Shown: positions 1 to 46,402 of the stretch, piece by piece | How the letters are laid out: each line of letters starts with the position of its first letter | How positions within the stretch are numbered: position 1 is the first letter of the stretch | NCBI GenBank assembly: GCA_015063385.1 | Contig: SVUG01000014.1 | Span: 1 to 46,402 of the forward strand | From: Oscillospiraceae bacterium | GTDB taxonomy: Bacteria > Bacillota > Clostridia > Oscillospirales > CAG-272 | Direction: 5' to 3' | Length of the DNA: 46,402 bases | The notes under the pieces: generated by a model | Databases searched by the model: none | Seen by the model: the letters and a program-made list of their open reading frames with translations, nothing else | What the model was told of the DNA's origin: nothing | Translations under genes and position numbers: made by a program

Positions 1-2
1 AA

Positions 3-107
3 ATATATGCAGAATATACGACCGATGGCGGTCACTTAACATCCGCAGGATACGAGGTGCTTACAAATACGATAACTCCCGCACTCGAACAACTATTAGG
101 TAGATAA
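3..107 (+). CDS. SGNH/GDSL-type hydrolase, C-terminal fragment (5' end outside window)
   Basis: The reading frame is open from the window edge and ends at TAA 105-107, giving the last 34 residues of a protein. They contain T-D-G-G-H-L-T-S-A-G-Y, which matches block V of SGNH/GDSL esterases (DGxHLxxxGY), where the Asp and His belong to the catalytic triad. A short helix ending in LEQLLGR follows, as is usual at the end of this family. The rest of the protein, including the catalytic serine, is not in the window, so substrate and location cannot be judged. The family call rests on one motif. Confidence 0.6.
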   Translation: MYAEYTTDGGHLTSAGYEVLTNTITPALEQLLGR

Positions 108-150
108 CTGCGCTTAACAGCATTACCAATTCCAATTTATCGAACTAAAA

Positions 151-226
151 TGGGTGCAAACCCTTGTAGGAAGATGCACCCATAGTTCAAAAATTTGTAC
201 CCATTTTGAAACGGTATCAAAATTTT
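151..226. repeat. Two adjacent inverted repeats (hairpin-forming)
   Basis: TGGGTGCA at 151-158 pairs perfectly with TGCACCCA at 175-182. A second, imperfect pair follows: A/T-rich arms ending in TACC at 189-201 match GGTA plus A/T-rich sequence at 213-226. They sit between the hydrolase stop and the 68-bp repeat at 249. They may be a transcript end or part of a small mobile repeat. No gene is supported in 108-372; an open frame at 154-369 lacks a ribosome binding site and overlaps the promoter of the next gene. Confidence 0.45.
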
Positions 227-248
227 GGATTACTCACAAACAGAAAGA

Positions 249-316
249 GGTTGACCAAAGGTCAGCCTCTTTTTGTTTGGTATGGGAACGGGGTTTGAAG
301 GGGAGCGGAAGTGAAT
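249..316 (+). repeat. Dispersed intergenic repeat, copy 1
   Basis: This 68-bp stretch matches 40982-41049 in 66 of 68 positions (differences at 264 and 287). It begins with a hairpin (GGTTGACC, AAA, GGTCAGCC) and a T5 tract, so its first third could act as an intrinsic terminator. The rest (GGGGTTTGAAGGGGAGCGG core) has no obvious coding sense. Both copies are intergenic and in the same orientation. Confidence 0.85.
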
Positions 317-321
317 TACTG

Positions 322-350
322 TTGACTTATTTATTAGCCTGTGATATTAT
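322..350 (+). promoter_or_regulatory. Promoter of the ASCH gene
   Basis: TTGACT at 322-327, a 17-bp spacer, and TATTAT at 345-350 preceded by TGA (extended -10). A ribosome binding site AAGGGGGG follows at about 358-365. Confidence 0.7.
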
Positions 351-372
351 AACATATAAGGGGGGATGAAGA

Positions 373-717
373 ATGACTCATTATATGAACCTGCATCAGC
401 AGCCTTTTTCTATGATTGCAAGCGGTTTAAAAACTATAGAACTGCGTTTATTAGACGAAAAACGGAAGCTGATATCCGTAGGGGATACGTTGATTTTTAA
501 AAATACCGCGGACCCGTCTCTCACCATATCCTGCATTGTAAAAGCATTGCATACTTTTGCAAATTTTGAAGAGCTCTATCGCTCGCTGCCTTTGGACAAA
601 TGCGGATATTTACCGCACGAGCTGGCAACTGCTAAAGCGAAAGATATGGAAATCTATTATTCCTTAGATAAACAAAGGTCTTACGGTGTTGTAGGCATAG
701 AAATTGAATTGATATAA
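373..717 (+). CDS. ASCH domain-containing protein
   Basis: This 114-residue protein consists of one ASCH domain, a PUA-like beta-barrel thought to bind RNA or modified nucleosides. The signature GxKxxExR is present as S-G-L-K-T-I-E-L-R at about residues 17-25, and the family ending Y-G-V-V-G-I-E-I is seen at the C-terminus. The length is normal for the stand-alone family. The start is set by the AAGGGGGG ribosome binding site just upstream. The next gene begins 9 bp after the stop, so the two are probably co-transcribed. Domain assignment is firm; the cellular role is not known, and nothing in the neighbourhood clarifies it. Confidence 0.85.
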   Translation: MTHYMNLHQQPFSMIASGLKTIELRLLDEKRKLISVGDTLIFKNTADPSLTISCIVKALHTFANFEELYRSLPLDKCGYLPHELATAKAKDMEIYYSLDKQRSYGVVGIEIELI

Positions 718-726
718 GGTGATAAT

Positions 727-1122
727 ATGAAGAAATTGTTTGCGGTTATTCTCTTGCTTTCTACGCTTTGCGTTTCAAGCTGCGTCCCGTTTGCCAAGGG
801 CGTAGACGTAGAGAAGCTTGATGATTGCACGAAAATTACGCTCGATAATTTTAAAGGAGAGAAAAAGATAAAGGTTGCCCATGACAGTCCTAATGAGGGG
901 GCTCTTTATTATAAGACTGATATAACGGACGGCAGCGTTAAGGTATATTACGATTTGGGCATCCTTTGGGATGAACAAAAACTTTTTGAAGCTGACGCTG
1001 ACAGCAGCGCTGTGGGCGGTGGATATTATATAGATAATAACACTGCTGAATTTACCGTAATCATAGAATCTGATTCGGGTGTCAGTGGCGAGATTTTGTT
1101 AGGATTTGAACCATTTGAATAA
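727..1122 (+). CDS. Small predicted lipoprotein, function unknown
   Basis: The N-terminus is a lipoprotein signal: M-K-K, a hydrophobic run, then V-S-S-C with Cys19 as the likely lipidated residue. The remaining 110 residues are acidic and rich in beta-forming residues, with no family I recognise. An AAGGTG ribosome binding site lies just upstream and overlaps the stop of the ASCH gene, so this is probably the second gene of a two-gene unit. It ends at a strong bidirectional terminator. It should sit on the outer face of the cytoplasmic membrane. Confidence 0.75.
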   Translation: MKKLFAVILLLSTLCVSSCVPFAKGVDVEKLDDCTKITLDNFKGEKKIKVAHDSPNEGALYYKTDITDGSVKVYYDLGILWDEQKLFEADADSSAVGGGYYIDNNTAEFTVIIESDSGVSGEILLGFEPFE

Positions 1123-1128
1123 AAAAAT

Positions 1129-1158
1129 AAACAGGTTGACCGTTTAGTCAACCTGTTT
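1129..1158. terminator. Bidirectional intrinsic terminator
   Basis: An 11-bp stem AACAGGTTGAC / GTCAACCTGTT (1130-1140 and 1147-1157) has a T run on its right side and an A run (1120-1130) on its left. It can therefore end both the lipoprotein transcript and the convergent minus-strand peptidase operon. Confidence 0.85.
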
Positions 1159-1161
1159 TGC

Positions 1162-2067
1162 TTATATATCTAAAGAATAGGTTTGTTCGGGAATCTCAAG
1201 CCATGTTCCGTTGATAAAATTCCTGCACCGAATAACAACCTCGTTTGGATATACTTCTACAACAACACCGTCTCCGTCGGGATAGCTTGCGCCGATAGAG
1301 CGCGGCAGATACACCGTATTTACACCGCCACGCAGCCAAAAGCTGTACTCGTCAAGCGGCATATGAGTATGTCCGTTGAAATATATGAGGTTTTTATAGT
1401 CATTCAGCAAATCTGCAAGTGCATATTGATCTTGCTCCACCATAAATATAGGGTGATGATTAAAAACGAATATCGGGGCCGATGCTTTATCCGCCTCTGC
1501 AAGCAGAGAAGAGAGCCAGTCGTATTGTTCCTCGGTGATGTAAGCGGTATTTACAGTCATATCCTCGGTTGCAAGGAAAATCATATAGCAGCCGTTTATA
1601 ACTTTATAGTAATATGTCTTCTCGATAGGATTATCAAGATACTCTGAGTTGAATCTTAAAAATCTTTGGGATAGCTTATTATAGTCTCCTGTGCCGTTTC
1701 CAACGTCGTGATTGCCAAGTACTACAAGATTTTCTTTTGCCGGGTCAATTTTCTTAACAGCGGTGTAGAAGAAATAGCTTTCAAGGCCTTGACCGTTCAT
1801 TACGTTGTCGCCGAGGAAAATTGCCGCATCTGTATTTTCTCCGCCTTTAATTCCCTTGAGCAATTTTACGAACTGCTTGTAGTTGGAGGATGCATTGGTC
1901 TCAACGTGAACGTCGGAGACCAGCGAAAAGCTCATAATAAGCTCGTCTGGATTTTTTGCCTTAAACGAAGCCTCAACGTTGGCAGAACCGGGCAGGGAAA
2001 GCGATAACGCAGTGGCGAGGGAAAAAATGACCTGGAATATAGTGGTGAAAAAAGATATAATTTTCAT
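1162..2067 (-). CDS. Secreted calcineurin-like metallophosphoesterase
   Basis: The 301-residue protein starts with a hydrophobic signal or anchor segment (about residues 1-31) and continues as a calcineurin-type phosphoesterase. All metal-binding blocks are present in order: S-D-V-H, F-L-G-D-N, L-G-N-H-D, F-N-H-H-P and N-G-H-T-H. The family hydrolyses phosphomono- or diesters with a two-metal centre. The substrate cannot be told from sequence. It is the last gene of a three-gene operon, starting 7 bp after the M29 aminopeptidase stop, and ends at the shared terminator. The link to peptidases may be only co-transcription. Confidence 0.85.
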   Translation of the reverse strand: MKIISFFTTIFQVIFSLATALSLSLPGSANVEASFKAKNPDELIMSFSLVSDVHVETNASSNYKQFVKLLKGIKGGENTDAAIFLGDNVMNGQGLESYFFYTAVKKIDPAKENLVVLGNHDVGNGTGDYNKLSQRFLRFNSEYLDNPIEKTYYYKVINGCYMIFLATEDMTVNTAYITEEQYDWLSSLLAEADKASAPIFVFNHHPIFMVEQDQYALADLLNDYKNLIYFNGHTHMPLDEYSFWLRGGVNTVYLPRSIGASYPDGDGVVVEVYPNEVVIRCRNFINGTWLEIPEQTYSLDI

Positions 2068-2074
2068 ATCTTAA

Positions 2075-3301
2075 TCAGAACGCCCATTCGCCGCCCTTAA
2101 AGATTGCAACCTCGCGACCGTCACTGCATACGGCGGTAATAGACATATCCGAAGTGCCAATCATAAAGTCCTCATGGACGATGGAATCGTTGATGCCCTT
2201 GGCGTGAAGCTCTTCCTCGGTGAACTTATCGTAATCGACGATAACGTTTGTAAAACCTCTGCCGAAAGCGAGATGGCAGGCTGCGTTTTCATCAAAAAGG
2301 GTATTGTAGAAGAGAATGCCGGACTCCTGAATGGGAGAGGAATGGGGTACGAGCGCTACTTCGCCGAGGAAGGATGCACCCTCGTCCATGCTTACAAGCT
2401 CCTCTAGCAATTTCTCATTCTGCTTGGCTTTAACCTCGACAATTTTGCCTTTTTCAAATCTGAACATGAAATTGTCAATAAGCTGTCCACCGTATGAAAG
2501 CGGCTTTGAGGAGTAAACTACACCGTCCGCGTCACCCTTTCTCGGTGAGGTGAATACCTCCTCGGTAGGAATATTCGGATTGAAATAAACGCCTCTGCCG
2601 AGCGTTTCCTCTCCGCCCGCCATAAATGTAGCGTCGGGGAGAAGTCCAACTCTAAAATCTGTGCCGTTAGACGCCTTGTATTTAAGCTCCTTGATACCCA
2701 GGGAATTGAGGTAATCGCATCTGGATTTAAGGTCGGCGTTGTGCTTGTTCCAGGCTTCAATAGGGTCCTCGTCAACTCTTGAGGTAGAGAGAATTGCTTC
2801 CCATAGCTTTTCGATAGCAACGCTCGTGCGCTCACCCGGGAAAACCTTTTTTGCCCAGCCCTTACCGGGAACTGCAGCGATGCACCACTGATATTTATTC
2901 TCCATTTTATTTCTGATAGGCTTAATCAGCTTGGAGCGCGATGCCATTGCCGTCGCGTACTTTTTCTGATTTACACCTGCAAGTCCGTCGGGGTCCTCGC
3001 TCATAAGATAAATCTTGCAGGGAAGAACCTCTGCCTGATGCTCCCATTTTTCAAGCTGCCATTTATCGAGGCTGCCGAGCACCTTAGCCGAGCAATGTCT
3101 TACGTTCAGCTTTGTAAGAGGCTGATACGACCAATCAACAGATACCTTCGATGCGCCTGCCTTGTAGCACTCGTCAACGAGCATCTTTACAAACTCAGGC
3201 TGGTCAAGCTCTGCGCTGATTATAACCTCCTGTCCCTTCTGTATGTTAACGCCGCACCGTGCAATCAGGTTGGCATATTTTCTAAGTCTTGTCTTGTTCA
3301 T
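2075..3301 (-). CDS. M29 family metallo-aminopeptidase (AmpS/PepS type)
   Basis: The 408-residue length and motifs fit the M29 aminopeptidases, cytoplasmic two-metal enzymes that remove N-terminal residues from peptides. The metal-ligand blocks are recognisable: N-I-P-T-E-E-V-F-T (about residue 240), L-G-E-V-A-L-V-P (about 312), C-H-L-A-F-G-R-G (about 342) and V-H-E-D-F-M-I-G near the C-terminus. It starts 11 bp after pepD on the same strand, with a GGAG ribosome binding site. Together with pepD and the divergent M18 enzyme it suggests intracellular peptide scavenging. Confidence 0.92.
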   Translation of the reverse strand: MNKTRLRKYANLIARCGVNIQKGQEVIISAELDQPEFVKMLVDECYKAGASKVSVDWSYQPLTKLNVRHCSAKVLGSLDKWQLEKWEHQAEVLPCKIYLMSEDPDGLAGVNQKKYATAMASRSKLIKPIRNKMENKYQWCIAAVPGKGWAKKVFPGERTSVAIEKLWEAILSTSRVDEDPIEAWNKHNADLKSRCDYLNSLGIKELKYKASNGTDFRVGLLPDATFMAGGEETLGRGVYFNPNIPTEEVFTSPRKGDADGVVYSSKPLSYGGQLIDNFMFRFEKGKIVEVKAKQNEKLLEELVSMDEGASFLGEVALVPHSSPIQESGILFYNTLFDENAACHLAFGRGFTNVIVDYDKFTEEELHAKGINDSIVHEDFMIGTSDMSITAVCSDGREVAIFKGGEWAF

Positions 3302-3312
3302 AATATTTCTCC

Positions 3313-4737
3313 TTATATACTTTTTAATACTTCGAGCAGGAATTCATAAACCCTCGCGGTAGAGGAGATAGAAAGATGCTCTCCCGTCGTGTGTATGTCG
3401 TGATTGTCAGGGCCGAGCGAAACGCAGTCAAGCCCGTTGAGCTTTCCGGAGAAGATACCGCATTCCAGACCTGCGTGTATGGTGACAACCTTTGCTGGTC
3501 TGCCGTACATTTTCTCGTAAATTTCGCACATTTTATCGCGCAGAGGGGAATCCTTTCTGTATTCCCAAGCAGGATACGCACCCCTCTTTTGTGATGAAGC
3601 GCCATACGTGTGCGCCGTGCTTTCAACAAGGGATATAAGTGAGTCCTTCGCGGAATTTTTTGACGAGCGAATAGAGAACCCGAGCGCAACCTCGTTATTG
3701 CGTGATTCGAGCACGCCAAGGTTAAGCGACGTTTCTACAAGCCCCTCTATGTCCTCGCTCATTGCGATAACACCGCTTGGCTCGTCGAGTATCAGCGAAA
3801 TGATGCTATCGCTGCTGTGCTTGTCGAATGCGTCACCGCAAGCGGCAGATTCCGAAAGGGAAACGTCAATTCCTCCCTCTGCCGACTGCCATTTCTTTAG
3901 CATATCGGCACGTGCATTATTGAATTTTTCGTCTACGTCCTCGCTGGCGATAAATACGGCCTCTGCCTCGGTGGGAATTGCGTTATCGGCTACGCCGCCG
4001 GAAATGGAAGCAATTCGAATATCTCCAAGCTTTGAAAGCAGCTCTGCAAGGAGCTTTATTGCATTAGCGCGTCCCTTGTCAATGTCAATGCCGCTATGCC
4101 CTCCGAGAAGTCCCTGAATCGTAATTTTATAGCACTTGCCCCGGGCAGTCTCGTGAACAACGGGCAGGGAGAGGTCAACCCTCACGCCACCTGCACAACC
4201 GACCGTGAAAATACCCTCCTCATCGGAGTCCACGTTTATCATCATTCTTCCTCGAATTGCCGATGCGTTAAGTCCTGCCGCACCCAGAAGTCCGATTTCC
4301 TCGTCAGAGGTGAATACCGCCTCGAATTCGGGGTGGGGAATATCGCTTGCGTCGAGAATAGCCAATGCATACGCCACGGCTACACCGTCGTCACCACCGA
4401 GTGACGTGCCGCGAGCGCGCAGGAAATCACCGTCACGATAAACCTCAAGTCCGTCTTTTGAAAGGTCAATATCAGACTCGGGAGCTTTCACCGCCACGAT
4501 GTCGGTGTGTCCCTGCAGAATTATGCCGGGGCGATTTTCGTATCCAGCCGTCGCAGGCTTCTTAATAACCACGTTATCGAAGTCGTCGCGTATTACCTCA
4601 AGGCCTCTTTCCTTGGCAAAATTCACGAGATAGTCGGCAATAGCCGTCGTATTGCCCGAGCCGCGCGGAATTTTAGATATTTCAAGAAAGAAATGAAAAA
4701 CTTTTTGCGCCGAAATAAAATCACTGAAATCTATCAT
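3313..4737 (-). CDS. pepD: Aminoacyl-histidine dipeptidase (M20C peptidase)
   Basis: This 474-residue enzyme has the PepD layout: a catalytic M20 domain split by a dimerisation or lid domain. Visible metal and catalytic blocks are G-H-T-D near residue 77, L-G-G-D-D-G near 115, F-T-S-D-E-E-I-G near 143, and I-H-A-G-L-E-C-G plus the C-terminal D-I-H-T-T-G-E-H. PepD enzymes hydrolyse Xaa-His and other dipeptides in the cytoplasm. It is the first gene of the operon and has a clear promoter at 4768-4796. Length and motif order are normal for the family. Confidence 0.95.
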   Translation of the reverse strand: MIDFSDFISAQKVFHFFLEISKIPRGSGNTTAIADYLVNFAKERGLEVIRDDFDNVVIKKPATAGYENRPGIILQGHTDIVAVKAPESDIDLSKDGLEVYRDGDFLRARGTSLGGDDGVAVAYALAILDASDIPHPEFEAVFTSDEEIGLLGAAGLNASAIRGRMMINVDSDEEGIFTVGCAGGVRVDLSLPVVHETARGKCYKITIQGLLGGHSGIDIDKGRANAIKLLAELLSKLGDIRIASISGGVADNAIPTEAEAVFIASEDVDEKFNNARADMLKKWQSAEGGIDVSLSESAACGDAFDKHSSDSIISLILDEPSGVIAMSEDIEGLVETSLNLGVLESRNNEVALGFSIRSSKNSAKDSLISLVESTAHTYGASSQKRGAYPAWEYRKDSPLRDKMCEIYEKMYGRPAKVVTIHAGLECGIFSGKLNGLDCVSLGPDNHDIHTTGEHLSISSTARVYEFLLEVLKSI

Positions 4738-4767
4738 AGCGTCCTCTTTTAGTTGATTTTTATTATT

Positions 4768-4796
4768 ATTTTACAACATAAGTAAATAATTTTCAA
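4768..4796 (-). promoter_or_regulatory. Promoter of the pepD operon
   Basis: On the minus strand, TTGAAA (4791-4796), a 17-bp spacer, and TAAAAT (4768-4773). It lies back to back with the promoter of the M18 aminopeptidase, whose -35 begins at 4805, so the two may share regulation. Confidence 0.8.
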
Positions 4797-4804
4797 GCAT
4801 TAAG

Positions 4805-4833
4805 TTGACTTTTCTTTCTAAAAGTTGTAAAAT
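4805..4833 (+). promoter_or_regulatory. Promoter of the M18 aminopeptidase
   Basis: TTGACT at 4805-4810, 17-bp spacer, TAAAAT at 4828-4833. The predicted transcript would start near 4840, which rules out translation starting at the upstream ATG at 4805. Confidence 0.8.
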
Positions 4834-4864
4834 ATTTAAGTACGATAAAACGAGAGGTAATCCT

Positions 4865-6139
4865 ATGTATACCCAAAAGCTTATAGATTTTATAAATTCA
4901 TCTCCCAGTGCCTTTCACACCGTTGATACCTTGAAGAAGGCACTGCTCGCTGAGGGCTTCACCGAGCTTTCCGACTCCTCTATCGAGTCATTCTCCGACG
5001 GCGGTAAGCATTTCGTAGTTCGCGGTGGTACGTCAATTATTGCATTCAAGGGCAAGGGCGACGGCTTTATGATTTGCGCCTCCCACTCGGATTTTCCGTC
5101 CTTCAAGGTGAAAAAAGCTACTGAATCACAGGGATATTTAAGACTTGCCGTTGAACCGTACGGCGGAATGATAAATTATTCCTGGCTTGATAGACCCCTC
5201 TCGGTAGCGGGCAGAGTTATGACGAGAGAGGGAAATAATATATTGCCTCATCTCGTTAATATCACAAACCCCTTTGCCGTTATTCCCAGCGTTGCCATTC
5301 ACCTCAACCGCACGGTGAACGACTCCTGCTCCTTTAAGCCTAATGTGGATATGCTTCCGCTCGTCGCCTGCTCGGGCAGTAAGGCGAGCTTCTTGGAGGC
5401 CGTTGCCGAATCCGCAGGGATAAGTGCTGAGGATATTATTTCCTACGACCTATATTTATATAACGCAGAATCAGGCGTACCGTTCGGTATCAACGGAGAG
5501 CTTATTCTCGCACCCCGTATTGACGACCTCGCCTGCGTTTATTCTTCTCTCGAGGCGTTCTTGAGTGCTCCCGAGCAGAGCAATTCGGTGTCTGTTCTTG
5601 CCGTCTTTGATAACGAGGAGGTAGGCTCTCTCAGCCGCCAGGGCGCAGACTCCACCTTCCTCTACGATACTCTCAGATGCATTGCCGCATCCGATGAGAA
5701 ATATCGCAAAATGCTTTACAACGGCTTTATGATAAGCGCGGATAACGCACACGCGCGACACCCCAATCACCCTGAGCTTGCCGATTCCGTCAGCGCTCCC
5801 ACGCTTGGCGGCGGAGTCGTTGTTAAGTATAACGCTAACAAGCGCTACGTCACCGAGGCATGCTCTGACGCGATATTCCGCATCATAGCAGATAATGCCG
5901 GTGCAAAGCTGCAGAGTTATGCAAACCGTCCAGACCAAATGGGTGGAACAACGCTTGGCGCGATAGCGGGAACTCACGTTTCCATTACAACGGTGGACAC
6001 AGGCCTGCCGCAGCTTGCAATGCATTCCTCGACCGAGGTAATAGCCGTATCCGACCTTATCGATATGGTTAAAATTCTCTCCGAATTTTATTCCTGCGGC
6101 ATTGTTAAAACCGACGAAAAAATTGAAATAATCAAATAA
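4865..6139 (+). CDS. M18 family aminopeptidase (aspartyl-aminopeptidase type)
   Basis: The start is the ATG at 4865, preceded by GAGAGG and downstream of the promoter. An in-frame ATG at 4805 is part of the -35 box. The resulting 424-residue protein matches M18 peptidases, which form large cytoplasmic dodecamers that remove N-terminal acidic or neutral residues. Metal-site blocks are visible: A-S-H-S-D-F, P-R-I-D-D-L, F-D-N-E-E-V-G-S, S-A-D-N-A-H-A-R-H-P and the C-terminal M-H-S-S-T-E-V. It is monocistronic, ending at a strong terminator. It is divergently transcribed from the pepD operon. Confidence 0.93.
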   Translation: MYTQKLIDFINSSPSAFHTVDTLKKALLAEGFTELSDSSIESFSDGGKHFVVRGGTSIIAFKGKGDGFMICASHSDFPSFKVKKATESQGYLRLAVEPYGGMINYSWLDRPLSVAGRVMTREGNNILPHLVNITNPFAVIPSVAIHLNRTVNDSCSFKPNVDMLPLVACSGSKASFLEAVAESAGISAEDIISYDLYLYNAESGVPFGINGELILAPRIDDLACVYSSLEAFLSAPEQSNSVSVLAVFDNEEVGSLSRQGADSTFLYDTLRCIAASDEKYRKMLYNGFMISADNAHARHPNHPELADSVSAPTLGGGVVVKYNANKRYVTEACSDAIFRIIADNAGAKLQSYANRPDQMGGTTLGAIAGTHVSITTVDTGLPQLAMHSSTEVIAVSDLIDMVKILSEFYSCGIVKTDEKIEIIK

Positions 6140-6144
6140 TGAAA

Positions 6145-6175
6145 AACAGCGCTATTCAAGTAGCGCTGTTTTTTT
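6145..6175 (+). terminator. Intrinsic terminator after the M18 aminopeptidase
   Basis: A 10-bp stem AACAGCGCTA / TAGCGCTGTT with a 6-nt loop is followed by a T run. Confidence 0.9.
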
Positions 6176-6195
6176 ACGCAAATTTTAAAAATATA

Positions 6196-6226
6196 TGTAA
6201 AAGCCATCGGCAAAATGCCGATGGCT
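6196..6226 (-). terminator. Intrinsic terminator of the cytidylate-kinase-like gene
   Basis: An 11-bp stem AGCCATCGGCA / TGCCGATGGCT (6202-6212 and 6216-6226) reads into a T-rich stretch on the minus strand, just past the stop at 6233. Confidence 0.8.
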
Positions 6227-6232
6227 AAAATA

Positions 6233-6856
6233 TCACATTTTTTTCTTTGCAAATTCGACGATAAGCTCTGCTGTGCCTTCGATTCCCAGAGAAGAGGAGT
6301 TTATTGCCATATCGTAGTTATCGTACTTGCCCCATTTGTTTCCGGTGTAGAAGTTATAGTACGAGGAACGGCGTTTATCGGTTCTGTTGATAACGTCGAT
6401 AATCTGCGCAGACCTAAGCTCAGGATGCCTTGAGTGTACCCTTGCTTCGCGGTGGTCGAGGTCGCTGTAAATGAAAAGCCTGAGAATGTTAGGCTCGTCG
6501 CGCAGAACGTAATCTGCACATCTTCCGATAACTACGCAGCTACCCTCTGCGGCATATTCCTTGATAACCTCCGACTGAAGAATAAAGAGCTTGTCGTTCA
6601 GTGGCATCTTATATCCGAAATGCATGGAAGCCCCAAGAACGTTAGAGCCCATTGCGAGGGTGTAGAGCAGGCTGTTCGCAGCCGATTCCTCTGCATTCTT
6701 AATAACCTTTTCGTTAAGATTCCCCTTAGCAGCCGCATCTGCAATAAGCTCGCGGTCGTAGAGAGGAATGCCTAAGCTCTTGGCAACCAGCTCGCCGATT
6801 TCTCGGCCTCCGCTGCCATATTGACGTGCAATAGTTATAATTATTTTGTTAGACAT
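6233..6856 (-). CDS. Cytidylate kinase-like family protein
   Basis: The 207-residue protein begins with I-T-I-A-R-Q-Y-G-S-G-G-R-E-I-G, the phosphate-binding loop of the cytidylate-kinase-like family (PF13189 type), and continues with Y-D-R-E-L-I, V-I-G-R-C-A-D-Y-V-L and R-I-x-type C-terminal blocks. These proteins resemble Cmk but usually exist beside a true cmk, and their substrate is not established. GGGAGGAA gives a good ribosome binding site. It has its own promoter and terminator, so it is a single-gene unit. Confidence 0.88.
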   Translation of the reverse strand: MSNKIIITIARQYGSGGREIGELVAKSLGIPLYDRELIADAAAKGNLNEKVIKNAEESAANSLLYTLAMGSNVLGASMHFGYKMPLNDKLFILQSEVIKEYAAEGSCVVIGRCADYVLRDEPNILRLFIYSDLDHREARVHSRHPELRSAQIIDVINRTDKRRSSYYNFYTGNKWGKYDNYDMAINSSSLGIEGTAELIVEFAKKKM

Positions 6857-6890
6857 GTTGATTCCTCCCTTGAAATTTACTTCTAAAAAT

Positions 6891-6919
6891 ATTTTAGCAC
6901 AAAAAAACGATTTTGTAAA
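6891..6919 (-). promoter_or_regulatory. Promoter of the cytidylate-kinase-like gene
   Basis: On the minus strand, TTTACA (6914-6919), 17-bp spacer, and TAAAAT (6891-6896) preceded by TGC (extended -10). Confidence 0.7.
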
Positions 6920-6945
6920 TAGATTATTTCCTTTTTTTAAAAATA

Positions 6946-6974
6946 TTGCAAATCCCGCCCGGTTATGCTAAAAT
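6946..6974 (+). promoter_or_regulatory. Promoter of nnrD
   Basis: TTGCAA at 6946-6951, 17-bp spacer, and TAAAAT at 6969-6974 preceded by TGC (extended -10). Confidence 0.75.
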
Positions 6975-7003
6975 ATTAGTATTCTTAATTTGGAGTAATG
7001 CTT

Positions 7004-7873
7004 ATGGAACGATGCTATATTACCGATGAAAAGGTTGCCGCCTCGCTTTTACCGAAGCGAAAATCTGATTCAAGCAAGGGAAGCTTTGGCAGAGCTGCGC
7101 TGATTAGCGGCAGTGAGAGGTATGTCGGAGCGGCAATGCTTTCGCTTGAGGCTGCCTTGCGTGGTGGTGCAGGATACGTTGATTTTTTAGGCTTGGGCAT
7201 GCTTTGCGAGAGCCTGCGTCTTCGTTTTCCCGAGGCAATATACACGCAGCTGGATTATACGGTTGACTCGGGCAGGAAAAAACTTGTGAAAGCTACCTCG
7301 CGCTCAGGTGCAATCCTCGTTGGCTCGGGCTGCGAATCCACCGAGGCTCTCTATCTCACCGTAGCAGAGCTTCTCGAAACCGAGGGCGCGCCCGTGGTGC
7401 TTGACGCAGACGCTATTAACGCCATTTCAGCATACGGAACTGCGAATATTATCCGCAGCGCGAGACGCAAGGTTATATTGACTCCTCATCCGCTTGAGTT
7501 TTCTCGCCTTACGGGATACGCAGTTTCAGAGATTCAAGAAAACCGTCTTGTCCTCGCCCGCGATTTTGCCGCCTCTCACGGTTGCATACTTGTGTTAAAG
7601 GGAAGCGGCACCGTCGTCACCGATGGAGATATATCCTACGTCAATTCTTCGGGCTCTTCGGCACTTGCCAAGGCGGGCAGCGGCGACGTTCTGGCAGGAC
7701 TGCTTACCTCGCTTCTTGCCTTTTCTACCGACGCGCTGGGGACTGCCGCACTTGCTGTATACGTTCACGGCAGGGCGGGGGACAATCTCGCCGCGGAGCT
7801 ATCCGAGTTCGGAGTCACTCCTTCGGATTTGCCGCGCGAGTGTGCAAGAGTTTTTGCCGCACTTTCAAAATAA
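7004..7873 (+). CDS. nnrD: ADP/ATP-dependent NAD(P)H-hydrate dehydratase
   Basis: The enzyme dehydrates damaged NAD(P)H hydrates (S form) back to NAD(P)H using a nucleoside phosphate, and has the ribokinase-like fold of the YjeF C-terminal domain. Signature blocks are S-K-G-S-F-G-R-A-A-L-I-S-G-S near the N-terminus, V-V-L-D-A-D-A-I-N, I-L-T-P-H-P-L-E-F, V-L-K-G-S-G-T-V and the active-site loop A-K-A-G-S-G-D-V-L-A-G. ATG 7004 is preferred over ATG 6998 because TGGAG ends 8 nt before it, a normal distance. The epimerase partner (NnrE) is not fused, and is absent from the window. 289 residues is normal for the dehydratase domain alone. Confidence 0.9.
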   Translation: MERCYITDEKVAASLLPKRKSDSSKGSFGRAALISGSERYVGAAMLSLEAALRGGAGYVDFLGLGMLCESLRLRFPEAIYTQLDYTVDSGRKKLVKATSRSGAILVGSGCESTEALYLTVAELLETEGAPVVLDADAINAISAYGTANIIRSARRKVILTPHPLEFSRLTGYAVSEIQENRLVLARDFAASHGCILVLKGSGTVVTDGDISYVNSSGSSALAKAGSGDVLAGLLTSLLAFSTDALGTAALAVYVHGRAGDNLAAELSEFGVTPSDLPRECARVFAALSK

Positions 7874-7877
7874 TTCA

Positions 7878-7910
7878 AAAGGTCGACGCCCACGCGTCGA
7901 CCTTTGTTTC
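7878..7910 (+). terminator. Intrinsic terminator after nnrD
   Basis: A 12-bp stem AAAGGTCGACGC / GCGTCGACCTTT with a CCAC loop, followed by GTTT. It also faces the end of the convergent SLH gene. Confidence 0.8.
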
Positions 7911-9186
7911 ATAGCATTTCACTGATTTTATATAAATATGAGGCTACGTCGGCTCTTGTGATATATTCTGACAGGGTTGCCTCGTCGTCTGCGTCGAATA
8001 CACCGAGCGAGCACATAGCGTAAACACCGGCTCTTGCCCATACGGGAATGCTGTTGTCAGTAGCGAAAACGCTTTCCTCTCCCTCGCCGTCAGAACCAAC
8101 CAAGGTGGAGAGAATTTTCGCCGCTTCGTATCGCGTTATGCTCTCACTCGGGGAGAAGAGCAGCTTTCCGTCCTTAAAATCACCGTTTACAAGCCCCGTT
8201 CTTTGCGCTGTGGCAATATAACCCTTTAATGACACCGAAATATCCGCGTCATCGTCGAAAAAGGTCGTAGAAAGCGTAGAATCGGGTCTTATACCTGCGC
8301 ATTTCATCGCCATAGCCACGAATTCTGCACGGCTGACACTTTCATCGGGCTGAAAATACATATCGTCACCGAGCATTTTTCCGCCCATCACGCCCATTGC
8401 CGTCATAGCCACCGCGGCGTTATATTCCTCGCGGCCCTCCATGTCCCTGTATACAGTGTCGCACATTCGCTCTACTACACGCAGATTGATGACGGCTGGC
8501 TCAGAGTAATTTCCGTATTCGTCGCGCACGACGTAGGTGAATTTGTCCTTGCCGGTATAGTCGTCGCTTGGGGTGTAGCAATATCTGCCACACTCGCCCT
8601 CAACCATAGTCAGCATACCGTGCTTTGGATATGATACAATTATAAATTCAATCTCGTCGCCCTCGGGGTCACTAGCCTCAAGATTTCCGTATACCGAGAT
8701 TGATTCCTGCGTGCTGATTGTTGACGTCTTGACCGATTCGCCACCCGTATCCGGGGCGTAGTTCACCTTGTCGATAAATTTGAGTATACATTCGATTTCC
8801 GCACCGCCTGCATAATCCTCAACCGTGAATTTAAAGCGACACTCACTAACCGAATCGCTTGCGGGGATAAATACCAGCGCTCCAAGATTCTTTCGCTTGA
8901 TGACTCTGCCTGCTCCTACTCGCCTGCCTCCTATCAGCAGCGTACCTTCGGTGGAGGTAGGAATTTCGGTGATGGTAATACTGTCGAAATCACTTATGCA
9001 TAGTGCTGACTTGAAATCTCCGTCTGTAAAGCATATTTTTTTGCCGTACAGTCCGGTTTTAATCATTTTCACGTCTGATGCCACGACTGCCGCGCCCGTG
9101 CCGAAGAACGCCTCTGCGCTTACTCCAACGCACAGCACCGACGCTGCTATTACCAGCGCTAAAAATAGAGAAGATGTTTTTTTCAT
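7909..9186 (-). CDS. Surface protein with cadherin-like and SLH domains
   Basis: The 425-residue protein has a Sec signal peptide (to about residue 25), a beta-rich region, and a cadherin-like or tandem-95 type repeat at about residues 160-235 (D-P-E-G-D-E-I, then Y-T-P-S-D-D-Y-T-G-K-D-K-F-T-Y). Three S-layer homology repeats follow at about 240-425 (F-Q-P-D-E-S-V-S-R-A-E-F, F-S-P-S-E-S-I-T-R-Y-E-A, then S-E-Y-I-T-R-A-D-V). SLH repeats bind pyruvylated cell-wall polymer, so the protein should be held on the cell surface. GGAAAGG serves as ribosome binding site. The ligand of the beta-rich part is unknown. Confidence 0.88.
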   Translation of the reverse strand: MKKTSSLFLALVIAASVLCVGVSAEAFFGTGAAVVASDVKMIKTGLYGKKICFTDGDFKSALCISDFDSITITEIPTSTEGTLLIGGRRVGAGRVIKRKNLGALVFIPASDSVSECRFKFTVEDYAGGAEIECILKFIDKVNYAPDTGGESVKTSTISTQESISVYGNLEASDPEGDEIEFIIVSYPKHGMLTMVEGECGRYCYTPSDDYTGKDKFTYVVRDEYGNYSEPAVINLRVVERMCDTVYRDMEGREEYNAAVAMTAMGVMGGKMLGDDMYFQPDESVSRAEFVAMAMKCAGIRPDSTLSTTFFDDDADISVSLKGYIATAQRTGLVNGDFKDGKLLFSPSESITRYEAAKILSTLVGSDGEGEESVFATDNSIPVWARAGVYAMCSLGVFDADDEATLSEYITRADVASYLYKISEML

Positions 9187-9259
9187 CGTTAACCAATCCT
9201 TTCCATATTGATAGCCTTATTTTAACCCGTAAAAACAAAATTATTCATATAGAAAGCAC

Positions 9260-9288
9260 TTGCAAAAATCTCTCTTAAATGTTATAAT
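9260..9288 (+). promoter_or_regulatory. Promoter of recD2
   Basis: TTGCAA at 9260-9265, 17-bp spacer, TATAAT at 9283-9288. Confidence 0.8.
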
Positions 9289-9318
9289 CAGTTGTATGAA
9301 AAAACGAAAGGGGCAGAT

Positions 9319-11529
9319 ATGAGTCAAAATACAACACAGGAGTGCATAATCGGCACTATTGAAAACGTTGTATTCCGCAACGAAAAAAACGATTACACCG
9401 TTATTGACGTTGCCGACGAGCAGGATAATCTTATACTTGCAGTCGGTATTATGCCTCTTGCATTTGAGGGTGAGCGCGTCAAACTCTACGGCAAATGGAC
9501 CTATCATAAGGAGTTCGGCAGGCAGTTTGCATTTGAATCCTTCGAGAAGACTCTTCCGGAGGAAGAGGAGGGGATTTTACAGTATCTTTCCTCACGCACG
9601 GTAAAGGGAATAGGACCTGTCACCGCGCTTAAAATAGTTAATCGCTACGGCAAGGATTCCTTTGACGTTATAGAGAATCACCCCGAGTGGCTTGCGGATA
9701 TCCCCGGAATTACACTCAAAAAGGCGGCTGCAATATCCGCTTCTTTCAGGGAGCAGGCGGGAATACGCGGTGTCATAATGTTCTGTAAGGACTTTATGGG
9801 TACGTCCGAGGTCACGAGGGTGTATAAGCAATTTGGCAGCGGTGCAGTGGGTATCATAAAGCAAAACCCTTATATTCTGTGTGACGGCGAGGTTGCACTG
9901 CCGTTCGAAAAGGTAGATGCACTGGCAAAATCGCTCGGCGTAGACCTTGAGTCGAAAAACAGAATACTCAGCGGAATCAGATATACGCTTGCACAGGCGG
10001 CATCGCAGGGCGGACATACCTGCTTGCCCGAGGAGGATTTGATTGCCAGGTGTGCCGAGCTGCTTGAGATTGAGCGCACGACGGTCAGCAGCACAATGAA
10101 CGAGCTGCTTGACGAGGACGAGCTTGCCATTTATAAGAAGAATGACGTAAATTTGATAATGACCTCAGAGACTGCCGAGTCAGAGGATTATATCGTAAAG
10201 CATATAGTCCGTCTTTCCGAGGAGGCGGAGTGCTTTGATACGGAAGATATCGCAGCTTTGATAGAGCGAGTGGAGCTCGGCTTGGACATCAGCTTCGCAC
10301 GCATGCAGAGAGAGGCTCTTTTTGCATCGCTAGAAAACGGAATAATGATACTCACGGGAGGTCCCGGTACGGGAAAAACTACCGTAGTAAAGGCACTGAT
10401 TTCAATTTTCAAGGAGATAGGCTTCAAGACAGTACTCGCCGCACCGACAGGGCGAGCCGCCAAGCGTATGAGCGAGGCAACCAGTGAGGAGGCAAAGACT
10501 GTTCACAGAATGCTGGAGATGGAGCGCTCCACCGACGGTCAGATAAAGTTCTGTAAGAATGAGAAAAATCCCATTTCTGAAAAGGTAATCATTGTTGACG
10601 AGGCGTCGATGCTCGACCTTTCACTGACCTCGGCTCTTCTGCGCGCGATGAGGAGAGGCGCAAGACTGATACTTATAGGTGACTCGGATCAGCTTCCAAG
10701 CGTAGGGGCAGGTAATATTCTCTCTGATCTTATATCTTCCGAACGCATCAAGACGGTAAGACTTACGGAGATATTCCGACAGTCGAATCAGAGCCTTATC
10801 ATAACCAATGCACACAGAATAAACGAGGGTGAGATTCCCTTGCTTAGCGTAATTGACAACGACTTTTTCTTCGTGCGCAGGGAAAGTGAGAATCAAATAG
10901 CAGCCACCATAGCGTCGCTTATAGACGAGAGATTGCCTAAAACCTACGGTGCTGATATAAGAGAAAAAATCCAGGTCATTACTCCGTCCAGAAAGGGCGC
11001 GGGCGGAGTCGAGGCGCTTAATGCCGCACTGCAGGAAAAATTGAATCCTGCTGCCAAATTTAAAAAGGAAAAATTATCTCACGGCAAAATCTTCCGAGAG
11101 GGAGATAGGGTTATGCAGGTTGCCAACAACTACGACATTGAGTGGGAGAAGAACGGTGCGGTGGGCGTCGGACTCTTTAACGGAGATATAGGAACGATTC
11201 AAGAGATAGATTTGCGCGAAGAAAATATGACTATAAGATTTGACGACCGTGAGGCAGTATATTCGTTCGATATGCTCGAGGAGCTTGAGCTCGCATATGC
11301 GATTACGGTGCACAAAAGTCAGGGAAGTGAATATCCTGTAGTTATAATTCCAATGTACGCATGCCCCCCGATGCTCATGACCAGAAACCTTTTCTATACA
11401 GCCGTCACCAGAGCGAGAAATATGGTAATTTTGGTTGGAAGATCGGACATTCCTCGAAAAATGGTGGAGAATAATCGCGAGGTTATGCGATATACGACGC
11501 TCAGGGATAAAATTTGTGATTATATTTAA
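9319..11529 (+). CDS. recD2: RecD-like ATP-dependent DNA helicase, RecD2 type
   Basis: This 736-residue protein is a stand-alone RecD2 (SF1B, 5'-3' helicase) with the long N-terminal extension typical of bacteria lacking RecBC. Helix-hairpin-helix-like segments lie near residues 85-160. The helicase motifs are clear: G-G-P-G-T-G-K-T-T (Walker A, about residue 350), V-D-E-A-S-M-L-D (Walker B), G-D-S-D-Q-L-P-S-V, I-F-R-Q-S, G-D-R-V-M-Q, A-I-T-V-H-K-S-Q-G and Y-T-A-V-T-R-A-R. ATG 9319 is chosen because GAAAGGGG precedes it; the upstream TTG at 9292 overlaps the probable transcription start. No terminator is obvious after it, but the next gene has its own promoter. Confidence 0.95.
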   Translation: MSQNTTQECIIGTIENVVFRNEKNDYTVIDVADEQDNLILAVGIMPLAFEGERVKLYGKWTYHKEFGRQFAFESFEKTLPEEEEGILQYLSSRTVKGIGPVTALKIVNRYGKDSFDVIENHPEWLADIPGITLKKAAAISASFREQAGIRGVIMFCKDFMGTSEVTRVYKQFGSGAVGIIKQNPYILCDGEVALPFEKVDALAKSLGVDLESKNRILSGIRYTLAQAASQGGHTCLPEEDLIARCAELLEIERTTVSSTMNELLDEDELAIYKKNDVNLIMTSETAESEDYIVKHIVRLSEEAECFDTEDIAALIERVELGLDISFARMQREALFASLENGIMILTGGPGTGKTTVVKALISIFKEIGFKTVLAAPTGRAAKRMSEATSEEAKTVHRMLEMERSTDGQIKFCKNEKNPISEKVIIVDEASMLDLSLTSALLRAMRRGARLILIGDSDQLPSVGAGNILSDLISSERIKTVRLTEIFRQSNQSLIITNAHRINEGEIPLLSVIDNDFFFVRRESENQIAATIASLIDERLPKTYGADIREKIQVITPSRKGAGGVEALNAALQEKLNPAAKFKKEKLSHGKIFREGDRVMQVANNYDIEWEKNGAVGVGLFNGDIGTIQEIDLREENMTIRFDDREAVYSFDMLEELELAYAITVHKSQGSEYPVVIIPMYACPPMLMTRNLFYTAVTRARNMVILVGRSDIPRKMVENNREVMRYTTLRDKICDYI

Positions 11530-11537
11530 AATTGTAC

Positions 11538-11566
11538 TTGAAATTCTTTGAATAATGTAGTATAAT
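11538..11566 (+). promoter_or_regulatory. Promoter of the MreB-like gene
   Basis: TTGAAA at 11538-11543, 17-bp spacer, TATAAT at 11561-11566. The leader to the start codon is about 45 nt. Confidence 0.8.
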
Positions 11567-11616
11567 ATCTTTGTATGTGCAGATTTGCCATGTAATTCTG
11601 AAGAAAGGATAGCGGT

Positions 11617-12633
11617 ATGGTTAGAAGAATCGGCCTTGACCTCGGTTATGCCAATATAACTCTTAGCGACGATGAGTCGGGCGTTTATCGTGAGCCTGCG
11701 GTTGCGCTTATTGACAAAGAAACACGCCGCATCATTTCGGTAGGTAATTCTGCGCTTGAAGAGAGTGACGGGCTCAGTGAGAGCACGCTGCTTGTCAGAC
11801 CGTTCAAGAACGGTTTGCTTTTTGACAGACAGATAACGCAGAGCGTTATTTTACACGCTGTTAAGTCGCTTGCCGCTGATGAACGCACGCGTTGCGTAAT
11901 CGGTGTGCCTACCGATTTGCTTCCTAAGCAGGAAAAGGAAATCTTTGCAATGCTAGGGGAGGCAGGTGTGTCTGATTGCTATTCGGTCAATCGTGCCGTT
12001 GCTGCGCTGATAGGAGCAGGGCAATCCCCATTACAGAGCGCAATTTCGGTTAACGTCGGTGCTTATGCTACCGAGATAGCCGTGTTTAACAACGGTGAGG
12101 TTGCATATACCAAAAAGGAAAATATCGGCGGCGAGGATTTTGACAAGGCTGTAAAGCAGTATATATTTGAGCAGGGTGAGGTTAACGTATCCTTGTCGGT
12201 TGCGAGAGCTATTAAAGAAAAGCTTGGTGCTGTATGGCACGGCAGGGCAGAGGAAACCGTTGACATCGAGGGAACACTTTCTTTGACGGGTAATAGAGTC
12301 AAAATGACTATTTCCTCGGAGGATATAGTAGGAGTGTTTGAAAAACCTCTTCACAGATTATTTATGGCTGTTGCCGAGGCGATAAAAAGAATACCGCTTG
12401 ACAATATTGAAAACACCTTCAAGAACGGCATTGTTCTTACAGGCGGCGGTTCGATGATATACGGAATGGATATTATGATGAGCAAGGTGCTTGGCATTCC
12501 GGTTGTTCAGCCTGAAGATGCGATTGATTCGGTTGCCAAGGGGCTTTCGATGATAAACAATGCGGTTCCTATCAAGGGCAGGGCAACGAACAAAAATATT
12601 ACCGCATCGATAGCGGATTATTTCAGAGAATAA
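11617..12633 (+). CDS. Divergent MreB-family actin-like protein
   Basis: The 338 residues follow the MreB plan: G-L-D-L-G-Y-A-N phosphate-1 loop at the N-terminus, E-P-A-V-A-L-I, a R-P-F-K-N-G block, G-V-P-T-D, and the adenosine motif G-I-V-L-T-G-G-G-S-M near residue 275. MreB polymers guide elongation-type wall synthesis at the membrane. The phosphate-2 loop is unusual: where MreB has D-I-G-G-G-T-T-E-I, this protein has N-V-G-A-Y-A-T-E-I, losing the Asp and two glycines. The gene may therefore be a second, altered MreB rather than the main one, and no mreCD follows it. AAAGGA is the ribosome binding site. Confidence 0.82.
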   Translation: MVRRIGLDLGYANITLSDDESGVYREPAVALIDKETRRIISVGNSALEESDGLSESTLLVRPFKNGLLFDRQITQSVILHAVKSLAADERTRCVIGVPTDLLPKQEKEIFAMLGEAGVSDCYSVNRAVAALIGAGQSPLQSAISVNVGAYATEIAVFNNGEVAYTKKENIGGEDFDKAVKQYIFEQGEVNVSLSVARAIKEKLGAVWHGRAEETVDIEGTLSLTGNRVKMTISSEDIVGVFEKPLHRLFMAVAEAIKRIPLDNIENTFKNGIVLTGGGSMIYGMDIMMSKVLGIPVVQPEDAIDSVAKGLSMINNAVPIKGRATNKNITASIADYFRE

Positions 12634-12660
12634 AAAAATCAGAATAGAGGAATAAGAAAG

Positions 12661-12762
12661 ATGAAAAACAATTCTTTGTCTTTAAAAATTATGGCCGGTG
12701 TTCTTGCAGGACTTATGGCTATCAGCGCGATTGCTACCGTCATAATTATACTAGTTCAGTAA
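12661..12762 (+). CDS. 33-residue single-pass membrane peptide
   Basis: A short frame runs from ATG 12661 to TAA 12761-12762 behind a good AGAGGA ribosome binding site, 27 bp after the MreB-like stop and before the shared terminator. It has a basic polar N-terminus (M-K-N-N-S-L-S-L-K), then about 22 uninterrupted hydrophobic residues ending in I-L-V-Q, so it should be a single transmembrane helix. I do not recognise a family. Co-transcription with an actin homologue hints at a membrane anchor or partner, but this is inference. Confidence 0.65.
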   Translation: MKNNSLSLKIMAGVLAGLMAISAIATVIIILVQ

Positions 12763-12794
12763 TATACATATCTGCAGAGAGCTATTTGAGCAAA

Positions 12795-12836
12795 ACGGAG
12801 AGCTACCCTATATAATGGGCGGCTCTCTGTTTTTTT
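12795..12836 (+). terminator. Intrinsic terminator of the MreB-like operon
   Basis: A 14-position stem with one mismatch (ACGGAGAGCTACCC against GGGCGGCTCTCTGT, 12795-12808 and 12817-12830) is followed by seven T. Confidence 0.85.
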
Positions 12837-13244
12837 GTATTTATAAGCTTTGTGGGGAAGAGTATAGGAAAACAAAAAAACGTAAAAATATATCGTTTTT
12901 GCGGAATTACACTTTTCCGTTTGCGTTTTCCGATATGTTGAAAAGTGTGGAGAAAAGCAGATTTGAAAAGGTTTTTTACTCAATTTTAGTGTGGAAAACT
13001 CCGGGAGAAAATTATACTTTTCCGATATTTGACATAAAACAATGCATAAAATAACCTTTAAAATGCTAAAAATGACATAATCGCCGCATGTGGAAATCAT
13101 TTTTAAAATAAACGGAAAAATACATTGAAAAATATCCGCAGATATTAACAACGGAAAAATGTAATTTATCTGTTTTCGCATGTTCTCAACATATCACGGT
13201 GTTGAAACACGGTGTTGAAATCATGCCTGGAATTATAACTATAT
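12837..13244. other. AT-rich non-coding stretch with DnaA-box-like repeats
   Basis: No supported gene lies here. The region holds four same-strand TGTGG-RRAA elements (12851, 12946, 12990, 13089). The one at 12990-12998, TGTGGAAAA, fits the DnaA-box pattern TTWTNCACA on the opposite strand. It also has several TTTTCCG or CGGAAAA repeats, and a 13-bp direct repeat CACGGTGTTGAAA (about 13196 and 13208). It lies between two convergent transcription units. The open frame at 12815-13054 starts inside the terminator and has no ribosome binding site. Confidence 0.4.
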
Positions 13245-13280
13245 AAAAAAACAGCCGCTATGGAATTAACCATAGCGGCT
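13245..13280 (-). terminator. Intrinsic terminator of ftsZ
   Basis: An 11-bp stem AGCCGCTATGG / CCATAGCGGCT (13253-13263, 13270-13280) reads on the minus strand into a run of T (A run at 13245-13251 on the plus strand). Confidence 0.9.
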
Positions 13281-13293
13281 ATGTAAAAGCTTA

Positions 13294-14478
13294 TTAGTTC
13301 TTTTTCTTGTTCTTGGTAATGCAGGTGAAAGCACCACCGTAAATGTCGTCGTAGGAAGCGGTGGGAGCTGTACGAACAGGCTCCTCAGCCTTAACTGCTT
13401 CAACGGGAGCAGCCTCCTCAAGCTTCTTGAACACATCGTCAAGAGTGGAAGCGGGAGCTGCAGGAACCTCGGGAACAGCAGGAGCTGCAGTGGTAGCAGC
13501 TGCCTCAGGCTTCTTTGCATTGTCTGCGATAAATCCTGTTGCAATAACGGTCACGCGCATCTCATCCTGAAGAGAAGGATCAAACGCTGCACCCCAAATG
13601 ATGTTTGCATCGGGATGAGCCTCCTCGTAAATCATGTTAGAAGCTGCATCGATTTCATCAAGCTGAATATCCTCGGAAGCGGTAATGCTTACGAGCACGC
13701 CGGTAGCACCGGTGATGTTGGTTTCAAGAAGGGGAGAGGAAATAGCCTGCATTGCAGCAACCTGAGCCTTGTCCGCACCCTTGGCAGCACCGACACCCAT
13801 GTGAGCGTAGCCTGCGTTCTTCATGATAGAGGTGACGTCTGCAAAGTCGAGGTTAATGAATCCGGGAACGTTGATAAGCTCGGATACCGACTGAACACCG
13901 CGACGAAGAACGTCGTCAGCAATCTCAAACGCATTTGCAAGGGTGATGTGAGTGTCCTCAACCTGCTTGAGTCTTTCGTTAGGAATAACGATGAGAGAGT
14001 CAACGTACTTAGAGAGCTCGGCGATACCGGCCTCTGCCTGTGCGTATCTTCTCTTACCCTCGAATGCGAAGGGCTTGGTGACGATACCAACGGTAAGAAT
14101 ACCCATCTCCTTGGAAGCCTTAGCAATTACGGGAGCAGCACCTGTACCTGTACCGCCGCCCATACCTGCGGTGATAAATACCATATCTGCGCCCTGAAGA
14201 GCATCACGAACGAGCTCAATGGATTCCTCGGCACTGCGCTTACCAACCTCAGGGTTAGCACCTGCACCCTTGCCGTGAGTGATTTTGTCACCGATAACGA
14301 GCTTCTTTGCAGCGCAAGAAGTGTCAAGAGCCATGCTGTCTGTGTTAACTGCGATAAATTCAACACCGCGAATGTTAGTGGAAATCATACGGTTTACAGC
14401 GTTGTTTCCGCCGCCGCCTATACCCATAACCTTAATGCTTACGCCACTGTCGTATACCTGTTCGAAATCGAATTCCAT
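13294..14478 (-). CDS. ftsZ: Cell division protein FtsZ
   Basis: FtsZ is the tubulin-like GTPase that forms the division ring. The 394 residues show the [11 protein letters not shown] motif at about residue 17, the tubulin signature G-G-G-T-G-T-G near 105, N-E-R-L and D-F-A-D-V in the synergy loop, then an Ala/Pro/Glu-rich linker and a short basic C-terminal tail. ATG 14478 follows GGAGGAAT; an upstream in-frame ATG at 14610 lies before the promoter. It has its own promoter and terminator although it follows the dcw cluster. The usual D-D-x-x-x-P-x-F-L C-terminal peptide is not evident: the tail reads D-D-I-Y-G-G-A-F and ends in a run of lysines. Confidence 0.97.
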
Positions 14479-14556
14479 TTTTATTCCTCCGTGATTTATG
14501 CTAAACGCAATCGGCCAGAGCCTTATGCTGTTAGTCATTATTTTTATTTTATATAT

Positions 14557-14585
14557 AGTATAACATAAGCTTTTTTTATTTTCAA
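14557..14585 (-). promoter_or_regulatory. Promoter of ftsZ
   Basis: On the minus strand, TTGAAA (14580-14585), 17-bp spacer, and TATACT (14557-14562) preceded by TGT (extended -10). The leader is about 75 nt. Confidence 0.8.
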
Positions 14586-14629
14586 GAGATTTAAAATATT
14601 TTAACATCAATTAACAAAAAAACAAATAT

Positions 14630-14671
14630 ATAAAATAAAAAGCAGGGCAGAAATCAAAACACCCTGCTTTT
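14630..14671 (-). terminator. Intrinsic terminator after murG (end of dcw operon)
   Basis: A 10-bp stem AAAAGCAGGG / CCCTGCTTTT (14638-14647 and 14662-14671) reads on the minus strand into TTTTATTTT. It separates the mraZ-murG operon from ftsZ. Confidence 0.8.
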
Positions 14672-14705
14672 CTATATCGCCTATGAGGTAAAATTCGTAT
14701 AAATG

Positions 14706-15815
14706 TCAGCTTTTGCTTGCAAAAACTAGCTTTTCTAACTCTCGAACGATAAGATTTGCAGCATTTGGGGTGGAAAACTCTGAAATGCGTTTTGCCCTGT
14801 TTTTTCGTTCGATTTTGTTGTTTTTTAGGTCGTTTACACGATTTTTGAGCGTCTCTATAGTAAGGTTTTTTTCCTCAATCATTATCACAGCACCCACACT
14901 CTCAAGCTTGCTTGCGTTTTTGAACTGGTGATTACCTGATACGTTCGGAGACGGAATGAGTATGGAGGCGACTCCGACGGCGGCGATTTCGGATATTGTC
15001 ATCGCGCCTGCACGTGCTATTACTATATCCGCGGCTGAAAGGTAGGTTGGCATATCCTCAATATACGGCATTATTCGGCATCCGTTCTTACCCCGTGAAA
15101 GACTGTCCCCTTTAACCTCGTCAAAATAGCGGACACCGGTTGCGTGGATATGCCGCACGCAAGGGTCGGATACCGAATAGGTTTTCATAAGCTCGGTGGC
15201 AACGTCATTGAGCATCTTTGCGCCTATGCTGCCTCCAAAGGAAAGAATGAACACCTCGTTCTCCTTTATGCCTAGCGCTCGTCTGGCATCGGCTCTTTTA
15301 ATTTTTTTGAAGCCTTTGCGCAGGGGATTTCCGACTGTCAGGCAGCTTGCACGTCGGGATAGATACTCCTCCGTGTCTGAGTGATTCAAAAATACTTTGT
15401 TGCATTTTGGGGCTAAAAGCTTTGTTGCAAGACCGGGAGATATATTCGATTCATGAATAGCCGTAGGAATTCCCAAGCTTATTCCTGCTCTTATAACAGG
15501 CCAACAGACGTATCCGCCCGTTCCCAAAATTACGTCAGGCTGAAAATCCTTTATAATACTTTTTGCGTCGTGTACTGAGCGCAGCGCACGGTATACTCTT
15601 CGGGCGTTATCAAGAGTTATTTTACGCTGTATACCTTCGATTTTGAGTGTTTTTAGCTCTATGCCTGCTTTGCTTACCGCCTCGTTTTCCTTGCCACCGT
15701 CGCGACCTATAAATAGTATCCTTGAATTCTTATCGTCGGCCTCTATTTTCTCCGCTATTGCAAGAGCAGGGCTAACGTGTCCGGCTGTGCCACCGCCCGC
15801 CAGAATTATATTCAT
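14706..15815 (-). CDS. murG: UDP-GlcNAc:lipid I N-acetylglucosaminyltransferase
   Basis: MurG converts lipid I to lipid II on the inner face of the membrane. The 369-residue GT28 protein shows G-G-G-T-A-G-H-V-S-P-A at the N-terminus, G-T-G-G-Y-V, H-E-S-N-x-x-P-G, S-F-G-G-S-I-G-A-K and the UDP-GlcNAc loop R-A-G-A-M-T-I-S-E followed by G-N-H-Q. Length is normal. It follows ftsW by 9 bp and is the last gene of the long operon. Confidence 0.97.
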   Translation of the reverse strand: MNIILAGGGTAGHVSPALAIAEKIEADDKNSRILFIGRDGGKENEAVSKAGIELKTLKIEGIQRKITLDNARRVYRALRSVHDAKSIIKDFQPDVILGTGGYVCWPVIRAGISLGIPTAIHESNISPGLATKLLAPKCNKVFLNHSDTEEYLSRRASCLTVGNPLRKGFKKIKRADARRALGIKENEVFILSFGGSIGAKMLNDVATELMKTYSVSDPCVRHIHATGVRYFDEVKGDSLSRGKNGCRIMPYIEDMPTYLSAADIVIARAGAMTISEIAAVGVASILIPSPNVSGNHQFKNASKLESVGAVIMIEEKNLTIETLKNRVNDLKNNKIERKNRAKRISEFSTPNAANLIVRELEKLVFASKS

Positions 15816-15824
15816 ATTTCACCT

Positions 15825-16997
15825 CTATTTTGGTATCCTGGAATATCTTGATACCGATAGTATTATTCCCATTTCAAAGAAAAGCATAACGAGCGATGAT
15901 CCGCCGTAGCTGAAGAACGGCAAGGAAATACCCGTGTTTGGGACTGTGTTTGTGACAACCGAAATGTTCAGCAGAACCTGAAGCGCCATTTTTACACATA
16001 TTCCAAGGGAAAGCAGCCGGCTGTACACATCGGGCGCACGTAAGGCAATTTTTGCTCCACGCCATACCAGAAAGGCGAAAAGCAGCATGGCGATAATCGC
16101 TCCGAAAAGTCCAAGCTCTTCGCACAGTATCGCAAAAATCATATCGTTTGCAGGCTCTGAGACGTAGCAATGCTTTAAAATGCTCTCACCGTATCCTACG
16201 CCGAAAAGTCCTCCCGAGCCTATTGCCATCAGTCCCTGCAAGGTCTGCCAGCCGCCCGTCAGCTTGTATGCTTCCGGGTTTTGCCATACGGTTATTCGCT
16301 CCTTTGTATAGTCGGTGAATAGGGCAAGACAAGTGACTGCTATGATTCCAAGCACGCAGAATGCCGATATGTATTTTGGATTCACTCCTGACAGAAAAAT
16401 AAGCATAAGTCCTATTGAACCGAGAATTATGATGCAGGAAAGATGCTTTTGCAGCATTACAAGTATTATAGGTATCAGCATTATAATGCAGGGGTAAAGC
16501 GTTCCGAATAAAAAAGTGTTTTTTCTATTGTTGTAGTCGAGCGCTTTTTCTTCGTATTTGCTGAAATACAGAGCGAGCATCATTATCATCGATAGCTTGG
16601 CAATCTCCGATGGCTGTATTGTCAGCGGCCCGATTGCTATCCATCTTTGCGCCCCGTTTCCCACGAAGCCGATTACAAGCACCAGCACGAGCAGGAGTAA
16701 GGTTGCTCCGTAGAAATGCGGGGTGTACTTTTTATAAATCGCAGGATTTATACGTGAGGTTATATACATAACGACGAAGCCTAGAATTAACCATACCGTT
16801 TGTTTTTTGATAAAGTACATAGAGTCGCCGTATCTTGTCTCGGCATAAGCTGTTCCCGCACTGAATACCATAAGAGTTCCGTAGAGCGTGACAAGAATCA
16901 CAGAAAGAGCAAAGGTGACGTCAAATCGGTTTTTGCTGCTTGAAATATGAAACAGCTTTGTCGGTAGTTTTAAAAATTCAAAGTTCAGTTTTTTCAT
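15825..16997 (-). CDS. ftsW: SEDS peptidoglycan glycosyltransferase FtsW/SpoVE
   Basis: FtsW polymerises lipid II with a class B PBP partner, here probably the PBP upstream. The 390 residues form about ten membrane segments after a short cytoplasmic N-terminus. Family blocks include N-G-A-Q-R-W-I, Q-P-S-E-I-A-K, G-G-W-Q, G-L-F-G-V-G-Y-G, E-P-A-N-D-M-I-F-A (with the catalytic Asp) and L-P-F-F-S-Y-G-G-S-S. It directly follows mraY (6 bp), with no murD between them. SpoVE and FtsW cannot be separated on sequence alone. Confidence 0.93.
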   Translation of the reverse strand: MKKLNFEFLKLPTKLFHISSSKNRFDVTFALSVILVTLYGTLMVFSAGTAYAETRYGDSMYFIKKQTVWLILGFVVMYITSRINPAIYKKYTPHFYGATLLLLVLVLVIGFVGNGAQRWIAIGPLTIQPSEIAKLSMIMMLALYFSKYEEKALDYNNRKNTFLFGTLYPCIIMLIPIILVMLQKHLSCIIILGSIGLMLIFLSGVNPKYISAFCVLGIIAVTCLALFTDYTKERITVWQNPEAYKLTGGWQTLQGLMAIGSGGLFGVGYGESILKHCYVSEPANDMIFAILCEELGLFGAIIAMLLFAFLVWRGAKIALRAPDVYSRLLSLGICVKMALQVLLNISVVTNTVPNTGISLPFFSYGGSSLVMLFFEMGIILSVSRYSRIPK

Positions 16998-17003
16998 ATT
17001 AAC

Positions 17004-17978
17004 CTATACGTCGAAAAGCATAAAAGCGCCGACGGATAAAAGCAGTGTAAGAATCATAGCTATTATGCAAATTTTGTTTTCGCCAAATCCGCATTTTTCA
17101 AGATGGTGATGCAGCGGTGCCATTTTAAAAATTCTCTTACCGCTTATTTTGAAGCATAATACCTGCAAAATGACTGATATTCCCTCGATGACGTAAACTC
17201 CGCCAATTAGCACCATAATGAGCGGATTTTTCAGTGCGAATGCGCATGATACCGTGAGCGCACCGAAAAACAGCGACCCCGTGTCACCCATGAATACTTT
17301 AGCTGGGTGTAAATTGAAAAATAAAAAACCTAACGCAGCGCCAATTAGGCATGATGAAATAACGGCGACATCCAAATAGGAGGATAGAGAAATAAATAAA
17401 AAGACTATTCCTATCGCGAATGCCACAGATGATGCCAGTCCGTCTATACCGTCGGTCAGGTTTGCACAGTTTACTATACCCAGAAGCATAACTATTGCAA
17501 GCGGATAGTATAAAAATCCAAGGTCTATATGACCGAATGAAAATTCAACAACACTGCTATCGCCAAGATAATACGCTCTCGCCATGAGAAAAAGAATTGC
17601 CAGGAAAAGCTGCATGAATATTTTTTGCATGGGGCTGAGGCCGGCGTTATCGCGCCGATGAAGCTTCGTTAAATCGTCAAAAACACCGACTAGCGAATTG
17701 GCTACTGAATAAGCCAAGGAAATAAGAACGCAAGTCCCTATTTCGCGGTTTTCAGAAGATAATAGTATTCCGCTTATGAGAAGTATCAGAAGAGAGGGAA
17801 GAATGAATCCCACTCCGCCCATAGTTGGCGTGCCTCTCTTTGACATATGCCAGCTTGGGCCGTCCTCATATATCGGTTGGCTGGCTTTTAGGGACAAAAC
17901 AGGAATAAGTATTTTTTCAATTATTACCGTTAAAATAAAGGTGAATACCAAAACGGCAATGCATAATAATAGCTGCAT
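17004..17978 (-). CDS. mraY: Phospho-N-acetylmuramoyl-pentapeptide transferase
   Basis: MraY transfers phospho-MurNAc-pentapeptide to undecaprenyl phosphate to make lipid I. The 324 residues form about ten transmembrane helices and carry K-R-G-T-P-T-M-G-G, N-L-T-D-G-I-D-G-L-A, M-G-D-T-G-S-L-F-F-G and the P-L-H-H-H-L-E motif near the C-terminus. Length and residues are normal. It lies 30 bp downstream of murF. Confidence 0.97.
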   Translation of the reverse strand: MQLLLCIAVLVFTFILTVIIEKILIPVLSLKASQPIYEDGPSWHMSKRGTPTMGGVGFILPSLLILLISGILLSSENREIGTCVLISLAYSVANSLVGVFDDLTKLHRRDNAGLSPMQKIFMQLFLAILFLMARAYYLGDSSVVEFSFGHIDLGFLYYPLAIVMLLGIVNCANLTDGIDGLASSVAFAIGIVFLFISLSSYLDVAVISSCLIGAALGFLFFNLHPAKVFMGDTGSLFFGALTVSCAFALKNPLIMVLIGGVYVIEGISVILQVLCFKISGKRIFKMAPLHHHLEKCGFGENKICIIAMILTLLLSVGAFMLFDV

Positions 17979-18008
17979 GTTTTACCTCGAATATTTACGT
18001 ATCTCTTA

Positions 18009-19361
18009 TTAGTCGAAAAAGTCAAGTATTCTTTCAAGTCTCATGGCACGCGAGGCCTTTAGTAGAATTATTTCACCCCTTGCGCTGCTTTCTTTTATTT
18101 GCGCTGCCGTTATGTCGGGGCGCGTGGCATCAGAATTGTAAAATATGCACTCAGGAGGGAAGCCGCCTTCAATAGCCCCATCTCGTATAAAAGCCGACTG
18201 GTTGCCGAACAAATACAGTCTGCTTAGATTATAGCCACACAGACTCTTGCCAATACGACGGTGTATTGCCTCGCTATGCTCGCCAAGCTCAAGAACGTCC
18301 CCTAAAACAGCGCTCTTCACAGTGTAGTGCGGAATCGCGAGAAGTGATTTGCATGAGGAATAAACAGATTCCTCAGATGCGTTGTAGCAGTCGTTATAAA
18401 AATCGACACTTTTCTTGTTTATGATTTTCTGCCTTATATTTTCGCCTGAAATTTTAAAAACGCCTCGATTGAGCTCCGCGCTTGTCAAGCCGCACATAAC
18501 GGCTGCAGATAGAGAGGCGGACAGACAATCAAGCAAGTGAGCATCTGAAAAGGCGAATCTTCCGCTGAAAATTAGCGCTTTGTTTTTGTAAAAAGCAATT
18601 TTTTTATCATGTTGCTCTAATAGGTGAAAATCTGCCGTGTCGTCGTTTAGAGCAAAGGTCAGCGCGCCCTTCGCACCACTTAAAAGAGGCTCGCTTTTTG
18701 GAATTATAAGCAAAGCGTCTTTAGAGCCGTCAACAACCTCGAGCTTTGCCTTCGCTATATTTTCTTTGCTACCTAGATTTCCTATATGTGCCGTGCCGAC
18801 GTTGGTGATAATAGCTATATCAGGGCACAGGGCTTTTGACATTCTGGAGATTTCTCCCGAGTGATTCATACCCATCTCGCATATAACTGCCTCAGCGTTT
18901 TTAGGGGTAGATAGCACAGTCAGTGGCATACCTATTTCATTATTAAGATTTCCTTTTGATGCGTGAGTCACATATTTCTCATTTAATAGCACTTTTAGGA
19001 ACTCTTTCGTCGTGGTTTTTCCCACGCTTCCTGTAATTGCTATCTTATATTTAATATATGGTAGCTTTTTGAGATAATAGGACGCGATGTTGAGAAGGGC
19101 GGTCGATGTGTCAGTGACAGCAATTCCATAGCTTTTTCGTCGCCCTGATAAAGATAGAGCGCCTTTGTGTATGGCTTCGTCTGCGTATTCCTCTCCGTCA
19201 AATTGCTTGCCCTTTATGGCTATGAACAGGTCGCCCATCTTTGCCTCTGCGGAATCGGTGACGACGTGGGTTATTACTTTTCCGTGCGCTCCGCAAATAC
19301 TACCTCCTACGGCTGCAGAAATCTCCTCTGCACTCATAGGAACGGATAATTCTATTCTCAT
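18009..19361 (-). CDS. murF: UDP-MurNAc-tripeptide:D-Ala-D-Ala ligase
   Basis: MurF adds D-Ala-D-Ala to the UDP-MurNAc-tripeptide in the cytoplasm. The 450-residue protein has an N-terminal substrate domain, the ATP loop I-T-G-S-V-G-K-T-T-T-K-E near residue 110, E-M-G-M-N-H-S-G-E and the C-terminal ligase domain with L-G-D-V-L-E-L-G. It begins one base after the murE stop, so translation is probably coupled. Confidence 0.95.
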   Translation of the reverse strand: MRIELSVPMSAEEISAAVGGSICGAHGKVITHVVTDSAEAKMGDLFIAIKGKQFDGEEYADEAIHKGALSLSGRRKSYGIAVTDTSTALLNIASYYLKKLPYIKYKIAITGSVGKTTTKEFLKVLLNEKYVTHASKGNLNNEIGMPLTVLSTPKNAEAVICEMGMNHSGEISRMSKALCPDIAIITNVGTAHIGNLGSKENIAKAKLEVVDGSKDALLIIPKSEPLLSGAKGALTFALNDDTADFHLLEQHDKKIAFYKNKALIFSGRFAFSDAHLLDCLSASLSAAVMCGLTSAELNRGVFKISGENIRQKIINKKSVDFYNDCYNASEESVYSSCKSLLAIPHYTVKSAVLGDVLELGEHSEAIHRRIGKSLCGYNLSRLYLFGNQSAFIRDGAIEGGFPPECIFYNSDATRPDITAAQIKESSARGEIILLKASRAMRLERILDFFD

Positions 19362-19362
19362 T

Positions 19363-20811
19363 TCAAAGCGCTGCCTTTCGCTTTTTCAGTGCGGATTTTA
19401 TAATTTCTTTTTCGTCGAAATCGTGATAGCCGTTATTATCAATATTATATTTTTCTGCACCTTTTCCTATCACTGCCACTATATCGCCGCAATTTGCGTT
19501 AATAATTGCTTCTTCAATAGCGCTCACGCGATTTTCGCACACGGTAAAGCTCTTATTTTTAAAGCCTCGTATTATATCGCATATTATATCCTTAGGGTTT
19601 TCTTTGCGTGAGTTATCCTCTGTGACTATTATTCTATCTGCGAAATTTTCTGATATTTCTGCCATTCTCGGACGCTTTGATTTATCGCGCTCGCCACCGC
19701 AGCCAAATACTACGCAAAGGGAAGAAGAGCCTTTTAGGTTATTCAATTCCTTCATTATATTGTAAAAGGCTGAATCGGTGTGTGCATAATCTATTATTAC
19801 CGTAATTTCGTCGTTTATTATTTCAAACCGTCCGGGCAGAGCGGTTATTTTTGATAGAGCCGCTTTTACGTCGCACGGCCTGCAGCCCATATCAATACAT
19901 ACCGCTGATGCGAGCATTGAATTATAGACGTTGTAAATACCCGCTACGTTCAATTCTATTTTGCAGGAATAGCTTTCCCATTGATATATATAGCTTGAAC
20001 CGAGAAATCCAAGGTTTTCCACGTTCTTTGCTCTGACGTCTGCATCCCATAACGCTCCTACGCTGACCTTTTGCGACTGACAGTCAGAGTATGCTCTGCG
20101 TGCGTACTTATCATCAACGTTGAAAAAGGATTTTTTGCACCTGGTAAAAAGCCTGCATTTTGTTAAAAAATAATCCTCGATATCACTATGAAAATCGGTA
20201 TGCTCTTGTGATAGGTTAGTGAAAATGCCATAGTCAAATTTCAGCGGTGCTACCTTTTCAAGAGCGAGTGAGTGACTTGATACCTCCATTACTATGGCAT
20301 CGCAATCGGCCTGAAGCATTTTTTTTAGAGCTTTATATAACAGGGAGGGATCGGGGGTGGTCATAGAATAATTCTTATCACTAATGCATTCCCCTCCTAT
20401 CTCTATTTTACCCGTGCCGATAAATCCAACCTTATATCCGGAATAGTCGAGTATTTCTTTAATAAACGTTGCAGTCGTGGTTTTACCGTTAGTACCAGTC
20501 ACTCCGATGAGCTTTATATTATTTAGGTCAATTTCCTCGAAGCGATAGTAGGCGTATGAGAGCGCAAGACGTGGGTTATCTACTATAATTTTGGGGACAG
20601 AGTCGGGAATAATTGCTTTTGCATCACATATAACTGCAGCAGGTCGGTTTTCCTCGAACGCGGCTTTGGATATATTCTTTGAGTTTGGAATTATTAACAG
20701 TGTTGTTTCGTCTGCATCTGTTGGAGAAGTTGTTATTTTATTTATATCTGTGCTTTCGTTAACCTGTGAGAATATATACTCGTCACGGTAAATAATTTCC
20801 GATATTTTCAT
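19363..20811 (-). CDS. murE: UDP-MurNAc-dipeptide:amino acid ligase (probably meso-DAP)
   Basis: MurE adds the third residue of the stem peptide. The 482 residues show G-V-T-G-T-N-G-K-T-T-T near residue 105, E-V-S-S-H-S-L, D-Y-A-H-T, and F-G-C-G-G-E-R-D-K-S-K-R-P. The residue-choice motif, D-N-P-R in meso-DAP enzymes, reads D-N-S-R here. The arginine that contacts the DAP carboxylate is kept, so meso-DAP is the likely substrate, with the Pro to Ser change as a small oddity. It starts 12 bp after the PBP gene. Confidence 0.94.
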   Translation of the reverse strand: MKISEIIYRDEYIFSQVNESTDINKITTSPTDADETTLLIIPNSKNISKAAFEENRPAAVICDAKAIIPDSVPKIIVDNPRLALSYAYYRFEEIDLNNIKLIGVTGTNGKTTTATFIKEILDYSGYKVGFIGTGKIEIGGECISDKNYSMTTPDPSLLYKALKKMLQADCDAIVMEVSSHSLALEKVAPLKFDYGIFTNLSQEHTDFHSDIEDYFLTKCRLFTRCKKSFFNVDDKYARRAYSDCQSQKVSVGALWDADVRAKNVENLGFLGSSYIYQWESYSCKIELNVAGIYNVYNSMLASAVCIDMGCRPCDVKAALSKITALPGRFEIINDEITVIIDYAHTDSAFYNIMKELNNLKGSSSLCVVFGCGGERDKSKRPRMAEISENFADRIIVTEDNSRKENPKDIICDIIRGFKNKSFTVCENRVSAIEEAIINANCGDIVAVIGKGAEKYNIDNNGYHDFDEKEIIKSALKKRKAAL

Positions 20812-20823
20812 TTCTGCCTCGCT

Positions 20824-23067
20824 TTAATCCTCAAATTTTGTATTTATTGCACGAATTACTATTACCGAGCCGCGCTTGGTTAATTCGCCGGGTGGCAATG
20901 ACTGCTCGCATATTATATCGTCCGAGTCGGGCGCGGTTGCACCTGCCCCCAGAAGCCTTATAGACAGACCTGCGTTCGTTGCCGTTTTAATTGCAGTAGC
21001 AAGGTCTGTTCCAACAAGATTTGGCACAATCACGTTTGCTTCCTCTATTTGTTCTGTGTAAAGTATAATTTTTGAGAGCGGCAGAGTGATTGACTGATTC
21101 GCGGTTGGCGTTTGCTTTAAAACGGTATCTCCGTTGCCTATTATTTCGTATGAAATCTTTGCTTCCTTTAGCTTTTCTTTTGCTGTGTTGATATTCATTC
21201 CTACGTAGTTTTCAACGTTAAGATTAAATTGTTCGCTCGAAGATTTGAATTCAAGATAGGGAAGAATCTTTTCGAAAAGTGCGGAAACGTACGGTGCGGC
21301 AACGACGCTGCCGTATTTTACCTGCGAATTTGGCTCGTCAACCACTATTATCATTGAAATTCCGCTATTTTCATCACATGAGTATGCAACGGTAGAGCCT
21401 ATTCTCAGATATGAATTTCCATTATCGTCAAGAATGTCGAATTTTTGTGACGTGCCTGTTTTTGCAGCTATATCGTAGCCACTTACACCGGCATTTTTTG
21501 CGCCACCATCACCCGAGACTCCCTCGATGAGAATATCCGATACTGTTTTTGCAACCTCTTCTGAGATTACCGTGCGTTTTATTTGCGTTTCATGCTGCGA
21601 GACGATTCTGCCGTCGGAGTCGATAATCTTTTCTACGACGTAGGGAGTGACGAGCTTGCCACCGTTTGCCACTGCAGAAATCGCAGTAAGCTGATTTATT
21701 ACCGAAACCTTGAATCTCTGCCCGAACGATGCCGTTGCAAGCTCGGTTGAGCCAATGTTTTCTTCCTTATGAAATATAGTAGACGCCTCGCTTGGCAGGT
21801 CTATTCCTGTCTTTTCAAAGTAGCCGAATTTTTCAACGTAATCGTAGAATCTGGATGCTCCTATCCGTTCGGAAAGTGCTATCATACAGGGGTTGCATGA
21901 CATTTGCAGTCCGTAAGCAAGATTAAATCCTCCTCCGTGTCCCGTTATTTTGTGACATCTTATGCGCCAACCACCTACCTCATAATAGCCTCTGCATGAA
22001 AAGGTGTTATTGAGTGAAGCTGCACCGGAGTCTAGCGCTGCACTGACAGTCACGATTTTAAAGGTAGAGCCGGGCTCGTATGTTTCGCTTACTGCCTTGT
22101 TCGACCACATTACCTGCAATAGCTCGCTTTTATATGCGTTATATTCTTTAGTACCTTGAATATATCCCGATGTCGCAAGCTTTTCTTCTGATTGCGCGTC
22201 CAGTGTAAATGGCTCGTTTGGGTTAAACGGAGAAGACGTAGCCATGGCAAGTATTGCACCGGTTTTCGTATCCATAACCACACCGCATACGCGGTTATTT
22301 ACGCTGTGATTGACTCTTACCGTCTCAAGAATCGCCTCGAGCTCGCCCTGCACGTAGGAATCAAGAGTTGTGACGATGCTGTAGCCGTCGGTGGCAGGGA
22401 AGTAAGAGGAATATTCAGTATCAAGTGCGTTTCCTCCGGCATCCTTGGCGTAGACGTAGTAGCCGTCCTCTCCAGCAAGAACATCGTCGTAATAGTATTC
22501 AAGACCGTAAAGTCCTTGATTATCACTGCCGGTGAAGCCGAGAACGTGCGCCGCAAGTGTATCGTTAGGATAGCTTCTGGACGTCTGTGCCTCTGTAAAA
22601 AGCAAGTCCTCGAGTCCTTTTTCCCCAATAAAATTCAGAACAGCTCTGTACTCCTCTTCGCTTGCAGTTTTCTTTATGGTGACGTCAAGCACTGATGAGC
22701 CTGCTATTTTTTTATATATTCCGTCGCTATCCATTGAGAGAATCGGCGATAGTCCGTCTGCAATTATTCTTTTATAGTCCTTTCCGCTTTTCTTTTCAGC
22801 CGTCTTTATGTCCTTTGTGGAAACGAAAATTCGCCAGACCGTGCTGCTCTTTGCCAGCAGATTCATATTTGAATCGTATATATTGCCGCGATTTGCCGTC
22901 AGCTTTGCCGACGTTGTCACCTGGTCGTAGGTTTTTTGCTTATAATATTCGTAATTTAAATAATCAAGCCTGAAAATATTGACAAGCAAAAAAATCGCGA
23001 AAAAGGAAAATAGAGTGAATACCGCCACAGCCCGTCTTGCCGTGGCTTTTATAGTAATTTTTTTCAA
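20824..23067 (-). CDS. Class B penicillin-binding protein with two PASTA domains
   Basis: This is a monofunctional transpeptidase of the FtsI/SpoVD/PBP2x group, partner of the SEDS protein in the same operon. The start is TTG 23067, 6 nt after GAGGAG; the ATG at 23121 lies inside a terminator hairpin and lacks a ribosome binding site. In the 747-residue product a membrane anchor lies near residues 12-32, then a dimerisation domain, then the transpeptidase with G-S-T-F-K (active Ser), M-S-C-N and A-A-K-T-G-T. Two C-terminal PASTA repeats (about 610-670 and 675-745) bind wall fragments. Division versus sporulation role (SpoVD) cannot be told apart. Confidence 0.93.
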   Translation of the reverse strand: MKKITIKATARRAVAVFTLFSFFAIFLLVNIFRLDYLNYEYYKQKTYDQVTTSAKLTANRGNIYDSNMNLLAKSSTVWRIFVSTKDIKTAEKKSGKDYKRIIADGLSPILSMDSDGIYKKIAGSSVLDVTIKKTASEEEYRAVLNFIGEKGLEDLLFTEAQTSRSYPNDTLAAHVLGFTGSDNQGLYGLEYYYDDVLAGEDGYYVYAKDAGGNALDTEYSSYFPATDGYSIVTTLDSYVQGELEAILETVRVNHSVNNRVCGVVMDTKTGAILAMATSSPFNPNEPFTLDAQSEEKLATSGYIQGTKEYNAYKSELLQVMWSNKAVSETYEPGSTFKIVTVSAALDSGAASLNNTFSCRGYYEVGGWRIRCHKITGHGGGFNLAYGLQMSCNPCMIALSERIGASRFYDYVEKFGYFEKTGIDLPSEASTIFHKEENIGSTELATASFGQRFKVSVINQLTAISAVANGGKLVTPYVVEKIIDSDGRIVSQHETQIKRTVISEEVAKTVSDILIEGVSGDGGAKNAGVSGYDIAAKTGTSQKFDILDDNGNSYLRIGSTVAYSCDENSGISMIIVVDEPNSQVKYGSVVAAPYVSALFEKILPYLEFKSSSEQFNLNVENYVGMNINTAKEKLKEAKISYEIIGNGDTVLKQTPTANQSITLPLSKIILYTEQIEEANVIVPNLVGTDLATAIKTATNAGLSIRLLGAGATAPDSDDIICEQSLPPGELTKRGSVIVIRAINTKFED

Positions 23068-23082
23068 TATAAACTCCTCGGA

Positions 23083-23129
23083 AAAATAAAAAAAGATATA
23101 GCAACGGACAAAGTCCATCACTATATCTT
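23083..23129 (-). terminator. Terminator-like hairpin inside the dcw operon
   Basis: On the minus strand, a 9-bp stem AAGATATAG / CTATATCTT (23093-23101, 23121-23129) encloses a second small stem GGAC / GTCC and is followed by a T-rich tail (23083-23092). It lies between the unknown membrane protein gene and the PBP gene, so it would trim or attenuate transcription of everything downstream. Confidence 0.65.
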
Positions 23130-23166
23130 ATTTTTCATATCTTGGAATTATGAGAAGATTCTTAAA

Positions 23167-23595
23167 TTATTCCTGAATTGCAGATGCGGTTGCAACCTCT
23201 GAGGTGGTTTCAACGTTAGCCTTTGCGGGCTCGTTGATACCCGTAGCCTTAATACCGATAAGAGCGAATGAGAGAAGAAAAGCACAAGCCACTGCAGCAG
23301 AAAGAAAGGCGGATGCCGATGCGCGGAAGGGAAACGCCTTAATGGTCTTGTCCTTTGCAGGAGCTTCCTTGATAGTGAGCATGTCGGTGACGAATGATAC
23401 TACCGATGCCACAGCAACCTCGCTCTTTGTGGCGGTGCTTCTCATAGCAACCGGAAGAGCAGCGTCTGCCTTCTTGGCATCTGCCTTCATAAGCATATAT
23501 TCACCAAGGGTATACTCAGAATTATCGCTTGCGACGGTAAATCTGTTTTTCATATTGTCGTATAATCTCTCGTAATTGTTAGTTGCCTGTGTCAT
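23167..23595 (-). CDS. Unknown membrane protein at the ftsL position
   Basis: The 142-residue protein sits exactly where ftsL lies in most dcw clusters, 13 bp after rsmH and before the PBP, with AAAGGAGAT as ribosome binding site. It does not look like FtsL. It has about 90 N-terminal polar residues, one hydrophobic segment near residues 95-115 (A-S-A-F-L-S-A-A-V), and only about 25 residues after it. FtsL has a short inside part and a long outer coiled coil. The sequence is Ala-rich with no leucine zipper pattern. I do not recognise its family; a division role is inferred only from position. Confidence 0.75.
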   Translation of the reverse strand: MTQATNNYERLYDNMKNRFTVASDNSEYTLGEYMLMKADAKKADAALPVAMRSTATKSEVAVASVVSFVTDMLTIKEAPAKDKTIKAFPFRASASAFLSAAVACAFLLSFALIGIKATGINEPAKANVETTSEVATASAIQE

Positions 23596-23608
23596 TTTTG
23601 CATCTCCT

Positions 23609-24547
23609 TTATAGTTTTTCAGCTATTCTCAGCTTTGCGCTTCTTGAACGCGGGTTGCTTTCCAACTCCTCGTTTGTTGGAAGAATAGGCTTTTTCGTTA
23701 TTTCTTTAATGATAGGTCTTCTGCCGCAAATACAAACGGGGAAGTCCTTGGGACAGGTGCAGCCACCGAGCAGCGATTTATAAGCCTGCTTTACTATTCT
23801 GTCCTCAAGTGAGTGGAAAGAAATAATTGCAAGTCTGCCTCCCGGTACGAGGCTCGCTGCAGCTGAATCAATCAGGGGCTTGATAGCATCGAGCTCTCCG
23901 TTGACCTCAATTCTGATGGCCTGGAATGTGCGCTTGGCGGGGTGGGGGCCGTCCGCTCTGGCTGCGCTCGGTATCGCTCCTTTGATGATGTCTGCTAGGG
24001 CGTGGGTTGTGGTTATTGGCTTTTGTGCTCGCGCACTGCATATTGCACCGGCGATTCTCGGAGCGAATCGCTCCTCGCCGTAGTCAAAAATTATTTTCTT
24101 AAGCTCACTTTCCGAATACTCGTTTACTACGTTGTATGCAGAAAGCGGGGAATCGACGTCCATTCTCATGTCCAGCGCCGCATCGTGCATATAGCTGAAG
24201 CCGCGCTCGGGTGTATCAAATTGGTAGCTGCTACATCCAAGGTCGGCAAGAACACCGCCGAGATTGTCGATTTTTAAATCTCTTATTACTCTTTCTAGGC
24301 TTGAGAAGTTATCATTTATAAAAGTCACTCTGTCAAGATAATCGTGAAGCCTTGCGGTTGCCGCGGCTATAGCGTCTTTATCTCTGTCAAAGCAGATGAG
24401 TCTGGAATTCTTACCCATTCGCTTGGCAATTTCCAGCGAATGTCCTCCGCCGCCGGCGGTGCAGTCAACGTAGGTATATCCATCTCTTATATTAAGCGCC
24501 TCAATGCATTCGAAAAGGAGAACTGAGGTATGCGAGAAATTATTCAT
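23609..24547 (-). CDS. rsmH: 16S rRNA (cytosine-1402 N4) methyltransferase
   Basis: RsmH (MraW) methylates C1402 in the ribosomal P site using SAM. The sequence shows H-T-S-V-L-L-F-E near the N-terminus, the SAM loop D-C-T-A-G-G-G-G-H-S, D-L-G-C-S-S-Y-Q, R-T-F-Q-A-I-R-I-E-V-N and F-H-S-L-E-D-R-I-V-K. ATG 24547 gives the usual N-terminus; TTG 24562 adds five residues and has its ribosome binding site too close. 312 residues is normal. Confidence 0.95.
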   Translation of the reverse strand: MNNFSHTSVLLFECIEALNIRDGYTYVDCTAGGGGHSLEIAKRMGKNSRLICFDRDKDAIAAATARLHDYLDRVTFINDNFSSLERVIRDLKIDNLGGVLADLGCSSYQFDTPERGFSYMHDAALDMRMDVDSPLSAYNVVNEYSESELKKIIFDYGEERFAPRIAGAICSARAQKPITTTHALADIIKGAIPSAARADGPHPAKRTFQAIRIEVNGELDAIKPLIDSAAASLVPGGRLAIISFHSLEDRIVKQAYKSLLGGCTCPKDFPVCICGRRPIIKEITKKPILPTNEELESNPRSRSAKLRIAEKL

Positions 24548-24579
24548 CGTTTTGTTCCGCAATCCTTTCCGTTAGAGTA

Positions 24580-25002
24580 TTAAAGTCCGTGCTGAAGAAG
24601 AAGCGAGCGAATGCTGTCGACGTCGCGGTTTTTCTCTCTTTCAATCCAGAGCTCCTCTGCCCAAACGTTGATAAGCTTTCCCGCGCCTACGAAAACGACG
24701 TTTTTCTGAATGCTAGAATGACCTATCAGAGTTTCGTCGAGAATGATTCGGCCGCTGCCGTCGGGCTGACATTTTTGCGCAGCGGAGAGGAAGTATTCCT
24801 TTACTGCCGCCGCGGTTGTGTTCGGAAGTCTGTCAAGACTCTGAAGAAAAGCTGCCCACTCGTCCTCCGTGTATATTGTGAGGCAGGACTCAAGGCTTCT
24901 GGTTATATAAAATACGTTGCCGAGCTCTTCACGGTATTTTGCCGGAATGAAAACACGGTTTTTTGAATCTAAAGAGTATGAGCTCGAACCGAGAAAGGCC
25001 AT
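24580..25002 (-). CDS. mraZ: Transcriptional regulator MraZ
   Basis: MraZ is the DNA-binding autoregulator that heads dcw operons. The 140 residues contain two SpoVT/AbrB-like halves, the first starting S-L-D-S-K-N-R-V-F-I-P and the second D-G-S-G-R-I-I-L-D. ATG 25002 is preceded by GGAGG at normal distance and fits the family; upstream in-frame codons precede the promoter. Matching operator repeats lie just downstream of the -10 box (25079-25108). Confidence 0.96.
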   Translation of the reverse strand: MAFLGSSSYSLDSKNRVFIPAKYREELGNVFYITRSLESCLTIYTEDEWAAFLQSLDRLPNTTAAAVKEYFLSAAQKCQPDGSGRIILDETLIGHSSIQKNVVFVGAGKLINVWAEELWIEREKNRDVDSIRSLLLQHGL

Positions 25003-25078
25003 CGTGACCGCCTCCTTTTCTTTCGTTTTGTGGTTGAAATTGGTTGATTTTGGGTAAGGATTGACACAAATTAGGTCA

Positions 25079-25108
25079 AACTCTACACAAGTCCCCACTT
25101 TTCTCCAC
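25079..25108 (-). promoter_or_regulatory. Probable MraZ operator: three 10-bp-spaced repeats
   Basis: On the minus strand, GTGGAGAAAA, GTGGGGACTT and GTGTAGAGTT follow one another at exactly 10-bp intervals (25099-25108, 25089-25098, 25079-25088). MraZ is known to bind several GTGG/TGGG-type direct repeats on one face of the helix near the mraZ promoter. These begin at the predicted transcription start. Confidence 0.7.
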
Positions 25109-25114
25109 ACGCAT

Positions 25115-25143
25115 ATTATAATACATTGAAATGAAAAAATCAA
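25115..25143 (-). promoter_or_regulatory. Promoter of the dcw operon (PmraZ)
   Basis: On the minus strand, TTGATT (25138-25143), 17-bp spacer, and TATAAT (25115-25120). The leader to mraZ is about 105 nt. Confidence 0.8.
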
Positions 25144-25298
25144 TAGTTTTTTCAAAAAAAATTCAAAAAAATACTAAAAAAATCGACTTTTTTTGAGGTT
25201 TTTTTAAAAAAGTGGTTAAAAAGGGGTAAAAAAATCAAAAAGCTCTTCCATTTGAGCGAGCTTTATGATAAAATGTTATAAGAAAAGCGGAGGTCGAT

Positions 25299-25637
25299 AT
25301 GTCGATTTTTAAGAAGATTTTTAAAGTGGGGAATAAGCCCGGTACATACGCATACCGACTGGAAAAAGCAAAGGAGCTTCACGGTCAGGTTGTAAAGTAC
25401 GTCACAGAGCGCCACGAGGATAACGAGGACGTTATAGGCAGGGGCGGTGCTATGGCTATACACGGTGATACCTTTATCGTCGACGCATCAGGAGAGCGTA
25501 TTTTCGTCTGTAATATTGCAGAGCTTGATACGGCAATGTTAATGAGTGGCGACGGAGTTATTTTAAGCGGCCCGAATCTTTTGGAGGGCGGTAAGCAGAG
25601 GGAAATAATCGTTCACTTCGTGTACTACAGAAAATAA
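25299..25637 (+). CDS. Conserved-looking small cytoplasmic protein, function unknown
   Basis: The 112-residue protein follows a strong GCGGAGGT ribosome binding site and an extended -10 box (TGA-TAAAAT, 25269-25274; the -35 is poor). It has a basic N-terminus (S-I-F-K-K-I-F-K), no signal peptide or membrane segment, and alternating hydrophobic residues suggesting a beta-rich fold after residue 50. I do not recognise the family. The ispDF gene starts 22 bp after its stop, so the two probably form an operon, but this says little about its job. Confidence 0.75.
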
Positions 25638-25659
25638 GACCTTTTTCGGAGGTGATTTC

Positions 25660-26832
25660 TTGAAACCGAATAATCCTAAGGTATCTGCGGTGATTTTGGC
25701 GGCCGGTAGCGGCACTCGCATGAACTGTGACGTCACAAAGCAGAGAATGTATATACTTGGCGAGAGCGTGCTGCATCGCTCGGTCAGAGCGTTTTCAAAA
25801 TCGGAAAGTATCAGCTCTCTGGTTGTCGTATGCCGCGCGGACGAAGTTGAGTGGGCAGCGTCAGAGCTTGCGGATATATCAAAGCCCTATACCGTAATTG
25901 CAGGCGGTAAAACGAGAGCGGAGTCGGCAAAACTGGGATTTGAAGCAATTCCTGCGGATTCAGATTACGTTGCGATACACGATGCGGCAAGATGCCTCGT
26001 CACACCGAAGATAATTGATAGCGTTTTATCTGTAGCGCTCACTTACGGTGCGGCAACTGCGGCTGCGCCTCTCTCCGATACCATTAAACGAGTAGACAAT
26101 GATTTGATAATAACGCAAACCGTGCCTAGAGAATCACTGTATTCTGCATCTACGCCGCAAATTTTTTCAACATTACTTTACAAAAAAGCGCTTTCTGCGA
26201 CAGAAAATATCGAATCATTTACCGATGACAACATGCTTATTGAGGCATCGGGACAGACGGTCAGATGTGTTGATATTGGTAATGAAAACATTAAAATTAC
26301 TACGCCCAACGACATCTCGTACGCCGAGTATATTCTTGGAAAGAGGGAAAATATGTTTGAGTATAAAATCGGTCACGGATACGACGTTCACCGTCTTGTG
26401 CCGGATAGAGCACTTGTGCTTGGGGGGGTAAATATACCAAGCGACAAGGGGCTTCTTGGTCACTCCGACGCAGACGTGCTGACGCATGCGATTATGGATT
26501 CCTTACTCGGCGCAATGGGGCTTGGTGACATAGGAAAGCATTTTCCCGATACGTCGGGCGAGTTTAAGGATATATCCAGCCTCGAACTTTTATCCCGCAT
26601 CGCTTCTCTCATATCGAATAATGGATATGAGGTTGTCAACGTGGATGCAACCTTGATATTACAAAAGCCTAAGATAGCTCCTTATATTGATTTAATGAAA
26701 GCTAATATTTCAAAAATTCTTGGAATAGAGCAGGGCAGAATTAATATTAAGGCAACTACTGAGGAGGGGCTTGGCTTCACCGGAAGCGGTGAGGGCGCTG
26801 CGGCACACTCTGTTGCAATGCTAAAAAAATAA
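25660..26832 (+). CDS. ispDF: Bifunctional IspD-IspF enzyme of the MEP isoprenoid pathway
   Basis: The N-terminal half (about residues 1-220) is IspD, which makes CDP-methylerythritol: [16 protein letters not shown] at about 108, and a D-D-N-M block. The C-terminal half (from about residue 234) is IspF, the cyclodiphosphate synthase: [23 protein letters not shown]-x-H-F-P-D and G-x-G-F-T-G-S-G-E. Both sets of catalytic residues are intact. The start is TTG 25660 behind GGAGGTGAT; there is no better ATG. The product feeds undecaprenyl phosphate synthesis and so the neighbouring wall genes, although it is on the other strand. Confidence 0.95.
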
Positions 26833-26916
26833 GGGGTGAATAAATCACCCCAATCATAAGCACACGTGACGGCGTAAATATTTAAACGTCTTTAGCTTTA
26901 CTGTCGTCGCCGCACG
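26833..26916 (+). other. Two hairpins after ispDF
   Basis: GGGGTGA / TCACCCC (26833-26839, 26845-26851) follows the stop codon directly but lacks a T run. A second, larger stem pairs CGTG-AC-GGCG (26865-26874) with CGCC-G-CACG (26908-26916). They may slow or end transcription; no gene is seen in the 175 bp before rpe. Confidence 0.4.
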
Positions 26917-27007
26917 TTATGCTATAGATGCCAATAAAATGGCTCTATATTATTTTATGGTATTCTTTAATTAAAGTTAATATAATTATACACTAAGGAG
27001 TATATAA

Positions 27008-27649
27008 ATGACCAAAATTTCTCCCTCCGTTCTCGCGGCCGACCTTTCAAATCTTGCCGCAGAGGTTAAGGATATTGAGCTTGCAGGTGCTGACATGGTG
27101 CATCTTGACGTCATGGATGGTGTTTTCGTGACTAACATCAGCTTCGGTTTACCCGTAATAGAGTCGCTGCGTTCGAAGACAAATATGATATTTGACGTGC
27201 ATCTTATGATAGTCAATCCTGAAAAATATGCCGAGAGATTTATCGAAGCAGGTGCAGATATCCTTACGTTTCATCTTGAAGCCTGCGAGGACTCGGCGTC
27301 GCTTCTTGATACGATACGTTCGCATGGCGCTATGGCGGCAGTTTCCATCAAGCCGGGAACGCCTATAGAGGACGTTTTTCCTTTGCTTGACAAATGTGAT
27401 ATGGTCCTTGTAATGACCGTTGAACCTGGTTATGGTGGTCAAAAACTGATACCTGAAACGCTCGAAAAGGTGAGAAAATTAAAGGCAGAAATAGAAAAGC
27501 GCGACCTTGCAGTCGAAATACAGGTTGACGGAGGTATTACAGCAGAGAACGCATCTCTCGCCATTGAGGCAGGCGCATCTATACTAGTTGCAGGTAGCTC
27601 CGTGTTTAAAAGCACTAACAGAAAACAAGCGATAGACGCTTTAAGATAA
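27008..27649 (+). CDS. rpe: Ribulose-phosphate 3-epimerase
   Basis: Rpe interconverts ribulose 5-phosphate and xylulose 5-phosphate in the pentose phosphate pathway. The 213-residue TIM barrel shows S-V-L-A-A-D near the start, H-L-D-V-M-D-G, D-V-H-L-M-I, V-E-P-G-Y-G-G-Q and V-D-G-G-I with A-G-S-S-V-F near the end; the metal-binding His and Asp residues are present. AAGGAG is the ribosome binding site, and a TATAAT (26981-26986) lies upstream with only a weak -35. It stands alone, not beside rsgA or the kinases it often accompanies. Confidence 0.95.
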   Translation: MTKISPSVLAADLSNLAAEVKDIELAGADMVHLDVMDGVFVTNISFGLPVIESLRSKTNMIFDVHLMIVNPEKYAERFIEAGADILTFHLEACEDSASLLDTIRSHGAMAAVSIKPGTPIEDVFPLLDKCDMVLVMTVEPGYGGQKLIPETLEKVRKLKAEIEKRDLAVEIQVDGGITAENASLAIEAGASILVAGSSVFKSTNRKQAIDALR

Positions 27650-27694
27650 ACGTTGAGGTTTTATCGAAGGATCTTCTTGCGTAGTTCGCATTAA

Positions 27695-27727
27695 ATAAAA
27701 AAACCACCAAATGGTGGTTTTTTTATT
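27695..27727. terminator. Bidirectional intrinsic terminator
   Basis: AAAAAACCACCA / TGGTGGTTTTTT with a 2-nt loop gives T runs in both directions. It ends rpe and the convergent 1184-residue lipoprotein gene. Confidence 0.9.
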
Positions 27728-27749
27728 TGCTTAATTAAGGGAGATAGGA

Positions 27750-30700
27750 TTAAGAGTCATTTTCAGCCCACTCATTATCCATATTGCTACTTTCTTTGGT
27801 AGGCACGGAGGTATTTCCTGCGCTTTCGTTTGCTGAAGAATCTCCGTTTGTCATACCGCTTATTGCAACGTCATCACCCTTGACAACTGTTTCACTGGTA
27901 TATTTTTTATCAGTTTTAGCAAATGAGATGTTGTCTAAGTATTGATTTCCTCTTATTTTATATGCAGAGAAACGTATTCCCAGCTGTGAAACCGCTGCGG
28001 ATGCATTGGCGATTATCTCGTCGTAAATACATACGTAATCTCCGTTTATATCACAAAGATAAATTTTTACTCTGGAATTGGCTGGTAACTCGGAGTCGTA
28101 ATAATACTCAAATTTCATAGAGTACCATTTGCCCGATTTTAAGGTGAAGTTTTCTATGACCTTTCCGTCATCCGTTTTGATTACCATTTCGCTCATTCCT
28201 CCGTGGCTTTCCGGAATCTCCTTTGCATCAAAGGCGAAGCCGAATAGCTTGCTTCCTGCTGAGTTTTGGAATTCAAGATTAAATTCGTTTGCTCTCCAAA
28301 GGAAGTCTATGGTATCGAAATAATAATCTAAGGAAACTTCATAGGTAGTGCCATCGGAACTTAGATTCGAGTCGTTGATATACACCGTACCGTTGCCTGA
28401 GTTATTATCGAGGTTCTGTGTAAATATGCGCAGAACCTTGTTGGAGGAATTAGTCGGATCTGCAGCTGCGTAGAATCTGACGCCGCCCTTGTTAGTTCCT
28501 ATTCCATACTTAGATTCAAGCTCAGATGTCCAGTTAACAGGGTCTATCGAAACAAATTTGCCTAAGTCGGCATCCTTATAGAATTGCTCTATGAAGAAAT
28601 CATCGTTTGAAATGATTCCGGTTGTAAAGTCATACACGGTTTTTTGGTCGTCCAATTCGGAATTGTCGGAATCCTTTGCGGTTTCCTCTACGTAAGGCTT
28701 GTTTTCTTTAGCTGTGTATACATTGTTGATATAGAACGCGGATGCGCCCATTCTGTAGTATGCCAGCTTGAAGGAGCTTATATCTCTGTCGTAGTAGGTA
28801 TCGTCCGTAGCGTTGTAGAGAGAAGAGTCGGACATTCCGGCGTATTCACCGTTCAAATAAAGCTTTATCTTAACGTCCAGAGCTTCATTTTCTGTGTAAT
28901 TCTTATAAACCTCAACGCGAAGATTGAACCATTCACCCGTAGGAATTCCGCCTACAACCTCACCGTTTTGAATACCGTCGCGTCCGGCATAAGAATCCGC
29001 AACGCGAAGGAAGGTCTTTCCGTATCTTTCGTAGGTGTAGAGGTTAAGCACTACGGAGTTCTGAGAGTTCGTGCCCTGACGTGCAGCAACTATCTGCATA
29101 ACGGGATTGCTACCGTCGGAGCCAGCAAAGTAGAGATCTACGTCAAGTATATAACAGTTGCCAACCGTTCCTAAATTAGTTATAAGACATTCGGTATTGC
29201 TTCCAACTGCGGCAACGGATTTGTAAGGATTATCGGGATAAACAAAATCCTCTGCATACAGTACCATATCATCAAAATTGGGATCAGGATTGGGTACTAT
29301 TGATGACATAAACCACTTATTATCGGTGTCGCCTACGTTGTTGATTACCGCTTCATCAGGCTTATATACTAAACCGTTCACTTCGTTGCCTTCAGAGGGG
29401 TTGTAGTTGTCGAAGGTGACAACCTCGGGTTCTACCTTTGACCCGGAATTTTTAATTATAGTACCTAGACCGGCTAAAACGTCGAGGAAAAACGTGGTAT
29501 CATATCTGCAATACAGAGCAGGGGCGTCAATTTCATAAACGGTAAACAGATTTTTGATTACCGTACTAACGGCTATTGCGGTTGAATTTACATCACTTTC
29601 AAGAGTTCCTTTTACTGCAACCAAAACGCCTTGCGAGGTGGCAGAGGTTGAGTCCTGATTCATCGAGAAGCCACCGTCTGTTCTTGCGAAAGCAATAAGT
29701 TTTTCGGTAGTCTTTTGGACAAGGTCGTACATGTTTTCACGCAAGAACACTTCAAATCTTGCGCGTCCCTCCGCTGAGCATGAGGGAAGAATATTTGCAA
29801 GACAAACCCATGGATTATAAACGTAGCACATAGTTTCAACATCATCGGATATGTCAAGCATTATTATTTCAAGTGTACTTTCAATAGATGCATCGGCTTT
29901 GGGGAAATTCTTTCCGAAGAATTCAGAAAGCTTCATAAGACCATTGATGGAATTATAAGAAACCTCGTTTTCCCAAAGTCCATTTTCTTTTTGATTTGTA
30001 CGAAGATAGTTTAGAAGGTAATCCCATCTTCCTGCCGACTTAATTTCTCCGGACGTGGAGCTGAGAGCGTTAGCAGCGCTATACGAATCTCCTTTGGCAA
30101 AAAGACCGTCAAGATAAATCTTGAAGCTTTCTTCAGATGCATATATAGGATTTGTAGAAGCGGTTAAAACAACCTTCGATGTGCTAACTGCTACTGATGA
30201 GCCAAGAGGGGAGGGAAGCAGGCTGTGTGAACTGCCAACTATACCTGAACCCTTGAAAGCACCGGTGGGACTATCGTATATAGGTACTACTCCGGTAGCA
30301 TTGAAAAATCTTACTGCCCAACCGTGATCTCTACCGCGGCGGGAAGAGCCTATAGACGTGCCCCACTGAGGATGGTAGAAGTATCCGTCCTCTGCCTGTA
30401 GACCTACTATAAACTCGCTTATCTGCGACAGAGTTTCTCCCGAGAGAAGATTAGCATAGCTTCCTCCCGCAGTATTGGCAAGGCCTGAATTTTGCAACAG
30501 CTCCAATGCCTGAACAGTCGATTCAATATCCGGCAAAAAGCCCTCCGTGTTTCTTGCCGATGCCGAATAATAAAATCCGCCTATATTAGGATCGTAAAGA
30601 TTAGCGAGCCAGATATACAGTTCCTCGGTATAAATGTTGTATAAATTACGCAATGCTGAAATGCCCTCAGCGGTCACTCTTTCAAAATTTGAAGAGTCGT

Positions 30701-31304
30701 TTAAAATCTCCTCAAACTCCTTATCTCGCTGTTCGTTTCTGCGCGCCGCTACGAAATCAATAGTGTTAAATCTTTCGTGCGTAATGACACCGGATGCGGA
30801 ATATTCCTTATCGGTAATATTATCTTGAATCCAATTTAAAGCAGCCATTCTGGCAATGGAATCGCTGTAAGCTATTGCCATAGAGCCATTTTCTGCGTAA
30901 ACCAAATATGCGCTGTCACCGTTTGATTCAAGCGAAAATAAATCCACTATCTTGTCAAATTTTTCATACGCAGTCATAGATATAGGGCGATTGAATTTTC
31001 CCACAACGATCTCGTGATCATTGGGAGTAGCACTCATATTTTCTGCTGTGATTATCTCAGGTGCTTTTCCTACAAGAAGATAAAGATGATAGCGGAAATC
31101 GCCGATATCAGTCGTTTCATCCTCACAGACAATATAATAATTATGTTCGGATGACCAAATAAGATCTTCGCTCTTTGGAGTCTCGACTTCGTTTTCGGAT
31201 TGTGAATTTTTAGGTATGAACAAACGGCACGAGCTAAATGCTGCAATCGAAATAAGCAGAGCCAAAACAAGAGTAAAAATCAAAAATAAAGTAGATTTTC
31301 TCAT
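27750..31304 (-). CDS. Large lipoprotein with a novel helical domain and two lectin-like domains
   Basis: The 1184-residue protein begins with a lipoprotein signal (F-S-S-C, Cys26). Residues about 55-165 resemble the small alpha/beta domain that precedes catalytic domains in some glycoside hydrolases (E-I-V-V-G-K, then A-A-L-N-W-I). Residues about 195-640 form a helix-rich domain shared with the next gene upstream, with striking motifs: I-G-G-F-Y-Y-S, E-G-F-L-P-D-I-E-S-T-V-Q-A-L, L-Q-A-E-D-G-Y-F-Y-H-P-Q-W-G and S-R-R-G-R-D. Two jelly-roll (concanavalin-like) domains follow at about 665-885 and 905-1135, then a Ser/Asn-rich tail. I place the helical domain in no known family; an alpha/alpha-barrel polysaccharide lyase or hydrolase is my guess. 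The ATGA overlap with its upstream neighbour implies coupled translation. Confidence 0.85.
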   Translation of the reverse strand: MRKSTLFLIFTLVLALLISIAAFSSCRLFIPKNSQSENEVETPKSEDLIWSSEHNYYIVCEDETTDIGDFRYHLYLLVGKAPEIITAENMSATPNDHEIVVGKFNRPISMTAYEKFDKIVDLFSLESNGDSAYLVYAENGSMAIAYSDSIARMAALNWIQDNITDKEYSASGVITHERFNTIDFVAARRNEQRDKEFEEILNDSSNFERVTAEGISALRNLYNIYTEELYIWLANLYDPNIGGFYYSASARNTEGFLPDIESTVQALELLQNSGLANTAGGSYANLLSGETLSQISEFIVGLQAEDGYFYHPQWGTSIGSSRRGRDHGWAVRFFNATGVVPIYDSPTGAFKGSGIVGSSHSLLPSPLGSSVAVSTSKVVLTASTNPIYASEESFKIYLDGLFAKGDSYSAANALSSTSGEIKSAGRWDYLLNYLRTNQKENGLWENEVSYNSINGLMKLSEFFGKNFPKADASIESTLEIIMLDISDDVETMCYVYNPWVCLANILPSCSAEGRARFEVFLRENMYDLVQKTTEKLIAFARTDGGFSMNQDSTSATSQGVLVAVKGTLESDVNSTAIAVSTVIKNLFTVYEIDAPALYCRYDTTFFLDVLAGLGTIIKNSGSKVEPEVVTFDNYNPSEGNEVNGLVYKPDEAVINNVGDTDNKWFMSSIVPNPDPNFDDMVLYAEDFVYPDNPYKSVAAVGSNTECLITNLGTVGNCYILDVDLYFAGSDGSNPVMQIVAARQGTNSQNSVVLNLYTYERYGKTFLRVADSYAGRDGIQNGEVVGGIPTGEWFNLRVEVYKNYTENEALDVKIKLYLNGEYAGMSDSSLYNATDDTYYDRDISSFKLAYYRMGASAFYINNVYTAKENKPYVEETAKDSDNSELDDQKTVYDFTTGIISNDDFFIEQFYKDADLGKFVSIDPVNWTSELESKYGIGTNKGGVRFYAAADPTNSSNKVLRIFTQNLDNNSGNGTVYINDSNLSSDGTTYEVSLDYYFDTIDFLWRANEFNLEFQNSAGSKLFGFAFDAKEIPESHGGMSEMVIKTDDGKVIENFTLKSGKWYSMKFEYYYDSELPANSRVKIYLCDINGDYVCIYDEIIANASAAVSQLGIRFSAYKIRGNQYLDNISFAKTDKKYTSETVVKGDDVAISGMTNGDSSANESAGNTSVPTKESSNMDNEWAENDS

Positions 31305-32596
31305 AGTACCTCCTTATGTTGTAGATTATCATTTTTTTGTGTGGGAAGTCTCATTATATCAAATACTAAGTCTGCATCCTGTTGAGTGAAAACAGGGACT
31401 ATAGGAATGCCAAAGGCTTTGAACATTTCACGAAGCGGTCCGTTGACCGAGCAACCGTTTCCGTTAATATCGCTTTCCCAAACGTTATCCAGTGAAACTC
31501 GCACACCCTGTGCATAAGCACAGCATTCGCCCGAAGATGCCGAGAAATATGCGAAGTTACCTTCGTTTGTTTGAGTCGATTTCATTTTTTTCGTGGTTGC
31601 GCGTATCATTTCAGGAGCACATTCGCGTAGTCTCGCACGCATCGCAGCCTTCTCCGATTCATTGAGATCACCGTGACTAAGTATAGCCGATACCGCTGCC
31701 CAGGGATTGTAAAACTCGCAGGCAAACTCTATCGGTTCGTTAGACGTTATAGCATGTACCGCGCTTTCAAATGCAGCCGTCGCGTGCTTGATTTTTGCGT
31801 TGAATACCGGATAGCTTATAGCTATCTTCATAAGTCCGTTGACCGAAGCGTAATTTATATCACGCTCCCATAGACCGTTGTCGGCGCGCTGAATAGAGTC
31901 AAGCCAATCGATAGTCGCGCATGCAAATTCATGGCCTGCATCTCGGATTTGTCCGCAAATAGAATTTATCAGATTTCCCATTGCATAGGATTTAGTACTG
32001 AAAGGGCGCTCGCTAATCCAATGTTTATATTTGTCTATATCCTGCAGGTAATCGGGCACCGCCGGCTTTGCTTTCCTTTCATACGAAAGGGGAAGGGGAT
32101 ATTTATATTTTCCTTTTAGGGCGATAAGCTGAGCTGCATTTCCCAAATCTCTGCCGCGTCTGCTTTCGGTTATATCCTTACCCCATTGCGGGTGATAGAA
32201 AAATCCGTCCTCGTCCTGTAGGTTGTATGCAAAATCATATATTTTTTCGCCAATGTCTCTCGGTATGCTTTGAATAGGTTCGCCTATTCCTTCAAGACCA
32301 CATTGCGTTTTAATAAATTTCAGCGCCTGCGCCGTTGATTCCAAATCAGGCAGAAAACCTTCGTTGTCTCTGGAAGTTTCGGAAAAATAAAATCCGCCTA
32401 TGTCAGAATCGTAAAGCCCCGCATACCATATAAGCATTCTCTCGTCGAAGAGGTTGTACATTTCACGAAGCTCGGCTATCGCTTCCTCGCCTATCACGTC
32501 GTGGAGTGCGGCGAAGCCTTCATTTCTTTTTTTCTCGCGAATATCGCGCAGCCGTGATATTCGCTCGGGGGTTGCTATAGAATCTATAATTTTCAT
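31301..32596 (-). CDS. Cytoplasmic paralogue of the lipoprotein's helical domain
   Basis: The 431 residues have no signal peptide and align over nearly their full length with residues about 180-640 of the adjacent lipoprotein: I-G-G-F-Y-F-S, E-G-F-L-P-D-L-E-S-T-A-Q-A-L, L-Q-D-E-D-G-F-F-Y-H-P-Q-W-G, S-R-R-G-R-D, and later N-G-L-W-E and Y-N-P-W. Conserved Glu, Asp, His, Trp and Arg in these blocks look like an active site. The pairing of an outside and an inside version suits stepwise breakdown of a polymer, first on the surface and then as imported oligomers. Oddly, no ribosome binding site precedes ATG 32596, and a strong terminator lies just upstream, so its expression is unclear. Confidence 0.8.
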   Translation of the reverse strand: MKIIDSIATPERISRLRDIREKKRNEGFAALHDVIGEEAIAELREMYNLFDERMLIWYAGLYDSDIGGFYFSETSRDNEGFLPDLESTAQALKFIKTQCGLEGIGEPIQSIPRDIGEKIYDFAYNLQDEDGFFYHPQWGKDITESRRGRDLGNAAQLIALKGKYKYPLPLSYERKAKPAVPDYLQDIDKYKHWISERPFSTKSYAMGNLINSICGQIRDAGHEFACATIDWLDSIQRADNGLWERDINYASVNGLMKIAISYPVFNAKIKHATAAFESAVHAITSNEPIEFACEFYNPWAAVSAILSHGDLNESEKAAMRARLRECAPEMIRATTKKMKSTQTNEGNFAYFSASSGECCAYAQGVRVSLDNVWESDINGNGCSVNGPLREMFKAFGIPIVPVFTQQDADLVFDIMRLPTQKNDNLQHKEVL

Positions 32597-32608
32597 TTGT
32601 TAAAATTG

Positions 32609-32623
32609 TGTCAGTTGCTGACA
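32609..32623. promoter_or_regulatory. Inverted repeat before the helical-domain paralogue
   Basis: TGTCAG and CTGACA arms (as read on the minus strand) are separated by 3 nt and end 13 nt before the ATG at 32596. It may be an operator or a translational hairpin. No canonical promoter is seen in the 42 bp between this gene and the terminator. Confidence 0.35.
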
Positions 32624-32637
32624 TTACTGGAGTTTCT

Positions 32638-32678
32638 TGAAAAATCGCGGCCTTCGATTTTGGGCGAAAGCCGCGATT
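32638..32678 (-). terminator. Strong intrinsic terminator after the 524-residue secreted protein
   Basis: On the minus strand a 14-bp stem (AATCGCGGCTTTCG / CGAAGGCCGCGATT, one G-T pair) with an 8-nt loop is followed by TTTTTC. Confidence 0.9.
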
Positions 32679-32719
32679 AAACGTTGGTTTAAGACTGTAA
32701 AACTAATATTATGACAATA

Positions 32720-34294
32720 TTATACACCGGGGTATTGAGGCATAGTATCGGTTTCATAGAAGTAAACGTTATCAAAGTACTGCGTGTTAGTATTGCTATA
32801 ACCGCCCGTGAAGCTGAGCTGGATATATTCAACAGCGGTGGAGTTGTTAGTACCGCTTGAAAGATCGGCTTGAGCAAACAAAGTAAAGGTAGTACCGCCG
32901 TTGGTGGAATAATAAATATAACGAACCGTGTTAATAGAGTCCCAAACTATTCTGAAGGTATACCAGGTATCTATATCGAAAGCATTGGTGTCTGCTGAAG
33001 TGTTGCCAAGAGCAAAGCTGTCTGTGTCAGTAGTATCGGGTCTGCAATAGAAATCAGCACCGGTTTTTGCGTCGCTTTCGTTATAAAGTGTTGCGCTAAA
33101 GAGCTTAGCATTAGTGTTAGTCGAATAGGTGACATCTACATATTGATCATATTCAAATACATATATACCGCCATTCTCTACCTTTTTGTCGAGAGCTATC
33201 TTCCAAGTGCTTGCAACAGAACTGCTGACTCTATTGGTTTGAACAGTCAGAACCTTGTTTGCATCACTTGTGGGATCTGTACCAATATAGAATTTAGGAC
33301 CTGTATAGCTTGAATACTGGGACATATCGTAACTTCCGGGGTTGACGTTACCGCCGTCAAGTATATTACTTGTGCTCGCGGTAGCACCGCTATAAATATT
33401 CATTGCAATACTAAAGTTGCTGTCATAAGGAATCTGACCGTCCTCAAAGTCGTAGGATGAAGACTCAGCCTCACCGAACACTGGAACTACCTGAACGGGC
33501 TCAGTAATCGAAGCGGTCTCACCAACAGCAAGCGTCTCGGTGTAACCGTCTGCTCTAACGAGAGCCCAAGATGCGACCGTTTCGCTGCCGGTGTATGCAG
33601 GAGTAACGCTAAGAGTCTCGCCCGCAGGAGCAAACGAGAAGCGAGAGCCGTTAATAGTAACGCCCTCGGTTTCGGTATATGCATATACCGACTCAGTAAC
33701 GAGAGGCTCGGGATTCTCGCTGTCGTAATTTTCGAGAACGACCTGTGCCTGCACGCCGTATGTAAGAAGGCTATTGTAGAGCTTCATTCTCTCAAAGTCC
33801 TTGCCGTCAACCTCGGTCATATCCTTGAAGCCCTCTCTGTAGAGCATAGTATAAAGATACTCAGCTACACTGTAATCGTGGGTATATTCGGGAGCGGTAT
33901 CACCGGTATAAGCCACAGCATATGCAACGCGGGAAAGGTCCTTGGCAGGTACGCCGGTAGTAACGAATACGGGATATCTGGCAATCTCGTTGCCGCCTTC
34001 ATCCTTTTGAATATAAAGGTTTTCTTCCTTCGTTGTGTCAAGGAGAGTTGCGGTTTTAATATTGGTGGGATCATCATTCCAATAATAATTTACCGTAACG
34101 GTATTTGCATCTGCAATTGGTACGTTAACTGCATAAGCAATAGCAACTCTGTCGCCGTAAACTATGTTTTGGGCTAAAATAGTCACTTCGCTCTCAGCCT
34201 CTGCTGCGGAAGCTGAGAATCCAACGGCAATGCCAAGAAGTGCCGCGGTTATCAGTGTAAGTACAACAATTTTTGTGAGTTTTTTTGCTTTCAT
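32720..34294 (-). CDS. Secreted protein with a C-terminal lectin-like (jelly-roll) domain
   Basis: The 524-residue protein has a Sec signal ending near A-S-A-A (about residue 32). Residues about 35-200 form a domain with Y-S-V-A-E-Y-L-Y-T-M-L-Y and L-L-T-Y-G-V-Q-A-Q, a pattern I associate with secreted proteins of gut Clostridia but cannot name. A beta-rich linker (200-285) follows, then a jelly-roll domain (about 288-520) opening Y-D-F-E-D-G and containing D-A-N-K-V-L-T-V and Y-F-D-N-V-Y-F. The same opening and N-K-V-L block occur in the 1184-residue lipoprotein and in the AraC fusion, tying the three genes together. No wall-anchoring motif is seen. The 42-residue peptide gene lies 60 bp upstream. 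Confidence 0.8.
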   Translation of the reverse strand: MKAKKLTKIVVLTLITAALLGIAVGFSASAAEAESEVTILAQNIVYGDRVAIAYAVNVPIADANTVTVNYYWNDDPTNIKTATLLDTTKEENLYIQKDEGGNEIARYPVFVTTGVPAKDLSRVAYAVAYTGDTAPEYTHDYSVAEYLYTMLYREGFKDMTEVDGKDFERMKLYNSLLTYGVQAQVVLENYDSENPEPLVTESVYAYTETEGVTINGSRFSFAPAGETLSVTPAYTGSETVASWALVRADGYTETLAVGETASITEPVQVVPVFGEAESSSYDFEDGQIPYDSNFSIAMNIYSGATASTSNILDGGNVNPGSYDMSQYSSYTGPKFYIGTDPTSDANKVLTVQTNRVSSSVASTWKIALDKKVENGGIYVFEYDQYVDVTYSTNTNAKLFSATLYNESDAKTGADFYCRPDTTDTDSFALGNTSADTNAFDIDTWYTFRIVWDSINTVRYIYYSTNGGTTFTLFAQADLSSGTNNSTAVEYIQLSFTGGYSNTNTQYFDNVYFYETDTMPQYPGV

Positions 34295-34354
34295 TTTAAT
34301 GTTATCCTTTCATAAATTAAAATTAAGTTTGTTGAAATAATAAAATTAAGCGTG

Positions 34355-34483
34355 CTAATTTTCGTCCCAACCACCTTCGCCGTCCATATTTTCACCCGAC
34401 GTAGTAATGATATCGGTTTCATCAAAAGCAACTATTTCGACATCTGGACGAACGTAGTCTTTTTTTGCTTTTTTAATATTCAT
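34355..34483 (-). CDS. 42-residue acidic peptide, leading gene of the secreted-protein operon
   Basis: The frame runs from ATG 34483 to TAG 34355 behind a strong AAAGGAGC ribosome binding site and a well-formed promoter. The peptide has a basic start (M-N-I-K-K-A-K-K), then Y-V-R-P-D-V-E-I-V-A-F-D, D-I-I-T-T-S-G, and an acidic Gly-rich tail ending G-W-D-E-N. The pattern Y-x-x-P-x-x-E-I-x-x-F-x-x-x-D-I-I-T-T-S resembles very short proteins I have seen in gut Clostridia, whose function is unknown to me. There is no signal peptide. It could be a leader-and-core peptide or a regulatory small protein; this is inference. Confidence 0.75.
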   Translation of the reverse strand: MNIKKAKKDYVRPDVEIVAFDETDIITTSGENMDGEGGWDEN

Positions 34484-34514
34484 GACTGCTCCTTTCAACG
34501 CTTTTTTATTTACA

Positions 34515-34543
34515 TTTATATTGTAGCACAGTTAAAATACCAA
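34515..34543 (-). promoter_or_regulatory. Promoter of the 42-residue peptide and secreted protein
   Basis: On the minus strand, TTGGTA (34538-34543), 17-bp spacer, TATAAA (34515-34520). A 7-bp inverted repeat AACGCTT / AAGCGTT (about 34497 and 34542) flanks it. Confidence 0.65.
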
Positions 34544-34586
34544 GCGTTAGGCTAAAATTTATGAATTTTTAGGCAAAAACGCAGTT

Positions 34587-34635
34587 TATTCATTTAATCT
34601 ATTGACAAATAAATATTGATTTGCTTAAATGAATA
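34587..34635 (+). promoter_or_regulatory. Promoter of the AraC fusion inside an 11-bp inverted repeat
   Basis: TTGACA at 34602-34607, 17-bp spacer, TTAAAT at 34625-34630. Perfect 11-bp arms TATTCATTTAA (34587-34597) and TTAAATGAATA (34625-34635) bracket it, the right arm covering the -10 box. This is a good candidate operator for self-regulation. Confidence 0.6.
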
Positions 34636-34680
34636 TGGTTTTGATTTGTATCAAAAAATGTATGGAGATAATGATGTGAG

Positions 34681-36210
34681 ATGAAAGAAGATAATATATT
34701 TGTTGCTGTGATGATGGGAACTAACTCACAGGATGGGGTGGGTAAAAATATGACGGGAACACATTTTGATGTTGTGCCCGATCCTGCTAATCCTCAAAAC
34801 AAAGTTCTGGAAATTAAAACTAAAAACACTAATTACAAAGCTGTTAGCTCTACGGTTATCGGAGCAGAGATTGAAAGCAAGAGCGCTACGACGTGCGAGT
34901 TGGAAACAAAAATTTTCTTCAGTGAAATGCCTTGGGTATTCAGTCCGTCTTATTTTGATTTGGTTTTTCATAGTGAGTCGGGTGCTAAACGATTATCAAT
35001 TCAATTTGAGGCGCTGGAATACGGTGCTGACACTTCTAACAGAACGTTGGTTTTAAAGAAGGAAACGGGTGAACCGATAAATCAAATTTCTTTGGTTGCG
35101 GGGAAGTGGTACCGTATTAAATTCGAGTACTATCCCGCAAACGTTAACCTTGGAGAATCAAGGTTAAAGATATATGTTGGTGAAGATAATACACCTCCGA
35201 CTCTTGTGGCGGACGTTGATTGTGTTGGGAAAAACGGCAGTATTTCCAAGGCAGTATTTCTTCATCACGCTTTTAAAATCAAGGGACAGATGTATCTTGA
35301 CGATATTTCGTTTGCTATTACCGAAAAAAGATATACCGAAGATGGTGATTATCAAGAAATTCCAAAATCAATAAGACGAGTATATGATTTTGAAGACGGT
35401 ATTCCTTCGAGCAAGAAATTTAATATACAAATGAAATTAAATAAGGATGAAAAAATCTTCTCCTTTGATCCGACAATAACCAGCACATCTGCCTCCTTGC
35501 TGAATTCGGGAGAATATTACAATATAATTCATATACTTGATGGAAAATGCGAGTTGAAATCTTCTGAAGAACGTTATGAGCTGTCCGGTGGACATATTGC
35601 CGTTATCACGCCCGGATGCTCACTTGCACTCACAACTGATAGTGAATATAAGCTTTTGTTAATTTCGGGGTCTTTTGAGGATCTGTTTTCTCTTGAGGGA
35701 ATATCGGTTATTCAGGATAATATTTATGGAGAAGGTGGAAAGATTGCACAACTTATAAGCTATAACAGATTCAGTGATCCTAAATATCTAAGTGCTCTTT
35801 GCAACTCATACATCGTATTTATTCTTATGAATATGGACAAACCACCTCTCCAAAATACGACCGCCGTTGTATATAACATAATTGCAGAAATGGAGCATCG
35901 CTTTAGTGCACCTGACGTGACGGTTGGAAAAATTCTTGTGGAAAGCGGATACGCCGAAAACTATATACGTGCCAAATTCGGTGAGGTCACTGGAATGAGT
36001 CCGAACAAGTATTTCACCATGGTCAGAATGAAACACGCAAAGGCTCTGCTTTCACAGTATGGTGATACGATGAGTGTTGGACAAATCGCTGAAAAGTGCG
36101 GAATAATGGATTTAAACGCGTTCTCCAGAACATTCAGAAAGTACTACGGAATTTCTCCGACAAAATACAAGAATAAAAACAATAACAGTACAAAACACTT
36201 GCATTTGTAA
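34681..36210 (+). CDS. AraC-type regulator fused to a lectin-like domain
   Basis: Residues about 1-215 are a jelly-roll domain clearly related to the last domain of the 1184-residue lipoprotein (D-P-A-N-P-Q-N-K-V-L-E-I, G-K-W-Y-R-I-K-F-E-Y-Y, Y-L-D-D-I-S-F-A). A second jelly-roll appears to begin at about 237 (V-Y-D-F-E-D-G-I-P) but breaks off after some 25 residues. A cupin-like regulator segment (I-L-D-G-K-C-E-L, G-G-H-I-A-V-I-T-P-G) and a complete AraC DNA-binding domain (about 405-500, ending N-A-F-S-R-T-F-R-K-Y-Y-G-I-S-P-T-K-Y) follow. No signal peptide or membrane segment is present, so it should be cytoplasmic. GGAG lies 13 nt upstream of ATG 34681, with a tiny ATG-ATG-TGA between. Likely regulator of the locus. 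Confidence 0.85.
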   Translation: MKEDNIFVAVMMGTNSQDGVGKNMTGTHFDVVPDPANPQNKVLEIKTKNTNYKAVSSTVIGAEIESKSATTCELETKIFFSEMPWVFSPSYFDLVFHSESGAKRLSIQFEALEYGADTSNRTLVLKKETGEPINQISLVAGKWYRIKFEYYPANVNLGESRLKIYVGEDNTPPTLVADVDCVGKNGSISKAVFLHHAFKIKGQMYLDDISFAITEKRYTEDGDYQEIPKSIRRVYDFEDGIPSSKKFNIQMKLNKDEKIFSFDPTITSTSASLLNSGEYYNIIHILDGKCELKSSEERYELSGGHIAVITPGCSLALTTDSEYKLLLISGSFEDLFSLEGISVIQDNIYGEGGKIAQLISYNRFSDPKYLSALCNSYIVFILMNMDKPPLQNTTAVVYNIIAEMEHRFSAPDVTVGKILVESGYAENYIRAKFGEVTGMSPNKYFTMVRMKHAKALLSQYGDTMSVGQIAEKCGIMDLNAFSRTFRKYYGISPTKYKNKNNNSTKHLHL

Positions 36211-36230
36211 ATAAAAGTAGTCATATAGAT

Positions 36231-36257
36231 AAAAAGGCTTCGTATGAAGCCTTTTTT
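36231..36257 (+). terminator. Intrinsic terminator of the AraC fusion gene
   Basis: AAAAAGGCTTC / GAAGCCTTTTT stem with a 4-nt loop and a T run; it overlaps the end of the pseudogene on the other strand. Confidence 0.9.
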
Positions 36258-36480
36258 ATCTTTTAACATCAGGAGATTTGATTATTGGAATCTTTCCTTT
36301 CGGTATCGAAGCGGAGGCATCCGTAGGCCTTTTTGAATTTTCATACGTCACGCCGTTGATATAGTAAATGCATTCCCCTCTTGCCATATAGTAAATTTCG
36401 CAAAGATCGAGATAATGATGTTAATACATAGGCGTGGTGCTGCTTTTGACGTTGTTGTATCTGAATATTTTTGTGTCCAT
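36256..36480 (-). pseudogene. Remnant of an AraC-family regulator (N-terminal cupin part)
   Basis: Reading from ATG 36480 (behind GGGGGAAAA), the frame gives 19 residues, an in-frame TAA (36421-36423), and then 54 more residues to TAA 36256-36258. The part after the first stop reads H-H-Y-L-D-L-C-E-I-Y-Y-M-A-R-G-E-C-I-Y-Y, then I-N-G-V-T-Y-E, which matches the sugar-binding cupin of AraC regulators. It breaks off there and the DNA-binding half is missing. This is a decayed gene: one nonsense codon plus a large 3' deletion. It lies between the AraC fusion and uxaB and may mark the original regulator of the Uxa operon. Confidence 0.65.
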
Positions 36481-36524
36481 AATTTTCCCCCGAAGCTTAT
36501 TGTTCAATTAGTTTAACATAAAAT

Positions 36525-36607
36525 ATCAAAAAAATTAAGATTTTTGGCAAAAAACGGCAGTAAAAATCAAAAAAATTAAGGTTAACCAACTTAATATAAT
36601 ATATAAT
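36525..36607 (+). promoter_or_regulatory. Control region of the uxaBAC operon
   Basis: Two exact 15-bp direct repeats ATCAAAAAAATTAAG (36525-36539 and 36566-36580) lie 41 bp apart, about four helical turns. The second abuts the palindrome GGTTAACC (36580-36587). Two TATAAT boxes follow (36595-36600, 36602-36607), without a good -35 at 17 bp, as expected for an activator-dependent promoter. AraC-type activators bind direct repeats, so the fusion protein is a candidate. Confidence 0.55.
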
Positions 36608-36643
36608 GAATATGGAAATAATTTTTTTGTGAGGATGTTTCTT

Positions 36644-37933
36644 ATGAATTTTGACAAAAAGCAGAGAACAGAAAGAGTAATTCAGTTTGGCGAGGGCGGA
36701 TTTCTTCGCGGATTCGTAGATTGGATGCTCCAGAAGGTGAACGAAAAATCTGATTTTGACGGCAGCGTTGTAGTGGTTCAGCCCATCGAGCAGGGTATGT
36801 GCGATATGCTCACTGCACAAAACTGCGTTTACACTCATCTTATCAGAGGTGTTGAGGGAGTTGACACTACTGTTGTTGACGTAATTTCAAGATGCGTCAA
36901 GCCCTATGAGGATTTTGATGCATATCTTGCACTTGCAGAGCAACCCGAGATGCGTTTCGTTGTTTCTAATACAACAGAGTCGGGCATAGTTTTCTCGGCT
37001 GACGATAAAATTACCGATGCTCCTCCCAAAACTTTTCCTGCTAAGGTGACGCTTCTTCTTAAAAAGCGCTTTGACCTTGGCCTTAACGGCTTTATATTCC
37101 TTCCTTGCGAGCTTATTGACAGAAACGGTGACAATCTCAGAAAGTGTATTCTTCAGTATGCTGACCTTTGGAATCTTGGCGAAGACTTCAAGGCGTGGGT
37201 AGAGGAGAAGAACGTCTTTACCAATACTCTCGTTGACCGCATTAACACGGGCTATCCAAGAGGTGAGGACCTTGGTCTTGGATATGAGGACAATCTTGTT
37301 AACACCTCCGAGTTCTTCCATCTTTGGGTTATTGAAACTGAATACGACCTTGATAGTGAGCTTCCTTTCTCAAAGGCCGACCTTAACGTAATTATCACTC
37401 CCGACAAGCTTGAGATGTACCGTACAAGAAAGGTAAGAATTCTTAACGGCGCACACACCTCGCTCGTTCCTTACGCACTTCTCTCTGGTCTTGATACCGT
37501 TAAGAGCTGCATTGACGATCCTACAATGAACGAGCATCTTCGTAAGTGCATATTTGACGAGATAATTCCTACTCTTGATCTTCCAGAGGATGAGCTTCTC
37601 AGCTACGCAAACAGCGTTGTTGAAAGATTCAGCAATCCCTATATCAAGCATTATCTTTCTTCTATAGCACTCAATTCGGTTTCCAAGTTCAAGGTTAGAG
37701 TTTTGCCCTCGATTCTTGAATACATAAAGAGATATAACAAGATGCCCGAAACGCTTCTTTTTGCTTTCGCAAAGCTTCTTGATTTCTACAAAACCGATAT
37801 GACTAACGACGATCCCGACGTTGTAGCATTTATGAAGTCGCATAACACCGCCGAGGTTCTTGCAAATGCATCGCTCTGGGGCCAGGACCTCTCACACCTT
37901 GCAGACGAGGTAGATAAATATGTTAATAAATAA
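36644..37933 (+). CDS. uxaB: Tagaturonate reductase (altronate oxidoreductase)
   Basis: UxaB reduces D-tagaturonate to D-altronate with NADH. The 429-residue protein belongs to the polyol-specific long-chain dehydrogenases: Q-F-G-E-G-G-F-L-R-G-F at the nucleotide site, S-N-T-T-E-S-G-I, L-P-C-E-L-I-x-x-N-G and K-V-R-I-L-N-G-A-H-T (catalytic Lys region). The start is ATG 36644, 7 nt after GTGAGGAT; the upstream GTG at 36629 is part of that binding site. The next gene overlaps by 14 bp. Fructuronate reductase (UxuB) is related, but the pairing with UxaA favours the galacturonate branch. Confidence 0.92.
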   Translation: MNFDKKQRTERVIQFGEGGFLRGFVDWMLQKVNEKSDFDGSVVVVQPIEQGMCDMLTAQNCVYTHLIRGVEGVDTTVVDVISRCVKPYEDFDAYLALAEQPEMRFVVSNTTESGIVFSADDKITDAPPKTFPAKVTLLLKKRFDLGLNGFIFLPCELIDRNGDNLRKCILQYADLWNLGEDFKAWVEEKNVFTNTLVDRINTGYPRGEDLGLGYEDNLVNTSEFFHLWVIETEYDLDSELPFSKADLNVIITPDKLEMYRTRKVRILNGAHTSLVPYALLSGLDTVKSCIDDPTMNEHLRKCIFDEIIPTLDLPEDELLSYANSVVERFSNPYIKHYLSSIALNSVSKFKVRVLPSILEYIKRYNKMPETLLFAFAKLLDFYKTDMTNDDPDVVAFMKSHNTAEVLANASLWGQDLSHLADEVDKYVNK

Positions 37934-39290
37934 GCTTGATAACGTTGATATAAATCTTGCTGACGGTCACAAGTATGCACTTCGTGATATAAAGTGCGGT
38001 GAGGATATAATCAAGTACGGAAATCCTATAGGACACGCGGTAGCTGACATAAAAAAGGGCGAGCACGTACATACTCATAACGTAAAGACTAATCTCTCGG
38101 GAAACCTTGAGTATTCCTATGAGCCAAAGTTTTACGATACACCCGCAGTTCCTACCGACCGTACGTTTATGGGCTACGTGCGTGAGAACGGCGACGTCGG
38201 TATCAGAAACGAGATATGGATTGTCAATACGGTTGGCTGCGTTAATAAAATTTCGCAGAAGCTCGCAGAGCTTACGGGTGCTAGATATTTTCCGCATCCC
38301 TTCGGTTGCTCACAGCTTGGCGATGACCAGACTATTACGCAGAAGGTGCTTCGCGGAATGGTAAATCACCCTAATGCCGCGGGCGTTCTCGTGCTCGGAC
38401 TTGGTTGTGAGAATAACAATATCGACGTCTTTAAAAAGGTGCTTGGCGAGTATAATCCCAACAGGGTAAAGTTCCTCAACACCCAGGATGCTGACGATGA
38501 TATTGCGGCTGGCGTTGAGCTTATCAACGAGCTCAAGGAGTATGCATCAAAATTCGAGCGCACTCCCGTGCCGGTATCCAGGCTTCGTATAGGACTTAAG
38601 TGCGGAGGAAGCGACGGATACAGCGGAATTACTGCAAATCCTCTTGTTGGCAGACTTTCCGACAAGGTTATTTCTCACGGTGGCAGCTGCGTGCTTACCG
38701 AAGTTCCTGAGATGTTCGGTGCAGAGCATCTTCTTATGCAGAGGTGCGAGAGCCCCGAGGTGTTTGAGAAAACCGTTAAGCTTATTAACGATTTCAAGGA
38801 CTATTACACAAGGCACAACCAGGTAATATATGAGAATCCCTCGCCCGGAAACAAGAAGGGCGGTATCACAACTCTTGAAGAAAAGTCGCTTGGCTGCGTG
38901 CAGAAGGGCGGTCTTTCCAAGGTTGTTGACGTTCTTGATTACGGTGACGTGCTTACGAAGAACGGTCTTTCGCTTCTTAACGGCCCGGGAAATGACATAG
39001 TTGCTATAACCAACCTTATGGCAGCAGGTGTTCATATGATACTCTTTACGACCGGAAGAGGTACTCCTGTTGGCGCTCCTGTGCCTACCGTAAAGATTGC
39101 AACCAACCATTCGCTTGCAGAGCGTAAGTCGGGATGGATAGATTTTGACGCATCTCCTACTCTTGACGGTAATCCCTTGACTGACGAGCTCTTTGATTTT
39201 GTCGTCAGCGTAGCCGATGGCAAGGAAACCAAGAACGAAATCAATAATTATAGAGAAATTTCAATATTTAAGGACGGTGTAACGCTATGA
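37920..39290 (+). CDS. uxaA: Altronate dehydratase
   Basis: UxaA removes water from D-altronate to give 2-keto-3-deoxygluconate. The 456 residues join the small N-terminal SAF-like domain (G-H-K-Y-A-L-R-D-I, then G-E-H-V-H-T-H-N-V) to the large catalytic domain (G-Y-V-R-E-N-G-D-V-G-I-R-N, P-F-G-C-S-Q, G-L-G-C-E-N, L-K-C-G-G-S-D-G-Y-S-G, and F-T-T-G-R-G-T-P near the end). Cysteines in these blocks fit the iron-dependent family. It overlaps uxaB and shares ATGA with uxaC, so the three are translationally coupled. Confidence 0.94.
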   Translation: MLINKLDNVDINLADGHKYALRDIKCGEDIIKYGNPIGHAVADIKKGEHVHTHNVKTNLSGNLEYSYEPKFYDTPAVPTDRTFMGYVRENGDVGIRNEIWIVNTVGCVNKISQKLAELTGARYFPHPFGCSQLGDDQTITQKVLRGMVNHPNAAGVLVLGLGCENNNIDVFKKVLGEYNPNRVKFLNTQDADDDIAAGVELINELKEYASKFERTPVPVSRLRIGLKCGGSDGYSGITANPLVGRLSDKVISHGGSCVLTEVPEMFGAEHLLMQRCESPEVFEKTVKLINDFKDYYTRHNQVIYENPSPGNKKGGITTLEEKSLGCVQKGGLSKVVDVLDYGDVLTKNGLSLLNGPGNDIVAITNLMAAGVHMILFTTGRGTPVGAPVPTVKIATNHSLAERKSGWIDFDASPTLDGNPLTDELFDFVVSVADGKETKNEINNYREISIFKDGVTL

Positions 39291-40645
39291 GTTTTATTAA
39301 CGATAACTTTATGCTAAAAAATGAGCCTGCGAAAAAGCTTTATTCAATGGTAAAGGACCTTCCCATAATCGACTATCATTGCCATCTTTCACCGAAGCAA
39401 ATAGCAGAGAACTATCAGTTCAGAAACGCTTTTGACCTTTTCCTTGGCGGTGACCACTACAAGTGGCGTCAGATAAGAACCAACGGTGTGCCTGAGGAGT
39501 ATATCACGGGTGATATGGACGAGTATGAGAAGTTTAAGATGTTTGCAAAAACTCTTCCGCTTCTTATCGGCAACCCCCTCTATCATTGGACACATCTTGA
39601 ACTAAAGAGATATTTTGATATTGACGAGCCTCTTAACGAGGAGTCCTGCGAGAGAATCTGGAATAAGTGCAACGAGCTTCTTGCAAAGCCTGAGTACAGA
39701 GCAAAAGAGCTTATCAAACGCTCTAACGTTGAGATTATCTGTACCACCGATGATCCCATTGATACTCTTGAGTATCACGCGCAGCTTAAGGGCTTTTCTA
39801 CCAAGGTTCTTCCGACCTTCCGTCCCGACAAGGCTGTGGAAATCGGCAAGGAGACCTTTGTGCCTTATATTGAGGCTGTCGGTGTTAAGTCCTACGACGA
39901 ACTCGTAGCTTGGATAAAGGCGCGTATTGCATACTTCAACGATTATGGCTGCCGTCTTTCCGACCACGCGCTTGAGTACGTTCCCTTTGCGGAGGGTGAC
40001 GCAAAGGCTGCCTTTGATAAGCGTATGGCAGGCGGTGAGCTTACAAAGATGGAAATTGATGCATTTAAGACTGCAATGCTCAAGGCTTGTGCAGAGGAGT
40101 ACGTTAAGTTTGACTGGGCTATGCAGCTTCACATTGGCGCGCTTCGTAATAACAATAAGAAGATGTATGAAAAGCTTGGCCCTGATACGGGATATGATTC
40201 AATCAACGACCTTTGCATCGCAGAGGATCTCGGTGCATTTATGAATCATCTTGAGGTTGCAAATTGCCTTCCCAAGACCATTCTTTACACCCTTAACCCC
40301 AAGGATAACTACGTGCTTGGCACTATGCTCGGCTGCTTCCAGTCTGCTCCCACGCAGGGCAAGATTCAGTTCGGTTCAGGCTGGTGGTTCAACGACCAGA
40401 GAGACGGTATGGAAGGACAGATGCAGGCACTTGCAAATCTTGGTATGCTTGCTAACTTCGTTGGCATGCTTACTGACAGTCGCTCGTTCGTTTCATATCC
40501 TCGCCATGAGTACTTCAGACGCATACTTTGCAACCTCATCGGTAAGTGGGTTGCAGAGGGCGAATACCCCGAGGATTACAAGACTCTCGAGAAAATTGTC
40601 ACCGGTATTTGCTACTACAACGCAAAGAGATATTTTAATTTTTGA
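39287..40645 (+). CDS. uxaC: Uronate isomerase (glucuronate/galacturonate isomerase)
   Basis: UxaC isomerises D-galacturonate to D-tagaturonate, and D-glucuronate to D-fructuronate. The amidohydrolase-type barrel is shown by I-I-D-Y-H-C-H-L-S-P near residue 30, L-F-L-G-G-D-H-Y-K-W-R, C-T-T-D-D-P-I-D-T-L, F-R-P-D-K, Q-L-H-I-G-A and the C-terminal D-S-R-S-F-V-S-Y-P-R-H-E-Y-F-R-R. 452 residues is close to the usual 465-470. As last gene of the operon it starts within the uxaA stop. A terminator follows. Confidence 0.96.
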   Translation: MSFINDNFMLKNEPAKKLYSMVKDLPIIDYHCHLSPKQIAENYQFRNAFDLFLGGDHYKWRQIRTNGVPEEYITGDMDEYEKFKMFAKTLPLLIGNPLYHWTHLELKRYFDIDEPLNEESCERIWNKCNELLAKPEYRAKELIKRSNVEIICTTDDPIDTLEYHAQLKGFSTKVLPTFRPDKAVEIGKETFVPYIEAVGVKSYDELVAWIKARIAYFNDYGCRLSDHALEYVPFAEGDAKAAFDKRMAGGELTKMEIDAFKTAMLKACAEEYVKFDWAMQLHIGALRNNNKKMYEKLGPDTGYDSINDLCIAEDLGAFMNHLEVANCLPKTILYTLNPKDNYVLGTMLGCFQSAPTQGKIQFGSGWWFNDQRDGMEGQMQALANLGMLANFVGMLTDSRSFVSYPRHEYFRRILCNLIGKWVAEGEYPEDYKTLEKIVTGICYYNAKRYFNF

Positions 40646-40665
40646 TAGATATTTTTAGGCAGAAT

Positions 40666-40696
40666 AAATCCCCGAGAAAAATCTCGGGGATTTTTA
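40666..40696 (+). terminator. Intrinsic terminator of the uxa operon
   Basis: A 12-bp stem AAATCCCCGAGA / TCTCGGGGATTT with a 4-nt loop and T run. Confidence 0.92.
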
Positions 40697-40715
40697 AATA
40701 AAAGCAAAAAAACGC

Positions 40716-40744
40716 TTGACAAAACGAAAAGAGTGTGTTATAAT
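40716..40744 (+). promoter_or_regulatory. Promoter of tRNA-Leu
   Basis: Perfect TTGACA (40716-40721), 17-bp spacer, perfect TATAAT (40739-40744) preceded by TGT. This is the strongest promoter in the window. Confidence 0.9.
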
Positions 40745-40755
40745 ACCATTCGCAT

Positions 40756-40839
40756 GCGGGAGTGGCGGAATCGGCAGACGCGCACGTTTGAGGGGCGTGT
40801 ATCTTTGATGTACGGGTTCAAGTCCCGTTTCCCGCACCA
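40756..40839 (+). tRNA. tRNA-Leu (anticodon GAG)
   Basis: The 84-nt gene folds as a cloverleaf: acceptor GCGGGAG with TTCCCGC, a D-arm with GG, anticodon stem CACGT / GCGTG enclosing TTGAGGG (anticodon GAG), a long variable arm typical of Leu, and a T-arm with GGTTCAAGTCC. The terminal CCA is encoded. It reads CUC and CUU codons. Confidence 0.93.
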
Positions 40840-40843
40840 ACAG

Positions 40844-40877
40844 AAAAGTGGCTAACCAACAGGTTGGCCACTTTTTT
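40844..40877 (+). terminator. Intrinsic terminator of tRNA-Leu
   Basis: A 14-bp stem AAAAGTGGCTAACC / GGTTGGCCACTTTT (one T-G pair) with a 4-nt loop is followed by a T run. Confidence 0.9.
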
Positions 40878-40974
40878 GTCGGGGGAAACGTGACAGACCT
40901 CAGGCAAGCCTTCGGTCTTCAGGCTAAAAACTCTTATTAAGAGTTTTCTAAACGCCTGACATTTCCCGCACCAA
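40878..40974 (+). other. Structured element ending in a duplicate of the tRNA-Leu 3' end
   Basis: TTTCCCGCACCAA, the last bases of the tRNA plus one (40828-40840), occurs again at 40962-40974. The 95 bp between can fold as a branched structure: GGGAAA (about 40882) with TTTCCC, TCAGGC (about 40899) with GCCTGA (40954), and two inner hairpins, one with arms AAAACTCTT / AAGAGTTTT (about 40927-40947). It could be a degraded tRNA copy, an attachment-site duplication, or a small structured RNA. Confidence 0.5.
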
Positions 40975-40981
40975 GAAAAAA

Positions 40982-41049
40982 GGTTGACCAAAGGTCGGCC
41001 TCTTTTTGTTTGGTATGGGGACGGGGTTTGAAGGGGAGCGGAAGTGAAT
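40982..41049 (+). repeat. Dispersed intergenic repeat, copy 2
   Basis: Matches 249-316 at 66 of 68 positions, with the same leading hairpin and T5 tract. An 8-bp inverted repeat AACAGTCC / GGACTGTT (41050-41057, 41061-41068) follows at once and is not present at copy 1. Confidence 0.85.
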
Positions 41050-41178
41050 AACAGTCCGGTGGACTGTTAGAGCCGCGACTGACCGACGAGCGTAGTTCGC
41101 GAGGAGAATCAAGAACACAAGGAAAATTCAGTTAAAAAACGTGAAAACAAAAAAAGTTAAAAAAATTGCAAAAACCTA

Positions 41179-41207
41179 TTGATTTTATAGAAAATATGTG
41201 ATATAAT
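41179..41207 (+). promoter_or_regulatory. Promoter of rpsT
   Basis: TTGATT at 41179-41184, 17-bp spacer, TATAAT at 41202-41207 preceded by TGA (extended -10). Confidence 0.85.
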
Positions 41208-41213
41208 ACATCG

Positions 41214-41316
41214 GTAATAAAAATAGGTGATCAGGTTGCAAAGCGAGAATTAACGGACCCTCTCAGCCGTTTTTTTGAGCGGAGCATGGATTGCGAAATT
41301 TTAAAGGAGAATGAAA
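41214..41316 (+). promoter_or_regulatory. Possible structured leader of rpsT
   Basis: The leader is about 100 nt. It contains AACGG / CCGTT (41252-41256, 41267-41271) followed by seven T, a weak terminator. An overlapping alternative pairs CTCTCA (about 41260-41265) with TGAG...GAG downstream (about 41276-41284). Overlapping alternatives of this kind suit autogenous or attenuation control of a ribosomal protein gene, but I do not recognise a described leader class. Confidence 0.4.
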
Positions 41317-41580
41317 ATGGCTAATATTAAGTCCGCAAAGAAGCGTATTCTTGTTAACCGTACCAAGGCACTCCAGAACCAGATGGTTAAGAGCCAGCTC
41401 AAGACTGTTATTAAGAAGTTCAACGCTGCTGTTGAGGCAGGCGATAAGACCGCTGCTTCCGAGCTTTACAGACTTGCTGTTAAGAAGGTAGACCAGGCAG
41501 TTGCTCACGGCATCCTTCACAAGAACAACGCAGCTCACAAGAAGTCTGACTTCACTAAAAAATATAACACAATGGCATAA
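41317..41580 (+). CDS. rpsT: 30S ribosomal protein S20
   Basis: S20 is a small basic helical protein that binds 16S rRNA early in 30S assembly. The 87 residues begin M-A-N-I-K-S-A-K-K-R-I, the family hallmark, and are rich in Lys and Ala with K-G-I-like H-G-I-L-H-K-N-N-A-A-H-K-K near the end. ATG 41317 is 7 nt after AGGAG; the ATG at 41311 is only one base away from it and would add Met-Lys. It is transcribed alone. Confidence 0.96.
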   Translation: MANIKSAKKRILVNRTKALQNQMVKSQLKTVIKKFNAAVEAGDKTAASELYRLAVKKVDQAVAHGILHKNNAAHKKSDFTKKYNTMA

Positions 41581-41590
41581 GCCAAGCAAG

Positions 41591-41627
41591 AAAGTCCGCC
41601 TAAACCCAGCGGACTTTTATTTTTTTC
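41591..41627 (+). terminator. Intrinsic terminator of rpsT
   Basis: AAAGTCCGC / GCGGACTTT (41591-41599, 41609-41617) followed by a T-rich run. Confidence 0.88.
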
Positions 41628-41656
41628 TTGACTAAATTACTAATATATGTTAAAAT
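41628..41656 (+). promoter_or_regulatory. Promoter of the dGTPase-like gene
   Basis: TTGACT at 41628-41633, 17-bp spacer, and TAAAAT at 41651-41656 preceded by TGT. The -35 overlaps the end of the rpsT terminator's T run. Confidence 0.82.
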
Positions 41657-41694
41657 AATATAAGATAAAAGCACTTCCTGAAAGGAGGAAAAAT

Positions 41695-42903
41695 ATGAGT
41701 AATAGAAATTACGAGCATTTGAGTAAGGAGCTTACCGAGCGTATCAAATATGACACCGAACACGGCACGCGCCCTAATTTTGCAGCTGACGGCTCTAAGG
41801 CACTGCGCCGTGATATGTCATCTGATAGAGAATCTGTCTGGCGTCCTGCATATCTTCGTGATGCCGATAAGATTCTTCATAGCCCATATTACAACAGATA
41901 TACCGATAAAACGCAGGTTTTCTCCTTCTATAAAAATGACGATATTACAAGACGTGCCTTGCACGTTCAGCTGGTTTCGCGTACCGCGCGTACTCTTGGC
42001 TCGGTTCTGGGACTCAACCTTGACCTGATTGAAGCGATTTCGCTCGGCCACGATATAGGCCACACACCTTTCGGTCATGCGGGCGAGAGATATTTGAGCG
42101 AGGTATACCATGCCGAAACGGGCAGGTTCTTCAATCATAACGTCCATAGTGTAAGAGTTCTTGACGGAATTTTTGAGCACAATATCACTCTTGATACGCT
42201 AGACGGAATTATAACTCACAACGGTGAGTTTGAGATGGAGGAATACCGTCCTGCAAGCCTCTCGGGCTTTGATGAGTTTGACAAGATGGTCGAGAGCTGC
42301 TACGTTGACGAATCCAACATTATCAAGATTATTCCGTCAACGCTTGAGGGCTGTGTTGTCAGGGTGTCTGATATTATAGCTTATCTTGGCAAGGACCGCC
42401 AGGACGCAAAGCGCGCTATGCTCGTCGAGTCGGATGACTCGCTTGGCGATGCAGGTATCGGTACTATAAACGCTGAAATAATGAACAACCTGATGGTTAA
42501 CATTATAGAAAACAGCTACGGCAAGCCTTATATTAAGCTTGACGAGGAGCACTATCAGGGAATGAGAAACGCAAAGCGCGATAACTACGAGCAGATTTAT
42601 AAGCGCGACCACGTTTCCAAAATTCTTGACGAAAGCGTTAAGCCGATGATGCAGAGGCTCTATTATCAGCTTCTTAACGACTTGAAGCAGGGCAAAAAGA
42701 GCTCTCCGATATATCAGCATCACGTGGACTTCGTAGTGGCAAACCATTATGCGCACAGCATGCCATATATGGAAACCGAGCCTAACCAGATAGTCGTTGA
42801 TTATATTGCTTCAATGACTGACGATTATTGCACGGAGCTCTTCAAATTCCTGTTCCCGAACAGCAAGGATATTAAGTATCACGGATATTTTGAAACGCTC
42901 TAA
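41695..42903 (+). CDS. dGTP triphosphohydrolase-like HD protein
   Basis: The 402-residue protein is an HD-domain phosphohydrolase of the dGTPase family, which cleaves dNTPs to nucleoside and triphosphate. N-terminal R-D-A-D-K-I-L-H-S, R-R-A-L-H-V-Q-L-V-S-R-T-A-R-T, and the metal site L-G-H-D-I-G-H-T-P-F-G-H-A-G-E are clear, with H-N-V-H-S-V-R-V-L and D-I-I-A-Y-L-G-K-D-R further on. AAAGGAGG is the ribosome binding site. The following lipoprotein gene is 28 bp downstream and shares the transcript, linking nucleotide turnover inside and outside the cell. Confidence 0.9.
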   Translation: MSNRNYEHLSKELTERIKYDTEHGTRPNFAADGSKALRRDMSSDRESVWRPAYLRDADKILHSPYYNRYTDKTQVFSFYKNDDITRRALHVQLVSRTARTLGSVLGLNLDLIEAISLGHDIGHTPFGHAGERYLSEVYHAETGRFFNHNVHSVRVLDGIFEHNITLDTLDGIITHNGEFEMEEYRPASLSGFDEFDKMVESCYVDESNIIKIIPSTLEGCVVRVSDIIAYLGKDRQDAKRAMLVESDDSLGDAGIGTINAEIMNNLMVNIIENSYGKPYIKLDEEHYQGMRNAKRDNYEQIYKRDHVSKILDESVKPMMQRLYYQLLNDLKQGKKSSPIYQHHVDFVVANHYAHSMPYMETEPNQIVVDYIASMTDDYCTELFKFLFPNSKDIKYHGYFETL

Positions 42904-42930
42904 TTTTTAGCAATAACAGAGGATAAAGAA

Positions 42931-45900
42931 ATGAAAAGAAATTTAGCTTTATTTTTCTTGACTTTGGCGCTCGTTTTGTCCTCATTTGCCATTACGTCTT
43001 GCTTCGGTCAGGGAAATAACAGCTCGAATTGCGTACACGTTGATAAAGATAACAACGAGAAATGCGATATTTGTAAAAAAACGGTCGTTGTAGTTATAGA
43101 TTTTTATGCTCTAAACGATTTGCACGGCAAGTTCTGTGATACCGATACGCAGCCGGGTGTAGACGAGCTCGCATCATTCCTTAAGGGAAGAAAAGACGCC
43201 GATGACAACGTGGTTATTCTTTCCTCGGGCGATATGTGGCAGGGCGCGGCTGAATCTAATCTTACCAGAGGTATGATACTGACGGAATGGATGAACGAGA
43301 TGGATTTCGTCTCCATGACTATTGGCAACCACGAGTACGATTGGGGCGATGATGCGATAAAGGCAAATGCCGCTGTTGCAGAATTCCCGTTTTTAGCAAT
43401 AAATATTTATGATAAAACCACCGGCGAAAGAGTAGATTACTGTCAGCCCTCAACGCTCATTGAACGCGAGGGAATTAAAATTGGTATTATCGGTGCCGTT
43501 GGCGACTGTTATGACGATATTTCGGCAGAGATGGTGACTGACGTTGAATTCAAGGTCGGAAAAGAGCTTACATCGCTTGTAAAGGCGGAGTCGGAAAGGC
43601 TTCGGTCACTCGGTGCAGATTTAATAGTTTATTCTATTCACGACGGTTATAACAGAGGCAACAGCTCGGAAAATATAATTACCGAGTCCAAGCTCTCTGC
43701 TTATTACGACCTTTCGCTATCTGACGGATACGTAGACCTTTGCTTTGAGGCACATACGCACAAGGGATACGTTTATTACGATGCTTTCAAGGTTTATCAC
43801 CTGCAGGGCGGGGGAGATAACTCGGGTATCTCGCACGCTGAAATTACCGTCAACCTTGTCACAGGTAAAAAAACTGTCAATGAAGCAGAGGTAATTAAGA
43901 GCTCTGCGTATTCTAAGTATGCAGACGACTCTGCAACCGAGGCTATTGAGGAAAAGTATTCCGACGTTGTTGCCAAGGCAAATGAGGTAGTTGGCACTGT
44001 GTCAAGTGCTCAGTCGAGTGATACCGTAGAGGACACGGTGGCAGAGCTTTATCTGCAGTCGGGACTTGAAAAATGGGGCGAAAAATACGATATAGTTCTT
44101 GGAGGCGGATTTATCAGAACGCGCTCGCCGTACGATTTAGCCGCCGGTCAGGTGAAATATTCGGACGTTCTTTCGCTTTTCCCGTTTGACAACAGACTTG
44201 TGCTTTGTACGCTTTCGGGCTCAAAGCTTAACAGCCAATTTATCGATTCGACCGATGAGGATTACCATATCGCATTGAGTGAATACGGTGAAAATCTCAG
44301 CGTAAACGCTGCTGCAAAATATTACGTAATAGTCGACACCTACACGGCATACTATGCACCAAACGGACTTACTATAGTCGAGTACTATGATGAGGGCGTG
44401 TTTGCCAGAGATCTTCTTTCTGAGGAGATAAAGCGCGGCAGATTTGACGCAAACATAGGAAATAACGATAATTCAGGTGACAATTCCGACTCTGACGAAA
44501 ACATAGGCTCGGGTGATACTGCAGACTGTGCTCACAAGGATTATGACAACAATAATGAGTGCGACGTCTGCTTTGAATCTGTCGTCGTGGTTATTGATTT
44601 TTACGCAATTAACGATTTGCACGGCAAGTTTTGCGATGGCGATGCTCACCCCGGCGTTGACGAGCTTGCGACGTATTTGAAAACGATGAGGGACTTAGAT
44701 GACAACTTCATTCTTCTCTCCTCGGGCGATATGTGGCAGGGCGCTGCGGAATCCAATCTTACCAGAGGTATGATAATTACCGATTGGATGAACGAGATGG
44801 ATTTTGTCTCAATGACTATTGGCAACCACGAGTATGACTGGGGCTCTGATGCGATTAAAACGAACGATGCCGCTGCGGAATTCCCATTCCTTGCAATCAA
44901 CATTTACGATAAATCCACAGGTGAGCTCGTAGACTACTGTCAGCCTTCCGTCATTGTCGAGCGCGACGGTATTCAAATTGGTATTATCGGTGCGGTTGGT
45001 GATTGCTATTCTTCAATTTCCTCTGATATGGTCACTGACGTGGAATTTAAGGTCGGCGATGAGCTTACGGCACTGGTTAAGGCGGAGTCACAGAGACTCA
45101 GAGCACTCGGTGCAGATTTGATTGTTTATTCTATTCACGACGATTACGCAAAATACGACGAGTCACTTTCTGACGGATACGTTGATATTTGCTTTGAAGC
45201 ACATACGCATCAAGGATACGTGTACTACGATTTATATTCCGTATGTCATATTCAGGGCGGCGGTGATAACTCGGGTATATCACACGTTGAGATAGTGGTC
45301 AACTTCGCCAACGGAAAAAAGACACTGAGCGCGGCAGAGGTTATTGACGATTCCGTGTATTCTCAGTATAGTGATGACCTTGCAACAGAAGAAATTGAGC
45401 AAAAGTACGCTGACGTTATCGCAAAGGCAAACGAAGTGCTCGGTACGGTGAGCACGTATATGTCGAGCGATAAGGTCGAGGATACGGTTGCCGAGCTTTA
45501 TCTTAAGGTGGGACTTGAAAAGTGGAAGGACTATAATATTGTACTTGGCGGTGGATTTATCAGAACCAGGTCGCCAAACTCTATTCAGGCAGGAAAGGTC
45601 TGCTATGGCGATCTTCTCAACATTCTTCCGTTTGATAATAGACTCGTTCTTTGCTCGGTTAATGGATATAACCTTAAGAACAAATTCATTGAAACTACAA
45701 ATGGAGACTATCACGTTGCACTTAGCGATTACGGAAGCACTCTAACCGTTGAATCATATTCTACGTATTACGTAATAGTAGATACCTTTACGGCATATTA
45801 TACCTCAAACGGATTGACAATCGTTGATTGGTATGACGACGGTATATATGCGCGCGATTTGCTTGCCAATGAGATTAAGTCCGGCAAGTTTGATAACGGT

Positions 45901-46245
45901 ACTACCGGTGGAGGCACGGCAACAAACGTGCAGAGCAGTGCAAGTAATCCGATTACTGATATTTCGATTCTTTTGAATATTGGCAGCTCGCTTGCAGCAG
46001 ATGAGCAAACCACTCAAAAATACTATGTTAAGGGAAAGGTCGACTCCACTCCTAACGCTACCTATGGCAATCTTATGCTGGTTGACTCAAGCGGAAATGA
46101 AATATACGTTTTCGGTATTACCGACTATGCTTCATTGAGTACTAAACCCTTAAAGGGCGATACTATTGTGGTGTATGCACCTGTTCTGAATTATGGTGGC
46201 ACGAAGATAGAGCTATATTATGCCAGCTTAATAGAAATTGTATAA
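42931..46245 (+). CDS. Lipoprotein with two tandem 5'-nucleotidase units and a C-terminal OB-like domain
   Basis: The 1104-residue protein starts with a lipoprotein signal (I-T-S-C). Each of two units opens with a cysteine motif (C-x-H-x-D-x-D-N-N-x-x-C-D-x-C), then a metallophosphoesterase domain (N-D-L-H-G-K-F, S-S-G-D-M-W-Q-G, G-N-H-E-Y-D-W-G, Y-S-I-H-D, E-A-H-T-H) and the 5'-nucleotidase C-terminal domain (L-G-G-G-F-I-R-T-R-S, P-F-D-N-R-L-V-L-C). All catalytic blocks are kept in both. Units span about 43020-44460 and 44525-45890, joined by an Asn/Asp/Ser-rich linker. Unit 1 has a roughly 14-residue insert after S-I-H-D. An OB-like domain (Y-V-K-G-K-V, about 1025-1104) ends it. UshA-type enzymes release nucleosides or phosphate outside the cell. 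Confidence 0.9.
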   Translation: MKRNLALFFLTLALVLSSFAITSCFGQGNNSSNCVHVDKDNNEKCDICKKTVVVVIDFYALNDLHGKFCDTDTQPGVDELASFLKGRKDADDNVVILSSGDMWQGAAESNLTRGMILTEWMNEMDFVSMTIGNHEYDWGDDAIKANAAVAEFPFLAINIYDKTTGERVDYCQPSTLIEREGIKIGIIGAVGDCYDDISAEMVTDVEFKVGKELTSLVKAESERLRSLGADLIVYSIHDGYNRGNSSENIITESKLSAYYDLSLSDGYVDLCFEAHTHKGYVYYDAFKVYHLQGGGDNSGISHAEITVNLVTGKKTVNEAEVIKSSAYSKYADDSATEAIEEKYSDVVAKANEVVGTVSSAQSSDTVEDTVAELYLQSGLEKWGEKYDIVLGGGFIRTRSPYDLAAGQVKYSDVLSLFPFDNRLVLCTLSGSKLNSQFIDSTDEDYHIALSEYGENLSVNAAAKYYVIVDTYTAYYAPNGLTIVEYYDEGVFARDLLSEEIKRGRFDANIGNNDNSGDNSDSDENIGSGDTADCAHKDYDNNNECDVCFESVVVVIDFYAINDLHGKFCDGDAHPGVDELATYLKTMRDLDDNFILLSSGDMWQGAAESNLTRGMIITDWMNEMDFVSMTIGNHEYDWGSDAIKTNDAAAEFPFLAINIYDKSTGELVDYCQPSVIVERDGIQIGIIGAVGDCYSSISSDMVTDVEFKVGDELTALVKAESQRLRALGADLIVYSIHDDYAKYDESLSDGYVDICFEAHTHQGYVYYDLYSVCHIQGGGDNSGISHVEIVVNFANGKKTLSAAEVIDDSVYSQYSDDLATEEIEQKYADVIAKANEVLGTVSTYMSSDKVEDTVAELYLKVGLEKWKDYNIVLGGGFIRTRSPNSIQAGKVCYGDLLNILPFDNRLVLCSVNGYNLKNKFIETTNGDYHVALSDYGSTLTVESYSTYYVIVDTFTAYYTSNGLTIVDWYDDGIYARDLLANEIKSGKFDNGTTGGGTATNVQSSASNPITDISILLNIGSSLAADEQTTQKYYVKGKVDSTPNATYGNLMLVDSSGNEIYVFGITDYASLSTKPLKGDTIVVYAPVLNYGGTKIELYYASLIEIV

Positions 46246-46252
46246 TTAAACT

Positions 46253-46283
46253 AAAGCGGTTGCATTTTAGCAACCGCTTTTTA
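46253..46283 (+). terminator. Intrinsic terminator after the 5'-nucleotidase gene
   Basis: An 11-bp stem AAAGCGGTTGC / GCAACCGCTTT (46253-46263, 46270-46280) with a 6-nt loop and a T run. Confidence 0.9.
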
Positions 46284-46295
46284 TGTAAAAGAAAT

Positions 46296-46402
46296 CCACG
46301 CGATAGTCGCGTGGTTCAGTGTAGGTTAACCGATGAAAAGAATCCTCCGTTTGTGATATAATTAGAATTGACCTGCCAGTCGAAACTAAAAAACACAAAC
46401 GG
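46296..46402 (+). other. Possible left edge of a mobile element
   Basis: A perfect 8-bp hairpin CCACGCGA / TCGCGTGG (46296-46303, 46307-46314) is followed by an extended -10 box TGA-TATAAT (46354-46362). CCGTTTGTG (46347-46355) pairs with CACAAACGG at the very end (46394-46402). No start codon is reached before the window ends, so the gene this region drives is unknown. Confidence 0.4.

Follow-up and report, generated by a model that had tools for sequence, protein, structure and literature searches.

The window, i.e. the whole stretch of 46,402 nucleotides analysed from a member of the Oscillospiraceae, carries a cassette of five open reading frames (ORFs) next to an operon for hexuronate catabolism, with the following features (coordinates, strand, description):

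27608..36521, no strand, cassette without counterpart at the corresponding site of the congener G021 (blastn)
27697..27726, no strand, hairpin with T/A runs in the gap between HELsec and rpe, seen by eye and absent from the terminator scan output
27750..31304, minus, HELsec, secreted lipoprotein of 1184 aa (ORF, Pfam, family HMM)
27888..28517, minus, beta-sandwich domain in the HELsec tail (residues about 930-1139), with homology to the N-terminal domain of AraC-lec
29469..30794, minus, HEL (putative toroid) domain of HELsec (residues 171-612; family HMM match)
31301..32596, minus, HELcyt, 431 aa, made of the HEL domain only, without signal peptide
32720..34294, minus, sec524, secreted protein of 524 aa
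34355..34483, minus, gene of a conserved 42-aa peptide, opening the leftward operon, with an AGGAG-type ribosome-binding site
34681..36210, plus, AraC-lec, AraC regulator of 509 aa, divergent from the leftward operon
34681..35415, plus, beta-sandwich domain of AraC-lec (residues 1-245)
36231..36256, plus, terminator-like hairpin in the gap between the regulator and uxaB (terminator scan)
36525..36581, plus, two operator-like 16-bp direct repeats 5' of uxaB, their starts 41 bp apart
36629..40645, plus, uxaB-uxaA-uxaC operon, an ordinary neighbour outside the cassette
36629-37933, plus, uxaB, tagaturonate reductase (2.1e-158, Pfam/NCBIfam)
37920-39290, plus, uxaA, altronate dehydratase domains (4.1e-100, Pfam/NCBIfam)
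39287-40645, plus, uxaC, glucuronate isomerase (3e-196, Pfam/NCBIfam)

The five cassette ORFs and the three uxa genes are all confirmed, and the inventory given by the earlier note stands. The UxaB, UxaA and UxaC families lie in a single operon, as expected of a galacturonate operon uxaBAC; the paralogy of the lipoprotein and its cytoplasmic partner is confirmed by sequence comparison; the 42-aa peptide is no chance ORF but a member of a conserved family whose genes precede those of sec524 type; and the regulator ends in an AraC-type helix-turn-helix (Pfam HTH_18, 3.9e-18; HTH_AraC, 1.1e-13), preceded by an N-terminal beta-sandwich domain, an addition to the earlier note. No pectate lyase, GH28, GH105 or transporter is matched among the cassette proteins in Pfam, the ORF list likewise revealing no transporter, and no PL1, PL9, PL10, GH28 or GH105 among the locus proteins.

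Within the leftward operon, the HELcyt and HELsec reading frames overlap by 4 bp. The order AraC-lec, then divergently peptide, sec524, HELcyt and HELsec, is constant in all five loci in which AraC-lec was found, which come from four genomes and have differing flanks. On the regulator side, the hairpin at 36231..36256 has the longest stem (11 pairs) among 12 such sites in the region, where shuffles expect 6.8. Promoter-like sites are about as frequent as expected by chance (23 counted against 22.7 from shuffles), the search for an operator common to the five cassette promoters was unconvincing (best 16-mer with 12 summed mismatches, against 13-17 in 12 shuffles) and, between 27000 and 42000, a tRNA is the sole RNA element recognised by Rfam. 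Besides, a mobile-element origin was considered and rejected, HELcyt having no match in 72,556 plasmid and 50,697 phage records.

HELsec and HELcyt are paralogues sharing an uncharacterised domain, named HEL here, which in HELsec is preceded by an N-terminal part of about 170 aa and followed by beta-sandwich domains in the tail. With HELcyt as query, nothing is matched in Pfam or NCBIfam at E 1, the PDB gives nothing below E 0.66, and a PDB search with a 129-row HEL profile returned nothing convincing, the weak top match being complement C4 (E 0.43). Profile comparisons suggest weak similarity to the prenyltransferase-type alpha/alpha toroid: PF00432 (Prenyltrans) matches 10 of 100 HEL members (best E 6.9e-5) and TED_complement one of 100, hhalign giving for PF00432 a P of 8.4e-5 with a probability of just 60 over 101 columns (14 sequences). 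Carbohydrate-active folds compared in the same way did not point to kinship, whether PL10 (P 0.77, 3 sequences), GH88 (P 0.0049 with 4 sequences and, with weaker GH88 sets, 0.41 and 0.40) or the heparinase N-domain (P 0.022, 11 sequences), and no PL10, GH88/105 or heparinase type occurs among the best 25 of 47 families matched by the 100 members. Catalytic, thioester or zinc-ligand cysteines are features of known members of the toroid superfamily; in HEL, no Cys stands in invariant or nearly invariant columns (alignments A2/A3), so that neither a TED thioester nor a Cys zinc ligand is to be expected. At 32 positions, conservation reaches 85% or more in each of the two HEL types (59 and 80 sequences); they include W57, Y70, D84, E86, Y134, H135, W138 and R146, as well as R149, D150, W243, K257, N297, E374 and D376. 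HEL is an undescribed family, left blank by Pfam, NCBIfam and PDB sequence searches and without a CAZy family, and no description of toroid or barrel enzymes matching it was found in the literature searched.

HEL is patchily distributed, being present in 9 of the 36 congeners searched, and can be abundant: the source genome has 19 matches, read as about 11 genes, and two relatives with genomes of about 2 Mb have 43 and 44. The relatives of the bacterium are mostly of ruminant-gut origin. When types are assigned by the start position of the domain, an N-terminal hydrophobic segment is lacking in 66 of 67 HELcyt-type proteins and present in 70 of 79 HELsec-type rows, 38 with a lipobox (the long-type protein of L056 standing twice among the 79). 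Cytosolic and secreted genes lie adjacent in 40 pairs; L043-L051, L053 and L054 are left out of the cluster, pair and type counts, coming from the same genomes as L057-L125. The members of adjacent pairs co-diverge (r 0.75, n=38, 0/2000 permutations), as calculated from 38 of 39 pairs after reducing 174 ORFs with HEL matches to 147 by removal of duplicate loci and of domains that were partial, very long or identical, a pattern also expected if entire cassettes were duplicated.

Taken together, this gene content may tentatively be read as a self-contained cassette for glycan use, separate from uxaBAC, in which matched surface and cytosolic HEL enzymes are combined with a regulator sharing a domain with the surface form; we regard it as a tenable reading, to be held with reserve. 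HELsec would bind a polymer at the cell surface by its beta-sandwich domains and cut it with the toroid-like domain, sec524 (conserved over its N-terminal 250 aa and ending in a beta-sandwich) acting as a second surface binding protein. The oligosaccharides would be imported by a transporter encoded outside the cassette and cut further inside the cell by HELcyt with the same active site, while AraC-lec would sense them through a cytosolic copy of the enzyme's kind of beta-sandwich and turn on the leftward operon. Any hexuronate released could reach Uxa/Uxu enzymes. Some part may also be presumed for the 42-aa peptide, whose family (HMM built on nine seed sequences) has a match, in some cases weak or partial, in 27 of 59 genomes; the idea that it belongs to HEL loci alone was dropped, HEL-free genomes having it too. 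The stronger proposal, i.e. that HEL founds a glycan-cleaving family on a terpenoid-cyclase/TED-like toroid, deployed as twins and with a regulator reading the product by means of the enzyme's binding domain, is rather unlikely as a whole.

Regarding the regulator, AraC-lec has no signal or membrane segment and shares its N-terminal domain with HELsec (1.5e-30). An alternative, itself rather unlikely, is that this beta-sandwich is no sensor but a remnant fused to the regulator, or serves in dimerisation. In its favour, most AraC regulators near HEL have fewer residues (a cluster of 30 has a median of 289 aa), AraC-lec of L059 has an in-frame stop within the DNA-binding domain, and the best match of the regulator domain is the HELsec of its own locus in one case out of five, otherwise the HELsec of the window, that of L037 having no match to its own HELsec at 1e-3. 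Against it, the domain is kept full-length in three other loci (33-36% identity to the window copy) and also in L060, with a constant cassette order. No matching description of AraC regulators with carbohydrate-binding or LamG domains was found in the literature searched.

Unlikely as well is the view that HEL proteins have a binding or scaffolding role and no enzymatic one, the surface form capturing glycans and the cytosolic form holding oligosaccharides for other enzymes. The toroid relatives include non-enzymatic folds, with TED_complement and complement C4 among the matches, and the HEL tails, with weak Laminin_G_3 and lyase-type matches, resemble beta-sandwich binding domains; yet charged and aromatic positions such as E86, Y134, H135, R146, R149, D150, K257, N297, E374 and D376 are kept at 85-100% in both compartments, which better fits a catalytic cleft, and a cytosolic scaffold next to a surface gene in 40 pairs is hard to explain. 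The earlier suggestion of a new carbohydrate enzyme family stays plausible from the carbohydrate gene context and the toroid profile similarity, catalysis itself being inferred.

That context was approached through the glycosidases near HEL genes. Among the 105 nearest HEL neighbours (those no more than about 430 bp away, out of 275 candidates within 3 kb), the best 25 of 88 families include GH20 (3), GH92 (2), GH4 (2) and GH43 (2), against GH77 (2) among the best 25 of 152 families for 105 control ORFs of the same loci separated from HEL by over 5 kb; since this distal control is weak, holding at least one GH2 (L067) and one GH39 (L063) beyond its best 25 families, these figures suggest, without establishing, that glycosidases are enriched beside HEL. 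GH2 beta-hexuronidases are described as having an NxK motif in loop 8 (PMC12243196). In all four genomes in which the cassette was found, a GH2 with this motif lies no further than about 8 kb from a HEL gene; the motif stands near the C-terminus in the four GH2 proteins examined, a fifth cluster member (L098, 26% identical) being outside this count, and was checked residue by residue in one of them, aligned to 6ncw. The GH43 in related cassette loci resembles, leaving subfamily aside, exo-beta-1,3-galactanases; neither GH2 nor GH43 lies beside the cassette within the window. Because related loci hold this galactanase-like GH43 together with the GH2 hexuronidase, a uronate-bearing, arabinogalactan-like plant glycan is favoured over pectin, as the likeliest substrate for the clade. 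Alternatively, HEL could target host or microbial glycoconjugates such as N- or O-glycans, one glycan per paralogue and this cassette included. The GH20C, GH92, GH123 and GH36 of other HEL loci do point to other glycans, but for the present cassette this is distinctly improbable, the loci with AraC-lec being linked to the galactanase-like GH43 and the GH2 hexuronidase, even if one of them (L058) also carries a GH20C-type gene.

The cassette and its uxaBAC neighbour are two separate things lying next to each other in the window, as judged from genome comparison. At the same place in G021, rpe, uxaBAC and tRNA-Leu follow each other without the cassette: contig C52 matches the window at 26268-27607 and then at 36522-40840 (blastn), with 874 bp carrying a different ORF in between, and HEL has no match in this genome. 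The terminator-like hairpin separates the regulator from uxaB, and the direct repeats 5' of uxaB are common to G021 and G030, with one copy in G013, and were not found within the cassette. Furthermore, uxaC occurs in 32 of 36 congeners whether HEL is present or not, no HEL lies near uxaC in 15 uxaC loci of congeners, and the ORFs of the other HEL loci (L037-L125) give no match to uxaA, uxaB or uxaC at E 1e-8, a count made slightly lenient by an ORF caller that keeps the longest frame and thereby missed at least one HEL gene (L057). The adjacency of uxa had suggested pectin, but it is not conserved, and the membership of uxa in the system of unfamiliar genes, as formerly proposed, does not hold. 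A single pectin-like degradation system feeding the adjacent Uxa enzymes is very unlikely: the adjacency in the window, the GH2 hexuronidases near related loci and a UxuA encoded elsewhere in the genome speak for it, but uxaBAC with its own repeats also stands without the cassette, no second neighbourhood of uxa and HEL was found, the cassette has no PL, GH28 or GH105 match (the genome has three GH88-family matches, all outside this locus) and the GH43 of its relatives is galactanase-like. From the neighbourhood survey, the uronate link then survives, weakly, by the route of the GH2 hexuronidases and not by that of the adjacent uxa genes.

Compared with known systems, HEL seems, by weak but repeated profile similarity, related to the Prenyltrans toroid (PF00432, with terpene cyclases and the complement TED), and differs from it by the lack of conserved Cys, other conserved residues and a carbohydrate gene context. 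As in the polysaccharide utilisation loci of Gram-positive bacteria, taken here as a general notion, there are an AraC regulator, a surface lipoprotein, a cytosolic partner and, near the relatives' loci, glycosidases, whereas the cassette has no transporter, contains an undescribed, putatively catalytic family and places its surface and cytosolic members adjacent. In RsgI anti-sigma factors, the sensor is a CBM-type domain. These polysaccharide-sensing regulators of Clostridium thermocellum (PMC12203970; PMC4711584) are described as membrane proteins acting through proteolysis (PMC12203970), whereas in AraC-lec the domain presumed to sense forms one polypeptide with a DNA-binding regulator that has no membrane segment. 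The arabinogalactan-protein loci of Bacteroides plebeius, according to excerpts of PMC8406133 that mention no HEL, combine a GH43_24 exo-beta-1,3-galactanase with GH2 enzymes, whereas GH43 and GH2 are here found in related loci only. The three uxa genes are plain members of the hexuronate operon type, outside the cassette. HEL marks an uncharacterised family in bacteria with relatives mainly of ruminant-gut origin, and raises the questions of a prenyltransferase-like toroid as a carbohydrate enzyme and of a regulator sensing with the enzyme's kind of binding domain; if true, one kind of ligand pocket would serve both capture outside the cell and gene control inside.

The genes concerned, all found where the earlier note had placed them, are as follows (HEL stands for an uncharacterised domain):

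27750-31304 (-): HELsec, a 1184-residue lipoprotein
31301-32596 (-): HELcyt, a 431-residue protein
32720-34294 (-): sec524, a secreted protein of 524 residues
34355-34483 (-): ORF of a 42-residue peptide
34681-36210 (+): AraC-lec, an AraC regulator with an N-terminal beta-sandwich
36525-36581: two 16-bp direct repeats, starts 41 bp apart, immediately 5' of uxaB (also at L133 and L127)
36629-40645 (+): the hexuronate operon uxaB-uxaA-uxaC

By family profile matches, uxaB, uxaA and uxaC are normal members of their families, and HEL is indeed common to the lipoprotein and the 431-residue protein; the latter consists of HEL alone and is without match in Pfam, NCBIfam or PDB sequences. The uxa operon had also been taken as part of the system of unknown genes, and this did not hold: the congener G021 keeps the order mraZ-ispDF-rpe-uxaB-uxaA-uxaC, followed by tRNA-Leu(gag), with the unknown genes missing and zero HEL matches genome-wide, and the neighbourhood is absent from the other loci fetched. 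Since the DNA alignment to G021 breaks at window position 27607 and restarts at 36522, with 874 bp and a different ORF between these points in G021, the segment 27608-36521 is a cassette distinct from uxa, either gained in the window's genome or lost in G021. Upstream of this site lies a cell-wall/division cluster (13294-25155, -; mraZ, mraW, murE, murF, mraY, ftsW, murG and ftsZ, names assigned by eye), of which 20774-25171 is collinear with G021.

The adjoining uxa operon is ordinary and separate. None of the 15 uxaC loci retrieved from congeners contains HEL, and the ORFs of the HEL loci L037-L125 gave no match to uxaA, uxaB or uxaC at E 1e-8. A terminator-like hairpin lies 3' of the regulator gene in the window, and in 5/7 fetched loci holding all three uxa genes, uxaB is flanked by a divergently oriented plain AraC gene. 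The direct repeats are present with the same step in G021 and, with two mismatches in each, in G030; a single copy was detected in G013, and no further copy at up to two mismatches lies in the window. Because UxaC occurs with or without HEL (32 of the 36 congeners searched, i.e. 9/9 with HEL and 23/27 without, the G029 match being fragmentary) and the repeats recur in congeners, the operon is independent of the cassette in its occurrence and is endowed with conserved upstream repeats of its own, which are a likely operator of the hexuronate genes in this genus.

The cassette itself is real and conserved, combining an enzyme-like family with an unusual regulator; its function is offered here as a proposal. 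AraC-lec is divergent from the peptide, sec524, HELcyt and HELsec genes at five loci (the window, L037 of the window's own genome, L058, L059 and L060), which hold every AraC-lec gene found in the window and L037-L125. As the gene order is the same at all five and the flanking genes differ at each, the conserved unit is the cassette, not the uxa neighbourhood. At L037, two additional short ORFs (5259-5880, -), resembling XRE-type regulators by eye, lie between regulator and peptide; they were not seen among the genes listed for the other four cassettes. At L059, proteins of 672 (4033-6051) and 768 residues (17492-19798), both (-), adjoin HEL cassettes, without meaningful Pfam, NCBIfam or PDB match, the Pfam result for the former being taken from its L067 copy.

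HEL occurs in 9/59 genomes searched, all nine belonging to the 36 from the window's genus; G013 has 43 matches, G030 44 and the window's genome 19, read as 11 genes. An even draw from the order gave matches in 4/394 genomes, namely the window's own, another congener, one of another genus in the family and a weak one. In a scan of contigs with one peptide pattern, the best 80 of 98 relatives, in 69 loci, were all from metagenome bins whose titles read Clostridia, Oscillospiraceae or Ruminococcus, from roe deer, water deer, goat, sheep and yak where the title gives a source; the window's HELcyt had zero matches in plasmid or phage records. Regarding the fold, PF00432 (prenyltransferase alpha/alpha toroid) matched 10 of 100 HEL members (best E 6.9e-5), the remaining families with more than one member matching 5, 5 and 2 (best E 0.04, 0.19 and 0.037). 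Profile alignment gave P 8.4e-5 (probability 60) against 14 Prenyltrans members, 0.0049 against GH88, 0.022 against the heparinase N-domain and 0.77 against a PL10 set of three sequences only. Both HEL types, set by domain start position, share 32 positions at 85% or more, many of them charged or aromatic, with no cysteine in invariant or nearly invariant columns. An N-terminal hydrophobic segment is missing in 66/67 short-type proteins and present in 70/79 long-type rows, 38 with a lipobox, several exceptions resembling wrong start calls. The two types fall mostly on separate branches of the tree (20 type changes, where 500 shuffles average 48.7). Across adjacent short/long pairs, 39 or 40 depending on the count, distances among the short partners correlate with those among the long partners (r 0.75; 0/2000 permutations as high). 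Since the same correlation would also arise if entire cassettes were duplicated, it points to the partners being inherited jointly, not to their interacting physically.

The 42-residue ORF belongs to a family of peptides of about 45 residues, whose 29 aligned sequences have a single Tyr, Asp and Ser each invariant, a C-terminal Trp in at least 90% and a D-I-I-T-T-S stretch amid the conserved residues; eight members tested had no Pfam or NCBIfam match. With matches in 27/59 genomes, the peptide extends beyond the HEL system; HEL-less genomes, including G028 and G012, hold up to 14 matches each. A search of uxa loci totalling 266 kb gave no peptide match at E 0.01, and the 15 uxaC loci are without any sec524-type gene. 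A sec524-type gene lies within 2.5 kb of 32/40 HEL pairs. Among 52 sec524-type N-termini (eight genomes), 37 have a same-strand peptide no more than 320 bp upstream and 15 are without, the 37 including 3/3 from HEL-less genomes (G015, G028 and G033 have one such gene each).

AraC-lec residues 15-221 match the HELsec beta-sandwich (residues 930-1138), with E 1.5e-30 between whole proteins and a domain E of 1.7e-49 using an HMM built from the five regulators, none of which has a signal or membrane segment (top 19-residue hydropathy mean 1.27). The regulator may be pictured as sensing an imported ligand through this domain. For each of the five regulator domains, the top-scoring enzymes are HELsec of the cassette clade, far ahead of other HELsec; that of the window comes first for 5/5, the own-locus enzyme in only 1/5, and the L037 domain does not match its own HELsec. 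In G013, AraC-lec (L059:6473-7813, -) has an in-frame stop within the DNA-binding domain, the remainder being readable downstream in the same frame, i.e. real inactivation or an assembly error.

As for the substrate, the 105 nearest HEL neighbours include, among the families listed, at least three GH20 and at least two each of GH92, GH4 and GH43, vs. two GH77 among those listed for 105 ORFs lying over 5 kb from HEL within these loci; this contrast is only suggestive, as the distal set also holds at least one GH2 and one GH39 outside the families listed. Chosen examples within HEL loci comprise GH20C, GH2, GH43, GH39, GH4, GH36 and GH123, the AraC-lec loci having a narrower set of neighbours. 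The GH43 adjoining L037, with homologues in L058 and L063, has its best PDB matches in 6eug and 6euf, both labelled Beta-glucanase; several galactan 1,3-beta-galactosidases and exo-beta-1,3-galactanases come next. The GH2 of L058 and L060 is closest to the beta-galacturonidase 6ncw (5.7e-98, L060 protein); additional copies lie on the L059/L067 contig and, in the window's genome, next to another HEL locus (L039). The NxK motif, given as a mark of GH2 hexuronidases in PMC12243196, is found in 4/4 of these proteins. Arabinogalactan-protein loci of Bacteroides plebeius contain GH43_24 and GH2 enzymes, according to PMC8406133. Because a galactanase-like GH43 and NxK-bearing GH2 lie near AraC-lec loci, a uronate-bearing, arabinogalactan-like glycan is favoured; no such exo-enzyme lies within the window itself. 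The window's genome has UxuA, so glucuronate use is possible. Elsewhere in the window, 42931-46245 (+) encodes a 1104-residue protein with two 5'-nucleotidase-like halves in tandem and a short Cys/His stretch ahead of each half; Pfam 5_nucleotid_C matches this protein twice.
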